From Prevotella sp. (GTDB lineage Bacteria; Bacteroidota; Bacteroidia; Bacteroidales; Bacteroidaceae): a DNA stretch of 58,958 bases. The stretch is from the NCBI GenBank assembly GCA_017415455.1, contig JAFQGS010000049.1, positions 1-58,958 of the forward strand, given 5' to 3'. Within the stretch, counting starts at the first letter, position 1, and each line of letters opens with the position of its first letter. The notes beneath the pieces were generated by a model that made no database searches, was not told the origin of the DNA, and was given only the letters and a program-made list of their open reading frames with translations. A program made the position numbers and the translations under genes. Of this stretch, positions 1 to 58,958 are shown one piece after another.

Positions 1-1362
1 CACAAGGCCGCGTTTCTCAAGACTTGTTGGCTGATCAATGATGTTTATTTCCACAAGATGCTGCAAGAAGCAACGCAGGAAGTGTTCATCACTAAGAATC
101 AGTTTTGTCGTCACTGCCTGCCATGCCTCTGTATTATAATATGCGTCTATCATACGCGACAAGCGGTGTGCCGTCTGCAACTCACCTGCCGTTATGCTGT
201 CGGTACACAATACCTCATAAGGTGGAAACGGAGAATACCTTATGCCCCACTCCTCTGCCCTTCTTCTCATCTCCGTGCCAGGCAGTACCTTGAGAGACTC
301 CAGTTGTATCTCCTGGGCGCCATAGCCCACCAGAGTCCGGACATCCTCCACAAGAGAATCGAGGGTATAATGAGGAAGGCCGGCAATAAGATCCGCATGA
401 GTAACCACGTTAGGAAGCGAGCAGAGAAAACGGAGTCCGCTGAGCGATGCCTCAAGGTCTCCCACCCTACGGCTTGCCGTCAGGACATCACTGTGAAGAC
501 TCTGGATACCAGCTTCAAGATGAAGCAATCCTGATGGCATGTCCGCAAGGACCTCACGCATGGTGTCTGTAAGCAGTGCAGGATGTATCTCAAGATGGAA
601 GCGCATGACTCCTGTATATGTCTTGAACATCTCCAGCATCTGTATTGCGCGCTTATTATTATAATTGAATGTCCTGTCAAGCACACGTACATCTCTTATA
701 CCATGCTTCTTTATATCCTCCAGACGACAGCGAACCGTCTCAACATCCAATGTCCTCACCGGCTTGTCACCTCCGCTGACACAGAACGAGCAGGTATTGA
801 AACAGCCACGGGTGGTTTCAAGTTGCACAAAAGGCTTGTCCCACGAAAACATACTGCTTTGCTCTGGAGGAACAAGGGCATTAACATCTGCCACACGTGC
901 CATGCCATTATCATAATAGGTGCCGTCTGCTCCTATATAACACAGCCCCTTGATGGCCTTCCATTTGGTTTTATCGTCATAACAAGCAACCCATTGCGGA
1001 AATATCTCCTCTGCCTCACCCCGGAAGACACAATCAACGAAAGTGTTGTGACGCAGATAGTGCTCATTGCCGCCAAGAAATTCCGGTCCACCGAATATCA
1101 CACACAGACGTGGCATAACAGCTTTTATTCGTGACACCACATGCAGCAACATCTCGTGTGTGAAGAGCCATGCTGTGGCGCACAGGATATCAGGGGCTGC
1201 ATCCAGCGACTGCTCCACCATCGTCCCCACACTCTCATTAAGCGACCCCTTGACAATGGTCCATTCCACACCGCTATTATCTCCCATCTGAGCATGCAAA
1301 GCAGGCAATGCAAGGGATGAATGGGCGTAAGAACTATTAATATCAAGCCATAAAATCCTCAT
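1..1362 (-). CDS. B12-binding-type radical SAM protein, C-terminus cut off by window edge
   Basis: The minus strand is open from an ATG at 1362 to base 1 (454 codons) without a stop, so the C-terminus lies outside the window. The protein begins MRILWLDINSSYAHSSLALP. About 170 residues resembling the cobalamin-binding fold of such enzymes precede a radical SAM core. The [4Fe-4S] motif CFNTCSFC is visible at C187, C191 and C194 and would bind the cluster that cleaves S-adenosylmethionine. The downstream part (DLIAGLPHYTLDSLVEDV) fits the TIM-barrel of this superfamily, and the layout resembles DUF4080-type B12/radical SAM proteins. The substrate is unknown. The gene is divergent from oxyR, with 113 bases between the starts. 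Confidence 0.85.
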   Translation of the reverse strand, partial: MRILWLDINSSYAHSSLALPALHAQMGDNSGVEWTIVKGSLNESVGTMVEQSLDAAPDILCATAWLFTHEMLLHVVSRIKAVMPRLCVIFGGPEFLGGNEHYLRHNTFVDCVFRGEAEEIFPQWVACYDDKTKWKAIKGLCYIGADGTYYDNGMARVADVNALVPPEQSSMFSWDKPFVQLETTRGCFNTCSFCVSGGDKPVRTLDVETVRCRLEDIKKHGIRDVRVLDRTFNYNNKRAIQMLEMFKTYTGVMRFHLEIHPALLTDTMREVLADMPSGLLHLEAGIQSLHSDVLTASRRVGDLEASLSGLRFLCSLPNVVTHADLIAGLPHYTLDSLVEDVRTLVGYGAQEIQLESLKVLPGTEMRRRAEEWGIRYSPFPPYEVLCTDSITAGELQTAHRLSRMIDAYYNTEAWQAVTTKLILSDEHFLRCFLQHLVEINIIDQPTSLEKRGLV

Positions 1363-1430
1363 ATTTCCAAATTTTCCTACAAAGATAGGACTTTTAATAG
1401 AAAACAATTTTTTTATTCAAACCTTTTCAC

Positions 1431-1438
1431 TAATTTTG
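1431..1438 (+). promoter_or_regulatory. Bacteroidetes -7 box upstream of oxyR
   Basis: TAATTTTG matches the TAnnTTTG -7 consensus of the Bacteroidetes primary sigma factor, 37 bases before the oxyR start. No clear TTTG -33 box is present; T-rich sequence occupies that position, which would suit a promoter that needs an activator. Confidence 0.6.
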
Positions 1439-1475
1439 CATTGCTTATAACCTAAAAACATCTTAATTTTATATC

Positions 1476-2402
1476 ATGAATATACAGCAATTAGAGTATA
1501 TTGTCGCGCTTGACAAGTACAGACACTTTGTAAAGGCCGCTGAATCATGTAACGTCAGCCAGCCTACTCTCAGCTCTTTGGTTCAGAAACTGGAGCACGA
1601 ACTTGACATCACCATTTTCGACAGAAGCACACATCCAATACGCACGACAGAGATTGGAGACAAGATTATCGCACAGGCACGTGTGATATTATACAACATC
1701 GCACAACTGAAGGAGATGACCATACATGAGAAAGACGTATGCATGGGACAGATACGCATCGGTGTGATACCAACAGTGGCGCCTTACATCCTGCCCAAAC
1801 TGTTCAAGCAGATGCACAGCGACAATCCTCAGATAGACCTGAAGGTAAGCGAGATGCGCACCGCCGTCATCATAGACATGTTGCAAAAGGCACAACTCGA
1901 CATGGCTATTCTCGCCACACCGCTTGAGCAGGACGATATTCTGGAGATTCCATTGTACTATGAGAAGTTCCTTGCTTACGTGTCTCCACAGGAGAACCTG
2001 TACAAGGAAGAGGAAATTGACGCACACCTGCTGCCTACAGAGAATCTATGGGTGCTTAAAGAAGGCCACTGCATGCGCAACCAAGTGTTCAACTTCTGCG
2101 ACACCAAGCCGATGTTCTCTTCCACTTATGAGGCTGGAAGCATTGACACACTGGTGAAGATTGTTGACGAGAACGGCGGATATACTATCATCCCAGAGCT
2201 TCATCTCCCACTGCTCAGTAATGAGCAGCGCACTAATGTACGCCCGTTGAAGGAACCTGTTCCTGTAAGGGAGATATCGCTGGTGATACGCAATGACTTC
2301 GTGAAAGAGCGAATGCTTAACATTATCGTCAACGCAATAAAGAAGATTATCCCTGAGGAGATGATAGACACAAGACTTAAAAAGTTCGCGGTAAAATTAT
2401 AA
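1476..2402 (+). CDS. oxyR: Hydrogen-peroxide sensor and LysR-family regulator OxyR
   Basis: LysR-type regulator of 308 residues with an N-terminal winged helix-turn-helix (about 1-60, MNIQQLEYIVALDKYRHFVK) and a periplasmic-binding-like sensor domain (about 90-300). The two peroxide-sensing cysteines fall at C199 (KEGHC) and C208 (FNFC), the same spacing and numbering as in E. coli OxyR, where H2O2 oxidation forms a disulfide between them. This separates it from other LysR proteins. In Bacteroidales OxyR controls catalase, Dps and peroxidase genes; none of those is adjacent here. A strong terminator follows the gene. Confidence 0.93.
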   Translation: MNIQQLEYIVALDKYRHFVKAAESCNVSQPTLSSLVQKLEHELDITIFDRSTHPIRTTEIGDKIIAQARVILYNIAQLKEMTIHEKDVCMGQIRIGVIPTVAPYILPKLFKQMHSDNPQIDLKVSEMRTAVIIDMLQKAQLDMAILATPLEQDDILEIPLYYEKFLAYVSPQENLYKEEEIDAHLLPTENLWVLKEGHCMRNQVFNFCDTKPMFSSTYEAGSIDTLVKIVDENGGYTIIPELHLPLLSNEQRTNVRPLKEPVPVREISLVIRNDFVKERMLNIIVNAIKKIIPEEMIDTRLKKFAVKL

Positions 2403-2457
2403 TGGACATATTATAACACTTCATGCTTGCATGAACAGGCTGGAGTACAAACAAAGA

Positions 2458-2499
2458 AAGAACAGGCGTTTAGGAAAGTCCTGAACGCCTGTTCTTTTT
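2458..2499. terminator. Bidirectional intrinsic terminator between oxyR and acyl-CoA ligase
   Basis: The arms GAACAGGCGTTT and GAACGCCTGTTC, extended inward by AGGA/TCCT pairs, form a long hairpin followed by TTTTT and preceded by A-rich sequence. It lies between the convergent oxyR and acyl-CoA ligase genes and can serve both. Confidence 0.85.
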
Positions 2500-2524
2500 G
2501 CAGTATAAACTGTCTCGTTATCTT

Positions 2525-4426
2525 CTATTTCAAAGCATCTATATTCTGCTGATTGAGCAGTTGCTTGCCTTCTGCTGTATAGAGATATTCTATTCTACCG
2601 GCATAAGCCTTCTCAATCTTTCCACGTACCATCTTCATGGTGCTGTTTATCATCTGGTTCTGCTCTGAGAACGGCTCCGCAAGCACAGCGAAGCAACTTG
2701 GCAGCCAGCGCTCTGGGAACATTCCCTCAAACTCACCACCTTTCTTAAATCTGTTGAGCTCGCTCTCCAGCTTCTTCAGAGCCTCCTTGCGGCCTTCTTC
2801 TGTGTCAAGGGTAAGTCCTTTCTGCGCCAGTTTTCTCTTCAGCTGATCCTTATTCGGCACAATGAGGGCTGTGGTGTAAAGCGACTGGTTGTTGTAAAGC
2901 ATCACCTGGTCGATGTATGGCGACTTCTCTACCAGTGCCTCCTCAATGCCCTCCGGACTGTATTTCTCGCCGTCGCTTGATATCAGCAGACTCTTAAAGC
3001 GGCCCTTCACATAGAGCAGTCCTTCCTTTGACATATAACCGAGGTCACCGGTATACAGATAACCGTCGCGCACGGTCTCTGCCGTTGACTCCGGATTCTT
3101 CCAGTAACCAGCCATCACATTCTCGCCTTTCACAACAATCTCGCCCATCTCACCTACAGGCAACTCCTTGCCCTCGCTGTCGCATATCTTAAGGTCGATA
3201 GGCTTCACAAGCTTTCCGCTTGAGCCGAAACGATATAACTCTGGTCCGTTTGAAGATATCACCGGTGTCGCCTCTGACAATCCATAGCCCTGATACATCG
3301 GGATGCCTATGCCCACATAAAACTTCTGCAAGTCTTTGTCAAGCAAAGCTCCACCACCGATAAAGAATTTCAATTCGCCACCGAAGTTCTCACGTACCTT
3401 TGAGAACAGAATCTTGTCGAACAGTGCCACAAAAGGCTTGAGAAGATAGCGGAAGCCTTTGAAGTCGAGGTTGCTGTCTCCGTAATAGATCTGTGTGAGA
3501 CGCAGTGCGAAATTGAACAGTTTCACTGTGGTGCTACCCTTTGCGCGTATTCCCTGTTCAATGTTCTTCTTAAATGTCTTTGCCAAAGCCGGAACACTGA
3601 GTATAAAGTGTGGCTTCACCTCCTTGATGTTAAGCGGGATGTTCTTGAGAGTCTCAAGCGGAGTGCGTCCTACCTGCACTGTTGCTGCTGTAGCTCCCAC
3701 TGACATCATGATATAGAATCCCACAACATGAGCGAAACAGTGGTCGAGGGGCAGAATGATAAGTGTACGCCAGTTTTCGTTGATATCAACGAGCGTCAGC
3801 GACTGCTCCACGTTGGCAGTATAGTTGCGGTGTGTAAGCACCACACCCTTTGGGTCGGCTGTTGTTCCGCTGGTGTATGTTATAGTGGCATAATCGTCGT
3901 TCTGTATAGAGTTTGCCACTTGCAGGAACTCCTCCTGTGTGTGCTCTGCAAGGAACTTATCTCCCATTTTCTGCACTTCCTCAAGAGCAATCTCCTTATC
4001 CTGATACTCCTCCTGCTTATCAAAGACAATAATCTTATCAACGTTTGTAAGCTGGTCTTTTATGAGTCTCACCTTCTTGAGTTGTGTGCCTGACACCATG
4101 ACATACTTCACGTCGCCATGGATAAGACGGAAAAGAAGGTCGTTGCTCTCCTCAAGCTTTATAGACAGAGGTACATTCACCGCTCCGGCATAGAACATAG
4201 CCAGCTCACCTATCACCCACATGTTGCGGCCTTCGCTAAGAAGCGCCATGGTGTCGCCTTTCTTCACGCCAAGAGCCTGCAGTCCGGCACCCAAACGATA
4301 TACCTGCTCTTTTACCTGAGTATAGGTTGTCGGTTCAAACTTTTTACCTGTCTTCTCTAACAAAAATGTGTTGTTGGGAAATCTTCTTACTGATTCCTCA
4401 AACAAATCTACAAGGGTTTTCTTCAT
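2525..4426 (-). CDS. Long-chain fatty acid--CoA ligase (AMP-forming)
   Basis: A 633-residue member of the ANL adenylating superfamily, which activates a fatty acid to an acyl-adenylate and then to the CoA thioester. Visible motifs are the P-loop YTSGTTADPKGVVLTHRNY from about residue 184, the adenine-binding YQGYGLSEATP near 380, the YTGDLG motif, the hinge/ribose motif KGRFKSLLISSDGEKYSPE, and a C-terminal lysine-bearing domain. The length fits the FadD/Faa-like long-chain branch common in Bacteroidetes. It is a single-gene unit with its own promoter and converges on oxyR. Chain-length preference cannot be read from the sequence. Confidence 0.88.
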   Translation of the reverse strand: MKKTLVDLFEESVRRFPNNTFLLEKTGKKFEPTTYTQVKEQVYRLGAGLQALGVKKGDTMALLSEGRNMWVIGELAMFYAGAVNVPLSIKLEESNDLLFRLIHGDVKYVMVSGTQLKKVRLIKDQLTNVDKIIVFDKQEEYQDKEIALEEVQKMGDKFLAEHTQEEFLQVANSIQNDDYATITYTSGTTADPKGVVLTHRNYTANVEQSLTLVDINENWRTLIILPLDHCFAHVVGFYIMMSVGATAATVQVGRTPLETLKNIPLNIKEVKPHFILSVPALAKTFKKNIEQGIRAKGSTTVKLFNFALRLTQIYYGDSNLDFKGFRYLLKPFVALFDKILFSKVRENFGGELKFFIGGGALLDKDLQKFYVGIGIPMYQGYGLSEATPVISSNGPELYRFGSSGKLVKPIDLKICDSEGKELPVGEMGEIVVKGENVMAGYWKNPESTAETVRDGYLYTGDLGYMSKEGLLYVKGRFKSLLISSDGEKYSPEGIEEALVEKSPYIDQVMLYNNQSLYTTALIVPNKDQLKRKLAQKGLTLDTEEGRKEALKKLESELNRFKKGGEFEGMFPERWLPSCFAVLAEPFSEQNQMINSTMKMVRGKIEKAYAGRIEYLYTAEGKQLLNQQNIDALK

Positions 4427-4464
4427 ATATTATCAATTATGATTGTTTTCATGATATACGGCTG

Positions 4465-4496
4465 CAAATATAATAAAAAAAGTTAAATCTCACAAA
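4465..4496 (-). promoter_or_regulatory. Promoter of the acyl-CoA ligase gene
   Basis: On the minus strand, TTTG (4496-4493) and TATATTTG (4472-4465) are separated by 20 bases, a full match to the Bacteroidetes -33/-7 pattern. The start codon at 4426 follows within 40 bases. Confidence 0.75.
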
Positions 4497-4645
4497 CACA
4501 CACCTTAATATATAGTTTATTAGAATTTTGAGATATGTTGAAACAGATGATTGTTTAGAATGTGACAGAAGAAAGTCTGAGGAAGACAAAAGAAGGCAAG
4601 CAAAGACAGAAACAAAAATGTATCGCTAAAAGTATGCACATAATT

Positions 4646-4677
4646 TTTGGCAATGCCAACAACATTAATTATCTTTG
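4646..4677 (+). promoter_or_regulatory. Well-formed promoter with no recognisable gene downstream
   Basis: TTTG (4646-4649) and TATCTTTG (4670-4677) are 20 bases apart, matching the Bacteroidetes -33/-7 pattern on the plus strand. A transcript starting near 4684 would run towards the 22-nt periodic array and contains no convincing coding sequence. Confidence 0.6.
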
Positions 4678-4946
4678 CGCACGTCACGCCCTCCTCTCTC
4701 CTCAACAGGCATAAATACATACAACTACAGAGCCGCTACAACATGGAAGTAAGCACAATAAAGTAGAAACACGACATAGTGGGAAACCGCACTTGCCTAT
4801 GTCTCGTACAAATCAATAAACGGCAAAAAGAAAAAAGCGGCCACCATACTGGCGGCAAACGACATAGAAACAGGCTTGAGATTTCTGCCAGAAGATTTCA
4901 AGATTTGTATTATCTGGCACCATCATATATGTCATTTCACTTGACA
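4678..4946 (+). other. Non-coding stretch, possible decayed coding remnant
   Basis: No gene is supported here. One plus-strand frame (from about 4779) is open for 54 codons and reads like protein (AATILAANDIETGLRFLPED), but it is preceded by stops and has no start codon. A competing frame gives a short lysine/arginine-rich peptide of poor composition. The stretch could be a gene remnant or the leader of a non-coding RNA from the promoter at 4646. Confidence 0.3.
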
Positions 4947-5298
4947 AAACATATCAAACTGACTTTTGCTTAATGCCTAATCACCATGTGTTTGATACTT
5001 AAACAGGATGTATTTGATATCCTATCGCACTTCAAAAGACGGCATATCAAAGATTCATCACTACGGTATCGCTACGTGATTACAATGGCACCGTTACATG
5101 ATTTCAATGGCATCGCTACGTGATTACTATGACATCGTGACATGATTACTATGACATCGTGACATGATTACTATGACATCGTGGCATGGTTACTACGGCG
5201 TCGTTTCTTCATTGCTATATCATGATAAAATCATTGCTGTTTCAGTATATCACAATGGCTATAAGATGATATAATCACAACAATGGATTTACATATCC
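4947..5298. repeat. 22-nt periodic degenerate tandem array (block A, about 16 units)
   Basis: Counting in steps of 22 from 4947 keeps the sequence in register to 5298. The five central units (5079-5188) are clearest: each begins ATT or GTT-like and carries a GGCATC or GACATC core at offset 9, followed by GTGACATG or GCTACGTG. The two units at 5123 and 5145 are identical. The flanking units are decayed but keep ATCAAA or TTTGATA cores in register. It resembles the arrays at 19273, 22019, 29031, 34137 and 47395. Function unknown. Confidence 0.75.
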
Positions 5299-5663
5299 GA
5301 ATGATAGTTATTTATTTAATAATATTACATTTTCGCATTGATTTTACATGGATTTATTTGAATGTTACTCAAAATCAGCCGAACCAACTAAACAAAATTA
5401 AACAAAACATATAAAAAGTAAAGGGTTGTAGAGAACAAACAAAGCTTTTCCTGACACATAAATATTCAAGGTATTTTTACTTGTTTATCATAGCGAAGAT
5501 TTATTAAAAGTTTACGCGTACACAACTATTCGTATGCAAAAAAAATGTGTATATCATCACTTTCAATGAGAGGCAATAAAACTCCCATCTCCAACACAAT
5601 AGCCTTATATCTTCTTATGACTACACAACAAGCCGAGATTACGAAATTTAAAATACAGGCAAA
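5299..5663. other. AT-rich intergenic stretch
   Basis: No gene, RNA or clear promoter is seen. The only open frames are short and AT-driven. Confidence 0.5.
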
Positions 5664-5710
5664 TAAAAAAAGAAGAGAAAGCAGATTCTCATCATGCTTT
5701 CTCTTCTTTT
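5664..5710 (-). terminator. Intrinsic terminator of the SRP RNA/tRNA-Thr unit
   Basis: On the minus strand AAAAGAAGAGAAAGCA pairs with TGCTTTCTCTTCTTTT around an 11-base loop, and the T-run continues. It lies immediately downstream of the tRNA. Confidence 0.85.
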
Positions 5711-5712
5711 GA

Positions 5713-5785
5713 GCCTCTTGTCGGATTCGAACCAACGACCCCGAGATTACAAATCACGTGCTCTGGCCAACTGAGCTAAAGAGGC
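5713..5785 (-). tRNA. tRNA-Thr (anticodon TGT)
   Basis: A 73-nt cloverleaf. The acceptor arms GCCTCTT and AAGAGGC pair fully. The D-arm contains GCTCAGTTGGCCAGAGC, the anticodon loop is TTTGTAA (anticodon TGT, reads ACA), and the T-arm contains GGTTCGAATCC. No CCA is encoded. It starts within a few bases of the 3' end of the SRP RNA, so the two are probably cut from one transcript. Confidence 0.95.
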
Positions 5786-5787
5786 GG

Positions 5788-5893
5788 GTGGGCAAGCTAC
5801 TTACATCGCGCCGCTACAACCAACTACCTTTGCTACGTTCCCGTCCTGGAGGATTCGAAGGGAGCTGGCCGTGCAAGACTTACCCATTTTTTT
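5788..5893 (-). ncRNA. ffs: Signal recognition particle RNA (4.5S-type)
   Basis: The minus strand contains CCAGGACGGGAACGTAGCA, equivalent to the conserved SRP apical domain. A GGAA tetraloop is closed by ACG/CGT and followed by the AGCA asymmetric loop. Distal arms GGGTAAG and CTTGCCC pair to close a rod of about 100 nt, the size of the small bacterial SRP RNA. It would bind Ffh to target membrane proteins. A promoter box lies just upstream and tRNA-Thr follows directly. The exact ends are approximate. Confidence 0.85.
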
Positions 5894-5901
5894 AGCGACT
5901 G

Positions 5902-5909
5902 CAAAGGTA
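5902..5909 (-). promoter_or_regulatory. -7 box of the SRP RNA/tRNA unit
   Basis: TACCTTTG on the minus strand matches TAnnTTTG and places transcription initiation near 5894, at the predicted 5' end of the SRP RNA. A TTG lies at about -33 (5935-5933), slightly wider than usual. Confidence 0.65.
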
Positions 5910-6259
5910 ATAGTAAAAAATCAGAATACGACAATATTGGCATGCATTAAGGCATCTTTTTAACTTTTTTTACCTTATTGTGCAGTCCACCGCCTGGCGG
6001 CAGAGAATATAATCATCCCAAATCAGTCATTAGAAGGTGGAAATAATATTAATTAATACCTTTAGCTCGTTTGCCTGTTCTTCTTGGCCTGTTTCTTATA
6101 TTCTTCTGCCATATAGCCCGGTGAAATCCTTCCGAACATATAAGAAATCTTCTCAAAAGCAAACAAGACAAATACACTAAAATCCCACGATTGATTGGGG
6201 ATTATGCAAATAAAACTAAAAAGAGCAGCACTTTTACACATTATATAATATAAAATGAG
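5910..6259. other. Intergenic stretch between the SRP RNA and the DUF4199 gene
   Basis: No supported gene. A minus-strand frame ending at 6062 finishes with a protein-like tail (MAEEYKKQAKKNRQTS), but its upstream part is low quality and overlaps the opposite promoter. It could be a tiny or decayed gene; I do not call it. Confidence 0.35.
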
Positions 6260-6267
6260 TAAATTTG
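6260..6267 (+). promoter_or_regulatory. -7 box upstream of the DUF4199 gene
   Basis: TAAATTTG matches TAnnTTTG. Initiation would fall near 6274, which rules out the in-frame ATG at 6255 and supports a start at 6321. Confidence 0.55.
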
Positions 6268-6320
6268 CGCTACATTTCGCACAATGTGCGGTCGTTCCGC
6301 ACATTTGCAATGAGGGAACA

Positions 6321-6905
6321 ATGCCGCAACAGCGGAGAAAACAAACAAGGACATACATGATAACTGCGGAAGACATGAATCAGCTGAGGGCCTACGCACG
6401 AATTGACGGTGCGCTGACAGGCCTTATATGGATAGTTAGTTTCGGACTTTTCATCGGCGGACTGGAGACGCCCCTGATGGGTACGCTGTCGCTGATGGCA
6501 GGTGTGGCGTCGCTGATATACGCGGCTATGAGACTGAAGAGATACCGCGACGAGGCACTTGACGGAATAATGTCTTTCAGAAGAGGCTTCGCATATAGTG
6601 CGCTGACATACTTCTACGCTTCATGGATAATGGCTTTCGGGCAGTTCATATACTTCCAGTTCATTGACAACGGGTATATGCTCAGCCACTACACCATGAT
6701 TGTAACAGACGGAGAGTTCAGCGATATGATGAAACAGTTGTACGGTATCTCGAAAGAAGACATGAAACTGGCGATGGACACAGTGTCATCGCTGCGACCG
6801 ATAGAAATCGCATTCCAGTTTCTCACAAGCAACATGCTGCTGGGGCTGTTTGTCAGTCTGCCGGTAGCAGCGTTAATGTCATCCAAAGTCAAAAGAAGAT
6901 ATTAA
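6321..6905 (+). CDS. DUF4199 family membrane protein
   Basis: A 194-residue integral membrane protein with about four hydrophobic segments: two near the N-terminus (GLIWIVSFGLFIGGL and MGTLSLMAGVASLIYAAM), one around YFYASWIMAFGQFIYF, and one at the C-terminus (LLGLFVSLPVAALMS). This is the layout of the Bacteroidetes DUF4199 family, whose function is unknown. An upstream in-frame ATG at 6255 precedes the predicted transcription start, so 6321 is preferred; the ATG at 6357 is also possible. It is the first gene of a long same-strand run and is followed after 20 bases by a glycosyltransferase, a pairing common in Bacteroidales. Confidence 0.75.
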   Translation: MPQQRRKQTRTYMITAEDMNQLRAYARIDGALTGLIWIVSFGLFIGGLETPLMGTLSLMAGVASLIYAAMRLKRYRDEALDGIMSFRRGFAYSALTYFYASWIMAFGQFIYFQFIDNGYMLSHYTMIVTDGEFSDMMKQLYGISKEDMKLAMDTVSSLRPIEIAFQFLTSNMLLGLFVSLPVAALMSSKVKRRY

Positions 6906-6925
6906 AAGAAAAAAATATATAGAAT

Positions 6926-7888
6926 ATGGATATATCTGTTGTAATACCCTTGTACAATGAGGAGGAGTCACTCCCTGAATTGTTTGCGTGGATAGCGCGC
7001 GTAATGTCGGAAAATAAATTCAGCTATGAAGTGATATTCATAAACGACGGCTCTACCGACAAGTCATGGGATGTAATAAAGAGCCTCAGCGAGGAGCACG
7101 AGTGCGTAAAAGGAATAAAATTCCGCCGCAACTACGGCAAGAGTCCCGCTCTGTATTGCGGATTCAAAGAGGCACAGGGCGATGTGGTGATAACTATGGA
7201 CGCTGACCTTCAGGACTCTCCCGACGAGATACCTGAGTTGTACCGCATGATAACCAAGGACGAATACGACCTGGTGTCGGGCTATAAGCAGAAAAGATAT
7301 GACCCGCTGTCAAAGACAATCCCAACCAAGCTGTTCAATGCCACAGCAAGGAAGATCAGCGGCATAAAGAACCTTCACGACTTCAACTGCGGTCTGAAGG
7401 CATATCGCCGCGATGTCATTAAGAACATCGAGGTTTACGGTGAGATGCACAGATATATCCCCTACCTTGCAAAAAACGCAGGATTCAACAAGATTGGCGA
7501 GAAAGTGGTGCAGCATCAGGCAAGAAAATACGGAACATCCAAGTTCGGTCTCAACCGATTCGTAAACGGTTATCTGGACCTTATTACATTATGGTTTCTC
7601 GGCGGATTCGGCAAGAAGCCTATGCACGTCTTCGGATTCTTAGGAACAATAATGTTCATATTCGGATTCCTCGCTGCATTCATCATAGGAGTGGACAAGC
7701 TGTGGGCACTGGCAAACGGCATCCCGCAAAGGTTGGTGACAGACTCGCCTTATTTCTACATATCACTTACAATGATGATCATTGGCACTCAACTGTTTCT
7801 CGCTGGATTCCTCGGCGACCTTATAAGCCGCACATCAGAGAACCGCAACGAGTACCAAATAGAGGAGGAGCTGAGATGCGGAAACTGA
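6926..7888 (+). CDS. Family 2 glycosyltransferase, polyprenyl-phosphate type
   Basis: A 320-residue GT-A fold glycosyltransferase of the DPM1/GtrB/ArnC type, which moves a sugar from a nucleotide donor to a polyprenyl phosphate at the inner membrane. The N-terminus MDISVVIPLYNEEESLPEL, the INDGSTDKSW donor site and the DADLQDSPDE metal-binding motif (around residue 93) are all present. Two C-terminal transmembrane helices (about 230-265 and 275-305) fit the membrane-anchored subgroup. Sugar and acceptor are not determinable. Its end overlaps the next gene by 13 bases, suggesting translational coupling. Confidence 0.9.
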   Translation: MDISVVIPLYNEEESLPELFAWIARVMSENKFSYEVIFINDGSTDKSWDVIKSLSEEHECVKGIKFRRNYGKSPALYCGFKEAQGDVVITMDADLQDSPDEIPELYRMITKDEYDLVSGYKQKRYDPLSKTIPTKLFNATARKISGIKNLHDFNCGLKAYRRDVIKNIEVYGEMHRYIPYLAKNAGFNKIGEKVVQHQARKYGTSKFGLNRFVNGYLDLITLWFLGGFGKKPMHVFGFLGTIMFIFGFLAAFIIGVDKLWALANGIPQRLVTDSPYFYISLTMMIIGTQLFLAGFLGDLISRTSENRNEYQIEEELRCGN

Positions 7889-8364
7889 TATTCATAATAT
7901 TCGCATCGGTGGCGCTGATGAGTGCCTGCGCCGGATACGACTGCACTATGAACAACATGGTATATACCATGTACAAGATATATGACAAGAGCGGAGCTGC
8001 AGACACACTGAGAGACACCATGAGTGTATGGACAGACCGTAACGACGGCAACGACACTGTGCTTATAAACCGCATGTCAGGGGTGACAGGGTTTAACCTG
8101 CCAATAAGCCATGCACAACCGGAAGACGTATTCTTCATACAGTGGAAGGGCAAGACATACGTGGCTTACGACACAATAAAGGTCACAAAGGAGGCGACAC
8201 CGCACTTTGAGTCGGCAGACTGCCAGCCATCATTCTTCCATAAGATAACAGGTGTGAAGAGCACCGACAATATCATTGACTCTATAGTTATAAACAACCC
8301 TAACGTTACTTATGACAAATCAAAAGAACATTTCCGCATATATATCAAGTCTTCTGGTATTTAG
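7876..8364 (+). CDS. DUF6452 family putative lipoprotein
   Basis: 162 residues with a lipoprotein-like leader (MRKLIFIIFASVALMSACAG; the cysteine is preceded by MSA, a weak lipobox). The rest is a predicted periplasmic β-rich domain with conserved-looking cysteines. Arrangement and sequence match the Bacteroidales DUF6452 family, usually found directly before DUF6048 as here. The frame is open further upstream (to 7591), but that part lies inside the glycosyltransferase gene, so the ATG at 7876 is chosen. Function unknown; partnership with the DUF6048 outer-membrane-like protein is inferred from the 53-base overlap. Confidence 0.75.
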   Translation: MRKLIFIIFASVALMSACAGYDCTMNNMVYTMYKIYDKSGAADTLRDTMSVWTDRNDGNDTVLINRMSGVTGFNLPISHAQPEDVFFIQWKGKTYVAYDTIKVTKEATPHFESADCQPSFFHKITGVKSTDNIIDSIVINNPNVTYDKSKEHFRIYIKSSGI

Positions 8365-9007
8365 TGTGATGCTGCTGGCATTTATGCCGACATATGCTTA
8401 CGCACAGAAGAAGAGCAACGCCACAGAAAACGACAGCATTCCACTCTTCAGAGGATTTGCCGTAGGCGTGGACTTGGTTGGTCCGATACAGATGCTGATT
8501 AAGGACTATGGGCAGTATGAGGCTTCGCTGAGAGTAAATCTCAAGGACAAATACTTCCCCGTGCTGGAGGTAGGTCTTGGAAAGGCAGACCACACCGACG
8601 ACCTCACACATCTGTCGTACAAGACGAGCGCACCATTCGCCCGTGTGGGTATGGATTTCAACATCCTCAGGAACAAGCACGACATCTACAGGCTTTACGC
8701 CGGTGCAAGATATGCGTTCACATCATATAAGTACGACCTGTCTCACCCTGGCATCGAGGATCCTGTATGGGGAGGAAACGCCGAATATTATGCCAACGAC
8801 GTGAAGTGCTCTTACCACTGGCTGGAGTTTGGCATTGGTATTGACGTAAAGATGTGGGGACCAGTACATTTCGGCTGGAGCGCAAGATACAAGCAACGTC
8901 TCACCTATGACGAGGGAGAACTGGAAAAATCATGGTATGTCCCTGGATTTGGAGAGAGTGACGGCTCTGCCTTCGGCGCATTGTTCAACGTAACCATCGA
9001 CATCTAA
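8312..9007 (+). CDS. DUF6048 family predicted outer-membrane β-barrel protein
   Basis: 231 residues with a cleavable signal peptide (hydrophobic segment, then YAYAQKK) and alternating aromatic β-strands ending in NVTIDI, typical of small outer-membrane barrels. It matches DUF6048, the habitual partner of DUF6452. Its start lies inside the preceding gene (53-base overlap), indicating coupled translation. The role is unknown. An envelope function is inferred from the signal peptide and the neighbouring glycosyltransferase and ApbE genes. Confidence 0.75.
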   Translation: MTNQKNISAYISSLLVFSVMLLAFMPTYAYAQKKSNATENDSIPLFRGFAVGVDLVGPIQMLIKDYGQYEASLRVNLKDKYFPVLEVGLGKADHTDDLTHLSYKTSAPFARVGMDFNILRNKHDIYRLYAGARYAFTSYKYDLSHPGIEDPVWGGNAEYYANDVKCSYHWLEFGIGIDVKMWGPVHFGWSARYKQRLTYDEGELEKSWYVPGFGESDGSAFGALFNVTIDI

Positions 9008-9024
9008 CAACAAGGTATCAGCAC

Positions 9025-10065
9025 ATGCAGAAGTCAGGCAGTATAAAAAAGAGAGCGATACTATCGGTTATCATCACTACTGTGATAGTGATAACGCTAA
9101 TAGCACTGAGCAGACAGAGACCTGTGCCATATCATGCAAACAGCGGTATGATATTCGGCACTATCTACAACATCTCATACCAGTATGACAGAGATCTAAA
9201 AAAGGAGATTGAGATGGAGCTAAGAAGAGTGGACAGTTCCTTATCCATATTCAACAAACAGTCCACCATATCAAAAATCAACCGTAATGAGCAGACTGCC
9301 ACAGACTCTATGCTTGCTGATGTCATCACTCTGGCAGAGGAGATATCCGAGCAGACCGACGGAGCATTTGACATCACCGTGGCTCCGCTTGTCAACGCCT
9401 GGGGATTCGGTTTCAAAGGAGGCATGTTCCCTGGCAAAGCAGAGATAGACAGCATAATGAGTAGTGTTGGATACAAGAGAATAAGGTTAGAGGGTAATAA
9501 TCTCATAAAGGAGAAACCAGACATAATGCTCGACTGTGGTGCTATAGCCAAAGGATACGGCACTGATGTAATTGCCAATATGTTGCGCAGACATGGAATA
9601 AAGAACTTCATGGTGGAGATTGGCGGAGAAATTGTCGCCGCAGGTATCAGTGAGAAGAGGCAGCCTTGGAGGATAGGAGTGATTAAACCCTCTGACGACA
9701 GCCTCAGCACAAACCAGGAGATTCAGACTGTGCTTAACATCACAGACAAGGCAATGGCTACCAGCGGAAACTACAGGAACTATTACTATAAGGACGGAAA
9801 GAAATATGCGCACACGATAAACCCACATACAGGATATCCCGTGGAGCACAGTCTGCTGTCGGCGACTGTCATTGCCGACAACTGCGCTACTGCTGATGCG
9901 TACGCAACGGCCTTTATGGTGATGGGACAGGAAAAGGCAGCCAGGCTGTTGGAGAGACATCCAGAACTGATGGCATATCTGATATACTGCGATGAGAACG
10001 GAGAATACAAGATTTGGCACTCACCTGCAATGAAAGGGAAACTAATTGAGAAAGAAAACAAATGA
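9025..10065 (+). CDS. apbE: FAD:protein FMN transferase ApbE
   Basis: A 346-residue periplasmic enzyme that transfers FMN from FAD to threonine residues of target flavoproteins such as Na+-translocating NQR and RNF subunits. An N-terminal membrane anchor (about 10-28) is followed by the ApbE domain. Visible hallmarks are FDITVAPLVNAWGFG, LDCGAIAKGYGTD, EIGGEIVAAG, the HTINPHTGYP metal/FAD site, and the ATADAYATAFMVMG region. It overlaps the following Crp/Fnr gene by 4 bases (ATGA), so the two are translationally coupled. No flavinylation target (FMN-binding or NQR gene) lies in this window. Confidence 0.92.
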   Translation: MQKSGSIKKRAILSVIITTVIVITLIALSRQRPVPYHANSGMIFGTIYNISYQYDRDLKKEIEMELRRVDSSLSIFNKQSTISKINRNEQTATDSMLADVITLAEEISEQTDGAFDITVAPLVNAWGFGFKGGMFPGKAEIDSIMSSVGYKRIRLEGNNLIKEKPDIMLDCGAIAKGYGTDVIANMLRRHGIKNFMVEIGGEIVAAGISEKRQPWRIGVIKPSDDSLSTNQEIQTVLNITDKAMATSGNYRNYYYKDGKKYAHTINPHTGYPVEHSLLSATVIADNCATADAYATAFMVMGQEKAARLLERHPELMAYLIYCDENGEYKIWHSPAMKGKLIEKENK

Positions 10066-10736
10066 CAAGTCCAGACAATTACACGGCACTGCTTGAACTT
10101 CCGTTGTTTCTCGGAATGAGCAAGAATGATCTGGCTTCGGTGATAACACTGATTAAACCGAGGATTTCTGTCATTGCAAAAGGAAACACGTTCATTAAAG
10201 AAAATGACGTGTGCGACTCTCTGTATTTCCTCATGAGCGGAAAGGTGAACGCCATAAGCAATTCCGACGACAAAGGATATACTCTGGCGGAAGTAGTAAA
10301 CGCCACCGCAATATTCCAACCGGAGAGAATATTCGGACTGAAACAAAGATACACCAAGACATTTCAGACTGTAACGGAATGCAAACTGATAAAAATAAGC
10401 AAGGCTGACGTCATGAAATTGTCTGATGAGTACGAGATATTCAGACTGAACCTCCTGAATATCATCTGCGCACTATCGCAGAGGAACACAAGGTATCAAT
10501 GGAGGAAGAGAGAGACAAGCATAAGAGGGAAGATAGTGAGGTTTATTGAGACAAGAAGCATCAGACCCGCAGGAGAGAAAAAGCTGACTATCAAGTTGGA
10601 AACATTGGGACTGGAAATAGGTGAAAGCAGACTTAACACATCCCGGGAACTGCATAAAATGCACGACAGCGGACTGATAATAATGAAAAGAAACGAAATT
10701 ATCATACCGGCATTTGAAAAGCTTTTAATGAAATAA
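10062..10736 (+). CDS. Crp/Fnr family transcriptional regulator
   Basis: 224 residues. An N-terminal cyclic-nucleotide-binding-like β-roll (about 15-120, including FIKENDVCDSLYFLMSGKV) is followed by a C-terminal Crp-type helix-turn-helix (about 155-215, ETLGLEIGESRLNTSRELHK). There is no Fnr-type N-terminal cysteine cluster, so an Fe-S oxygen sensor is unlikely. The ligand is unknown; many Bacteroidetes members respond to no known nucleotide. Its start overlaps the apbE stop. Confidence 0.85.
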   Translation: MTSPDNYTALLELPLFLGMSKNDLASVITLIKPRISVIAKGNTFIKENDVCDSLYFLMSGKVNAISNSDDKGYTLAEVVNATAIFQPERIFGLKQRYTKTFQTVTECKLIKISKADVMKLSDEYEIFRLNLLNIICALSQRNTRYQWRKRETSIRGKIVRFIETRSIRPAGEKKLTIKLETLGLEIGESRLNTSRELHKMHDSGLIIMKRNEIIIPAFEKLLMK

Positions 10737-10755
10737 CAGAATAGAATACTGAGAT

Positions 10756-12855
10756 ATGAATAACAATACAGAAAGCAGCATAAGGAAGAATCCTTTCTTT
10801 GAACCGTATAACACACTTCACGACACTGTACCCTTTGAGAATATCAGGGTAGAGGATTTTGAAGAGGCGTTCTTGGAAGGTATAAGGCGCGACAACGAAC
10901 AGATAGAGAAAACCATCAACAACCCGGAGAAGCCTACCTTTGACAATACCATAATAAACAGCGAGGAGAACAAGGAGGGATACTACGACTTGCTGTCAAG
11001 GGTATCGACGGTATTCTTCAACCTTATGAGTGCAGAGACAAATGACGAGATTGACGCACTGGCAAATAAAATACAACCGATACTTACAAAACACGCCAAT
11101 GATGTAAGACTGAACGAAAAGCTTTTTGAAAGAATAAAATATGTGCACAGACATCACAGACGACTGACACCAGAGGAGAAAATGCTGTTAGACAACTGCT
11201 ATGATGGTTTTGTGAGAAGCGGTGCGCTGCTTGATGAGAAAGGAAAGGAGAAACTGAGAACGCTTACGGAGGAGGCAAGCATGCTGTCGCTGCAGTTCTC
11301 ACAGAACTTACTCAAGGAGAACAAGGCATATTCTCTTCACATCACCGATGAGAGCAAACTGGAAGGTCTGCCCGACACCGCAAAGGAAGCTGCCGCCATG
11401 ACCGCCAAGGAGCAGGACAAGGAGGGATGGATATTCACACTCGACTTTCCAAGCTACAGTCCGTTCATGACATATTCAAAAGAACGGGAGCTGAGGAAGG
11501 AAATGTACATGGCGAAGAATACAATATGTACACATGACAACAGCGAGAACAATATTGAGATTTGCAAAAGACTCATAAATCTCAGGCGCGAGATAGCACA
11601 GCTACTGGGATTCAAGACGTATGCCGATTATGTTCTGAAGAACAGAATGGCAGGAAACGCACGCAATGTGTACAGACTGCTGAATCAACTTATTGACGCA
11701 TATAAGCCTACTGCAAACAAGGAAGTAGGCGATATAGAGAGAATGGCTCTTTCTGACCTCAAGAAAACACAACTGCCTGAGGAGGAAAACTGTATGCAGC
11801 CATGGGACTTCGGTTACTACTCACATAAACTTCAACTGAAGAAATACAATCTTGACTCAGAGATGCTACGCCCATACTTTGAATTATCCAAGGTTATTGA
11901 TGGTGTTTTCGGACTGGCAACAAGACTATACGGAATAACATTCAAGGAGAACAGCAACATACAGGTATATCATCCAGACGTGAAAGCGTATGAGGTATTT
12001 GACAAGGACGGCTCATATCTTGCTGTACTCTATGCAGACTTCCACCCACGCAAAGGGAAACAAAGCGGAGCATGGATGACTGAATATCAAGGACAGTGGA
12101 TTAGCAGAAAGGGAGAAAACGTAAGACCTCACGTGAGTTTGGTGATGAACTTCTCAAAGCCGACAGAGGAGAAGCCTGCCCTGCTGACATTAGGCGAGGT
12201 GGAGACGTTCCTGCATGAGTTCGGACATTCGCTACATGGTATATTCGCCAACTCACGCTTCGAAAGTCTGAGCGGAACAAACGTATGGTGGGACTTCGTG
12301 GAACTGCCGTCACAGTTCATGGAGAACTATGCCACTGAGAAAGGGTTCCTGCGGACATTCGCTTTCCATTATGAGACAGGTGAGCCTATACCTGATGAGC
12401 TTATAGACAGGATTATGAAAAGCCGCAACTTCATGGCAGCCTACGGATGTATGAGGCAAGTAAGCTTCGGATTGCTTGACATGGCATACTATACACAGAA
12501 ACATGCTTTTGAGGAGGATGTCATCGACTTTGAGAAAAAGGCATGGGAGAAAGCAATGGTGACCAAACAGATTCCTGAGACATGTATGACGGTGCAGTTC
12601 AGTCATATCATGGCGGGAGGATATGCAGCCGGATATTACAGCTACAAATGGGCGGAAGTTCTGGATGCCGACGCTTTCAGTATTTTCAAAAAAAATGGAA
12701 TCTTCAATCCTGAAACAGCACAAAGTTTCAGAGAAAACATTCTCTCCAAGGGAGGAACAGAGCATCCAATGACCTTATACAAACGATTCCGTGGCGGAGA
12801 GCCTACAATTGATGCGTTGTTGAAGAGAAACGGAATAAAGAAATTGAAAAAATAA
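10756..12855 (+). CDS. dcp: M3 family metallopeptidase (peptidyl-dipeptidase Dcp-like)
   Basis: A 699-residue zinc metallopeptidase of the thimet/Dcp family, which releases dipeptides or short fragments from oligopeptides. The zinc site HEFGH is at H487-E488-H491, and the third ligand is E516 in DFVELPSQFMENY, with the family's 29-residue spacing. The C-terminal half carries the expected HIMAGGYAAGYYSYKWAEVL region with substrate-binding tyrosines. There is no signal peptide, so it may be cytoplasmic, although some Bacteroidetes relatives are periplasmic. The gap to the Crp/Fnr gene is 19 bases. Dcp rather than oligopeptidase A is the more likely subfamily. Confidence 0.9.
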   Translation: MNNNTESSIRKNPFFEPYNTLHDTVPFENIRVEDFEEAFLEGIRRDNEQIEKTINNPEKPTFDNTIINSEENKEGYYDLLSRVSTVFFNLMSAETNDEIDALANKIQPILTKHANDVRLNEKLFERIKYVHRHHRRLTPEEKMLLDNCYDGFVRSGALLDEKGKEKLRTLTEEASMLSLQFSQNLLKENKAYSLHITDESKLEGLPDTAKEAAAMTAKEQDKEGWIFTLDFPSYSPFMTYSKERELRKEMYMAKNTICTHDNSENNIEICKRLINLRREIAQLLGFKTYADYVLKNRMAGNARNVYRLLNQLIDAYKPTANKEVGDIERMALSDLKKTQLPEEENCMQPWDFGYYSHKLQLKKYNLDSEMLRPYFELSKVIDGVFGLATRLYGITFKENSNIQVYHPDVKAYEVFDKDGSYLAVLYADFHPRKGKQSGAWMTEYQGQWISRKGENVRPHVSLVMNFSKPTEEKPALLTLGEVETFLHEFGHSLHGIFANSRFESLSGTNVWWDFVELPSQFMENYATEKGFLRTFAFHYETGEPIPDELIDRIMKSRNFMAAYGCMRQVSFGLLDMAYYTQKHAFEEDVIDFEKKAWEKAMVTKQIPETCMTVQFSHIMAGGYAAGYYSYKWAEVLDADAFSIFKKNGIFNPETAQSFRENILSKGGTEHPMTLYKRFRGGEPTIDALLKRNGIKKLKK

Positions 12856-12914
12856 AAAGCACAGACAGCATTTATCCCTAACATACAAATAAGAAACAAA
12901 GAACCCACAATAAA

Positions 12915-13358
12915 ATGGAAAGCAAGGACAAACAAATAATCTTGGACGCAAGATATCTGAGAATGGCAAGGATATGGGCGGAGAACAGTTATTGCAAGAG
13001 AAGACAGGTTGGAGCACTTGTGGTAAAAGACAAAATGATTATCAGCGACGGATATAATGGCACACCAAGTGGTTTTGAGAATATCTGTGAGGATGACAAT
13101 AATGTAACTAAGCCATATGTTCTGCATGCCGAGGCTAACGCAATAACCAAACTGGCAAGAAGTTCAAACAACAGCGACGGCTCAACACTGTATGTCACAG
13201 CGTCTCCATGCATTGAGTGTGCGAAGCTGATAATACAATCAGGAATAAAGAAAGTGGTATATGGAGAGAAATACAGACTTGAGGACGGCATAAACCTCCT
13301 GAAAAGAGCTGGCATTGAAGTAATATATCTAAATCCGGACACCAATGAGACAGAATAA
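12915..13358 (+). CDS. dCMP deaminase family protein
   Basis: 147 residues with the cytidine/deoxycytidylate deaminase zinc site: HAE at H71/E73 and PCIEC with C99 and C102. The N-terminal MARIWAENSYCKRRQVGA and GYNGTPSGFENICED are typical of dCMP deaminases (ComEB-like), which make dUMP for thymidylate synthesis. The last 14 bases overlap the next gene. Being co-transcribed with two peptidases does not hint at a specialised role. Confidence 0.9.
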   Translation: MESKDKQIILDARYLRMARIWAENSYCKRRQVGALVVKDKMIISDGYNGTPSGFENICEDDNNVTKPYVLHAEANAITKLARSSNNSDGSTLYVTASPCIECAKLIIQSGIKKVVYGEKYRLEDGINLLKRAGIEVIYLNPDTNETE

Positions 13359-15012
13359 GCCAAACCGATACACGCCATTGCTTATGGCTGTAAGTGTTGT
13401 CGTGGGAATATTGATTGGAACATTCTATGCTAATCATCTCTCCGGCAACAAACTGAACATTATAAAGTCAGGAAGCAACAGACTTAACAATCTGTTGCAC
13501 ATAATTAACGACCAATATGTGGACACTGTAAACATTGACTCATTGGTTGACAAGGCTGTGCCACAGATATTGTCTGATCTTGATCCGCACTCTGTATATA
13601 TAAGGGCAAAAGACGTGCAAAGCGTAACAGATGACCTGAAAGGTTCTTTCTCTGGTATCGGCGTACAGTTTGTAATCCGAGAAGACACCATAAGAGTACA
13701 GGGCATCGTTAAGAACGGACCTGCAGAGCGTGCGGGCATCGTTGCCGGAGACAAGATTATAAGTATTGACGACAAGCCTTTTGTGGGCAAGGTTGTAACC
13801 AACGAGGAAACAATAAAAAGGCTGAAAGGTCCCAAAGGGACAAAGGTGAAAATCGGAATCCTGAAATATAAAGAGAAAAAGCCAACGATATATACTATTA
13901 CAAGAAATGACATTCCTGTAAAGAGTATTCCTGCAACTTACATGCTGGATGACGAGACTGGATATATACGCATAAACAGCTTCGGAGAGACAACATATCC
14001 AGAGATGCTTATTTCGCTGGCACGCCTGTCTCAAGAAGGTTTCAGTAGTCTTGTCATTGACCTCAGAGACAACCCAGGCGGATATCTGGAGTCTGCAATA
14101 CAGATAGCCAACGAGTTCCTACCGAACAACAAGCTTATAGTATATACAGAAGGACGTAAATCACCGCGTCAGGAGTACAGGAGCGACGGACATGGAAGTT
14201 ATAAGAACATACCACTTGTTATTCTTATAAATGAGGGGTCCGCATCCGCATCCGAGATTATTGCAGGAGCCATGCAGGATAATGACCGTGCGACAATCAT
14301 CGGAAGGCGCTCCTTCGGAAAAGGCTTGGTACAGCAACAGCTTGGGTTTACTGACGGATCACTGATACGTCTAACGGTGGCAAGGTATTATACGCCATCG
14401 GGCAGGTGTATCCAAAAGCCATATGAAGCAGGAAACAGCAAAGGCTACGAGGAGGATATCATTGACAGATATGAGCATGGTGAGTTTTTCTCACAAGACA
14501 GCATAAAACATACAGGACCGAAATATCACACTTCACTCGGACGTATTGTATATGGAGGCGGCGGGGTGACACCGGATATATTCATTCCAGAGGACACCAC
14601 TGACATAACATCCTATTCAAAAGAGGCTGTCATGAGCGGTCTTATACAACAGTTCGCATTTGTGTACACTGACAACAACAGACAGAAGATGAGCAAGTAT
14701 GACGACATGCACGCTTTGGCTGCTTATCTGAAGAAACAGAACATTGTGGATATGTTTGCCAGCTATGCGGACAAGCAGGGGCTGAAAAGGAGAAACCTCA
14801 TGATAAAGAAGTCGTACAAAATGCTGGAAAGACATATTATAAGCAGGATTATTTATAATATGCTTGAGGAAGAAGACTGGACAAAATATATTAACCAGGA
14901 CGACAATGCAATAAAAAAGACATTGGAGATATTCAAGAAAGGCGAGTCGTTTCCACAAAAACCAGAGGTAAAGACACAAGTAAAAAGCAGAAAAAACAAT
15001 AACAAAGCATAA
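13345..15012 (+). CDS. S41 family C-terminal processing peptidase
   Basis: A 555-residue CtpA/Prc-type serine protease anchored by an N-terminal hydrophobic segment (about 12-28) and acting in the periplasm. A PDZ domain (about 90-175, DDLKGSFSGIGVQF onward) precedes the protease core. The catalytic dyad is S301 in GSASASE and K326 in RRSFGKGLVQQ, 25 residues apart as in Prc and CtpB. The C-terminal extension past about 440 ends in a basic tail. Such enzymes trim C-termini of envelope proteins. It overlaps the dCMP deaminase gene and ends the long run that began at 6321. Confidence 0.92.
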   Translation: MRQNKPNRYTPLLMAVSVVVGILIGTFYANHLSGNKLNIIKSGSNRLNNLLHIINDQYVDTVNIDSLVDKAVPQILSDLDPHSVYIRAKDVQSVTDDLKGSFSGIGVQFVIREDTIRVQGIVKNGPAERAGIVAGDKIISIDDKPFVGKVVTNEETIKRLKGPKGTKVKIGILKYKEKKPTIYTITRNDIPVKSIPATYMLDDETGYIRINSFGETTYPEMLISLARLSQEGFSSLVIDLRDNPGGYLESAIQIANEFLPNNKLIVYTEGRKSPRQEYRSDGHGSYKNIPLVILINEGSASASEIIAGAMQDNDRATIIGRRSFGKGLVQQQLGFTDGSLIRLTVARYYTPSGRCIQKPYEAGNSKGYEEDIIDRYEHGEFFSQDSIKHTGPKYHTSLGRIVYGGGGVTPDIFIPEDTTDITSYSKEAVMSGLIQQFAFVYTDNNRQKMSKYDDMHALAAYLKKQNIVDMFASYADKQGLKRRNLMIKKSYKMLERHIISRIIYNMLEEEDWTKYINQDDNAIKKTLEIFKKGESFPQKPEVKTQVKSRKNNNKA

Positions 15013-15017
15013 CTTAC

Positions 15018-15051
15018 AGGCACATGATGAGATAACCGGCATCATGTGCCT
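15018..15051 (+). terminator. Hairpin after the S41 peptidase gene, weak terminator candidate
   Basis: AGGCACATGATG and CATCATGTGCCT are perfect 12-base arms around a 10-base loop. The following sequence (GATTCTATAATA) has only a poor T-run, so termination is uncertain. Confidence 0.45.
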
Positions 15052-15068
15052 GATTCTATAATAATACT

Positions 15069-15599
15069 ATGAACAAGAACGATTTAAGAGAATACATACG
15101 CAATATTAAACGTCAGTTTAATGAAGATCAGTTGAGAGATATGTCAACACCTATCATCGAACGTCTGCTCTCCCACCCTGCAGTTGCCGGAGCTAAGACT
15201 ATCATGATGTATTACTCATTGCCCGACGAGGTTTATTCGCATGACATCATAAACACTCTTGTACAAAAGGGGAAGCGTGTCTTATTGCCAGCCGTCATTA
15301 ATGACGACAGCATGGAATTAAGATGTTATGAGAACAAAAAAGACATGATTGAGGGATTCTTCAACATAATGGAGCCCGTTGGGAAAACATTTACAAACTA
15401 CGAGGATATAGACGTTGCCATAGTTCCAGGAATGAGTTTTGACTTAAGAGGCAACCGACTTGGACGTGGAAAAGGATATTACGACCGTTTCCTCAGCAAA
15501 TGTCCTTATATATATAAAATAGGTATATGCTTTGACTTTCAGAAACTTCCCGGAATACCAACAGACGAGAATGACGTGAAAATGGATTACGTTATCTAA
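15069..15599 (+). CDS. 5-formyltetrahydrofolate cyclo-ligase
   Basis: A 176-residue MTHFS enzyme that converts 5-formyl-THF to 5,10-methenyl-THF with ATP. Near the N-terminus is an ATP/phosphate-binding segment, followed by MYYSLPDEVYS. The diagnostic C-terminal loop GRGKGYYDRFL is preceded by VPGMSFDLRGNRLG. Size and motifs fit the family. It converges on the DUF721/recF pair. Confidence 0.92.
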   Translation: MNKNDLREYIRNIKRQFNEDQLRDMSTPIIERLLSHPAVAGAKTIMMYYSLPDEVYSHDIINTLVQKGKRVLLPAVINDDSMELRCYENKKDMIEGFFNIMEPVGKTFTNYEDIDVAIVPGMSFDLRGNRLGRGKGYYDRFLSKCPYIYKIGICFDFQKLPGIPTDENDVKMDYVI

Positions 15600-15645
15600 G
15601 AACTACCCATGAGAGGCTGACGTGATGACATTCACTTGATAGTTC

Positions 15646-15936
15646 CTAATACACTCTGACATCAACAATTACCATTCCGCCAGATACCTCATTAAGTCTC
15701 TTTACCAGCTGACTCCGCATCATACTTAAATCCGCACGAAGCGCCGGATTTGTTATTTTCACATAAAGAGTCTGATTGCGAATATACTTCTCTGCCGTGT
15801 ATCTGGCAACGACCTTGCCTGCCACAGTATCCCAAGAGTCGATAAGACGCATCTGCTTGAGTGGAGTCTCTAACCCATTCTGTCTTATGCATTGTGCCAG
15901 AATCTCAGAAAAGGATTTTACATCACGCTTAAACAT
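15646..15936 (-). CDS. DUF721 (DciA-like) protein
   Basis: 96 residues. The core IDSWDTVAGKVVARYTAEKYIRNQTLYVKIT followed by LRADLSMMRSQLVKRLNE is characteristic of DUF721, the family that includes the replicative-helicase-associated protein DciA. It is translationally coupled to recF (8-base overlap), the common arrangement in Bacteroidetes and consistent with a role at the replication fork. Confidence 0.85.
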   Translation of the reverse strand: MFKRDVKSFSEILAQCIRQNGLETPLKQMRLIDSWDTVAGKVVARYTAEKYIRNQTLYVKITNPALRADLSMMRSQLVKRLNEVSGGMVIVDVRVY

Positions 15937-17044
15937 CAGCCTCCCTCCTTTCTGTTATCTCACCATCAGACACATCAAATATCTTATACCCATAAGTACC
16001 TGCCCGCAATATCTTATCAAGATTCTCCCGATTGGTATCTGTAAGGAATATCTGTCCAAACTCCTCACTTGACACCAGACGCACAATCTGCTCCACACGG
16101 GACGCGTCAAGCTTATCAAAGATATCATCAAGAAGGAGAATCGGTTTTGTATATCTGCTTGTTCTGCAGAGGAATTTAAACTGGGCAAGCTTCAGGGCAA
16201 TCACGAATGTCTTGTTCTGTCCCTGACTTCCCTCACGCTTCATCGGATAATCTCCTATGAGCATTTCCAGGTCATCCCTGTGAATGCCATGCAGGGAATA
16301 GCCTACGGCGCGGTCTTTCATACGGTCACGCCTTATAACATCAAGCAAACTGCCTCGCTGACAATGTGAGACATAGCGCAATGACACTTTTTCCTTACAG
16401 CCTGATATACTGTCATATAAATCTTGGAAGACAGGCACAAGCTCACGAATGAAAGCATCGCGACATGCATAAATCTTCTCTCCGTCAACAGCCATCTGCT
16501 CTTCCAGTATCTCAAGAAGCGCAACATCTAGTTCTTCTTCCTGCTTAAGAAGTATGTTACGCTGCTGAAGGGCTTTATTATAGCGGTTCAACAACTCAAT
16601 ATACTCATTGTCATATTGAGATATAACCACATCCATCAGCTTTCGCCGCTCCTCACTTCCCCCATCTATCAGCAATGTGTCAGATGGCGCCACCAGTATA
16701 AGCGGAATAAGTCCGATATGCTGAGAAAGCCGCTTGTATTCTTTCTTATTCCTCTTGAAATGTTTCTTCGTGCCACGCTTCATTCCGCAATATATGTACT
16801 CAACGTCAGCTTTCTCATCCTCATACAGCCCGTCAAGCACAAAGAACTCGCAGTCGTGCCTGATAAGCTGTGAGTCAACTGATGTTACTGAACTCTTACA
16901 GAACGACATATAATAAACCGCATCAAGAAAGTTTGTCTTACCAACACCATTGCTGCCGATAAGACAATTAATCTTCGGTGACAACTCAACTGTTGCCTCT
17001 TTAATGTTCTTATAATTTATAATGGATATATTACGGAGGATCAT
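15929..17044 (-). CDS. recF: DNA replication and repair protein RecF
   Basis: A 371-residue SMC-like ATPase that helps load RecA at single-strand gaps through RecFOR. Walker A is GSNGVGKT at residues 30-37, the signature-like segment is GSQGQNKTFVIALKLAQF, and Walker B is PILLLDDIFDKLD. The C-terminal QIFLTDTNRENL fits RecF. A promoter box lies just upstream, and the gene is divergent from the TPR/ribH operon. Confidence 0.95.
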   Translation of the reverse strand: MILRNISIINYKNIKEATVELSPKINCLIGSNGVGKTNFLDAVYYMSFCKSSVTSVDSQLIRHDCEFFVLDGLYEDEKADVEYIYCGMKRGTKKHFKRNKKEYKRLSQHIGLIPLILVAPSDTLLIDGGSEERRKLMDVVISQYDNEYIELLNRYNKALQQRNILLKQEEELDVALLEILEEQMAVDGEKIYACRDAFIRELVPVFQDLYDSISGCKEKVSLRYVSHCQRGSLLDVIRRDRMKDRAVGYSLHGIHRDDLEMLIGDYPMKREGSQGQNKTFVIALKLAQFKFLCRTSRYTKPILLLDDIFDKLDASRVEQIVRLVSSEEFGQIFLTDTNRENLDKILRAGTYGYKIFDVSDGEITERREADV

Positions 17045-17066
17045 TGATATCTATCTTCTATCACTG

Positions 17067-17074
17067 CAAAGTTA
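17067..17074 (-). promoter_or_regulatory. -7 box of recF
   Basis: TAACTTTG on the minus strand, 22 bases before the recF start codon, matches TAnnTTTG. Confidence 0.65.
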
Positions 17075-17138
17075 GTTCATTTATCACTCAAAAACGAAAA
17101 AAGTCATAAAGAAATTTCAATATATGGGATAAAATAAC

Positions 17139-17146
17139 TAATTTTG
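17139..17146 (+). promoter_or_regulatory. -7 box of the TPR/ribH operon
   Basis: TAATTTTG matches TAnnTTTG, 54 bases before the TPR gene. It is back to back with the recF promoter. Confidence 0.65.
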
Positions 17147-17200
17147 CTGCGCTTTATGCTTATTTACTTTTAACCGATAAAAATAAAAATAATTAGAATA

Positions 17201-17902
17201 ATGGCAAATCTTAACGAAAAGAAGAGCGCACAGAATCCAGAAGAGTCGCTCAACAAGCGTGAGGCTTTCTTCATGAAGAACAAGAAAGCTATCCTTTACA
17301 CTGTAGCAGCAATCATTGTTGCCATCGCAGGCATCATCATCTACAACAACCTTGTTTCTGAACCACGTGAGGACAAAGCAAGCACAGCTTTGGCTATGGG
17401 ACAGGAATATTTTGCTAACGAGCAGTACGAGAAGGCACTTAACGGCGACAGTACAGGCTATGCAGGCTTTATAAAGGTTGCTGATGAGTACAGCAGCACA
17501 GACGCCGGCAACCTTGCTAACCTTTATGCAGGTTTGTGCTATGCACACCTTGGCAAATGGAACGAGGCTGTAAAATACCTTGAGAACTACTCTTCTGCAG
17601 ACGACATAACAGTAAGTCCTAATGCAATGTCTGCCCTTGGAGACGCTTACGCCAACACCAACCAGCTTGACAAGGCTGTTGACTGCTTCAAGAAAGCAGC
17701 TAAGATGGCAGACAGCGATGCGTTTGAAGGCAAGAACAACACATTGTCTCCAACATATCTTATAAAGGCTGCGGAGATTCTTGAAAGCCAGAATAAGAAA
17801 GACGAGGCTCTTAAGATATACGAGGACATTAAGAAGAACTATACAAACTCTCCTCTGTCACAGGAGATAGACAAATACATTGAACGCGTTTCTGCAAAAT
17901 AA
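17201..17902 (+). CDS. Membrane-anchored tetratricopeptide repeat protein
   Basis: 233 residues: a short cytoplasmic N-terminus, one transmembrane helix (about 29-50, [19 protein letters not shown]), then an extracytoplasmic domain with several TPR units ([43 protein letters not shown]). The anchored-TPR layout resembles YfgM-like proteins involved in envelope protein quality control, but the homology is not certain. Its stop overlaps the ribH start (TAATG), a pairing conserved in Bacteroidales. Confidence 0.8.
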
Positions 17903-18378
17903 TGGCTACCGCTTTACATAATCTTTCAGAGTATAACATTGAGCAGATACCAGACGCAAGCAATATGTGTTTTGGTATAGTTGTGGCAGAGTGGAACCCA
18001 GAGATAACAGGAGCCTTGCTGAACGGCACTGTAAGCACATTGGAGAAGCACGGCGCACTGCCAGAGAACATCCATGTGAAAACCGTTCCTGGAAGTTTCG
18101 AACTTATCTATGGAGCACATCAGATGACACTTAACGGCAGCTATGATGCCATCATCATACTCGGAAGTGTTATCCGTGGAGAGACTCCTCACTTTGATTA
18201 TATCTGCCAAGGTGTCACTTATGGTATTGCGCGTCTTAACGCAAAGAGCGAGACTCCGGTGATATACGGACTGCTCACAACAGACGACTTGCAGCAGGCA
18301 AAGGACAGAAGCGGCGGCAAATATGGCAACAAGGGTGACGAATGTGCCATTGACGCTATCAAGATGGCTAAGTTTTAA
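17902..18378 (+). CDS. ribH: 6,7-dimethyl-8-ribityllumazine synthase
   Basis: A 158-residue enzyme of riboflavin synthesis that condenses 5-amino-6-ribitylaminouracil with dihydroxybutanone phosphate. Diagnostic segments are [11 protein letters not shown], the phosphate-binding [16 protein letters not shown] with its catalytic histidine, and the C-terminal GNKGDECA. It is translationally coupled to the TPR gene. No FMN riboswitch is seen upstream. Confidence 0.95.
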
Positions 18379-18393
18379 CACAATAACAACAGT

Positions 18394-18425
18394 AAGGCTT
18401 GTGGTTAATCACAAGCCTTTTGTTT
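18394..18425 (+). terminator. Intrinsic terminator after ribH
   Basis: AAGGCTTGTG and CACAAGCCTT pair around a six-base loop and are followed by TTGTTTT. Confidence 0.85.
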
Positions 18426-18449
18426 TACCTTTAAAGAACGAATACAGCT

Positions 18450-19205
18450 ATGAGATTTATATCATGGAACGTTAACGGACTGAGAGCATGCGAGGGCAAA
18501 GGCTTCAGTGAGATATTCCAGCAGCTCAATGCCGACTTCTTCTGCCTCCAAGAGACAAAGATGCAGGCAGGACAACTCGACCTGCAATACGAAGGCTATC
18601 AGTCGTTTTGGAACTATGCTGAGAAGAAAGGATACTCTGGTACGGCGATATTCACGAAACACACTCCGCTGAACGTTACTTACGGAATAGGCATTGAGGA
18701 ACACGACAAGGAGGGACGCGTCATCACACTTGAGATGAATGATTTCTATCTTGTCACCGTCTATACTCCAAACTCACAGGACGGACTGAAAAGACTTGAC
18801 TACAGAATGGAATGGGAAGATGCTTTCAGAGTATATATCAAGAGCCTTGACAACAACAAGCCTGTCATCATATGCGGCGATTTGAACGTGGCACACAAGG
18901 AGATTGACCTTAAGAATCCTAAGAGTAACAGAAAGAACGCCGGCTTCACAGATGAGGAAAGAGAAAAGTTCAGCACCCTGCTTGATGCCGGTTTTATAGA
19001 CACATTCAGACATCTTTATCCTGAGCAGACAGACATCTACTCGTGGTGGTCATACCGTTTTCAGGCCAGAGCAAAGAACGCAGGATGGCGTATTGACTAT
19101 TTTGTAGTCTCCGAACGACTCTCCTGCAATATTGCGGAAGCCAAGATACACACAGACATTTATGGTTCCGACCACTGCCCGGTAGAGGTGGAACTCAACC
19201 TATAG
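18450..19205 (+). CDS. xth: Exodeoxyribonuclease III / AP endonuclease
   Basis: A 251-residue endonuclease/exonuclease/phosphatase-fold enzyme that cuts DNA at abasic sites in base-excision repair. All ExoIII/APE1 motifs are visible: [25 protein letters not shown], the R-I-D-Y-F motif, and the terminal [10 protein letters not shown] with the catalytic histidine. It lies between two terminators, so it is monocistronic. Confidence 0.95.
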
Positions 19206-19210
19206 AATCA

Positions 19211-19252
19211 TTCCCCAGCCTGAGAAAAGAGACAGGCTGGGGATTTTTATTT
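19211..19252 (+). terminator. Intrinsic terminator after exonuclease III
   Basis: CCCCAGCCTG and CAGGCTGGGG form a 10-bp GC-rich stem with a 10-base loop, followed by ATTTTTATTT. Confidence 0.9.
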
Positions 19253-19272
19253 ATAACCTTTATAACAAGTGG

Positions 19273-19382
19273 CTATCACAGGCTTCTTGACTGCATATCA
19301 CAAGCATGTCACTTTTGAGTCATAAGTATGCCATTTAGCCTCCTTAAACATATTACTTTTGCATCATAAGTGGCATACTTTT
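19273..19382. repeat. 22-nt periodic array (block B, 5 units)
   Basis: Five consecutive 22-base units start at 19273, 19295, 19317, 19339 and 19361. Three end in CTTTT preceded by TCA, TTA or ATA, and cores such as CTATCACA, ATATCACA and CATCATAAGT stay in register. The segments around 19315 and 19359, exactly 44 bases apart, share ACTTTTG and CATAAGT. It sits in the 337-base gap before the phosphate transporter. Function unknown. Confidence 0.6.
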
Positions 19383-19550
19383 TATTCATGTAGCCCCGCC
19401 ATTCTAACTATACTATTGAAACAAGAGGAAGAGAGAGAGCACAAAGCATCTGGAATACAATTTAATATTCTATCCTATTATAACCCACCATTATCCCATT
19501 TTGTAACAGAATTGAAACATCTGCTTAAAGAGTCTGTAACACAACATTAT

Positions 19551-19558
19551 TAACTTTG
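19551..19558 (+). promoter_or_regulatory. -7 box of the phosphate transporter gene
   Basis: TAACTTTG matches TAnnTTTG, 31 bases before the start codon. No clear -33 TTTG is present. Confidence 0.6.
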
Positions 19559-19589
19559 CGGCAGAATAAATACATTTCAAATACAAAAC

Positions 19590-21836
19590 ATGGAAACATT
19601 CTATTTGATTATCGTTGCATTTCTGCTTCTTTTAGCAGTCTTCGACTTGTTTGTTGGTGTCAGCAACGACGCCGTTAACTTTCTTAACTCTGCCATAGGC
19701 TCAAAAGTAGCAACCTTCCGCACGGTGCTCATCATTGCCGCAGTCGGTGTACTTGTAGGCGCGTTCATGAGTGCCGGAATGATGGACGTGGCACGTCATG
19801 GCATTATGCGCCCCGATCATTACAGCTTTCACGAGGTGATGATAGTATTCCTTGCCGTCATGGTAGCCGACGTTGTAATCCTTGACATGTTCAATACACT
19901 CGGCATGCCGACATCCACCACCGTGTCATTAGTCTTCGAACTCCTTGGAGCCACATTCGTCCTTGCAGTCATCAAGATGACAAGCGACAACACCTTGACA
20001 TTCAACGACCTCCTAAACAGCGACAAGGCCCTGAGCGTCATCATCGCCATCTTTGTATCCGTCGCCATTGCCTTTATCTTCGGTATTGCCGTACAATGGC
20101 TCTCCCGCATAATATTCAGTTTCAACTACAAGAAGAACCTCAAGTACACAATCGGCATTTTCGGAGGTATCGCATGTACTGCACTTGGTTATTTCATACT
20201 CATCAAGGGTCTGGGCAAGTCGCCATTCCTCAGCACAGAATTCAAAGAATGGATAGCAGGCAACACTCCATTGCTCATTGGCATAATGTTCCTGGGAGCT
20301 ACAGTATTAATGCAAGCACTTCATTTCCTGCGTGTTAACATCTTCAAGATTGTCATACTCCTGGGTACCTTTGCCCTTGCCATGGCCTTTGCCGGCAACG
20401 ACCTTGTTAACTTCATCGGCATTCCTCTTGCCGGCCTTGACTCTTATCTGGATTTCATGGCCAATGGTAACGGCGACTACAATGGTTTCATGATGGTTTC
20501 TCTTATGGAATCTGCCAACAGTCCGTTCATCTATCTCATCCTTGCCGGCATCATCATGGTCTTCGCTATGTTTACATCCAAGAAGGCTCAGAACGTTGTC
20601 AAGACAAGTGTTGACCTCAGCCGCCAGGACGAGGGCGACCAGATGTTCGGCACCTCAAAGGTTGCTCGCAGCCTTGTACGCGCCACACAGGAGAGCGGCA
20701 ACACCCTTTCCCGCTTTGTTCCGAGGAAGTTCCAGCAGTGGGTTGACAGCCGTTTCAACAAGGAAGAGGCCATACTTGCCGAGGGCGCAGCCTTCGACCA
20801 GGTGCGTGCCTCAGTAAACCTTGTGCTTGCAGCCATGCTTATCGTCATTGGCACAAACTACAAACTGCCGTTGTCCACTACCTACGTAACCTTCATGGTG
20901 GCAATGGGTACATCGCTTGCCGACCGTGCATGGGGTCGCGAAAGTGCTGTTTTCCGCGTTACCGGAGTAATGTCTGTCATCGGCGGTTGGTTCGTCACAG
21001 CCGGTGTAGCCTTCGGAGCCGCCGCACTCGTTGCGCTTGCCATGTACTACGGAGGTATTGTAGTGATGTTAGGCTTTATGATTCTCGACCTATATCTTCT
21101 CTACAGAAGCAACAAGATGTATAAGAAGAAGGCTGAGAATGAAAAGAAAGACGACATCTTCCAGCTCATGATGCGTACCCGCGACAAGGAGATAGTATGG
21201 GACCTGCTCTCAAAGCATGTGTCACGCACGCAAAGTTTCGTAACACGTTTCACTCTTGAGCAGTTCAACAAGATTATCAGCGGCTTCGAGAACGAGAGCA
21301 TCCGCGAGCTCAGAAAGTGCGACATGGAACTGAAAGAGGAGCAGAACCAGCTGAAGAAGTTCCGCCGCAAGGAGCTTCTTGCCATGCGACGCATACCGAC
21401 AGACATCGCCATAGAGCGCAACACGTGGTTCCACCTCGGCGTAAACAGCAACCAGCAATACCTCTACTGCCTCAAACGAATGCTCGACCCGATAAAAGAG
21501 CACGTTGACAACAATTTTAGTCCGATGCCGGCTCTTTACAAAGAGGAGTTTGAGCAGATACGCCGCAAGGTGAATGAGCTTATGAACCACACCGAGCAGA
21601 TGATATCAACCAACCGCTACAACCTGTACAGGGAGACGCTTATCATTGCCGACGAGTGCAAGGATGAGCTGTCAGAGGTGCGCAAGCGTCATATAGACCG
21701 CATGCAGCAGGATTCTGACGAGGCTACATTAAAGATTGCCCTGCTCTATCTGAACATCCTTCAGGAGACTCAGGAGTTGCTCAGCGTAATGCGTCATCAG
21801 CTCAGAGCCGCACACAAGTTTCTTGAGAGAAGATAA
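19590..21836 (+). CDS. PiT-family inorganic phosphate transporter with PhoU-like C-terminal tail
   Basis: 748 residues, far longer than the roughly 400-500 of a minimal PiT permease. The first about 515 residues are membrane-spanning and carry the two inverted PiT signatures: FVGVSNDAVNFLNSAIGS near the N-terminus, and a second GND-containing half (AGNDLVNFIGIPLAGLDSY). A later TTYVTFMVAMGTSLADRAWG segment is also typical. From about 530 the protein is soluble, helical and charged, resembling a PhoU-like domain (DIFQLMMRTRDKEIVWDLL onward). This long form is known in Bacteroidetes. It probably couples proton or sodium to phosphate import. Confidence 0.88.
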   Translation: METFYLIIVAFLLLLAVFDLFVGVSNDAVNFLNSAIGSKVATFRTVLIIAAVGVLVGAFMSAGMMDVARHGIMRPDHYSFHEVMIVFLAVMVADVVILDMFNTLGMPTSTTVSLVFELLGATFVLAVIKMTSDNTLTFNDLLNSDKALSVIIAIFVSVAIAFIFGIAVQWLSRIIFSFNYKKNLKYTIGIFGGIACTALGYFILIKGLGKSPFLSTEFKEWIAGNTPLLIGIMFLGATVLMQALHFLRVNIFKIVILLGTFALAMAFAGNDLVNFIGIPLAGLDSYLDFMANGNGDYNGFMMVSLMESANSPFIYLILAGIIMVFAMFTSKKAQNVVKTSVDLSRQDEGDQMFGTSKVARSLVRATQESGNTLSRFVPRKFQQWVDSRFNKEEAILAEGAAFDQVRASVNLVLAAMLIVIGTNYKLPLSTTYVTFMVAMGTSLADRAWGRESAVFRVTGVMSVIGGWFVTAGVAFGAAALVALAMYYGGIVVMLGFMILDLYLLYRSNKMYKKKAENEKKDDIFQLMMRTRDKEIVWDLLSKHVSRTQSFVTRFTLEQFNKIISGFENESIRELRKCDMELKEEQNQLKKFRRKELLAMRRIPTDIAIERNTWFHLGVNSNQQYLYCLKRMLDPIKEHVDNNFSPMPALYKEEFEQIRRKVNELMNHTEQMISTNRYNLYRETLIIADECKDELSEVRKRHIDRMQQDSDEATLKIALLYLNILQETQELLSVMRHQLRAAHKFLERR

Positions 21837-21888
21837 CACTCCGAGTAAATATAAGATGTAAAACCAAACAAAATCATTTATATATTGT

Positions 21889-21930
21889 GCACATCCGCCA
21901 GTTATCATGCTGACGGATGTGTATTTTTTT
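21889..21930 (+). terminator. Intrinsic terminator after the phosphate transporter
   Basis: ACATCCGCCAG and CTGACGGATGT pair (one mismatch) around a short loop and are followed by GTATTTTTTT. Confidence 0.85.
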
Positions 21931-22018
21931 GGGCCACTACGGCAGGCATCCTGACACAAGACCGCACACGCCTTGCAAGTAAGAATAACAGCAGGTATAA
22001 AAGAGCATATTCACATAA

Positions 22019-22128
22019 GAATCAAAGCCGAATTTAAAAAGGCATCAAACAGTTCGCAAGCAGGCATTAATCAATATGCGAAAGAATATGAAACAGACTT
22101 TAATTGATGCCTTTTCGCAAAGCACTAT
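22019..22128. repeat. 22-nt periodic array (block C, 5 units)
   Basis: Units begin at 22019, 22041, 22063, 22085 and 22107. The second and third begin GGCATCAAAC and GGCATTAATC; the first carries ATCAAAGCC and the fourth ATATGAAAC in nearly the same place. The last unit continues the inverted core TTGATGCC. The outer copies AAAAAGGCATCAA and TTGATGCCTTTT are inverted repeats that could pair. This is the clearest link between the GGCATCAAAC and TTGATGCC forms of the family. Confidence 0.65.
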
Positions 22129-22339
22129 TTACACGTCTGCGGCGAGATGTACGATCTATGCCGTCACAGAATGACAATCAACGGAGTTCAGTACTATAAT
22201 CAAGGCATTTTTATGTAAAACTCATCAGGCATCAGACAAAGGAGGAAACGAATCCTATTGTTAAAAAAGCATAAAAGAAAGTGTTATCGTGTAGCAAACC
22301 AACATAAACCTGCGTTTAACAATATAGAGGACATACAAT
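22129..22339. other. Intergenic stretch upstream of the GIN lipoprotein gene
   Basis: No gene is supported. A further CAAGGCATTT and CATCAGGCATCAG near 22201-22235 may be isolated relics of the 22-nt family. Confidence 0.4.
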
Positions 22340-22383
22340 GCTGTGGCAGATGAGACAAAGCATGACAGAACATCTGCTACAGC
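22340..22383. other. 13-bp inverted repeat upstream of the GIN lipoprotein gene
   Basis: GCTGTGGCAGATG and CATCTGCTACAGC form a 13-base stem with one G-T pair around an 18-base loop, 34 bases before the start codon at 22417. It is not followed by a T-run on either strand, so a regulatory or mRNA-leader structure is more likely than a terminator. Confidence 0.5.
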
Positions 22384-22416
22384 ACATTTCTAAGATAACA
22401 TTTAAACGCAATCAGA

Positions 22417-23142
22417 ATGAGAATCACAAGTTACATCATCAGCATCATCGCCGCACTACTTATAACATCATGCGGCAAGAACGGCAATGACAACGGCAGT
22501 AAGGACAGCGCTGGCAACGGCAACGACACAATATCCAAATCGTTTACCATCACCGACTTCAACGGCATCGATATTGAGGGTGCGGCAAGTGTACACTTCA
22601 CGCAAGGCGACAACTACGCAATCACAGCCAAAGGCAAGCAGAAGGACATAAGCCTTCTTGAACTGACAAAGAAGAACAGGACGCTTGTAATAAAGAAGAA
22701 GATTGACAAGGAGAAACTCATAACAATCAACACCAGCGACATCCACCTATACATCACGGCTCCAGAGATGGAGAAAGTGAGAATAATTGGTTCCGGCGAC
22801 TTCATCTGCCAGACGCCTCTCAGCGCTGGAAAGTTCAGTGCAATCATAGCAGGCAGCGGCGATGTGCACATGGGTAAGATAACAACGGAAGCGCTGGAGA
22901 GCAAGATAGCCGGCAGCGGAGACATAGTTATTGAGCATGCCATCACCTCTGGCATAAATCTGGATATTGCCGGCAGCGGAGACATCAACATCAGCATGGA
23001 GAACAGCGGGGATGTAATAAGCTATATCTCAGGCAGCGGAGACATCACGCTTAGGGGACAGACCATGGGCGAGCTACACCACGTAAGCGGCTCGGGAGAT
23101 GTCAACACCGACGGACTTGAGGTAAAAAACAAACAAGAATAA
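22417..23142 (+). CDS. Head GIN domain-containing lipoprotein (DUF2807)
   Basis: 241 residues with a clear lipoprotein signal (MRITSYIISIIAALLITSCG, lipobox ITSC). The mature protein begins with a low-complexity Gly/Asn/Asp spacer, then a right-handed β-helix built from repeated motifs: GSGDF, AGSGDVHM, AGSGDIVI, AGSGDINI, SGSGDITL, SGSGDVNT. These are typical of the GIN/DUF2807 family of Bacteroidetes. Its function is unknown; a surface or periplasmic anchoring role is inferred from the lipid attachment. Confidence 0.9.
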   Translation: MRITSYIISIIAALLITSCGKNGNDNGSKDSAGNGNDTISKSFTITDFNGIDIEGAASVHFTQGDNYAITAKGKQKDISLLELTKKNRTLVIKKKIDKEKLITINTSDIHLYITAPEMEKVRIIGSGDFICQTPLSAGKFSAIIAGSGDVHMGKITTEALESKIAGSGDIVIEHAITSGINLDIAGSGDINISMENSGDVISYISGSGDITLRGQTMGELHHVSGSGDVNTDGLEVKNKQE

Positions 23143-23199
23143 ATACATATTGAAATACTAAAATAAACTTAAATGTTTTAACCTCTCGCCAAATATGTA

Positions 23200-23207
23200 T
23201 ATCTTTG
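23200..23207 (+). promoter_or_regulatory. -7 box of the nucleotidyltransferase/CDP-alcohol operon
   Basis: TATCTTTG matches TAnnTTTG, 25 bases before the first start codon. The -33 region has only TTTT. Confidence 0.6.
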
Positions 23208-23232
23208 CACCTTATTAATAATAAGGCTGAAT

Positions 23233-23958
23233 ATGAGATATGCGATAATTGCCGCCGGCGAGGGTTCAAGACTGGCACAAGAGGGCATCAATGTGCCCAA
23301 GCCTCTTGTCGAGGTTTGCGGCGAATGCCTTATCGACAGGCTCATACGCATATTCATGAATAACGGCGCAACACAGATCACTGTGATATGCAATGACATG
23401 GATAAGCGTGTGAGCCGTCATCTTATGGATATACAGTCGGATGGCATCAGCGGCACGCTGCCGCCACTGAACATCATCGTAAAGAGCACACCAAGCTCCA
23501 TGCACAGTCTGTATGAGATGAGAACGGCACTGCAAGGAGAGCCGTTCTGCCTCACAACGGTGGATACTATATTCAGCGAGGAGGAGTTTACAAGATATAT
23601 TCAGGCATTCAGCAGGATTGCCGACAGCAGCGACACCGACGGCATTATGGGCATAACAGCACACATTGACGACGAGAAACCGCTCTATGTTGACACCGAC
23701 GGCAATGGTAATATCACTGCCTTTCTTGACCATTCCGACACTTGCCGCAACATATCTGCCGGCATCTACGGACTAATGCCACAGTCGCTCAAGGTCTTGG
23801 AAGAGTGTGTAAACAACGGAGAGACACGCATGCGCAACTTCCAGAGGGCACTTATAGCGGCAGGAATGCGTCTCAAGGCGTTCTCCTTCGGCAAGGTTCT
23901 TGATATCGACCACGCGTCAGACATCAGCAAGGCCGAGGTGTTCCTGAAAGGAGAATGA
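23233..23958 (+). CDS. Nucleotidyltransferase (sugar- or polyol-phosphate NTP transferase)
   Basis: A 241-residue Rossmann-like NTP transferase whose N-terminal loop AAGEGSRLAQEGINVPKPL (A7 to about L24) is the GxGxR...PKP signature that binds the nucleotide triphosphate. Such enzymes join a phosphorylated sugar, inositol or amino-alcohol to a nucleotide. It is the first gene of a tight operon (1 base to the next start) that also encodes a CDP-alcohol phosphotransferase. CTP as donor and a CDP-linked headgroup as product are therefore the natural inference, not shown by sequence. No sugar-specific motif is recognised. Confidence 0.8.
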   Translation: MRYAIIAAGEGSRLAQEGINVPKPLVEVCGECLIDRLIRIFMNNGATQITVICNDMDKRVSRHLMDIQSDGISGTLPPLNIIVKSTPSSMHSLYEMRTALQGEPFCLTTVDTIFSEEEFTRYIQAFSRIADSSDTDGIMGITAHIDDEKPLYVDTDGNGNITAFLDHSDTCRNISAGIYGLMPQSLKVLEECVNNGETRMRNFQRALIAAGMRLKAFSFGKVLDIDHASDISKAEVFLKGE

Positions 23959-23959
23959 C

Positions 23960-24757
23960 ATGAAACGTATAGCAGCAATATACAGGGCGGAGAGATTTTC
24001 GCCAAATTCCACAGACAAAGACCATAGGATAATGGACGCCGTCTGCAACCTGCTGGAGCACAGGGGATATGCCATCACACGCATAAGAGAGGAAGACTTC
24101 TGCCATACTGAGGACTGCGACATCTGCATTTCCATGGGAAGAGCGGCGCAGACGCTTGCCCTACTGGAGGCAATGCGGCTGACAGGAACACGCATATACA
24201 ACTCGCCTAACGGCATAAGAAACTGCAACAGGGCTATCGCCGACGGCATAATGCGACGCAACGGCATACCTGCCGCACCGCTTCAGGGCGGCAACAAGTG
24301 GTGGGTAAAACGTGCTGACGAATGCGCACAAGGCGAGGACGATGTCTGCTTTGCCGAGAACGACGCGCAGCGCGATGAGATAATAGCCGGCATGAGACAG
24401 CGCGGCATACGCGACATCGTGGTGACGGCTCATGTGGAGGGAGACCTTCTGAAATTCTACGGAGTAGCAGGGAGCGGGTTCTTCAGGTACTTCTACCCTG
24501 CCGATGACGGCGAATGGAAGTTCAAGAGCGAGCAACATAACGGGCGCTCGCAGCATTATGAGTTTGACACAAGGCAGCTGCAACAGGACGCCCTGCGGCT
24601 ATCCGAGCTCACCGGGGCAGAAATCTTCGGCGGAGACTGCATCATACGTCCTGACGGCAGCCATGTAATAATAGACTTCAACGACTGGCCCAGCTTCTCA
24701 AGATGCAAAGACGAGGCGGCAAAGGCCATCGCCGGGATAATAATAAATCAAGAGTAA
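23960..24757 (+). CDS. ATP-grasp-like protein of unknown substrate
   Basis: 265 residues. The C-terminal pattern EIFGGDCIIRPDGSHVIIDF followed by NDWPSFSRCKDEA resembles the metal-binding end of ATP-grasp enzymes (D...IDFNDWPSF), including RimK-like ligases and inositol-phosphate kinases. The middle segment WWVKRADE and the IVVTAHVEGDLLKFY strand fit the ATP-binding subdomain. It could ligate an amino acid or phosphorylate a polyol. It sits between the nucleotidyltransferase and the CDP-alcohol phosphotransferase, so it probably makes or modifies the headgroup. The family call is from pattern only. Confidence 0.65.
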   Translation: MKRIAAIYRAERFSPNSTDKDHRIMDAVCNLLEHRGYAITRIREEDFCHTEDCDICISMGRAAQTLALLEAMRLTGTRIYNSPNGIRNCNRAIADGIMRRNGIPAAPLQGGNKWWVKRADECAQGEDDVCFAENDAQRDEIIAGMRQRGIRDIVVTAHVEGDLLKFYGVAGSGFFRYFYPADDGEWKFKSEQHNGRSQHYEFDTRQLQQDALRLSELTGAEIFGGDCIIRPDGSHVIIDFNDWPSFSRCKDEAAKAIAGIIINQE

Positions 24758-24781
24758 CACCGACGGCAGACATTAACGGAT

Positions 24782-25723
24782 ATGAACAGAGAGAGATTCA
24801 AGGAACAGCTACATGCCTCTTTCAAGTCGGAAGACACAGAAGAGTGGCTTGACGTGCACTTCACACGTCCTGTAGGACTGGTTATAGCGCTTGTCTGCAA
24901 GCGTCTTGGCATTCACCCAAACGCCATTACCATAGTGTCAATATTCCTCGGAATGGGTGCGGCATGGATGTTCTGGCATACCGACATAGCCCACAATCTG
25001 GCGGGAGTGGCACTGCTTATGGCTGCCAATTTCTGCGATTCCGCCGACGGACAGCTGGCGCGCATCACCGGTCAGAAGACTCTTGTGGGGCGTGTTCTTG
25101 ACGGATTCGCCGGCGATGTGTGGTTCTTCTGCATCTATTTCGCCGTCTGCATGAGAATGATGCCGCAGAATATCCCTGGCACTGAATGGCAATGGGGAAT
25201 GTGGATATGGATACTTGCGTATATATCGGGCATCATCTGCCACACAGGACAAAGCTCACTGGCTGACTACTACAGGCAGATTCATCTGTTCTTCCTTAAA
25301 GGAAAGGAAGGCAGCGAGCTGGACACCTACCGACAGCAGAGGGCCATTTATGACTCACTGCCGCCCAAAGCATGGCTGGGAAGAATATTCTATTACAACT
25401 ATGCCAACTACTGCAAGAGGCAGGAGCGGCGCACTCCCAAGTTCCAGGCAATGATGCAACGCATAGCAGAACACTATCAGACAGCAGACAAAATGCCTGC
25501 AACACTGCGACAGGAGTTCATTAGCGGCAGCCGTCCTCTGATGAAATACACCAACATTCTGACATTCAACGTCAGGGCTATATGCATATATATAAGTTGC
25601 GTTATTAACTGTCCATGGCTCTTCATGGTAGTGGAGATAACGCTGCTGGCGGCTATTTACATACACATGCACAGCAGCCATGAGGCTGTTTGTGAATCAA
25701 TAACGAGGAAACTGAATGAGTAA
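24782..25723 (+). CDS. CDP-alcohol phosphatidyltransferase family protein
   Basis: A 313-residue membrane enzyme. The family motif is visible as D86-SA-D89-G90-QL-A93-R94, G103 and D107. The final aspartate is D112, one residue further from D107 than in the canonical D(x)3D spacing. These enzymes displace CMP from a CDP-alcohol to form a phosphodiester, as in phospholipid or di-inositol-phosphate synthesis. Hydrophobic stretches occur at about 30-60, 68-86, 110-130, 140-158 and near the C-terminus, with a long charged loop around 170-245. The end overlaps the HAD gene by 8 bases. Confidence 0.85.
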   Translation: MNRERFKEQLHASFKSEDTEEWLDVHFTRPVGLVIALVCKRLGIHPNAITIVSIFLGMGAAWMFWHTDIAHNLAGVALLMAANFCDSADGQLARITGQKTLVGRVLDGFAGDVWFFCIYFAVCMRMMPQNIPGTEWQWGMWIWILAYISGIICHTGQSSLADYYRQIHLFFLKGKEGSELDTYRQQRAIYDSLPPKAWLGRIFYYNYANYCKRQERRTPKFQAMMQRIAEHYQTADKMPATLRQEFISGSRPLMKYTNILTFNVRAICIYISCVINCPWLFMVVEITLLAAIYIHMHSSHEAVCESITRKLNE

Positions 25724-26417
25724 AGGATATATTTTTGACTATGGCGGCACGCTGGACACTGGCGGATGCCACTGGGGAAAGGCAATATGGCATGCTTATG
25801 AGAGGCAGAATGTGCCCGTGGAAGAGGAGCAGTTCAGAGAGGCTTATGTATTTACTGAGAGGACTCTGGGCGGCAACCCCATCATACAGTCTGACTATTC
25901 ATTCCGCAAGACGTTGTCGGTTAAGGTTCATATCCAGCTGAAAAGACTCACAGACCTTGGTCATCTAAGCCTCAACGAACAAGAAACTGAGGATTTGCAC
26001 GACAGAATACTTGAAGATCTTTACAGCAAGGTGGAGGAAGAGACGGCACGAAGCAGAGAGGTACTGCTGGCCCTCAGGAAGGAGCACAGGCTTGTACTGG
26101 TGAGCAATTTCTATGGGAACATCAACGTTGTGCTGAAAGAATTCGGGCTTGATGATATATTCTGCGGCATCATTGAGTCTGCTGTCGTAGGCATAAGGAA
26201 GCCCGACCCGCGCATATTCAGCATGGGAGTAGAGCTTCTTGACACAGAGGCGGATGACGTTATCGTTGTCGGCGACAGTGTGGACAAGGACATTATACCA
26301 GCCAAGAAGGCAGGATGTGAGACCGTATGGATAAAAGGTGAGGGATGGACTGAGCAGCAAAAGGAATGTCCGCAGGCTGACAACATAATATATAGTCTGC
26401 AGGAATTGCTGTCATAA
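25716..26417 (+). CDS. HAD-superfamily hydrolase with an atypical motif I
   Basis: 233 residues. Motif I is FDYGGTLDTGG: nucleophile D8 is present, but the usual second aspartate (position +2, general acid) is G10. Motif II is LVSNFYGN, followed by GIRKPDPRIF with the conserved lysine and GDSVDKDI as motif III. The helical cap between residues 20 and 95 is of the C1 type. Family logic would make it a phosphatase acting on the product of the preceding enzyme, but the missing general acid leaves open another leaving-group chemistry. It is coupled to the CDP-alcohol gene by an 8-base overlap. Confidence 0.8.
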   Translation: MSKGYIFDYGGTLDTGGCHWGKAIWHAYERQNVPVEEEQFREAYVFTERTLGGNPIIQSDYSFRKTLSVKVHIQLKRLTDLGHLSLNEQETEDLHDRILEDLYSKVEEETARSREVLLALRKEHRLVLVSNFYGNINVVLKEFGLDDIFCGIIESAVVGIRKPDPRIFSMGVELLDTEADDVIVVGDSVDKDIIPAKKAGCETVWIKGEGWTEQQKECPQADNIIYSLQELLS

Positions 26418-26464
26418 AATAAACCAACAAACAATAAAGGATAATAACAGGGAAAAAGATTGTT

Positions 26465-29023
26465 ATGAGAAAACTATTTATAATATTACTTCTCGCACTG
26501 GTACAGGTGGTCTGCGCACAGCAGATAAACGGTGTTGTCATTGACGAGAATACAGGAGAGAGGATTCCATTTGCCTCCGCTCAGTACAAGAAGAGCAAGG
26601 TGGCGGTATCCGGAAACGCACAAGGTGAGTTCTCTATCAGCAGACTTGACGGCAAATATCTTACTTTCAGCGCTGTTGGATACAAGTCGTTGAGGATACT
26701 CATTGGCAGCAACACGCCGCTGAACATGCGCATTCCGCTGAAACCTGACACAAAAACTCTTGACGAGGTGAAGGTGAAATCGAAAAGGAAGAGATACAGA
26801 AGAAAGGACAATCCGGCTGTGGCACTTATGAGAAGAGTTATCGCCGCGAAAAAGAAGAACGACCTGAGAAACCATGATTACTATAGTTTCAACAAGTATC
26901 AGAAAATCACACTCGCGGTAAATGATATCCAACCAGCTGAGCTTGAGAGTGATTTCTTCAAGAAAAGAGAGTGGCTTACGAAGCAGGTTGAGACCTGTCC
27001 GTACAACAACAAGCTGATACTTCCGCTGTCTGTTGACGAGACCGTGACCCAGAATATTTACAGAAAGAACCCAGAGACAGAGAAAACCATTGTGAAGGGA
27101 ACCAAGTCTACGGGTATAAACAATCTCCTTACCACCGGTGAGACATTAAGTACCATGGCAAAGGATGTGTTCACCGACGTTGACTTATACGATGACCAGA
27201 TACGCATTCTGCAAGCACCCTTCACGAGTCCGATAGGCAAAGACGCCATTGGTTTTTATAAATTCTACATCATTGACACAGTTGCCGTTGCCAAAGACTC
27301 ATGCTATCACCTTCAGTTTCTGCCCAACAACCTGCAGGATTTCGGGTTCAGGGGCGAGATATGGATTATCGCCGACTCTACGCTTCATGTAAAGAAGTGC
27401 GAGCTCACTTTACCAAAGCAGAGCAATGTGAACTTTGTTGACAACCTGCATATTAAACAAGAGTACAACAGGCTGCCTAATGGTGAATGGGCACTGACGA
27501 CAGACGACATGCTGGTTGAGCTTGAGCTGGTGGACTTTCTCACAAAGGGCGTGGCCATAAGAACGACAAGACGTGATGGATATTCGTTCAAGGAGCTGCC
27601 TGATAAGATGTTCAAAGGAAAGGCAAAGGAGAAGTATGACACTGACTATCAGATGAAAGACGAGGACTTCTGGCAAGAACACAGAGGCGTGGAACTGACA
27701 AAAAGCGAGAGTTCTATTGACTCATTCCTTAACAGCATGAGGAAAACCAAGGGCTTTAACATTGTCATGTTCGGTGTAAGAGCTCTGTTTGAGAATTTCA
27801 TTGAGACAGGAAAAGAAGGCAAAGACAGCAAGGTTGACATCGGACCTGTCAACACCTTTATAACCAAGAACTTCATTGACGGGGTGAGAACACGCTTCAG
27901 TGCCCAGACAACAGCTAACCTTAACAAGAACTGGTTTGCATCAGGCTATATCGCAAGAGGCTGGGACAGCAAGAAGAACTACTACAAAGGGGAGGTCACT
28001 TACTCATTCAACAAGAAGAAATATCTGCCGAGAGAGTTCCCGAAACGCACCATAACGTTTACCTCAACATACGATGTCATGTCACCGTCGGACAAATTCC
28101 TACGTACCGACAAGGACAATGTATTCACTTCTTTCAAGTGGACAGAGGTGGACAAGATGATGTTCTACAACAGACAGAAGCTGAGTTTTGAATATGAGAC
28201 AGACTGGGACTTGAAGTTTGGAGCGAGCATCAAGACTGAGAAGAATGAAGCATGCGGAGAGCTTTATTTCCGTCCTGTATGGCTTAGCGACACTGATGCC
28301 GCATCGTATGGTCATGGGGCGCTGCGCACTACAGAAGCAACCTTTGAGGTAAGATACTCCCCTGGAGAGGAATATATTAACACAAAGCAGCGCCGCGTGG
28401 CAATAAATCACGACGCTCCGGTGTACACCATAAGCCACACTGTTGGTCTGAAGGGTTTCCTTGGAGGTGAGTATAAGTACAATTTCACCGAAGCCAGCAT
28501 ATACAAACGTATATGGCTGAACAGCTGGGGACGCCTTGACATGCTCATAAAGGGCGGTATCCAATGGGACAAGGTACCATTCCCGCTGCTCATAATGCCG
28601 CCTGCCAACCTCTCGTACATAGCACAGGACGAGATGTTCAGTCTCATAAACAACATGGAATTCTTAAATGACAGATACGCAAGTATTGACTTATCGTGGG
28701 ACCTCAACGGTAAGATATTCAACAGAATACCATTGTTCAAGAAGCTGCAATGGCGCGAATACATCGGGTTTAAGTGTCTGTGGGGAACGCTCAGTGACAA
28801 GAACAACCCCACACTGACAGAGAACGGAAACGACGGCATACTGATGCGCTTCCCTGACGGCACCTACATAATGGACAAGAACAAGCCATACGCCGAGTTT
28901 GCCGTCGGCATTCAGAACATATTCAAGATTCTCCACGTTCAATATGTGAGACGACTTGGATATGAGGACCTGCCTACCGCCAAGAAGCATGGTGTGAGAT
29001 TCAAACTTGTCTTCACATTCTAA
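26465..29023 (+). CDS. DUF5686 family outer-membrane protein with carboxypeptidase-regulatory-like domain
   Basis: 852 residues with a signal peptide (MRKLFIILLLALVQVVCAQQ). A β-sandwich of the carboxypeptidase-D regulatory type follows (about 20-100, INGVVIDENTGERIPFASAQ), then a long DUF5686 region rich in amphipathic strands and ending in FKLVFTF, an aromatic C-terminus typical of outer-membrane β-barrels. The family is widespread in Bacteroidetes and functionally unassigned. It lies 47 bases after the HAD gene on the same strand. A link to the upstream lipid/phosphodiester genes is an inference from position. Confidence 0.82.
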   Translation: MRKLFIILLLALVQVVCAQQINGVVIDENTGERIPFASAQYKKSKVAVSGNAQGEFSISRLDGKYLTFSAVGYKSLRILIGSNTPLNMRIPLKPDTKTLDEVKVKSKRKRYRRKDNPAVALMRRVIAAKKKNDLRNHDYYSFNKYQKITLAVNDIQPAELESDFFKKREWLTKQVETCPYNNKLILPLSVDETVTQNIYRKNPETEKTIVKGTKSTGINNLLTTGETLSTMAKDVFTDVDLYDDQIRILQAPFTSPIGKDAIGFYKFYIIDTVAVAKDSCYHLQFLPNNLQDFGFRGEIWIIADSTLHVKKCELTLPKQSNVNFVDNLHIKQEYNRLPNGEWALTTDDMLVELELVDFLTKGVAIRTTRRDGYSFKELPDKMFKGKAKEKYDTDYQMKDEDFWQEHRGVELTKSESSIDSFLNSMRKTKGFNIVMFGVRALFENFIETGKEGKDSKVDIGPVNTFITKNFIDGVRTRFSAQTTANLNKNWFASGYIARGWDSKKNYYKGEVTYSFNKKKYLPREFPKRTITFTSTYDVMSPSDKFLRTDKDNVFTSFKWTEVDKMMFYNRQKLSFEYETDWDLKFGASIKTEKNEACGELYFRPVWLSDTDAASYGHGALRTTEATFEVRYSPGEEYINTKQRRVAINHDAPVYTISHTVGLKGFLGGEYKYNFTEASIYKRIWLNSWGRLDMLIKGGIQWDKVPFPLLIMPPANLSYIAQDEMFSLINNMEFLNDRYASIDLSWDLNGKIFNRIPLFKKLQWREYIGFKCLWGTLSDKNNPTLTENGNDGILMRFPDGTYIMDKNKPYAEFAVGIQNIFKILHVQYVRRLGYEDLPTAKKHGVRFKLVFTF

Positions 29024-29030
29024 TGAAACT

Positions 29031-29118
29031 GTTTCAGTATTAAACGGAGGGCGTTCAGGCATTAAACGGAGGCTGTTCGGGCATCAAACAGGAGCCGTTT
29101 CAGCATCAATCAGAAACT
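29031..29118. repeat. 22-nt periodic array (block D, 4 units)
   Basis: Four consecutive 22-base units (29031, 29053, 29075, 29097) begin GTTTCAG, GTTCAGG, GTTCGGG and GTTTCAG. They share the core [G/T][C/T]ATTAAACGGAGG or GCATCAAACAGGAG. They start 8 bases after the DUF5686 stop. The spacing is exact, with no insertions or deletions, and this is among the least decayed blocks of the family. Confidence 0.75.
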
Positions 29119-29189
29119 CACCAGGCAGAGGGCAGGCAGTAAGCAACAGCCTGCCGCTGCATAAAACATATAGGAGCACAAGATATAAT

Positions 29190-29675
29190 ATGAGAAAGAT
29201 AAAGAATCCCTGGGTTGGAAAAGAAGGCTACAACTGCTTTGGCTGCAGTCCGAACAACCCGTTAGGCGTCAAGATGGAGTTCTATGAGGACGGCGAAGAG
29301 ATTGTAAGTTTCTGGCGCCCGCAGGCCGATTACCAAGGCTGGATAGACACAATGCACGGCGGAATATTAAGTACCCTTATCGATGAGGCCGCCGGATGGG
29401 TTGTATTCCGCAAGCTACAGACAAGCGGCATGACAACGAAACTGGAGGTTAAGTACAAGAAAGCCGTCGCAACCAATGAGCCGCAGCTCACCATAAGGGG
29501 AAGACTCCTCTGCCAGAACAGGAAGTTTGCCGACGTTGAAGTCACCATAGAGAATGCCAAAGGAGAAATATGCTGCGAGGGAAAGGCCACCTATTATGTC
29601 TTTGACAGAGCCAAAGCAGAAGAAATGGGATTCACCTCTTGCGAGCTCGAAGGTGACGAGATGCTGCCGATGTAA
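29190..29675 (+). CDS. PaaI-type hotdog thioesterase
   Basis: 161 residues with a hotdog fold: CFGCSPNNPLGVKMEFYEDG, then the family hallmark DTMHGGILSTLIDEAAGW (the HGG loop with its downstream acidic residue). Related enzymes hydrolyse acyl-CoA thioesters. An in-frame ATG at 29007 would place the N-terminus inside the DUF5686 gene and the 22-nt array; the start MRKIKNPWVGKEGYNCFGCS at 29190 gives the family's usual length. It is followed after 12 bases by a LacI-type regulator. The substrate is unknown. Confidence 0.85.
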   Translation: MRKIKNPWVGKEGYNCFGCSPNNPLGVKMEFYEDGEEIVSFWRPQADYQGWIDTMHGGILSTLIDEAAGWVVFRKLQTSGMTTKLEVKYKKAVATNEPQLTIRGRLLCQNRKFADVEVTIENAKGEICCEGKATYYVFDRAKAEEMGFTSCELEGDEMLPM

Positions 29676-29687
29676 TCAACAAACGAC

Positions 29688-30698
29688 ATGAGAAGACACA
29701 CATCACTGAAAGATATCGCACAGGAGTTAGGCGTAAGCATAGCAACAGTATCACGCGCACTGCACGACAGTCATGAGATAAGCAATGAGCTGAAAGAGCG
29801 CGTGAGGGATGTTGCCAAGCGCTTAAACTACCGCCCTAACCCCTTTGCCCGCAGTCTGAGACAGAACACTCCACGCATAATCGGCGTCGTGGTGCCCAAC
29901 CTTGTGACGCATTATTATGCCGCAGTGCTTGACGGTATAGAGGACTATGCCACCCAGAACGGCTATTCTGTGATATCAGCCAACAGTCATGAGGACCATG
30001 TGAGAGAAGAGAATGCCATTGAAAACTTCGTCGGCATGCATGTGGAAGGCATCATAGCATGCCTTGCCCAGGACACTATCGACTACTCACACTTCAACAA
30101 GATACACACAATGGGAATACCATTGGTATTCTTTGCAAGAACATGCCTGCCCGAACTGTTCTCCTCTGTCACAGCAAACGGCGATGAGGCAGCGAAGAAA
30201 GCGACACAACACCTCATCGACACAGGCAGCAGACGAATAGCATTCATCGGCGGCCCGAACCATATTGACATGGTGAAGAGACGCAAGCATGGATACATCG
30301 AGGCCCTGAAAGACAGCCGCATCGCCATAGACCGCACATTGGTTGTGTGTGACAAGATAGACTATGAGGTGGCAAGAGAAGCCACACTGAAACTCCTGCG
30401 GCAGGAAAACAGGCCCGACGCCATACTTGCCTTCAACGACATCATAACCTACGCTGCCTTTGACGCGATAAAATCCGAAGGCCTGCAGATACCGCAGGAC
30501 GTGGCGATAATAGGCTTTACCGACGGCGACACATCAGCATTCGTCACACCAAAGATGTCGGCTATCGTTGACCAGGCACATGAGACAGGACGCAAAGCAT
30601 GCGAACTGCTTATGCGAAACATCAATGGAGACAGGAAGATTTACAAGGAAGTTGTTCCCATGATACTGAAGATAAGGGAAAGCTCGGCAAGAAAATAA
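29688..30698 (+). CDS. LacI-family transcriptional regulator
   Basis: 336 residues. The N-terminal helix-turn-helix and hinge are typical (SLKDIAQELGVSIATVSRAL, then NYRPNPFARSLR). The effector domain is a type I periplasmic-binding fold (IIGVVVPNLVTHYYAAVLDG, AFIGGPNHIDMVKRR, PDAILAFNDIITYAAFDAIK). Only 37 bases separate it from a GH2 glycosidase gene, so it probably senses a sugar released by that enzyme. No clear palindromic operator is visible in the short gap. Confidence 0.92.
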   Translation: MRRHTSLKDIAQELGVSIATVSRALHDSHEISNELKERVRDVAKRLNYRPNPFARSLRQNTPRIIGVVVPNLVTHYYAAVLDGIEDYATQNGYSVISANSHEDHVREENAIENFVGMHVEGIIACLAQDTIDYSHFNKIHTMGIPLVFFARTCLPELFSSVTANGDEAAKKATQHLIDTGSRRIAFIGGPNHIDMVKRRKHGYIEALKDSRIAIDRTLVVCDKIDYEVAREATLKLLRQENRPDAILAFNDIITYAAFDAIKSEGLQIPQDVAIIGFTDGDTSAFVTPKMSAIVDQAHETGRKACELLMRNINGDRKIYKEVVPMILKIRESSARK

Positions 30699-30735
30699 AA
30701 CACATAAGAAAAACAATAACATAAAAGTTGATACC

Positions 30736-33219
30736 ATGAAAAAGACTATCCTATCATTACTGTCACTGCTATTGACAGTTACAGCGACAGCACGCGACGT
30801 CAGGAATTTTGACGACAACTGGCTCTTCACACTCGGCGACGCGGCCGCCATGGCACAGCCCGACTATGATGACAGCGGCTGGCGAAGGTTGAACGTGCCT
30901 CACGACTGGGCCATAGAGGGTGACTTCTATGCCAGCAACCCCTCCGGAGCAAGCGGAGGCGCACTGCCAGGAGGCATAGGCTGGTACAGGAAACATTTCC
31001 AGCTGGAGCCGAATGACAACCACTCAAAATACTATATCGCATTCGACGGCGTGTATATGAACTCCACCGTATATGTAAACGGTCATGAAGTAGGCACACG
31101 TCCTTATGGATACAGCTCCTTTGAGTATGACATCACCAAGTATCTGAACACCAACGGCAAGAATGTCATTGCCGTAAGAGTGGACAACAGCGACCAACCC
31201 AACTCCAGATGGTATTCAGGATGCGGCATATACAGACATGTATGGCTCACCAGCACAAGCCGTATCCACGTGTCACACTGGGGCACTCACGTTGTGGCTG
31301 ATGCCAACGAGAAGTCAAAGAAGGGTACACTGACAGTCAGTGTGAAACTCAACACCAACGGGACAAAGGGCGAGAAGATAAGCGTAAGGAACACAGTCAT
31401 CGACCCACAGGGCAAGATTTGCGCGCAAAAGACAAGTTCGGTGATAACAGAAGACGGTAAAACAGTTACCCAGCGACTATCAGTTGCCAACCGTAAACTA
31501 TGGAGCATAGAGACACCTTATATATATAAGGTAGAGACAGAGGTGTTATCTGGAGGCAAAGTTACAGACACATACACAACACATACAGGTTTCAGATATT
31601 TCAAATTTGATGCTTCCACAGGCTTCTGGCTCAATGGTAAGAACATGAAAATTAACGGAGTGTGTAACCATCATGACTTAGGCTGCCTCGGAGCAGCACT
31701 TAACGAGGATGCGCTTCACCGCCAGCTAAGCATGCTTAAAGACATGGGCGTGAACGCAATAAGATGCTCACACAATCCGCCTGCACCCGAACTGCTTAAC
31801 ATGTGCGACACTATGGGATTCATAGTGATGGACGAATCATTTGACATGTGGCGCCGCCGAAAGACCAAGAATGACTATGCACGCTTCTTTGACAAGTGGC
31901 ATGAGCGCGACCTTACAGACCTTGTGCTGCGCGACCGCAACCATCCAAGCATACTGATATGGAGCATTGGCAATGAGGTTCTTGAGCAATGGTCTTCGGC
32001 AGAGGCTGACACCCTGACCCTTGAGGAGGCAAATCTGATACTGAATGCCGGTCACGACGCATCCACTCTGGCAAAAGACGGCGAGACAAGTGTCAACTCC
32101 CTGCTTACACGTCACCTTGCAGACATCATCAAAAGATATGACACCACACGTCCTATTACAGCCGGATGCAACGAGCCTTCACCAAAGAATCACCTCTTTA
32201 AGAGCGGTGCTATAGACATAATAGGATACAACTATCACAACAGTGACATAAAGAATGTGCCGGAGAACTTCCCTGGCAAGCCTTTCATCCTTGCCGAGTC
32301 AGTATCCTCTCTCATGACACGCGGACACTATGTCATGCCAAGCGATTCGGTAATAGTTGCCCCAAGCCGTTGGGACAAGCCATATGCCGACCCTTCTTAC
32401 ATGTGCTCAAGCTACGACAACTGTCATGCCCCATGGGCTAACAGACATGAGGACACATGGGATATTGTCAAGCACAACGACTTTGTTGGTGGTCAGTTCA
32501 TGTGGACTGGATGGGATTATTTAGGCGAGCCGACGCCATATGCCTATCCGGCACGTAGCAGTTATTTCGGAATTATAGACCTGGCTGGATTCCCAAAGGA
32601 CATCTATTACATGTATCAAAGTGAATGGACGGAGAAGGATGTGCTGCATATCTTCCCCCATTGGAACTGGATTGAGGGTCAGACTGTTGACCTCTGGTGC
32701 TACTATAATAATGCCGATGAGGTTGAACTCTTTGTCAACGGTTGCTCGGAGGGTATCCGCCGCAAGGCAGACTCACATCAGTTCCACGTGATGTGGCAAG
32801 TAGAGTTCCAGCCGGGGGAGATAAAAGTGGTTGCAAGGAAAGACGGAAAGGACGTCAGAAGCAAAACAGTCAGAACCGCCGGAGCTCCTTACGCCATCCG
32901 CCTTACTCCAGACCGCGCCACGATTGACAGCGACGGCAAGAGCATGTGCTTTGTTACTGTAGAGGTAACAGACAAAGACGGCAACCTGTGTCCTCTCGCA
33001 ACAAACCAGATTTTCTTTGATATCGATGGCGAGGCTGTTATCGCCGGCGTTGACAACGGATGCCAGACATCGCTTGAACGTTTCAAAGCCAATAACCGAA
33101 AGGCCTTCTTCGGCAAGTGTCTTGTTGTGCTGCAATCCACCAAAAAGGCAGGAGACATAACACTTACAGCCAAGAGCGCAGGCCTTGAGAAAGCCGTATT
33201 ATCTATAGGCAGCAAATAA
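30736..33219 (+). CDS. Glycoside hydrolase family 2 (β-galactosidase-like) with C-terminal accessory domains
   Basis: An 827-residue secreted enzyme (signal peptide MKKTILSLLSLLLTVTATA). Domains in order are the GH2 sugar-binding jelly roll (about 25-190), an immunoglobulin-like domain (about 195-300), the TIM barrel, and C-terminal β domains of the DUF4982 type. The catalytic acid/base is E414 in WSIGNEV and the nucleophile is E521 in FILAESVS. It would cleave a terminal β-galactoside or related β-linked sugar in the periplasm. It pairs with the LacI regulator upstream. Specificity among β-galactosidase, glucuronidase and mannosidase cannot be fixed by reading. Confidence 0.88.
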   Translation: MKKTILSLLSLLLTVTATARDVRNFDDNWLFTLGDAAAMAQPDYDDSGWRRLNVPHDWAIEGDFYASNPSGASGGALPGGIGWYRKHFQLEPNDNHSKYYIAFDGVYMNSTVYVNGHEVGTRPYGYSSFEYDITKYLNTNGKNVIAVRVDNSDQPNSRWYSGCGIYRHVWLTSTSRIHVSHWGTHVVADANEKSKKGTLTVSVKLNTNGTKGEKISVRNTVIDPQGKICAQKTSSVITEDGKTVTQRLSVANRKLWSIETPYIYKVETEVLSGGKVTDTYTTHTGFRYFKFDASTGFWLNGKNMKINGVCNHHDLGCLGAALNEDALHRQLSMLKDMGVNAIRCSHNPPAPELLNMCDTMGFIVMDESFDMWRRRKTKNDYARFFDKWHERDLTDLVLRDRNHPSILIWSIGNEVLEQWSSAEADTLTLEEANLILNAGHDASTLAKDGETSVNSLLTRHLADIIKRYDTTRPITAGCNEPSPKNHLFKSGAIDIIGYNYHNSDIKNVPENFPGKPFILAESVSSLMTRGHYVMPSDSVIVAPSRWDKPYADPSYMCSSYDNCHAPWANRHEDTWDIVKHNDFVGGQFMWTGWDYLGEPTPYAYPARSSYFGIIDLAGFPKDIYYMYQSEWTEKDVLHIFPHWNWIEGQTVDLWCYYNNADEVELFVNGCSEGIRRKADSHQFHVMWQVEFQPGEIKVVARKDGKDVRSKTVRTAGAPYAIRLTPDRATIDSDGKSMCFVTVEVTDKDGNLCPLATNQIFFDIDGEAVIAGVDNGCQTSLERFKANNRKAFFGKCLVVLQSTKKAGDITLTAKSAGLEKAVLSIGSK

Positions 33220-33309
33220 AAGGGGCATGCTTTTTAGCATAAATATGATTAAATATGCAAAAAATCATCAAAACGAGCATAAATAATCGCCATTGATATA
33301 ATAAACCAC

Positions 33310-33317
33310 TATCTTTG
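33310..33317 (+). promoter_or_regulatory. -7 box of the META-domain lipoprotein gene
   Basis: TATCTTTG matches TAnnTTTG, 84 bases before the start codon. No good -33 box. Confidence 0.5.
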
Positions 33318-33401
33318 CAGAAGATTTCCGGTGTGCCATATATTGCCACAGGCTACGGCTCACCATATGATGAACAAAACATATAAATAATATCAAACAA
33401 A

Positions 33402-33842
33402 ATGGTAAAGAATATTTTCAGCGCACTGATGACTATCGCCGCATGCATCATCACATCATCTTGCGGCACAGCAGGACAGGCTACCGGCATTGCCGCTCTT
33501 GACGGAGAATGGGATATAACACAAGCAGGTAATGTGACAATAGACCAGAAACAAGACATGGAGCTGCCTTTCATAGGCTTCAGCTGCAAGGAGAACCGCG
33601 TCTATGGCAACACCAGCTGCAACAGCCTTACAGGTATACTGAATGCTGATGCGAAGCAGAAGACAATAGACTTCAGCACTCTTGGCAGCACAAAAATGAT
33701 GTGTCACGATATGAATACAGAGCAAGCCGTGCTTGAGGCTTTGGCCAAGGCAAGGAAATACAATATCAAGGGAGACAACACTCTCATCCTTGAGAATGAC
33801 AACAACCAACCTGTAATGACCCTGAAGAAACGTACTAAGTAA
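33402..33842 (+). CDS. META domain-containing lipoprotein (HslJ-like)
   Basis: 146 residues. Lipoprotein signal ending in ITSSC, then a compact META domain: LDGEWDITQAG, PFIGFSCKENRVYGNTSCNS, and the terminal VMTLKKR. META/HslJ proteins are small envelope proteins of uncertain function, linked in E. coli to heat shock and novobiocin tolerance. It is monocistronic, with a terminator just behind it. Confidence 0.85.
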   Translation: MVKNIFSALMTIAACIITSSCGTAGQATGIAALDGEWDITQAGNVTIDQKQDMELPFIGFSCKENRVYGNTSCNSLTGILNADAKQKTIDFSTLGSTKMMCHDMNTEQAVLEALAKARKYNIKGDNTLILENDNNQPVMTLKKRTK

Positions 33843-33862
33843 ACACAAACTAAAGTAAATGG

Positions 33863-33899
33863 AGACTGTCAAGCATGCCTTGACAGTCTCTTTTTTTAT
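33863..33899 (+). terminator. Intrinsic terminator after the META lipoprotein gene
   Basis: GAGACTGTCAAG and CTTGACAGTCTC pair around a short loop and are followed by TTTTTTT. Confidence 0.9.
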
Positions 33900-34136
33900 A
33901 TTCCGCGATGCAGATACACATACGTCAGAATGCCATATAAGGCGATACGCGCCAAAATACATATTGTCACAAAAAGCCAACAATATCTGACATTCTGCTT
34001 TTCAGGAACTTGATATTTCCCGTCCGATTGCCACTAAAGAGCCATTTGCCTTGAAAACGCACGTCAGAACAGCAAACGTATAACTATCTGTAATACAGGA
34101 ATTTATAACATTTCATATCCTGACACGAAACAAATG
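33900..34136. other. Intergenic stretch, no gene seen
   Basis: No open frame of gene quality. Motifs such as GAATGCCAT and GATATTTCCCG recall the 22-nt family but are not in a clean register. Confidence 0.4.
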
Positions 34137-34246
34137 CCATCTTCAAGCCTTGCATTATGCCCTCAAACGCACTGCGGAAAGGCATTAACCGCATTTCATT
34201 CTGGCATTTCCCGGCTCATGAAAGACGCCTTAATGCAACAAGAGAA
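34137..34246. repeat. 22-nt periodic array (block E, about 5 units)
   Basis: Units start at 34137, 34159, 34181, 34203 and 34225. The cores GCCCTCAAACG, GGCATTAACCG and GGCATTTCCCGG occupy the same offset in three successive units, and ACGCCTTAATGC (inverted form) follows. A related ATGCCCTTTCCG occurs near 34290, one base out of register, suggesting more decayed copies. A spurious frame crosses the block; its composition does not support a gene. Confidence 0.6.
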
Positions 34247-34510
34247 GCAGCATTGCGGACAATATCCTATAAAAACACACTCCCGATTTATGCCCTTTCC
34301 GTAAAATTGCTTACGATAAAACGCATTGAAGATGATTACAGCATGCATGCTGAGCGCTAATTCCCTATAATCACGGCAGGCATCAGAAATATCATATTGT
34401 AAGCAAAACCAGCCTTATAGATAACAATCTGACACAGCAGCCTCAGCATAAAACACAGTATGGGCAGCATGCTTATTTTTCTTGTCTGACAAAACAAAAG
34501 ACACAAAAGG
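34247..34510. other. Intergenic stretch, no gene seen
   Basis: Nothing supported beyond scattered GGCATCAG-like relics near 34375. Confidence 0.4.
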
Positions 34511-34542
34511 TTTGCATAACAAATACAAAGTGAGTAACTTTG
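34511..34542 (+). promoter_or_regulatory. Promoter of the DUF4738 lipoprotein gene
   Basis: TTTG (34511-34514) and TAACTTTG (34535-34542) are separated by 20 bases, a full -33/-7 match. The start codon follows 71 bases later. Confidence 0.75.
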
Positions 34543-34613
34543 CAAGAGAACAAGGGACCATAGTCCTAAATGCTGTGATAAAAATAACATACATACCTTA
34601 AACATATCAGACA

Positions 34614-35183
34614 ATGAGAAAAATCAATATACTTACCGTACTTGCGGCTATTGCAGTAAGCATGAGCATCACATCATGTAAGGAAAAGAAAGAGAGCGAG
34701 GTTATCATAACCAAGATGCCGGTTGCGGAGGTGAAGAGCAACACCCCTACTCAGCTGCAAGACTTTGACTACAAGGAAGACATTGAGTGGCTGGGAAAGA
34801 CCTACAGCCTCACGATAGCAAGACGCACCGACCAGAGTCTGCCTGTGGTGACTGACGAGAACGGCAACAAGAACTACGACAACAGGATAACACTGAGGGT
34901 CAGCAGATATGACGACACGGTGTTCTTCAGCAAGGACTTCACGAAAAACGAATTCGCACAACATTGCGAGCAGTCGTATATTGGCAAGAGCGTGATGCTG
35001 GGCTTTGTGTTCGAAGGTGTTGAAGGAGACAACCTTGTGTTTACTGCTACCATCGGTTCTCCCGACATATTGAGCGAGGACTATATGCCTTTCAGAATCA
35101 CACTGAGCCGGCTCGGCAACCTGAGCATCAGCAAAGGAAAGAGCAATGAGACTGCCGACAGCGACGGATACGACGAGGTTTAG
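34614..35183 (+). CDS. DUF4738 family lipoprotein
   Basis: 189 residues with a lipoprotein leader ending SITSC, a charged linker (KEKKESEV), and a β-rich domain (DIEWLGKTYSLTIARR, YDDTVFFSKDFTK, NLVFTATIGSPDILSEDYMP). It resembles the Bacteroidales DUF4738 family of unknown function. It is monocistronic with its own promoter. Confidence 0.75.
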   Translation: MRKINILTVLAAIAVSMSITSCKEKKESEVIITKMPVAEVKSNTPTQLQDFDYKEDIEWLGKTYSLTIARRTDQSLPVVTDENGNKNYDNRITLRVSRYDDTVFFSKDFTKNEFAQHCEQSYIGKSVMLGFVFEGVEGDNLVFTATIGSPDILSEDYMPFRITLSRLGNLSISKGKSNETADSDGYDEV

Positions 35184-35337
35184 GCACTAAGAAAAGTAAC
35201 AGCCACGCACATACAGACTGCAGTCATATAAAGCCTTTGCATGAGGCGCATCATGACATCACAACATCCGCTACGCACACAACACCCGCTAATGTGTGTT
35301 GAAAACACAATATTTCTTGGCATTTATACCTGATTTA

Positions 35338-35369
35338 TTTGGCATTTAAAAGCAAATAGAGTAATTTTG
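35338..35369 (+). promoter_or_regulatory. Promoter of the cysE run
   Basis: TTTG (35338-35341) and TAATTTTG (35362-35369) are exactly 20 bases apart, 23 bases before the cysE start codon. Confidence 0.75.
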
Positions 35370-35392
35370 CAGGAAATTATTGCGACAAGTTA

Positions 35393-36286
35393 ATGAGTAC
35401 TGATTACCAAACGCAGATTCTGACTCAGTCGATAGATGAACTGTCGAAAGAGGAATCATTAAAAGGAATCTTCCATCAGCACCACGACGGGCACCCGATG
35501 CCTTCCGGCAAAGCCCTGACTGAGATAATAGAACTGGCACGTTCTATTTTGTTTCCAGGATATTACGGAAAGTCATCCGTAAACATCAAAACCATAAAAT
35601 ATCACATAGGAGTAAACGTGGAGCGGCTGCATAAGTTGCTCTCCGATCAGATAATGGCATGCCTCTGCTTCAACAAGGAGCACAATGAGGACGAGAACGG
35701 AGAACTGTCCGGACTCAGAGAGAAGTCGGGAACACTGGCAACCGAGCTCATTGCGCAGCTTCCAAAGATAAGGAGCATACTGGCAACAGACGTGGAGGCG
35801 GCTTACAACGGAGACCCAGCGGCGGAGAACTATGCAGAGATAATATCATGCTATCCCGTCATAAAGGCGCTCACCAATTACAGGCTGGCTCATGAGATGC
35901 TGCTGCTTGGAGTGCCGCTGATACCACGCATACTCACCGAGATGGCTCACTCGGAAACAGGTATAGACATTCATCCCGGAGCACAGATAGGCAGATACTT
36001 CACGATTGACCACGGAACAGGTGTCGTTATCGGTGCCACATGCATCATAGGAGACAACGTCAAGCTGTATCAGGGCGTCACTCTGGGAGCAAAGAGCTTC
36101 CCTCTCGACGACAACGGCAACCCCATCAAAGGCATACCAAGACATCCTATACTGGAGGATGACGTCGTAGTGTACTCAAATGCGACAATACTTGGACGCA
36201 TAACAATTGGAAGAGGATGCGTGATTGGCGCCAATATATGGGTGACGGAGGACATGGAACCCGAAACAAGAAAATACAAGAAATAA
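35393..36286 (+). CDS. cysE: Serine O-acetyltransferase
   Basis: A 297-residue left-handed β-helix acetyltransferase that makes O-acetylserine, the carbon skeleton for cysteine. An α-helical N-terminal domain (about 1-180) precedes hexapeptide repeats. The SAT signature is HPGAQIGRYFTIDHGTGVVI, followed by GDNVKLYQGVTLGA and a loop PRHPILEDDVVVYSNATILG. The longer N-terminus (about 297 versus about 270) is the EpsC-like form common in Bacteroidetes. The following methyltransferase gene begins 21 bases downstream. Confidence 0.93.
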   Translation: MSTDYQTQILTQSIDELSKEESLKGIFHQHHDGHPMPSGKALTEIIELARSILFPGYYGKSSVNIKTIKYHIGVNVERLHKLLSDQIMACLCFNKEHNEDENGELSGLREKSGTLATELIAQLPKIRSILATDVEAAYNGDPAAENYAEIISCYPVIKALTNYRLAHEMLLLGVPLIPRILTEMAHSETGIDIHPGAQIGRYFTIDHGTGVVIGATCIIGDNVKLYQGVTLGAKSFPLDDNGNPIKGIPRHPILEDDVVVYSNATILGRITIGRGCVIGANIWVTEDMEPETRKYKK

Positions 36287-36307
36287 ACATATAGAAACTT
36301 ACTTAAG

Positions 36308-37846
36308 ATGGAACAAGAATATAACAGCATCAACAAAAAGGATGACAGCCAGTTTGAACTCATAGCAAAGACATTCATGGGACTGGAGCCTGTGCTTGCA
36401 AAAGAGCTCACACAGATGGGCGCCGACAATGTGGAGATAGGCAGAAGAATGGTGTCGTTCACTGGAAACAAGGAACTGATGTACCGTGCGAACTTCCAGT
36501 TGCACACGGCAATAAAGATTCTCAAGCCTATAAAGCACTTCAAAGCGCAGAGCGCTGATGACGTATACAACAGAATTATGGAGATAGACTGGAGCTATTA
36601 TCTTGACAACGACAAGACATTTGCTGTTGATTCTGTGGTATTCTCAGAAGAGTTCAGACATTCAAAGTTCGTGGCATACAAGGTGAAAGACGCCATCGTT
36701 GACCAGTTCAGAGAGAAAACCGGCAAACGGCCAAACATCTCTGTGGCTAATCCAGACATAAGACTGCACATCCACATAGCAGAGGATAAATGCACATTGT
36801 CGCTCGACTCAAGTGGAGAGAGCCTGCACAGACGAGGCTACAGACAAGAATCGGTGGAGGCTCCGCTGAACGAAGTGCTTGCAGCTGGAATGATATTGAT
36901 GAGCGGCTGGAAGGGAGACACCGACTTCATCGACCCTATGTGCGGCTCGGGAACATTGCTCGTAGAGGCTGCCCTGATAGCAAGAAACATGGCGCCGGGA
37001 CTGTTCAGAAAGGAATATGCTTTTGAGAAATGGAACGATTTTGACAAAGACCTCTTTGATGACATATACAACGACGACTCGCAGGAGCGTGAGTTCAAGC
37101 ACAAGATTTACGGATATGACATTGACATGAAGGCCGTAAACACCGCAAGACTAAACGTGAAGGCAGCCGGACTGACCAGCGATATAATAATTGAGAATGC
37201 CGACTTCAAAGACTTCAAACAGCCTGAGAACAAGGCTATCATGATAACCAACCCTCCGTATGGCGAGAGAATATCAACGCCTGACTTGCTCGGAACATAC
37301 AAGATGATTGGCGAAACGCTGAAGAAACAGTTCAAGAACAACGAGGCATGGGTGCTTAGCTACCGTCAGGAATGTTTCGACCAGATTGGCCTTAAACCGT
37401 CAATCAAGATACCGGTTTACAACGGCTCACTTGAATGTGAGCTCAGAAAATACCAGATGTTTGAAGGAAGGCTAAGGGATTTCAGGGAAGAAGGTAACAT
37501 TCTTAAGACCGAAGAGGAGAAGCGCGCAATGGCTGAGAAGCACCGGTTCAAGAAGAACAGAGAGTTCAAGAAAAGGCTCGAGGAGGAGGAAGAGAATGAA
37601 GAGGGAGACATAAGAACATTCACTTTCCACCGTCATGACATTGATAGCTTTATGAAAAAAGACCGCGAGGGCAGAAACATGCGACGCAACCGTGAAGACC
37701 GCGAGGGAAAAGGCTACCGCAGAAATGACAAAGAGAGCAGAGGCAAAGGCTTTGGAAAGTCATTCCGCAAGGATGATGACAGACAGGGAAAAGGCAGAAG
37801 AGACTCTGGAAACAAATACAAACGCTTCAGCAAGAACAATGAATAG
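36308..37846 (+). CDS. THUMP-domain class I rRNA methyltransferase (RlmL-like)
   Basis: 512 residues. An N-terminal THUMP/ferredoxin-like RNA-binding part (about 15-175) precedes a Rossmann methyltransferase domain with DFIDPMCGSGTLLVEAALIA (SAM motif I) and the catalytic TNPPYGER motif. It resembles the N-terminal half of RlmL, which methylates G2445 of 23S rRNA. After about 410 the protein becomes a highly basic Arg/Lys/Gly/Asp low-complexity tail of about 100 residues (NREDREGKGYRRNDKESRGK), probably RNA-binding. It overlaps the next gene by 8 bases. Confidence 0.88.
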   Translation: MEQEYNSINKKDDSQFELIAKTFMGLEPVLAKELTQMGADNVEIGRRMVSFTGNKELMYRANFQLHTAIKILKPIKHFKAQSADDVYNRIMEIDWSYYLDNDKTFAVDSVVFSEEFRHSKFVAYKVKDAIVDQFREKTGKRPNISVANPDIRLHIHIAEDKCTLSLDSSGESLHRRGYRQESVEAPLNEVLAAGMILMSGWKGDTDFIDPMCGSGTLLVEAALIARNMAPGLFRKEYAFEKWNDFDKDLFDDIYNDDSQEREFKHKIYGYDIDMKAVNTARLNVKAAGLTSDIIIENADFKDFKQPENKAIMITNPPYGERISTPDLLGTYKMIGETLKKQFKNNEAWVLSYRQECFDQIGLKPSIKIPVYNGSLECELRKYQMFEGRLRDFREEGNILKTEEEKRAMAEKHRFKKNREFKKRLEEEEENEEGDIRTFTFHRHDIDSFMKKDREGRNMRRNREDREGKGYRRNDKESRGKGFGKSFRKDDDRQGKGRRDSGNKYKRFSKNNE

Positions 37847-40040
37847 AATATCTGATATCAGGATTATCGCATCCTTTTTAATAATGTTTGCGTTCTCTAC
37901 AGCAATGGCACAGGACAAGAAGTTCACCCTGGACGACCTCAATTATGGTGGTAACAACTATCATAACATGACCCCCAAGAACCGCTATGCGACATGGTGG
38001 GGCGACATTCTTGTGAGAACAGACGCAGAGGAATGTATGACTGTTGACAAGAAGAATGGCAAGGAAACTATGCTGTTCAGTATTGATGACATTAACAAAT
38101 GGGCTGCTACTGACGAAAAGACGAAGATAAGAAGCTTGTTCGGAGCAAAGTTCCCCTACTCAGAAAAGCCATTGGTGCTTGTAAGAAACAGAGCCGAGCG
38201 TATGCTCATTGACTTCAAAGCAAAAAAGGTTGTATGGCGACAGACCTGCGAGAATGAGACATCTGCAGACTGGAACGAGGTTTCAAGAAACGTTGCCTTT
38301 GTAAAAGACTACAACTTATACGTGACCGATGACAATGGTGATACTCACCAACTGACTAACGATGGCTCACGTGACATTGTCTATGGACAAAGTGTTCATC
38401 GCGACGAATTTGGCATTTTCAAAGGAACATTCTGGAGTAACAACGGTAAGAACCTAGCATTCTACCGTATGGATCAGAGTATGGTTGCAGACTATCCGCT
38501 GGTTAACATTGACACACGCATTGCCACAGAAGAGCCAGAGAAATACCCTATGGCAGGAGAGACAAGCCATGAAGTGTCAATCGGTATATATAACACCGTT
38601 ACGAAGGAGACGACATACTTGGAGACAGGCGACCCTAAAGACCGCTATTTTACGAACATAACATGGAGCCCGGACAACAAAACCCTGTATCTGATAGAGG
38701 TAAACCGAGACCAGACAGACATGTCGCTTGACGCATACTCCGCACTCACCGGCAAGAAGATAAAATCACTATACAAGGAGCATCACGACAAGTATGTACA
38801 GCCGACAACACCTATAACATTCCTTCCTTGGGACGAGAACAAGTTCATTCTGCAAAGCCAACGCGACGGATTTAACCATCTTTACCTGTTCGACACAGAG
38901 GGGAATGAGATAAAACAACTGACAAGTGGCGAATGGGTTGTCATAGACCTGATGGGCTTCAACTTAAAGAACAAAAGCGCGATAATATTGTCAACAGAGG
39001 CAAGTCCGATACAGAACAACATCTATACCGTAAACATCAAGACCGGCAAACGCACGCTGATGGACAACGGTAAGGGATGTCATGCTAACACTTACGATAA
39101 TGGCGGGCATCGCACTCCTGCCGTAAGCAATAGCGGAAGTTATATAATGGACAATTACACGGAGCCTGAGGTGCCGAGAAAAATAGACATAATAAACACT
39201 AACACGGCAAAAGTCACAAACTGGTTTACCGCAGACAATCCTTGGGAAGGATATGCAGTGCCGGAGTTTAGCTGCGGAACAATAAAGAGCGTAGACGGCA
39301 CTACCGACCTGTTTTATCGTATGGTAAAGCCTGCAGACTTTGACAATACCAAGAAATATCCTGCCATTGTGTATGTATACGGAGGACCTAACGTACGTAA
39401 TGTAGAGGCACGATGGAATTACTGGAGCCGTGGCTGGGAGACTTATATGTCGCAGAAAGGTTACGTTTTATTCATCCTTGACAACAGAGGCTCATCCGAC
39501 AGAGGACGCGACTTTGAGCAGGCTACATTCAGAAAACTGGGAGTTGAGGAGATGAAAGACCAGATAAAAGGAGTGGAATATCTAAAATCCCTCAACTACA
39601 TTGACAGCACACGCCTTGGTGTTCACGGATGGAGCTATGGCGGCTTCATGACAACATCGCTTATGACAACATATCCAGATGTGTTCAAGGTTGGCGTTGC
39701 AGGTGGTCCGGTTATTGACTGGAAATTCTACGAGGTGATGTATGGTGAGCGCTATATGGACACTCCGCAGAACAATCCTGACGGCTACAAGCAGACAAGT
39801 CTTATAAACAAGGCAAAGAATCTGAAGGGCAAATTACAGATAATAACAGGTATGAACGACCCTGTTGTGGTTCCTCAGCACTGCCTTTCGTTCATAAAAG
39901 CCTGCATAGAGGCAGGCACTCAGCCTGACTTCTTCGTATATCCGGGAGAGCCGCATAACATGAGAGGCAAGCAAAGTGTTCATCTGCACGAAAGGATTAC
40001 ACAATATTTCGAGGACTATCTGAAAGGAAAAAGTGAATAA
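37839..40040 (+). CDS. Dipeptidyl peptidase IV-like S9 serine peptidase
   Basis: 733 residues with a signal peptide (MNRISDIRIIASFLIMFAFSTAMAQ is about 25 long and hydrophobic), an N-terminal eight-bladed propeller (DPPIV_N), and a C-terminal α/β hydrolase. The catalytic triad is S599 in GWSYGG, D674 in GMNDPV and H706 in GEPHNM. It would remove X-Pro or X-Ala dipeptides in the periplasm. The frame is open back to 37692, but that region is the basic tail of the methyltransferase, so the ATG at 37839 is chosen for its signal peptide. Confidence 0.9.
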   Translation: MNRISDIRIIASFLIMFAFSTAMAQDKKFTLDDLNYGGNNYHNMTPKNRYATWWGDILVRTDAEECMTVDKKNGKETMLFSIDDINKWAATDEKTKIRSLFGAKFPYSEKPLVLVRNRAERMLIDFKAKKVVWRQTCENETSADWNEVSRNVAFVKDYNLYVTDDNGDTHQLTNDGSRDIVYGQSVHRDEFGIFKGTFWSNNGKNLAFYRMDQSMVADYPLVNIDTRIATEEPEKYPMAGETSHEVSIGIYNTVTKETTYLETGDPKDRYFTNITWSPDNKTLYLIEVNRDQTDMSLDAYSALTGKKIKSLYKEHHDKYVQPTTPITFLPWDENKFILQSQRDGFNHLYLFDTEGNEIKQLTSGEWVVIDLMGFNLKNKSAIILSTEASPIQNNIYTVNIKTGKRTLMDNGKGCHANTYDNGGHRTPAVSNSGSYIMDNYTEPEVPRKIDIINTNTAKVTNWFTADNPWEGYAVPEFSCGTIKSVDGTTDLFYRMVKPADFDNTKKYPAIVYVYGGPNVRNVEARWNYWSRGWETYMSQKGYVLFILDNRGSSDRGRDFEQATFRKLGVEEMKDQIKGVEYLKSLNYIDSTRLGVHGWSYGGFMTTSLMTTYPDVFKVGVAGGPVIDWKFYEVMYGERYMDTPQNNPDGYKQTSLINKAKNLKGKLQIITGMNDPVVVPQHCLSFIKACIEAGTQPDFFVYPGEPHNMRGKQSVHLHERITQYFEDYLKGKSE

Positions 40041-40191
40041 CAATCAGCAAGAAAACCCATAAGGCATATGATTTTCACGAGACCTACGAGCCCCATGAGG
40101 CCTATAGGTTCCCCAAAAAACAACAAGCCCAGGGAACTCCTACTGAAAGAAAAGAAGATTAAGAATTAAAAGCAAAAATTTAGCATATATT

Positions 40192-41460
40192 ATGAAAATA
40201 TTATTATTAGGCAGTGGCGGTCGTGAACATGCAATGGCATGGAAGATTGCACAGAGCGCAAAAGTTGAGAAATTGTATATCGCACCGGGCAACGCCGGAA
40301 CATCAGACTCAGGCGAGAATGTGAATATTAAGGCAGATGACTTCGAGGCATTGAAGGACTTTGTAGTTGAGAAGAATATAGACATGGTCGTTGTTGGACC
40401 AGAAGACCCACTGGTGAAGGGCATCTACGATAATTTCAAGAATGATGAACGCACATCACGCATACCTGTAATCGGTCCGTCAAAGCAGGGAGCCGTACTT
40501 GAGGGAAGTAAGGATTTTGCCAAGAGTTTCATGCAAAGACATAATATTCCAACAGCAAAATACCGCACGTTTAATGGCACAAACATAGAAGAAGGACTCA
40601 AATTCTTAGAGACGCTGAGCGCACCTTATGTACTGAAAGCTGACGGATTGTGCGCCGGTAAGGGTGTTCTCATCCTTCCAACACTTGATGAAGCGAAGAA
40701 GGAATTCAAGGAAATGCTTGGCGGTATGTTTGGAAATGCGTCTGCCAATGTTGTCATTGAGGAATTCCTTAGCGGTATAGAATGCTCTGTCTTTGTTCTG
40801 ACAGACGGTAAGAACTACAAGATTCTGCCAGAGGCGAAGGATTACAAGCGCATCGGTGAGGGAGATACCGGTCTGAACACAGGCGGCATGGGTAGTGTTA
40901 CTCCTGTGCCATTCGCTACCGAGGAATGGATGAAAAAGGTTGAGGACCGCATCATACGTCCTACCGTTAACGGACTGGCAGAAGAGGGTATCGACTACAA
41001 AGGATTCATATTCTTCGGCCTTATAAACGTTCAGGGCGAGCCAATGGTTATTGAATACAACTGCCGTATGGGTGACCCTGAGACCGAAAGTGTAATGCTT
41101 CGAATAAAGAGCGACCTTGTAGATTTGCTGGAAGGCGTTGCAGAAGGCAACCTTGACAAGCGCGAGATTGTATTTGATGAGCGTGCTGCCGTTTGCGTAA
41201 TGCTTGTCAGCGGAGGCTATCCACAGGAATATGTTAAGGGCTATCCTATCACAGGAATAGAGAATATAGAGGGAAGCATCGTATTCCATAGCGGCACAGC
41301 CATGAAGGACGGCCAGACAGTTACTGCCGGAGGACGTGTGATTGCAGTAAGCTCTTACGGTCAGAACAAGGAGGAAGCCCTGATGAAATCATTCAAAGAG
41401 GCACAGAAGATTCTGTTCACCGACAAATATTTCCGCAGCGATATAGGTAAGGATCTATAA
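40192..41460 (+). CDS. purD: Phosphoribosylamine--glycine ligase
   Basis: A 422-residue ATP-grasp enzyme making glycinamide ribonucleotide in purine synthesis. Hallmarks are the N-terminal [34 protein letters not shown], the ATP-grasp segment [16 protein letters not shown], and the ENGDPE-type site seen as [15 protein letters not shown]. Its stop codon overlaps the following start (TAATG). Confidence 0.96.
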
Positions 41461-42410
41461 TGTACACAAAGAGGAGACAGAATAAGATTGCGGGCAGTAG
41501 GTTTGCATTGCCCGTAACAGGCTGCATAGCATTGGGAATATGGCTTATTGCCATGTTCCTTAATCCTATGCAGACGATGACCAACAGCAGCATATGGACC
41601 TCGTCCGTTTTATTTGCCATCTCCACTTATCTTATCATACTCCTGAACAACTATAATGCCCTTATCAGGACATATAGCCGTATGGTGTCATGCTCATTCA
41701 TCATCATCGGATGTATGTGCGCGCCACTTTTCACATCGCACACACCATACATTGTACAACTGTGCCTCATCGCTTTCTATCTGATATTATTCAGCTGCTA
41801 TCAGGACAAGCGCTCTCCCGGGAAGGTGTTCTACGCATTCTTATTCATAGGCATTGCCAGTTACTTCTTCCCACAGATATTATACTTTGTCCCATTTGTA
41901 TGGATAATGATGACATTCAACCTGATGACATTCAGCAGCAGGATATTCTGGGCATCCCTGTGCGGTATCGCCCTGCCCTACTGGTTTATGCTGTCCTACT
42001 GTATCTTCACAGGCAAAAAGGAACTTATACAGAGCCATTTCACAAGACTCACAGAGTTTGAGATTCCTGTAAATCTTGACAACATATCAACCCATCAGGC
42101 CATTACGTTTGCATTCATCCTTATTCTTACCATTACAGGAATCATTCATTTCCTGAACAACAGTTTCCAGGACAAGATTCGCACACGTATGCTCTATGAG
42201 ATATTCATTACCATGAGCATTCTTTGCAATGTGTTCATTATCTTACAACCACAACATTACGACATGCTGTTAGCCATACAGGCGGTGAACACCTCTGCCC
42301 TGATTGCACATTTCATAGCGCTTACACACACACGCATCACAAACATATCATTCCATATTATAGTAATCATCAGTTTCCTGCTAATAGCCTATAATATATG
42401 GATGCCATAA
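41460..42410 (+). CDS. Polytopic membrane protein of unknown function
   Basis: 316 residues with about eight to ten hydrophobic segments (for example PVTGCIALGIWLIAMFLNP, FIIIGCMCAPLF, LCLIAFYLILFSCY, MNTSALIAHFIAL-like C-terminal helices). No recognisable catalytic motif. The start overlaps the purD stop by one base, and the end overlaps the next gene by 13 bases, so the three genes are translated together. I do not recognise the family; similar proteins sit beside purD in other Prevotella as far as I recall. Confidence 0.65.
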   Translation: MYTKRRQNKIAGSRFALPVTGCIALGIWLIAMFLNPMQTMTNSSIWTSSVLFAISTYLIILLNNYNALIRTYSRMVSCSFIIIGCMCAPLFTSHTPYIVQLCLIAFYLILFSCYQDKRSPGKVFYAFLFIGIASYFFPQILYFVPFVWIMMTFNLMTFSSRIFWASLCGIALPYWFMLSYCIFTGKKELIQSHFTRLTEFEIPVNLDNISTHQAITFAFILILTITGIIHFLNNSFQDKIRTRMLYEIFITMSILCNVFIILQPQHYDMLLAIQAVNTSALIAHFIALTHTRITNISFHIIVIISFLLIAYNIWMP

Positions 42411-42859
42411 TCGAACTTCTCACAACCTACGGCTATATGGGCATGCTCATAGCCGCATTCCTGGCTGGAAGTTTCTTCCCTTTCAGCAGCGAGGCTATCA
42501 TGTTAGCACTCCTTGCCACCGGTTTAGACTCATGGGGACTCATCATTTACGGCACCATAGGCAACATCCTGGGCAGCCTTTTCAACTACTGGATAGGCCG
42601 GATGGGGCGTCTTGACTGGATAGAGAAGTATCTCCATGTGAAAAAGAAAGATATAGACAAAGCACAACGTTTCATGGCCGGACATGGCGCCTGGATGGGA
42701 TTCTTCGCCTTCCTGCCGCTACTCGGCACCGCCATAACCATCGTTCTCGGTCTCATGCGCGCCAATTTCCTTATTACGATAATAAGTATTTCCATTGGCA
42801 AGTTCCTGAGATATCTTCTACTTATATACGGCATAGAGAGCATAACAAGCATTTTCTAA
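42398..42859 (+). CDS. YqaA/DedA-family small membrane protein
   Basis: 153 residues with about four membrane segments. The N-terminal GYMGMLIAAFLAGSFFPFSSEAIMLALL and the mid-region GNILGSLFNYWIGRMG are typical of the YqaA branch of the DedA/SNARE-associated superfamily, thought to move lipids or help maintain membrane charge. A conserved-looking arginine follows in LMRANFLITIISISIGKFLRY. It overlaps the preceding membrane protein gene. Confidence 0.85.
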   Translation: MDAIIELLTTYGYMGMLIAAFLAGSFFPFSSEAIMLALLATGLDSWGLIIYGTIGNILGSLFNYWIGRMGRLDWIEKYLHVKKKDIDKAQRFMAGHGAWMGFFAFLPLLGTAITIVLGLMRANFLITIISISIGKFLRYLLLIYGIESITSIF

Positions 42860-42912
42860 GCCCAGAAGCAGCTGAACCACAACGCAGGTGCGGGTTAAAA
42901 AAAACGTGTGTT

Positions 42913-42945
42913 TTTGCATTTTTTAATATAAATATAGTACATTTG
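42913..42945 (+). promoter_or_regulatory. Promoter of the 43005 nucleotidyltransferase gene
   Basis: TTTG (42913-42916) and TACATTTG (42938-42945) are 21 bases apart, a good -33/-7 match. Confidence 0.7.
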
Positions 42946-43004
42946 CATACAGTTTGGCATTAATTAGTGCCACAGAACAGAGGAAATTTTAAATACAGAT
43001 ATTT

Positions 43005-43916
43005 ATGAAACCTACATTATTGTTATTGGCAGCAGGCATGGGTAGCCGTTATGGCGGTTTGAAACAGCTTGACGGACTGGGCCCCAACGGTGAGACAATC
43101 ATGGACTATTCCATCTATGACGCCATAAAAGCCGGCTTCGGAAAGATTGTGTTCATCATAAGAAAAGACTTTGAGGAAGAGTTCCGCACAAAGATACTCA
43201 GCAAATACGAAGGTCACATACCAGCAGAGTTGTGCTTCCAGAGCCTTGATGCGCTGCCAGAAGGATTCACTTGTCCTGCAGAGCGTGTTAAGCCATGGGG
43301 TACCAATCACGCGGTGCTGATGGCAAAGGATATCGTAAAAGAGCCTTTCTGCGTTATCAACTGTGACGACTTCTACAACCGCGACGCATTCATGGTGATG
43401 GGCAAATTCCTTGCAGAACTGCCTGAAGGATGCACCGACACCTACTCTATGGTAGGCTATCGCGTAGGCAACACACTGTCAGAGAACGGCACCGTGGCAC
43501 GCGGCGTATGCTCAAAAGACGAGAACGGCAATCTCACAACTGTTGTTGAGCGCACAGAGATTATGCGCATAGACGGCAAGGTGTCTTACAAGGACGAGCA
43601 AGGAGAATGGGTTGCAATAGAGGACAACACACCTGTGTCAATGAACGTATGGGGCTTCACTCCTGACTACTTTGAGCACAGCGAGGAATATTTCAAGGAG
43701 TTCCTGGCTGATCCTAAGAACATGGAAAACCTCAAGGCTGAGTTTTTCATTCCGCTCATGGTAAACAAGCTTATCAATGAAGGAACATCCACCGTCAAGG
43801 TGTTAGACACCACAAGCAAGTGGTTTGGCGTTACTTATGCCGCCGACCGCGACGGTGTTGTTGAGAGAATCCAGCAACTCATAGATGAGGGTGTTTATCC
43901 AAAGGAATTATTTTAA
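43005..43916 (+). CDS. Sugar nucleotidyltransferase family protein
   Basis: 303 residues. The N-terminal NTP-binding loop LAAGMGSRYGGLKQLDGLGP has a GxGxRxG motif with K16 in place of the usual PK, and a metal-binding INCDDFYN follows. Similar Bacteroidales proteins are often annotated only as nucleotidyltransferase. It is monocistronic with its own promoter. The sugar and nucleotide are not determinable. It is distinct in sequence from the shorter enzyme at 23233. Confidence 0.8.
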   Translation: MKPTLLLLAAGMGSRYGGLKQLDGLGPNGETIMDYSIYDAIKAGFGKIVFIIRKDFEEEFRTKILSKYEGHIPAELCFQSLDALPEGFTCPAERVKPWGTNHAVLMAKDIVKEPFCVINCDDFYNRDAFMVMGKFLAELPEGCTDTYSMVGYRVGNTLSENGTVARGVCSKDENGNLTTVVERTEIMRIDGKVSYKDEQGEWVAIEDNTPVSMNVWGFTPDYFEHSEEYFKEFLADPKNMENLKAEFFIPLMVNKLINEGTSTVKVLDTTSKWFGVTYAADRDGVVERIQQLIDEGVYPKELF

Positions 43917-44034
43917 GTAAGCAGATGCTGCCCCTTACACTCTACTAACGGGACTGCAGCATACAAATAGGTATTATGGGAGTATGCGGGTATTATTTCT
44001 GTCCGCTTCTCCCATTTATTAATACAGAACAAAC

Positions 44035-45060
44035 ATGAACATAGACATTCTGACAAACGAGAAAGCCCAGCAGCTGCGCCAGATAATAGACCAGGCCAAC
44101 GGGATAGTAATCTGTTGCCATCAGAATCCTGACGGAGACGCCATAGGCTCAAGTCTTGGACTTTACGAGTATCTGCGCGACATCGGCAAGAACCCGTTGG
44201 TTATCGTTCCCGATGCCTTCCCCGACTTCCTGCATTGGATGCCTGGCACCGAGCGCATCATACGCTATGACAGGAAGAAGAACCTTGCCGATGAGTATAT
44301 CAGCAATGCCGACCTGATATTCTGCCTCGACTTCAACACGCTTCACCGCACGGGCGACATGGTGCAGGCTCTTACCGACGCCAGGGCCGACAGGGTGCTC
44401 ATCGACCATCATCTTGACCCGTCCATAAATGCTGTGATAGAGATAAGCCATACGGAGGCAAGCAGCACGAGCGAGCTGGTGTTCCGGCTCATCAATCAGC
44501 TGGGGGGCTTTGAGCGCATGACAAAGAAAGGAGCCGTGCCGCTCTATTGCGGAATGATGACAGACACCGGCGGCTTCACCTACAACTCCACCCGCCCAGA
44601 GATATTCCATATCATCAGTCTGATGCTGACAAAGGGCATCAACAAGGACAAGATATACCGCAATGTATATAACAACTACAGCGTGTGGCGTCTGCGCCTC
44701 GTGGGCTATGTGTTGCTTGAGAGGATGACCATCATGAAAGACGGCACTGCCTCATACTTCGTTATCACCAAAGAAGACCTCAAGGCCTTCAGATACAACA
44801 AGGGCGACGCCGAGGGACTTGTCAACATGCCGCTTCAGATTAAGGGCATGAGGCTCAGCATATCACTACGCGAGGACACCGAGAAGGAGAATCTTATATG
44901 GATAAGCCTACGCTCGGTTGACGACTTCCCATGCAACCTGATGGCAGAGAGATACTTCAACGGCGGAGGACATCTGAATGCCGCCGGCGGAAGACTATAC
45001 TGCAGCATCGGTGAGGCGGAGGAGTATGTGAGAAAGGCAATAACAGAGTTTGAATGGTAA
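44035..45060 (+). CDS. DHH-family phosphoesterase (NrnA-like oligoribonuclease / pAp phosphatase)
   Basis: 341 residues. The N-terminal DHH domain has CCHQNPDGDAIGSSLGL, the CLDFNTLHR metal site and the namesake LIDHHLDP. The C-terminal DHHA1 domain ends in GGGHLNAAGGR. NrnA-type enzymes degrade short RNA oligomers and pAp. In Bacteroidetes this gene precedes DUF4827 and glmM, as here. Confidence 0.88.
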   Translation: MNIDILTNEKAQQLRQIIDQANGIVICCHQNPDGDAIGSSLGLYEYLRDIGKNPLVIVPDAFPDFLHWMPGTERIIRYDRKKNLADEYISNADLIFCLDFNTLHRTGDMVQALTDARADRVLIDHHLDPSINAVIEISHTEASSTSELVFRLINQLGGFERMTKKGAVPLYCGMMTDTGGFTYNSTRPEIFHIISLMLTKGINKDKIYRNVYNNYSVWRLRLVGYVLLERMTIMKDGTASYFVITKEDLKAFRYNKGDAEGLVNMPLQIKGMRLSISLREDTEKENLIWISLRSVDDFPCNLMAERYFNGGGHLNAAGGRLYCSIGEAEEYVRKAITEFEW

Positions 45061-45163
45061 AAGCAACACCGCCACAACGGCAAATAACAGCGATAAGGCA
45101 TCTATTCACGTTAAAGTAGCATAATATACGATACCGTATTGATGTTTTTTATCATGTTTTTTG

Positions 45164-45171
45164 TAATTTTG
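45164..45171 (+). promoter_or_regulatory. -7 box upstream of the DUF4827 gene
   Basis: TAATTTTG matches TAnnTTTG. A TTG lies 22 bases upstream. The start codon is 28 bases downstream. Confidence 0.6.
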
Positions 45172-45199
45172 CCACAATATTTAATTATCAAACAAGCAA

Positions 45200-45838
45200 A
45201 TGAGAAAAGCAACATGTTTTTTTATCGCACTCCTCTCACTCTTCATTGCGACATCATGCGATGACACAGAGACCTACGCAGAGCAGAAGGATGAGGAGCG
45301 TAGCGCAATATCACGATTCATCAAGGATTCGGCCATAACAGTAATCAACGAGGCCAAGTTCAAGGAGCAGGGCTATAAGACCGATCTCAGCAAGAACGAG
45401 TATGTGCTGCTGAACAAGAGCGGTGTGTATATGCAGATTGTCCGTGAGGGATGCGGAGAGAAGATAAAGAACGGCGAGACAACAACCGTGCTTTGCCGCT
45501 TCTCGGAGAAGAACATCATGACAGACACCCTGCAGCTTACCAATGACGTATTGCAGTTTGCATCTATCGTCGATAAGATGAGCGTGACAAACAACAGCGG
45601 TACCTTCACCGGCTCGTTCATCTCCGGCGAGAGCATCATGGCTTCGTTCTACGGCAGCACCTCGGTGCCTGGCGGATGGCTCGTGCCGCTGACATACATC
45701 AAGGTGGGACGCCCAGAGAACGACGGAGACGAGATAGCGAAAGTGAAACTCATCGTGCCGCACACACAGGGTCACACATACGCGTCTTCGGGCGTATATC
45801 CATGCTATTATATCATAACATACGAAAGGGGAAGATAA
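45200..45838 (+). CDS. DUF4827 (FKBP-like) lipoprotein
   Basis: 212 residues with a lipoprotein signal ending FIATSC, followed by DDTETYAEQKDEER. The rest is a β-rich domain. The C-terminal part (VPGGWLVPLTYIKVGRP, HTYASSGVYPCYYIITYER) recalls FKBP-type peptidyl-prolyl isomerases. The arrangement one base before glmM is conserved in Bacteroidales and marks the DUF4827 family. Function unknown. Confidence 0.8.
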   Translation: MRKATCFFIALLSLFIATSCDDTETYAEQKDEERSAISRFIKDSAITVINEAKFKEQGYKTDLSKNEYVLLNKSGVYMQIVREGCGEKIKNGETTTVLCRFSEKNIMTDTLQLTNDVLQFASIVDKMSVTNNSGTFTGSFISGESIMASFYGSTSVPGGWLVPLTYIKVGRPENDGDEIAKVKLIVPHTQGHTYASSGVYPCYYIITYERGR

Positions 45839-45839
45839 T

Positions 45840-47225
45840 ATGACACTTATAAAATCTATCTCAGGCATCAGAGGAACCATCGGCGGACATACCGGCGACA
45901 CTCTCAACCCGTTGGACATAGTGAAGTTCACCACAGCATACGCCACATTCATACGCCGCAGCGGTAAGTCTGCAAGCAACAAGATTGTGGTGGGACGCGA
46001 CGCACGCATCTCGGGAGCCATGGTGAACAATGTTGTATGCGGAACGCTCATGGGCGTAGGATACGATGTGGTGAACATCGGACTTGCCACCACTCCTACC
46101 ACAGAGCTAGCGGTGAAGATGGCTGACGCTGCAGGTGGTATCATCATCACAGCAAGCCACAATCCAAGACAGTGGAACGCGCTGAAACTTCTTAACAACG
46201 AGGGAGAGTTCCTTACTGCCGCTGACGGCAAGGAGGTGCTTGACATAGCGGAGAGAGAGGACTTTGAGTATGCCGATGTGGACCACCTCGGACACTATTA
46301 TGAGGACAACAGCTTTGACGACCGTCACATAGAGTCGGTGCTCAACCTGCGCCTTGTTGACACAGAGGCGATACGCAAGGCTGGTTTCAAGGTGTGCGTT
46401 GATGCGGTGAACAGCGTGGGCGGCATCATCCTGCCTAAACTGCTGGAGAAACTGGGCGTAGAGTATAAGGTGCTGTATGGCGAGCCTACGGGCGACTTCG
46501 CACATAACCCGGAGCCTCTTGAGAAAAACCTCAGCGGCATCATGGATGAGATGAAGAAGGGATGCTACGACCTGGGTATCGTTGTTGACCCAGACGTAGA
46601 CCGTCTTGCCTTCATCAGCGAAGACGGCACCATGTTTGGCGAGGAGTACACACTGGTGTCTGTGGCTGACTACGTGCTCAGCAACACACCTGGAAACACA
46701 GTCAGCAACCTCAGTTCCACACGTGCCTTGCGCGATGTCACAGAGAAGCACTCGGGTGTTTACTCGGCGGCGGCTGTCGGCGAGGTGAACGTCACAACAA
46801 AGATGAAGGAGGTGAACGCTGTGATTGGCGGCGAGGGCAACGGCGGCGTCATCTATCCAGAGAGCCATTACGGTCGCGACGCGCTGGTGGGCATTGCTCT
46901 CTTCCTGTCGTCACTGGCTCACAAGGGATGCAAGGTGAGCGAGCTGAGAGCATCGTTCCCAGAGTATTTCATCGCCAAGAACCGTATAGACCTGACACCA
47001 TCTACTGACGTGAAGGCCATTCTCAACAAGGTGAAGGAGCTTTACAAGGATGAGCAGATAAACGATATCGACGGTGTGAAGATTGACTTTGCCGACAAGT
47101 GGGTGCATCTGCGTGCGTCTAACACCGAGCCTATCATACGCGTTTATAGCGAGGCTGCTACCATGGAGGAGGCGGACAAACTGGGAAAGACTCTCATGCA
47201 GGTGGTGTACGACATGCAGGGATAA
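45840..47225 (+). CDS. glmM: Phosphoglucosamine mutase
   Basis: A 461-residue α-D-phosphohexomutase that converts glucosamine-6-P to glucosamine-1-P for peptidoglycan and LPS precursors. The phosphoserine loop is TASHNP with S106. The metal loop is DPDVDRLAF, the sugar-recognition loop GGEGNGGVIYPE, and the phosphate-binding loop RASNTEPIIRVYSEA. The phylum's standard partners DHH and DUF4827 precede it. Confidence 0.92.
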   Translation: MTLIKSISGIRGTIGGHTGDTLNPLDIVKFTTAYATFIRRSGKSASNKIVVGRDARISGAMVNNVVCGTLMGVGYDVVNIGLATTPTTELAVKMADAAGGIIITASHNPRQWNALKLLNNEGEFLTAADGKEVLDIAEREDFEYADVDHLGHYYEDNSFDDRHIESVLNLRLVDTEAIRKAGFKVCVDAVNSVGGIILPKLLEKLGVEYKVLYGEPTGDFAHNPEPLEKNLSGIMDEMKKGCYDLGIVVDPDVDRLAFISEDGTMFGEEYTLVSVADYVLSNTPGNTVSNLSSTRALRDVTEKHSGVYSAAAVGEVNVTTKMKEVNAVIGGEGNGGVIYPESHYGRDALVGIALFLSSLAHKGCKVSELRASFPEYFIAKNRIDLTPSTDVKAILNKVKELYKDEQINDIDGVKIDFADKWVHLRASNTEPIIRVYSEAATMEEADKLGKTLMQVVYDMQG

Positions 47226-47279
47226 CAGATATCACACGATATTTTCATAACTCCAGACTGAACAGGAGTGGAAAAAATT

Positions 47280-47317
47280 CAGGCTTGCAATATTCATTAT
47301 TGTGAGCCTGTTTTTTT
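47280..47317 (+). terminator. Intrinsic terminator after glmM
   Basis: CAGGCT and AGCCTG bracket an extended stem (with G-T pairs) around a short loop, followed by TTTTTTT. Confidence 0.8.
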
Positions 47318-47394
47318 ATATTTACAGCATAAAACAACGGCTTTAATACCACAAAAACGCTAAAAAACCGTCATTTCATATCTTTCGCCGCGTC

Positions 47395-47745
47395 ATTTCT
47401 ATTCCATGACGCCATCATGGCTACGTCATGATGCTCTGTTTGATGCCCGAACAGGCTGCGTTTGATGCCCTTTCAGAGCATCGTTTCTACGGGATGACGG
47501 CGCCATATGGTATAAATCACGGCATCAGGCAGGCCATGCCGCTTCATGATTACTATGCCATCATGCGGCGATGGCATATAAGTGACGGGGAAATACAAGT
47601 TCCGCGAGTCGCCGATTTCATGAAAAGGCGTCTGAAAAATCCGCCATTTCGCTGCATTAAGGCATCATTCATATTTGTTAACATGCAGAAAATGCAAATC
47701 CCTTATGCGCCCTTTTATGCGAAAGGACATCAAACGCACCGCCTT
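47395..47745. repeat. 22-nt periodic array (block F, about 16 units)
   Basis: The register holds from 47395 to about 47745. Two adjacent units at 47439 and 47461 begin TTTGATGCCC (inverted form of GGGCATCAAA). The unit at 47549 (ATTACTATGCCATCAT) matches block A. The units at 47659 (AAGGCATCATT) and 47725 (GGACATCAAACG) lie 66 bases apart in the same register. This block joins the two sequence types of the family. A 118-codon plus-strand frame crosses it but has array composition and is not called. Confidence 0.7.
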
Positions 47746-47794
47746 TTTTTCTATTTTGAGAGTTGCGTTTGTCAAAAAAAGTGACATTTTTAGG

Positions 47795-48004
47795 GGCCTC
47801 ACCCCCAACCCCTCTCCTTGGAGAGGGGAGTAGGTTGACGAGTTGAGTGATTAAGTGAAAAGTGAAAAGAAGATAGAGGGAGGTAGAGGAAGATAAAAGG
47901 AAATAGAGGACGTATGCGTGTCAAGCTATTGTCTGAACTCCTGACGTGTTGTTGAGCGAAAGCGAAAAACTCCTGAACTCCTTGGGTAAAGTTGACAAGG
48001 TTGA
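47795..48004 (+). repeat. Left arm of an inverted repeat bracketing 48-58 kb
   Basis: The segment starting GGCCTCACCCCCAACCCCTC is almost identical to the reverse complement of 58780-58958. It carries a short internal hairpin CCCCTCTCC/GGAGAGGGG. This arm has an extra 32 bases near 47944 relative to the other. The shared part includes GAGTTGAGTGATTAAGTGAA and the purine-rich AGATAGAGGGAGGTAGAGGA. Confidence 0.85.
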
Positions 48005-48102
48005 TGAGGAAGCAGAAATGATAGAAATCTATATTGACATAAATGATAGTTTTCACCATGGGACATCATGTATTACATTTAATAGATAGACATGTCCACG
48101 TC

Positions 48103-48585
48103 TCAGAACAACGAGACGAGCCACTGTCCGAGATATATCAACAAGAACACCATCCCCACTATTACACCCACAAGCAGTAGCATAACAATAGCCGAAAGCC
48201 ATGCCTTGCGGTTTACCGTGCGTATTATCTTCTTGTCGCCCTCAACAAATCCTTCTATAAGAGTCATGTTCTGCTGATATGAGTTATGGAAGATGTCAAG
48301 AATGTTTCCCACGTAGAACGGAATCATTCCTATGATGATGTCGCGCAGAGTATTGTTGATGATGGCAAGGGTAAGAGGCAGGGAGCGCAGACAGAAGATG
48401 CAGAAGAGAATATATACGACGGAGACCACGGCTGACAATATGTCCCCAAGGCCACCGGGAATGGCGAAGCCAAGAACGGCATCGATATAATACTTGTCCA
48501 TATATGTTGACAGTTTGCGCAGTAGTGCGTATATGCTGCTTTCTCTGAGCTTATCCTGTAATATTGCTCTCTTCTCCTCTTTCAT
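48103..48585 (-). CDS. DUF4112 family membrane protein
   Basis: 160 residues. A short helical N-terminus is followed by YYIDAVLGFAIPGGLGDILS and membrane segments (about 45-70, 80-105 and 130-155), the pattern of DUF4112. Function unknown. It is the last gene of the operon that starts with DUF2723, 48 bases after its neighbour. Confidence 0.8.
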   Translation of the reverse strand: MKEEKRAILQDKLRESSIYALLRKLSTYMDKYYIDAVLGFAIPGGLGDILSAVVSVVYILFCIFCLRSLPLTLAIINNTLRDIIIGMIPFYVGNILDIFHNSYQQNMTLIEGFVEGDKKIIRTVNRKAWLSAIVMLLLVGVIVGMVFLLIYLGQWLVSLF

Positions 48586-48633
48586 CGTTGATAGGAATTG
48601 TTGTTTGTTGTATTGTTCCGGTCATCGCTATGA

Positions 48634-49143
48634 CTAACCTCTCTTATCTGTTCTCAACTCTCTTGCCGCAGCATAAGCCTTGTTCATGATATCGGCCGTG
48701 AGCTCCACAGCCATGGCATGCTCCATAACCCCAAGCGCCTCACATCTTGTGAACATACTGTCGTGCTCCTCCTGAGTGGCAAGATGCCCGGCAAGAAGGA
48801 ACTCAAAGTTACGCTTATATTCTTCCACCATGCAGTTGTAGAAGGCATCTGTCTTGCAGGCCAGACGCACCAGGTCCATATATGTGGTGGCAGGCGTGAT
48901 GAATGTCTTCAGCTTCTGCTGCAGATGGTCCATGTCATAGTTCATACGTGCGAAAATATAGAACGCCTCTTTGTTGAACACCGCCGACACATCCTCGTAG
49001 TGCTCAAGCATCATGCGCTTGATGTCTCTCGGTTCAAGTGTATCCATGCCGCCCTTGTCCTGCTCAACAATGCCGAGGGTGAAATAGCGGAAGAACGTTT
49101 TTACTATCATCGCAACCACCCTGTCAGTCCTTATTGTCTCCAT
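48634..49143 (-). CDS. Conserved-looking helical protein of unknown function
   Basis: 169 residues, predicted mainly α-helical and soluble, with no recognised domain. Notable stretches are MIVKTFFRYFTLGIVEQDKG and VFNKEAFYIFARMNYDMDHL. Its start overlaps the queG end by 20 bases, so it is likely co-translated with queG. No motif permits a functional call. Confidence 0.6.
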   Translation of the reverse strand: METIRTDRVVAMIVKTFFRYFTLGIVEQDKGGMDTLEPRDIKRMMLEHYEDVSAVFNKEAFYIFARMNYDMDHLQQKLKTFITPATTYMDLVRLACKTDAFYNCMVEEYKRNFEFLLAGHLATQEEHDSMFTRCEALGVMEHAMAVELTADIMNKAYAAARELRTDKRG

Positions 49144-50248
49144 TATTGTTTTCCTTATTTGTTAATACAGCACTTATGTTTCTCATCAGTCCCTCATACT
49201 TGGCTCTCTTAACAGCACTACCCTTGAAGAGAGCACGGTATTGGTCTGTCGTAAGATGTCTCCACTTCTCTTCCGTCATGCCAAGCAGATGGTCGGACGG
49301 CAGAAACTCCGCTACCGTAGTGGGCTGCGCCTGCCTGTTCCAAGGGCAATGGCGCTGACATTCGTCGCATCCATAAATACACCTGCCGAGTTTCGCCGCC
49401 ACGTCTGCATCAATATCGCCGCGGTTCTCTATCGTCTGATAGGATATGCATCTGTGTGAGTCGAAGGAAGTGGTGTCTGACGTCTCCTGCCATATTGCCG
49501 CTGTAGGACAGTTGTCTATACAGGCATGACAGTTGCCGCACATATTATCGTGAGGGTTGTCGTATTCAAGCTCCGCATCTACCATAAGTTCACCGAGAAA
49601 GACCATGCTTCCTGCCTTACGCGTAACCAACTGATGGCTCTTTCCTATCCAGCCAATGCCGGAACGCTCCGCCCAGTATCGCTCAAGAACTGGTGCTGTG
49701 TCACAGAATGCCCTGTAGGTTACTGGCGCTGTGTCACATAACACGCTATCGGTTTCTGGTGCTGCGCTATTGCAAGCACTATTGCCCTTTAATGCTGTGT
49801 CACGGCAAGCGCAGCCCTCCCGACAGACATTCTCGTTATTATCCGCCGCCGTTGTCTCTTCTTTATTATATCTATAAGGAACAAGTCCCAGCCTTTCGGC
49901 AAGCTGATGAAGCCTCTCACGCATCACGTCGTGATAGTCTTTGCCAAGGGCATATACGGATATCTGTGGTTCCTCCTCGGGCATTCTCTTCACCGGAACA
50001 TAGCTTAACGCCACACAGATAATGCTTTTGGCACCTTCCATCAGCAGCGTGGGATTGAGCCGCTTGTCCATGTTATTAGCGAGATAAGCCATTGAGGCAT
50101 GCCTGTTCCTGCCTATCCAGTCCATATAGGCGGCTGCCGTCACCGCGTCAACAGGCTCCGCCTTTGCTATGCCACAAGCAATAAAGCCGAGGTTTGCAGC
50201 CTCGGCTTTTATCTTATCACTCGAAAGTCTTGAACTCATATCCCTCAT
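49124..50248 (-). CDS. queG: Epoxyqueuosine reductase QueG with a low-complexity insertion
   Basis: 374 residues. QueG uses cobalamin and two [4Fe-4S] clusters to reduce epoxyqueuosine to queuosine in tRNA. Cluster cysteines are seen at C237, C240, C243, C247 and in GRCIYGCDECQRHCPWN (C290-C301). The substrate region VLERYWAERSGIGWIGKS is normal. Between about 131 and 182 there is an unusual insert rich in Thr, Ala, Asn and Cys, ending in two near-copies of the CDTAPV motif. Its start overlaps the deacetylase gene by 32 bases; a start at M4 is also possible. Confidence 0.88.
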   Translation of the reverse strand: MRDMSSRLSSDKIKAEAANLGFIACGIAKAEPVDAVTAAAYMDWIGRNRHASMAYLANNMDKRLNPTLLMEGAKSIICVALSYVPVKRMPEEEPQISVYALGKDYHDVMRERLHQLAERLGLVPYRYNKEETTAADNNENVCREGCACRDTALKGNSACNSAAPETDSVLCDTAPVTYRAFCDTAPVLERYWAERSGIGWIGKSHQLVTRKAGSMVFLGELMVDAELEYDNPHDNMCGNCHACIDNCPTAAIWQETSDTTSFDSHRCISYQTIENRGDIDADVAAKLGRCIYGCDECQRHCPWNRQAQPTTVAEFLPSDHLLGMTEEKWRHLTTDQYRALFKGSAVKRAKYEGLMRNISAVLTNKENNNGDNKD

Positions 50249-50828
50249 TCTTCAGCCACTCCAACACCTCGGGCAATGCCTTTTTAAGCTTGTCGATGCT
50301 CTTCAGCGAGTCATGGAATGTTATTATTGAACCGTTGCGGGCATATCTCTTGACTGTTCTCACAACATCTTCGGACGTCGTCCACTTGCTGTAATCACGC
50401 GTAAGCAGGTCCCACATCACTATTCTGTATTTCCTTCCAAGCCAGAAATACTGCTGCCAGAGCATCCATCCATGCGGAGGTCTGAAGAGATTACTCTTTA
50501 TAAGCTCGTTTGCCTGCTCCACATTGGCATTGTATTTCAGCGTAGCATGCCTGAATCCGCCCCAATGGTTAAAGGTATGATTACCAACCCGATGACCGTC
50601 CTCCTTTATTCTGTTATACAGATCATGATATCTCAGGACGTTCTCTCCTACCATGAAGAACGTTGCCTTGGCATCATACTTGGCGAGAGTCTCAAGAATA
50701 AACGGTGTTGACTCCGGTATCGGACCGTCGTCAAAGGTCAGATAAACGGCCTTCTCGTTCTTATCCATTCGCCATGTGGCTCTTGGATACAGCCATTTCA
50801 TCCATATCGCCGGTTGTTCTATTATCAT
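50217..50828 (-). CDS. Polysaccharide deacetylase (NodB homology domain)
   Basis: 203 residues of the carbohydrate esterase 4 fold. Motif 1 is YLTFDDGPIPE, motif 2 is HRVGNHTFNHW, and later RPPHGW and the C-terminal ITFHDS with a histidine complete the metal and catalytic sites. It would remove acetyl groups from peptidoglycan or another N-acetylated glycan. No signal peptide is evident (an N-terminal MIIEQPAIWMKWLYPRA segment may anchor it). It is 48 bases from the DUF2723 gene and overlaps queG. Confidence 0.85.
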   Translation of the reverse strand: MIIEQPAIWMKWLYPRATWRMDKNEKAVYLTFDDGPIPESTPFILETLAKYDAKATFFMVGENVLRYHDLYNRIKEDGHRVGNHTFNHWGGFRHATLKYNANVEQANELIKSNLFRPPHGWMLWQQYFWLGRKYRIVMWDLLTRDYSKWTTSEDVVRTVKRYARNGSIITFHDSLKSIDKLKKALPEVLEWLKNEGYEFKTFE

Positions 50829-50876
50829 CAGCCTGATATTTATTTTACTCTCTTATTGCGTTATCTCTGCAAGCTG

Positions 50877-53800
50877 TTATCTGTACTCTGGCATCTGTCC
50901 GCCCTTAGCCATATACACTTCCATGATGCGTGAGTATTCTCTCAGCATATTATCATAGTATGCAGCATCACCGATAGACTCGGCAATTCTCACACAAGAG
51001 TCGATATAATATATCTTCTCCCAGCAATCCTGCTGCGACATAGCGAATCTGCTTGGGCTGAGTGAGTTATACCAGTTCATATAGTCACACTCGTTCTTGA
51101 AGACTGCGCTGAGTATTCGCTTCGCATTAGCCTGGTCGCCAAGTGCCGCATAGCCACGTGCGAGATCTGCCGCTCCACTTACGAATGTCAATGGAACATT
51201 ATATGCCGGTATTGCTTTCTCCGCATACGCAAGAGCCTTTTTCGCCATGTCTTCCTTACCTTCAGTCAACAAGTTCAGAACCAGCTGGCCGAAGAGTCTT
51301 CTGTGAGTATAGCACATGCGCATTGCCGTCTCGTCAAGATATATTCCCTTCTGGCTGATGTTTCCGTATTTATAACGGTTCATCATATTGTCGTATGTCT
51401 TGTCCGAGTCAAAGCCCTTTGCGCCAGGCAGCGTTGTCGTGAACGGAGAGAAACGCTTCACCAGACCTTCCTGTATGCAATTCTCATCCAGGTTCATATA
51501 GTTGTCTGGTCCCACGGTGTATGCAACATATATAGGTCTTGTCCAGTTGCATTGTGCCAGCATCTCAAGAATCATCATGTCGCCCTTGTAGAGAATGCTC
51601 TTTCCGCCGAGCGAGATAACCATCTTGTCAGGGATACTGTCGGATGCCATCATCATACCGCTCTTCTTTACCGCCTCCTTGTCTATTGTAAGATAAAGAG
51701 TGTCGGTCGGTATGTAATGCAGGTTCTTGTCCTTGTTCCTGATCCAGTATTTAATGATGTTCTTCAGCTCAAAAGGCTCGTCACCAAACTCCGCCTTTGC
51801 CGCCTCCGGATTATTAGCATACTGCTCAAGTACCAGCTGCTTCATCTCCGGTCTCACCTCTATATAGTCGTTTGTTCCCGAACAGTAGTCAAGGCGCGGC
51901 CATGTGATTGGCACAGACGGCGAGTCGTATGCCGGGCGGCGCATCTGGTCGATATACCAGTCTGTCTGCAGATATGACAAGTTGCACACGCGCACATCAG
52001 TACGCACTCCCTCCACCTCCTGGTTATACCACAATGGGAAGGTGTCGTTGTCTCCGTTGGTATATATGATAGGATTTCCCTGGTCTGGCAGAGACATCAG
52101 ATAGTTCTGACCGAAGTCGCGGCATACGTATCTTCCGCTGCGGTCATGGTCATCCCATGTCTGACTTGCCATCTGCACCGGCACAAATATTGCGGCTATG
52201 GCAACAGCCAAGGCTATTCCTGTCTCCGCATTCTTGCTCAGCGCAAAGCTCTTGTCCTTCTTCGCCATTACTCCTCTCACGCCTTTCTTTATAAGGTCAA
52301 TGATGGCAGCCACACCCATACCGCACCATATAGCAAACGCATAGAACGAGCCGGCATAAGCATAGTCGCGCTCACGTGGCTGTCCTGGTGTCTGGTTCAG
52401 ATATACCACAATGGCAAGACCTGTCATGAAGAAGAGGAAGAACACCACCCAGAACTGACGTATTCCTCTCTGTCCTCTGTAAGCCTGCCAGAACAGTCCG
52501 ATAAGACCCAGCAGCAGCGGCAGACAATAGAACACGTTATGTCCCTTGTTTGTCTTCAGCAGCTCAGGCAGCTTGCTCTGATCGCCAAGACGCCAGTTGT
52601 CAAAGAACGGGATACCCGTAATCCAGTTGCCATGCTCCAACTCGCCGTGACCCTGCACATCGTTCTGTCTTCCGGCAAAGTTCCACATAAAGTAACGCCA
52701 GTACATGAAATTACACTGGTAAGAGAGGAAGAACTGGATGTTCTCCAGCTGTGTAGGCATCTTCACCGGAACCACCTCGCCACATCTGTTATACAATTCC
52801 TCACGGCCCTTCACGCCTCCCATCCAGCTCTCATAGGAAGCGGCATGGTCGCTTGAGTGCATACGCGGGAAGAGCATATTCTGAGCATACTCATAACTGC
52901 GCTTATACTGCACTATGAAGTAAGAGTCTTTCTCGTCCTTGCTTGCCTTCTCTTTCTGCTGGTACACAGGTGCGCCCTCCTTCATCTTCGGTCTGCAGTA
53001 TTGTCCGTCCTCCACATATTTCACCTGCGAGGTGTATGCCTGTCCATAGAGCAACGGCCTGTCGCCATACTGCTCACGGCTGAGATATGAGCCGAGGGTG
53101 AAGATATCCTCCGGAGAGTTCTGGTCCATCGGGGTATTAGCCGACGAGCGGATAACCGTGATGGCATACGTAGAATATCCAATCATAAGCATCAGCAGGC
53201 AGAGCAACGTGGTGTTCATAGCACGTGCCGTAACAATGAATTTCTTGTCTTTCTTTATTTTCAGGACAAAGCAGAGTGCCGCAAGAACAACCAATCCTAT
53301 CATCCATGACATAAAGCCATGTCCGTAGAATGGTATTCCGAGCATTGCCACAGAAGCTACGAAAGAGGCATTGCAGCGCTTGCGGCTCTTGTTTGTATAA
53401 CTCTCATATATAGCCCATGCCACGATGCAAACCAGCATGAAGATATACACGATAAGACCTGTGTTGAACGGCATGCCGAGCTGGTTCACGAACAACAGCT
53501 CAAACCATCCGCCTACGGTAACGATGCCCGGCACCAAACCATAGAGGATTACCGCCACTATCACAAACGACACAAGCAGCGCGAGCAACGAGCCCTTGAG
53601 GTCGGCATTTGGGAACTTGCGGTAGTAATAAACCAACACGATGGCAGGCACGCACAGAAGGTTCAGCAGATGCACACCAATACTGAGTCCTGTCATATAC
53701 ATGATAAGCACGAGCCACCTGTCGCTATGCGGCTTGTCGGCATTGTCCTCCCACTTCAGGATAAGCCAGAACACCACGGCTGTGAAGGCTGACGAATAGG

Positions 53801-54242
53801 CATATACCTCTCCTTCCACCGCACTATACCAGAAGGTGTCGCTGAAGGTATATATCAGCGCTCCCACCAGTCCGCTCGCCTCTATGGCGATGAGCTTTCC
53901 AATACTTAGGTCTGCCCAGTCTTTTAATATCAGCTTACGTGTGAGGTGCGTGATACTCCAGAAGAGGAAGAGGATACACGTTGCGCTCAGCAGGGCGCTC
54001 ATGATATTCACCATATACGCCACCTGCGTTGGGTCGCTGGCAAACTGCGAGAAGATGTTCGCAGTAAGCATAAAGAAAGGTGCGCCAGGCGGATGTCCTA
54101 TCTCAAGTTTATAACCTGCAAGGATAAACTCAGGACAGTCCCAGAAGCTGGCTGTCGGCTCTACGGTACTGCAATACACTACGGCAGCGACAAGGAACGC
54201 CGCCCAGCCAAGTATATTGTCTACCAATCTAAACTGTTTCAT
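50877..54242 (-). CDS. DUF2723 membrane protein (TMEM260-like predicted glycosyltransferase)
   Basis: About 1,121 residues. The N-terminus MKQFRLVDNILGWAAFLVAA and TASFWDCPEFILAGYKLEIGHPPGAP-like motif (DCPE, GHPPGA) are the signature of the DUF2723/GT117 family, whose members are predicted polyprenyl-linked O-mannosyltransferases. Many transmembrane helices fill the first two-thirds; the rest is soluble. A frame-open ATG exists at 54278, but it lies upstream of the predicted transcription start, so 54242 is preferred. It heads the operon running to 48103. Confidence 0.85.
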   Translation of the reverse strand: MKQFRLVDNILGWAAFLVAAVVYCSTVEPTASFWDCPEFILAGYKLEIGHPPGAPFFMLTANIFSQFASDPTQVAYMVNIMSALLSATCILFLFWSITHLTRKLILKDWADLSIGKLIAIEASGLVGALIYTFSDTFWYSAVEGEVYAYSSAFTAVVFWLILKWEDNADKPHSDRWLVLIMYMTGLSIGVHLLNLLCVPAIVLVYYYRKFPNADLKGSLLALLVSFVIVAVILYGLVPGIVTVGGWFELLFVNQLGMPFNTGLIVYIFMLVCIVAWAIYESYTNKSRKRCNASFVASVAMLGIPFYGHGFMSWMIGLVVLAALCFVLKIKKDKKFIVTARAMNTTLLCLLMLMIGYSTYAITVIRSSANTPMDQNSPEDIFTLGSYLSREQYGDRPLLYGQAYTSQVKYVEDGQYCRPKMKEGAPVYQQKEKASKDEKDSYFIVQYKRSYEYAQNMLFPRMHSSDHAASYESWMGGVKGREELYNRCGEVVPVKMPTQLENIQFFLSYQCNFMYWRYFMWNFAGRQNDVQGHGELEHGNWITGIPFFDNWRLGDQSKLPELLKTNKGHNVFYCLPLLLGLIGLFWQAYRGQRGIRQFWVVFFLFFMTGLAIVVYLNQTPGQPRERDYAYAGSFYAFAIWCGMGVAAIIDLIKKGVRGVMAKKDKSFALSKNAETGIALAVAIAAIFVPVQMASQTWDDHDRSGRYVCRDFGQNYLMSLPDQGNPIIYTNGDNDTFPLWYNQEVEGVRTDVRVCNLSYLQTDWYIDQMRRPAYDSPSVPITWPRLDYCSGTNDYIEVRPEMKQLVLEQYANNPEAAKAEFGDEPFELKNIIKYWIRNKDKNLHYIPTDTLYLTIDKEAVKKSGMMMASDSIPDKMVISLGGKSILYKGDMMILEMLAQCNWTRPIYVAYTVGPDNYMNLDENCIQEGLVKRFSPFTTTLPGAKGFDSDKTYDNMMNRYKYGNISQKGIYLDETAMRMCYTHRRLFGQLVLNLLTEGKEDMAKKALAYAEKAIPAYNVPLTFVSGAADLARGYAALGDQANAKRILSAVFKNECDYMNWYNSLSPSRFAMSQQDCWEKIYYIDSCVRIAESIGDAAYYDNMLREYSRIMEVYMAKGGQMPEYR

Positions 54243-54279
54243 TATATATTTCTTTTTTATTATTTCCGAAATAATCATG

Positions 54280-54287
54280 CAAATATA
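54280..54287 (-). promoter_or_regulatory. -7 box of the DUF2723 operon
   Basis: TATATTTG on the minus strand matches TAnnTTTG, 37 bases before the start codon at 54242. It rules out the ATG at 54278. Confidence 0.6.
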
Positions 54288-54559
54288 CGAAGAAACAAAC
54301 TATAATAAGGTTATTTATTATATTTTAACGTGAATGGGAGGCATTTCATTCGTAAAGACAGCATCCCTGTTTCTGTCCAAAAGACAACTCCGCATGCCCC
54401 TCAAAGGTTAAATAACAACATTAAAACAAGAGAGGAGCATTCGGATTACCTACTAACACCTCTCTATACATGGGAAAGAACCCCTCATTTTTTCTCTCCA
54501 ATAAAGAGAACGGATGACAATCTGTTCAAGTAGGGCATCCACCCTAATTGAGCTTATGA
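54288..54559. other. Intergenic stretch downstream of the DGR template repeat
   Basis: No supported gene. It lies between the DGR template repeat and the DUF2723 promoter. A short plus-strand open frame here is unlikely to be coding. Confidence 0.4.
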
Positions 54560-54678
54560 GGGGAGACACACCACCCGGAATCCGTAGTTGTTGTTGCGGT
54601 TCGACGGAGTATTGTTGTTGCGATTAGAGACACGGCAGTTACCAGCATTGTTGTTCCAGCTACCGCCACGCAGCACCC
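54560..54678 (-). repeat. DGR template repeat (TR)
   Basis: 119 bases, nearly identical to the variable repeat 56226-56344. In the coding sense it reads GGGTGCTGCGTGGCGGTAGC and continues through runs of AAC and AAT codons to a GC-rich 3' end (GGTGGTGTGTCTCCCC). Of 11 differences from the variable repeat, 10 are adenines in this copy (8 A-to-G, 2 A-to-C). The first 19 bases overlap the end of the reverse transcriptase gene and contain its TAG stop. The repeat supplies the RNA template for mutagenic cDNA. Confidence 0.95.
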
Positions 54679-55697
54679 TCCAAACGACTATCACCCTCTA
54701 TTGTTGAGCAAATACTATTACACAAACAATATGTATTTGCCTTTCGTGCAAATGCTATCAGCGAATTTACTTGATGTAAATATCTTTCCTGACTCCATAC
54801 CCCATCAGCTAACAGCTGACCATAAGATATCATTTTATTTTTAAACCGCAACTTACTTCTGCGATTAAGTAAGATATTATCTTTATTAATAAAATATCCC
54901 AAGAAAGAAACTCCCTGCTCTGTCTTTACTATCTGCGGAGTCTTTAGCTTTAATCGCAATACATTTTCCACAAAATCAGTCACTGACGAAACATATTCTT
55001 TGACTTTCTCTCTATCATTATCGTATAACAACTTATCATCCATGTATCTTACGTATATAGGTACAAGCAAGACCTCTTTAATATAATGATCTAAGGGCGA
55101 CAGGTACAAATTCATAAAATACTGGCTTGGCAGATTACCTATAGGGATCCCACATCCTGGAGTCACTTCATATGAATCTATAATTCTATCAAACAACTGC
55201 AATAAACGCTGATCCTTAAAAATTCTACGTAGCAGCCCTTTCAACACTTCATGGGAAACAGAATCAAAGCATTTCCGCACATCTAACTTCGCCACATAAG
55301 CATATCTCGCCATTCCCAAGCGTGCTCTGTCTATTGCAGCATATACACCTTTGCCGCTGCGAGATGCATAAGAATCAAAAATAAGATTACTTTCAAATCT
55401 GGGCTTGCAGACATTCATTATCGCATGATGCATTACACGCTCTGGAAATGATGCTGCACATATAAGCCTTTCTTTGGGATCGTATATCTTAAAATAATGA
55501 TAATTGCCTATTTCCACAGTTCCAGTCCTAAGGCCATCTCTTATCTTCAGAATATTATCATAAAGATTTTCCGAGAATTTAATTACTTCTTTCTTTCCTG
55601 TTTTTCCACGACGAGCCTGATGATAAGCCAACAAGATGTTATCTATGCTCTCTATCTGAGACATTAGGTTACCCTTGCGTTTCATCCCTCTGTTCAT
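54660..55697 (-). CDS. Reverse transcriptase of a diversity-generating retroelement
   Basis: A 345-residue RT with fingers and palm domains and no endonuclease or maturase domain, as expected for DGRs. The catalytic box is YMDD (Y218-D221) in [10 protein letters not shown]. The DGR-specific motif is [11 protein letters not shown] with SQ at 191-192, where group II intron RTs have QG. The upstream segments [16 protein letters not shown] and GCGIPIGNL fit. The C-terminus (GAAWR) is encoded by the first bases of the template repeat. The start may be at M1 or M12 (MSQIESIDN at 55664, 5 bases after the accessory gene). It is error-prone at template adenines by family knowledge. Confidence 0.95.
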
Positions 55698-56133
55698 TAA
55701 ACATTTCGCACAGAATTTTACCGTACTTCTCCATTCGCTTCTCTCCTATCCCAGATATTCGTGCTACAAGTGTCGCATCTACATTCCCCATTTTTGCAAT
55801 CTGCGCCAATTCCGCATCAGTAAACACGGCATATGCCGGGACTGCATCATCAGCCGCCAACTTCTTCCTTATTGCACGTAGCTTGGCAAAACGTTCAAAA
55901 TCTTGCGGTGACAATAACTCTCTATAATCCACCTTCTCACGCCGATCCTGCTGACCAGATACAACCGTAGCTGGCAGATACGTCACGGCTATAGACCAAT
56001 GTCCAACATTTCCAGACGACACATAAAATTGTCTATCTATGTCAAGAACCTTATGCCCTCTTAGAAACTTATTCAGTTCTTCCTGTTGCTGTTCACTACC
56101 TCTTGAGGACAGATCGAATATTTTAATCTGCAT
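55669..56133 (-). CDS. HRDC-domain accessory protein of the DGR
   Basis: 154 residues. The N-terminal ~75 residues are not recognised. The C-terminus (about 78-148) is an HRDC fold, with LSPQDFERFAKLRAIRKKLA, VPAYAVFTDAELAQIAKM and ARISGIGEKRMEKYG, as in RecQ helicases and RNase D. HRDC proteins occur as alternatives to Avd in some DGRs, where they probably hold the RT with its RNA template. It lies between target and RT, overlapping the RT start by up to 29 bases. No Avd homologue is present. Confidence 0.88.
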   Translation of the reverse strand: MQIKIFDLSSRGSEQQQEELNKFLRGHKVLDIDRQFYVSSGNVGHWSIAVTYLPATVVSGQQDRREKVDYRELLSPQDFERFAKLRAIRKKLAADDAVPAYAVFTDAELAQIAKMGNVDATLVARISGIGEKRMEKYGKILCEMFNEQRDETQG

Positions 56134-56167
56134 GCTCCATTTCCCTTTCGCCCCATTTCCTCGCTTC

Positions 56168-56190
56168 GCAGGATTAGTCCCTTATCCTGC
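56168..56190. other. Hairpin downstream of the variable repeat
   Basis: GCAGGAT and ATCCTGC form a perfect 7-bp stem around a nine-base loop, 36 bases downstream (in the gene sense) of the variable repeat. Comparable hairpins beyond the initiation-of-mutagenic-homology site assist homing in the BPP-1 phage DGR. Its role here is inferred. Confidence 0.5.
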
Positions 56191-56222
56191 TCATACTCAT
56201 AAATGGGATTGTTCTACTTTTC

Positions 56223-57590
56223 TTAGGGGAGACACACCACCCGGAATCCGTAGCTGCTGCCGCGGTCCGACGGAGTATCGTTGGCGCGATTAGAGACACG
56301 GCAGTTACCAGCATTGCGGTTCCAGCTCCCGCCACGCAGCACCCGGTATTGACCAGAGCCGGCACCTGTTGGATTGCTCTGCTCGCTGTAGGAATAACTG
56401 CCATACCAGTCGCTGCACCATTCCCACACATTGCCGCTCATGTCATAAATACCGAGTTCGTTGGCTCTCTTCTGTTTCACCCAATGGGTTGCACTGCCGC
56501 TGTTGGAATCATACCATGCCACGGCATCTATTGCATAACTGCCGCTGTATTTATATCCCCTGCTCTTATTACCGCCACGGGCCGCATACTCCCACTGCGC
56601 CTCCGTCGGCAACAGATAGGTCTTGCCCGTCATGGCGCTCAGCTCACGACAGAAGGCTTGCGCCTCTTCCCAATTAACATAATACATCGGGTTGTTATCA
56701 CCAACGCCACGCATAGACTGAGCATTAGCCTTATCACGCTGCTGATATATGGTGGTTCCCATTATCTTCTCCCATTGCGCCTGCGTCACCTCGCATTCCG
56801 CAATATAATACGAGTCAAGCCGTACTGTGTGTACCGGGCTTTCATCACTATCCGCATCGCTGCCCTGCTCTGGTGTCGCTCCCATACGGAAGGAGCCGCC
56901 CTCCACATATACCATCTTCATGTTCAATCCGCAGCCCGCATCCTCAACATAACTCTGCGGAGTCTGCGAATACGTCGGCTGCTGGTATGACGGTTGCTGA
57001 TAAGTCTGCTGTTGCTGCTGGTAAGGCTGCTGATAAGATGGCTGCTGATATGTCTGTTGCGACATCTGCCTGTTCACCTTTACACCCAGCAATTCGCCCA
57101 CCATGCGGTCAATGGCTGCCATCACGGAAGACTGGTCCGCGTCTGCCTCAGCAAAAACTGTATTCACCCTCTCGCCTGGGTCTATTCTATACTTTTCGAC
57201 ATCTATTAAAATCTTAATACCTGGAACACCTGCCACTACCTTCTTATTTATCGACACTTTCGGGAACAATATATAGTCGGCATTTGCCTTCTTCACCATC
57301 TTACATATATTCTCAAATGTATCCGACTTGCCGCTGTTTTGCAACTGACGCTTTATGTCATTCATATTAACCTCAAAGACCTCATAGCCATCTGATGCTG
57401 TACACGCGTCAACAATGCTCTGGCGTATCATCTTCTTTAATCCATCATCCAAAGGAGGATAGTTATTATCCTTAATATCAGCCACAATAACCTTCTGAGT
57501 TGCAAAGATTCTGAAGCCTTGAGCCACGGCTACACTCGGTAACAGCACAGCCATACCGAGCAAAAGAAAGAATAGTTTTGTTCTTGTCAT
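56223..57590 (-). CDS. DGR target protein: SUMF1/FGE (C-type-lectin fold) with C-terminal variable repeat
   Basis: 455 residues. A signal peptide (1-24) is followed by an N-terminal αβ domain (about 25-165, FATQKVIVADIKDNNYPPLD), a Gln/Tyr-rich linker (about 168-208, repeats of QQPSYQQ and QQTYQQ), and a SUMF1/formylglycine-generating-type domain (about 215-455, MVYVEGGSFRMGATPEQGSD, SGNVWEWCSDWYG). Residues 416-455, including RVLRGGSW, are the variable repeat. Seven codons differ from the template as N425R, N436A, N438D, N442D, N444G, N445S and N446S. The fold displays variable side chains on a stable scaffold. No lipobox is seen; anchoring may be through the N-terminal domain or its partner. 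Confidence 0.93.
   Translation of the reverse strand: MTRTKLFFLLLGMAVLLPSVAVAQGFRIFATQKVIVADIKDNNYPPLDDGLKKMIRQSIVDACTASDGYEVFEVNMNDIKRQLQNSGKSDTFENICKMVKKANADYILFPKVSINKKVVAGVPGIKILIDVEKYRIDPGERVNTVFAEADADQSSVMAAIDRMVGELLGVKVNRQMSQQTYQQPSYQQPYQQQQQTYQQPSYQQPTYSQTPQSYVEDAGCGLNMKMVYVEGGSFRMGATPEQGSDADSDESPVHTVRLDSYYIAECEVTQAQWEKIMGTTIYQQRDKANAQSMRGVGDNNPMYYVNWEEAQAFCRELSAMTGKTYLLPTEAQWEYAARGGNKSRGYKYSGSYAIDAVAWYDSNSGSATHWVKQKRANELGIYDMSGNVWEWCSDWYGSYSYSEQSNPTGAGSGQYRVLRGGSWNRNAGNCRVSNRANDTPSDRGSSYGFRVVCLP
56226..56344 (-). repeat. DGR variable repeat (VR)
   Basis: 119 bases ending one base before the stop codon of the target gene. It aligns without gaps to 54560-54678. Differences fall at 10 template adenines plus one T/G difference that is silent here (GGT to GGG, Gly421). 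The 3' end (gene sense) is GC-rich and identical in both copies for the last 40 bases or so, as expected of the site where cDNA priming begins. Confidence 0.95.
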
Positions 57591-57607
57591 TTTTCAATCA
57601 AATTTAT

Positions 57608-58081
57608 TTAAATAGCTCCCACAAGTTTACAACACAGGCTGTTGCATGCCGGGCGCAGATAGTCTATATCGGCATAGGCACGAACCGACGACGATGCTAC
57701 AATCTTACCCGAAGAGGTGTTCACGATGCGTGCGCTGAGCAGCACAGTCCTCTTGTCCAATGGTGTTATCTCTGTAACGAGGATATAGTCCATCAGCTGC
57801 TTCTTCACGTAAGTGAGAGTGCCGGATGAGATATTTCCCGTCTTGTCGAAATTCATTTCAAGAGACACGAAACTTATCTTGTCATATCCCTCATAGCCGT
57901 CAGAATTGGTTATGGCATCGGTAAGCGCGCTGCGCAGGAACACCTTTGTGCCATTGGCAACATCACCGCTGCGGTCCACCACCTCGGTAATAGCCACCTT
58001 CTTACGGTTATAGAACTGTGCTGACATTGTAGAGCATGACAGGAATGTGAAAACCAAAGCAAATAAATAAACTTTAACCAT
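57608..58081 (-). CDS. Secreted protein sharing the N-terminal domain of the DGR target
   Basis: 157 residues beginning MVKVYLFALVFTFLSCSTMS, with a cleavable signal peptide whose likely cut is after TMSA (an internal FLSC is a poor lipobox). The mature part begins FYNRKKVAITEVVDRSGDV and resembles the N-terminal domain of the target protein, including a shared SDGYE segment, but it lacks the linker and SUMF1 domain. It is 17 bases upstream of the target gene and probably its partner. An ATG at 58129 is open but gives a poor leader, so 58081 is chosen. Confidence 0.75.
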   Translation of the reverse strand: MVKVYLFALVFTFLSCSTMSAQFYNRKKVAITEVVDRSGDVANGTKVFLRSALTDAITNSDGYEGYDKISFVSLEMNFDKTGNISSGTLTYVKKQLMDYILVTEITPLDKRTVLLSARIVNTSSGKIVASSSVRAYADIDYLRPACNSLCCKLVGAI

Positions 58082-58144
58082 ACTGTTATAAATAATTTGT
58101 CGCCTATGGACTCCCCAAAGATTCGGCATATTAATTAAACAGGT

Positions 58145-58187
58145 ATTAAAAAAGACGTGGGAGTCTGTACTAACTTATCCCAAGTCT
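58145..58187 (-). terminator. Terminator-like hairpin in the leader of the DGR operon
   Basis: On the minus strand AAGACTTGGGA and TCCCACGTCTT pair (one mismatch) and are followed by TTTTTT. It lies between the promoter at 58485 and the first gene, so it could end a short RNA or attenuate the operon. Confidence 0.6.
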
Positions 58188-58478
58188 TCAGGCTTCTCGC
58201 ATTGCCCACACTCAAAGGATAAGCAACACATTAAGCCCACGCCGTGACATATTATAAGAGCCATCGCAATACGGAAGACGCATTGACAACGGGATATAAT
58301 ACACCCAACGCAGACGTTGCGATTGCCATATCTTTATGAGTGTTGTCAAACTTTGCGAGAATTTGAAGACTCAAAGATAACGTATCGTAAACGTCCTTCC
58401 GAGACGTGCCGCCAGAAGCAGCATACGCCTCTATTCCATCGATGTCTTGACACCCCTGACCGCAAGGACAGGTTTTGT
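58188..58478 (-). other. Leader RNA or decayed coding remnant upstream of the DGR operon
   Basis: The minus strand downstream of the promoter has no start codon suited to a gene. One frame is open for over 70 codons (DKTCPCGQGCQDIDG, then DVYDTLSLSLQILAKFDNT) up to a TAA near 58253, with protein-like composition but no ATG. It could be a gene remnant, a leader or a small RNA of about 320 nt ending at the hairpin at 58145. I do not recognise a family. Confidence 0.35.
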
Positions 58479-58484
58479 CGTTGG

Positions 58485-58515
58485 CAAAATTAAATAATAT
58501 TTTGGAATTATCAAA
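58485..58515 (-). promoter_or_regulatory. Promoter of the DGR operon
   Basis: On the minus strand TTTG (58515-58512) and TAATTTTG (58492-58485) are 19 bases apart, a full -33/-7 match. It would start transcription near 58478, about 400 bases before the first gene. Confidence 0.7.
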
Positions 58516-58575
58516 TAAATTTATGTAAATTATGTGGTTTGGGGAGGTAAACCATTTTTTTTGAAGTTGATGAGG

Positions 58576-58958
58576 GGCCTCACCCCCAACTCAAAAACTC
58601 ATTAACTTGTTAACTTATTAAAGGAGTGTAGGAGTACAGGAGTGACTTCTCACTCCTAATTATGAATTCGGAATTATGAATTATGAAGAAATGACGCTTC
58701 GCTTAGGAGTTCAGGAGTATACTTTTTAGGAGTGTAGGAGTATAGGAGTGCAGGAGTGCAGACAATAGTCCTGCTACAATCAACTTGTCAACTTTACCCA
58801 AGGAGTTCAGGAGTTCAGACAATAGCTTGACACGCATACGTCCTCTATCTCCTTTTATCTTCCTCTACCTCCCTCTATCTTCTTTTCACTTTTCACTTAA
58901 TCACTCAACTCGTCAACATACTCCCCTCTCATTATGGAGAGGGGTTGGGGGTGAGGCC
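58576..58958. repeat. MITE-like element with 15-bp terminal inverted repeats
   Basis: GGCCTCACCCCCAAC at 58576-58590 and its reverse complement at 58944-58958 bound a non-coding 383-bp segment. Inside are 8-bp AGGAGTNY tandem repeats (58622-58646 and 58704-58764). The right half (58780-58958) is the inverted copy of 47795-48004. No transposase is present; the right end coincides with the window edge, so the boundary may be artificial. Confidence 0.65.

Follow-up and report, generated by a model that had tools for sequence, protein, structure and literature searches.

HRDC accessory genes, lectin-fold targets and an overlap between the template repeat (TR) and the reverse transcriptase (RT) gene are already published features of diversity-generating retroelements (DGRs). 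In the Treponema denticola DGR, the HRDC accessory gene overlaps the RT gene and is placed between TR and RT, an order assigned to structural group 1a, and the element has remote targets (PMC4891356). In the DiGReF survey, DGRs in which the TR extends into the annotated RT gene, at its 5' or its 3' end, belong to structural group 3 (PMC3521204); the main text of that paper does not contain the word HRDC. Also among the closest known systems are the cellular DGRs with C-lectin-fold targets described in a global survey. The Bordetella phage BPP-1 DGR (mtd, avd, brt) combines a TR, a variable repeat (VR) and an error-prone RT with a structured spacer RNA in which priming occurs at an internal adenine (PMC12875486). 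Its efficient homing needs a stem-loop behind the VR, the structure of which outweighs the sequence of the stem (PMC3240598).

The window analysed here, a 58,958-nucleotide stretch of a Prevotella sp. contig, carries on its minus strand a DGR spanning 54425-58129, with a target gene bearing a C-terminal VR, an HRDC accessory gene, an RT gene and a TR. A first-pass annotation had called the locus an intact DGR with a partner protein, target, HRDC gene, RT and TR in this order. Every part was recovered in that order (partner 58129-57608, target 57590-56223, HRDC gene 56133-55669, RT 55697-54660, TR from 54678), all DGR open reading frames are uninterrupted in translation, and the identification is borne out by Pfam domains, DGR-type RT matches and TR/VR differences that fall on template adenines. 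The extent given at that time, 54560..58129, is slightly short, since a conserved RNA carries the element to about 54425. As in T. denticola, the HRDC gene overlaps the RT gene, and the target is related to T. denticola variable protein 1; unlike in T. denticola, the TR follows the RT gene and overlaps its stop codon, as in structural group 3. The locus is almost certainly a DGR that has undergone mutagenic retrohoming in the past, and very probably a chromosomal member of the HRDC-accessory class whose target of diversification is the lectin-fold C-terminus of an FGE-domain protein, secreted or bound to the surface. The cassette is otherwise ordinary and, taken alone, adds one further cellular DGR.

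The RT (54660..55697, minus strand, 345 aa) matched phrog_1423 at 3.1e-98 and Pfam RVT_1 at 6e-16. Its best solved relative, at 1.9e-40, was 8ub7, listed as 'Reverse transcriptase' and presumably the BPP-1 DGR enzyme; the next best reached 5.3e-14. The SQ motif (GNLPSQ) and the YMDD motif, both reported earlier, are present in the translation. A DRT or retron identity was rejected, with Drt3a at 49.1 bits against a cut-off of 200 and retron St85 at 39.5 against 235. PADLOC models, used without cut-offs, returned a general RT model (2.8e-40) and RT_UG26 (7.1e-23), both weaker than phrog_1423; a PADLOC defence system was rejected, the matches being RT families only, plus DpdF for the HRDC part of the accessory. 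In an RT tree built without an outgroup of other RT kinds, which omitted L132 because of its short length and did not include L023, L057 or L058, the HRDC-bearing RTs group together: a single starred clade holds 27 rows, of which 26 carry the HRDC label. The accessory protein (55669..56133, minus strand, 154 aa) joins an N-terminal part conserved in an alignment of 24 to the HRDC domain (Pfam 5.7e-13). The target (56223..57590, minus strand, 455 aa) ends in an FGE/C-type-lectin-fold domain (Pfam FGE-sulfatase, 8.3e-53), with the VR at the C-terminus by sequence; its best solved relative by sequence is the T. denticola protein (TvpA, 2y3c, 1.5e-37), and the hydrophobic N-terminus of its translation suggests that it is probably secreted. 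The partner (57608..58129, minus strand, 173 aa) is weakly similar to the N-terminal domain of the target (26% identity to residues 26-119, E 9.4e-5), has FlgO as its sole Pfam match (0.0018, under the curated cut-off), and more likely starts at 58081, ahead of a hydrophobic stretch, than at 58129.

The TR occupies 54553..54678 on the minus strand, with its first 19 nt inside the RT gene and its 3' boundary taken from relatives, and the VR occupies 56222..56344 on the same strand, ending at a G taken as the flank boundary and set by hand from relatives. They differ at 11 of 120 core positions, and 10 of these 11 fall on the 28 template adenines (hypergeometric 1e-6); seven of the 12 AAY codons are changed. 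The eleventh difference, T54662 in the TR facing a G in the VR, leaves the amino acid of the target unchanged (GGT/GGG), and because T54662 begins the RT stop codon TAG within the TR, the RT gene stops 19 nt inside it. Two further differences at the 3' edge do not involve A, and the VR end is shorter, CCCCTAAG against CCCCTCATAAG in the TR. The same adenine pattern was found in eleven relatives, giving 222 A-changes across 12 loci including the window, where the share of changed adenines (10/31) is the lowest of the 12.

Beyond the parts listed earlier, a structured RNA with strong covariation adjoins the TR (54425..54552, minus strand), comprising a priming stem, a GGAT-loop hairpin and a terminal stem. 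This spacer RNA had no match in Rfam; the model built for it, R1, scored 88.7 bits at the window, which is one of its training rows. Paired cells made up 89.6%, compared with 58.0% for shuffles and no more than 52.4% after sliding, with a covariation score of 0.845 against 0.260. The terminal stem, which encloses AGTAGG and CGAA and is followed by a T-rich stretch (54429..54465, minus strand), is backed by covariation and by arm swapping, where its own arms beat 19 of 19 foreign arms; for the GGAT hairpin, arm swapping gave weak support (a mean of 10.0 for its own arms and of 6.5 for foreign arms, whose 95th percentile was 13). The priming stem is paired in 90% of cells (83.2% in shuffles, at most 38.8% slid) and has double changes in three of its four pairs; its innermost pair is broken in 8 of 20 rows, and across the 20 rows the number of pair types was not above shuffles. 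The predicted priming adenosine, the A of GAAC at 54525 on the minus strand, and the C that follows it are identical in 20/20 rows. Row starts were located by an AGC pattern, so the C opposite the priming A is constant by construction. The idea that R1 captures an RNA common to all DGRs was rejected: with filters off, BPP-1 gave no match, and other loci came at 0.0015 (L030), 0.018 (L132) and 0.6-1.3 (L133, L131, L134). The conserved RNA would serve as a marker for HRDC-class DGRs.

In the relatives, the VR is directly followed by DNA that mirrors the spacer RNA as its reverse complement, as far as one conserved A. In an anchored test of flank against spacer reverse complement up to this A, with TR/VR boundaries set by hand, 17 of 20 loci stood at or below 10 of 1000 shuffles; L050, L052 and L083 of the 23 HRDC-class loci were left out, and the loci are not independent because L045/L047 and L016/L017 are close pairs. 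In a test of all 23, where the boundaries of L017, L054, L056 and L083 were reset by hand, the flank outscored every other stretch of its locus in 14. Over the full length, L051 and L054 fail the anchored test (272/1000 and 180/1000). The copies diverge from their spacers, often near the GGAT loop. In the window, the corresponding flank (56194..56221, minus strand) is diverged, standing at 21/1000 shuffles with hand-set TR/VR ends, the third weakest of the 20, and its copy went undetected in two less constrained tests. As a universal rule the flank relation was rejected, since 12 of 15 other DGRs show nothing; among these 15, L025, L014 and L021 gave 3/200, 9/200 and 15/200 shuffles. A stem-loop behind the VR was also rejected as a conserved feature of the class, its energies being mostly unremarkable against shuffles.

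These relations suggest how the DNA beside the VR, by mirroring the RNA of the cassette, may explain how new sequence finds its target. On the model of BPP-1, the TR-spacer RNA would be bound by the RT and the accessory protein, with HRDC in place of Avd, would prime itself at the spacer A; copying would be error-prone at A, and the resulting cDNA would then replace the VR. The relatives and BPP-1 point to A54525 as the likely priming site. The cDNA would retain RNA at its 5' end, namely the spacer up to this A. This RNA would pair with its complement, stored in the sense strand immediately behind the VR, and the pairing would hold the cDNA to the VR instead of the TR. Such anchoring of the cDNA by its RNA primer, read from sequence comparison, might prove right or wrong with equal probability. 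Read on the antisense strand, the VR region has the sequence of spacer RNA and then of cDNA, beginning at the TR/spacer boundary in most loci; since this is the order of a covalent reverse-transcription product, the chimera would anneal by its RNA and DNA parts together. In its general form, the proposal holds that in HRDC-class DGRs and BPP-1 the target-site sequence at the 3' end of the VR (IMH in BPP-1) is the stored complement of the element's own RNA primer, so that annealing by both parts selects the VR over the TR and determines the point of 3' joining; we consider the case for this form evenly balanced.

The flank relation could also arise in a functional DGR if the RT or the HRDC protein recognised a hairpin shared by the spacer RNA and, inverted, by the DNA behind the VR, with no base pairing between them. 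The GGAT hairpin does lie within the copied stretch in many loci, and the BPP-1 requirement for stem-loop structure fits such recognition. However, the first eight bases beside the priming A still agree in loci that have lost the hairpin (8/8 in L051, 7/8 in L054, 8/8 in L056), no foreign flank equals the own flank in 14 of 20 loci, and the BPP-1 match consists of nine plain bases ahead of the stem-loop, which makes hairpin recognition rather unlikely. A different account takes the flank copy as a trace and not a guide, left when the RNA primer is occasionally copied into DNA along with the cDNA and overwrites the flank. The continuous order of spacer RNA and cDNA on the antisense strand would be expected from this, yet regular overwriting would not leave the differences seen between copies and spacers, or the absence of the hairpin from L051 and L054, and we regard the trace account as unlikely.

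The first-pass annotation had also placed the element in a cellular and not a phage setting. This stands for the known side, where Pfam found no phage structural or integrase family in 40 neighbouring ORFs (a few, e.g. 50217-50828, were omitted) and the TR-spacer end directly adjoins a conserved chromosomal gene, DUF2723; on the other side only 829 nt of contig remain upstream of the partner gene. No second flank was found beyond this contig end, and contig C50, reached through the genes that follow in a relative, is not a continuation. The element adjoins an inverted chromosomal block. That the DGR is cargo of a prophage beyond the contig edge would agree with the short known sequence on the partner side and with its sporadic presence in the genus (5 of 398 genomes), but given the 40 ORFs, the DUF2723 gene and the distance of RTs in phage records (157 matches, all below 60% identity, and at most 38% among the best 40 of the 157), it is very improbable. 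The draft genome (135 contigs, 91% complete) yielded no second RT and, unlike T. denticola with its remote targets, no remote VR; the best VR candidate, a 22-base match on contig C81 (E 0.297), was rejected, as was an FGE paralogue on contig C100, which is 41% identical and has an end unlike the VR. Whether the DGR is active in this strain at present, as the first-pass annotation had inferred, could, from its sequence, go either way. A formerly active element that no longer retrohomes here is conceivable, if somewhat doubtful: the low share of changed adenines, the non-A core difference with the shortened VR end, the weak flank match and the broken DGRs that occur in relatives are in its favour, while the intact reading frames, the retained RT motifs and the R1 score of the spacer RNA, albeit that of a training row, tell against it, and few A-changes would equally fit recent acquisition or selection on the target.

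If true, the rule that the flank complements the primer predicts the priming nucleotide of uncharacterised DGRs from genome sequence and gives a reason for the one-way transfer from TR to VR. With BPP-1, the window shares the TR, the VR, the error-prone RT and a structured spacer RNA in which an internal adenine, predicted in the window, serves for priming; it differs in having HRDC and not Avd, in a TR that is not upstream of the RT, and in a target that is not a phage tail protein. The two RTs are 33% identical, and model R1 misses the BPP-1 spacer. Like the HRDC-class relatives, BPP-1 has a VR flank complementary to its spacer up to nucleotide 56, which we take to be the priming site. The match there is 9/9, ending at this nucleotide (0/200 shuffles), with the VR start placed near the TR/VR divergence after the match was known; with the annotated repeat end, a different alignment is picked and 4 of 786 other stretches do as well. 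Between IMH and IMH*, the first three of five differences restore complementarity to the spacer, and the remaining two require a one-base bulge to do so.

The element on the minus strand at one end of the contig is almost certainly a diversity-generating retroelement (DGR) of an already known type. The first-pass annotation had listed a partner, a target, an HRDC gene, a reverse transcriptase (RT) and a template repeat (TR) in this order, and all of these parts are present as listed. A partner gene identified by translation (57608-58129, 173 aa) is followed by the target (56223-57590, 455 aa; FGE-sulfatase, 8.3e-53), the HRDC protein (55669-56133, 154 aa; HRDC, 5.7e-13), the RT (54660-55697, 345 aa; RVT_1, 6e-16) and lastly the TR, found from 54678 by repeat comparison. 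By sequence, the closest solved protein to the RT is entry 8ub7 (1.9e-40), which we take to be the RT of the DGR of Bordetella phage BPP-1, and that to the target is Treponema denticola variable protein 1 (1.5e-37). Judging from its family, the target is likely to bind changing ligands on the cell surface. The partner shows weak similarity to the N-terminal domain of the target (26%, E 9.4e-5), and a search of 120 genus genomes at E 1e-6 gave no homologue of it in the 119 besides its own. In the accessory protein the HRDC is preceded by a conserved N-terminal region of some 70 aa, with N21, F23 and W46 invariant in an alignment of 24 sequences; its HRDC part, a domain of RecQ helicases, matches DpdF C-termini in PADLOC.

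Comparison of the TR with the variable repeat (VR) over a 120-nt core gave 11 differences, of which 10 fall among the template's 28 adenines (P 1e-6), and 7 of 12 AAY codons were changed. Over 12 loci including the window, 222 template-adenine changes were counted (102 to G, 80 to T and 40 to C). The alignments also contain non-A differences: three in the window, one in locus L012, two in L013 and none in the remaining nine. Two of the window's three lie at the 3' edge; T54662, which falls within the core, leaves the target's amino acid unchanged and is the base with which the RT stop codon begins. The TR overlaps the last 19 nt of the RT gene, an arrangement that the window shares with structural group 3 DGRs as defined in PMC3521204. 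In the DGR loci L016 (807-2315) and L017 (3002-4114), the RT frame continues through the entire TR in the target's frame, so that the RT could end in a tail that repeats the target's variable end in unmutated form.

Counting the own genome each time, 16 of 393 order genomes and 5 of 398 genus genomes have an RT that matches at E 1e-60 or better. A tree was built from 43 RTs; in it, 26 HRDC-labelled rows group with L021, which is labelled non-HRDC despite weakly matching HRDC (4.2e-5), in a single starred clade (100/98), outside which fall two Planctomycetota RTs with HRDC. The window RT joins L016 and L017, from two Bacteroidales MAGs (86/87, not starred), and the four other RTs of its genus form a separate starred clade with L056 elsewhere in the tree, which suggests that the window DGR and the others of its genus are separate acquisitions. 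In two relatives' genomes, G006 and G009, the gene order is VTT, DUF2723, deacetylase and onward; relative to these, an ~11 kb block of the window (43005-54278) is inverted, and the DGR adjoins DUF2723 at its outer end. The VTT-DUF2723 gap measures 105 to 860 nt, without a DGR, in four of five relatives fetched; VTT was not seen at that place in the fifth. The earlier claim that phage genes are absent near the DGR held for the 40 neighbouring ORFs, where a Pfam scan gave no phage structural or integrase family; on the other side the contig stops 829 nt from the partner gene. AGGAGT-rich repeats (58622-58825) close to the contig end may be the reason for the assembly stop.

Behind the TR, 20 loci, the window among them, share a common spacer element. 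It consists, in order, of AGCTCA or a variant (an AGCTCA-like start being the search pattern used to locate the spacer start), a GGAT-loop hairpin in most loci, a GAAC or near-GAAC block, and a terminal stem around RGTAG and CGAA, with a T run after it in many of the loci. RNAalifold on the 20 rows returned 13 column pairs, all in the terminal stem and 12 with double changes. In a 16-pair structure, 89.6% of cells were paired, where shuffles reached 58.0% and slid versions 52.4% at most; covariation was 0.845 versus 0.260. In 16 of 20 loci, none of the 19 foreign arms pairs as well with the terminal stem as its own arm does; the corresponding test of the GGAT hairpin separates own from foreign arms weakly (means 10.0 and 6.5). 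No Rfam family matched 53300-58958 at E 1 or better, and no earlier description of the consensus was found in the literature searched; RNA of this kind is already known, since BPP-1 has a structured spacer.

A model of the 20 rows found 22 places in 18 of the 393 genomes at E 0.001. Fifteen are training rows; the other seven each adjoin one or more DGR pieces, RT sequence in five cases. RT-positive and RNA-positive genomes (16 and 18) have 15 in common. Beside the spacer RNAs L067 and L080, the latter at a contig edge, nothing but a target-like or TR-like stretch was seen; L067 (G119:C180), with no RT found in 1.2 kb upstream, is either a solitary TR or a decayed DGR. At L073 (G227) and L078 (G119) the RNA stands beside RT sequence broken into two frames, and these are decayed DGRs with the RNA still recognisable. 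L107 (G127:C5, reverse-complement positions 4793 and 5822) shows a further place after the TR with a direct copy of TR end plus spacer start, partly diverged (direct score 73), such as a duplication of TR and spacer would leave. The viral contig DGR L030 (IMGVR_UViG_3300031933_000125), in which no HRDC gene was detected, has an RGTAGG...CGAA terminal-stem motif between TR and RT (22.5 bits).

Within the spacer, AG-C-NNN is able to pair with N'N'N'-A-C, leaving C and A facing each other, and from its sequence this pairing could be a way for the A to prime. The A and the next C are identical in 20/20 rows; constancy of the first C, opposite the A, is a consequence of the search pattern. Double changes occur at three of four pairs (in 1, 4 and 1 rows), and the innermost pair is broken in 8 of 20 rows.

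The part of the work that merits pursuit is a rule for the VR flank, which may already have been noted in the literature. In the relatives, the sequence directly 3' of the VR resembles, in reverse complement, the stretch of spacer that begins at base one and ends with the A preceding the C of GAAC (GGAC in L012). In an anchored test of the flank against this reverse complement, with TR and VR ends set by hand, at most 10 of 1000 shuffles did as well in 17 of 20 loci, and none in 15 of those. The own flank is unmatched by any foreign flank in 14 of 20 loci; it is equalled by one in the window, L045, L047 and L056, and by 12 in L051 and L054. These last two, which have no hairpin part, fail at full length (272 and 180 of 1000 shuffles), and match 8/8 and 7/8 of the bases beside the predicted priming A. 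The flank outscores all other windows of its own locus in 14 of 23 loci and in 0 of 5 comparators, and a second VR in L106 has identical first flank bases. The window's own flank scored 21/1000 in the anchored test; its copy was not detected in the other, non-anchored tests.

In BPP-1, used as a control, VR and TR diverge at position 120; the VR sequence from 118 onward, TGACCACCT, is exactly complementary to the spacer stretch that ends with nucleotide 56. A56 is presumably the mapped primer, and TR G117 presumably the cDNA start. A scan of all spacer positions chose the same match (9/9, 0/200 shuffles), the VR start having been put near the TR/VR divergence after the match was already seen; with the annotated repeat end, a different stretch matches best and 4 of 786 other windows equal it. 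Among 15 other DGRs, L025, L014 and L021 gave 3/200, 9/200 and 15/200, and no flank-spacer match was found in the remaining 12.

The data establish the parts, the adenine signature, the RNA conservation and the flank complementarity in the relatives and BPP-1. In the mechanism proposed, the spacer would prime reverse transcription at A54525, the spacer RNA would stay on the cDNA 5' end, and the retained RNA would pair behind the VR, thereby anchoring the cDNA. The Okazaki-fragment-like intermediate that, according to PMC12875486, had been proposed for the RNA-cDNA hybrid fits this mechanism. The HRDC protein may open or hold target DNA, as suggested for T. denticola in PMC4891356. That paper also gives five base differences between IMH and IMH*, the sites at the 3' ends of VR and TR in BPP-1. 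In the BPP-1 sequence, the first three of them give the VR its complementarity to the spacer. The BPP-1 primer is an internal spacer adenine according to PMC12875486, and BPP-1 combines a structured spacer with a VR flank complementary to it, as do the window's relatives.
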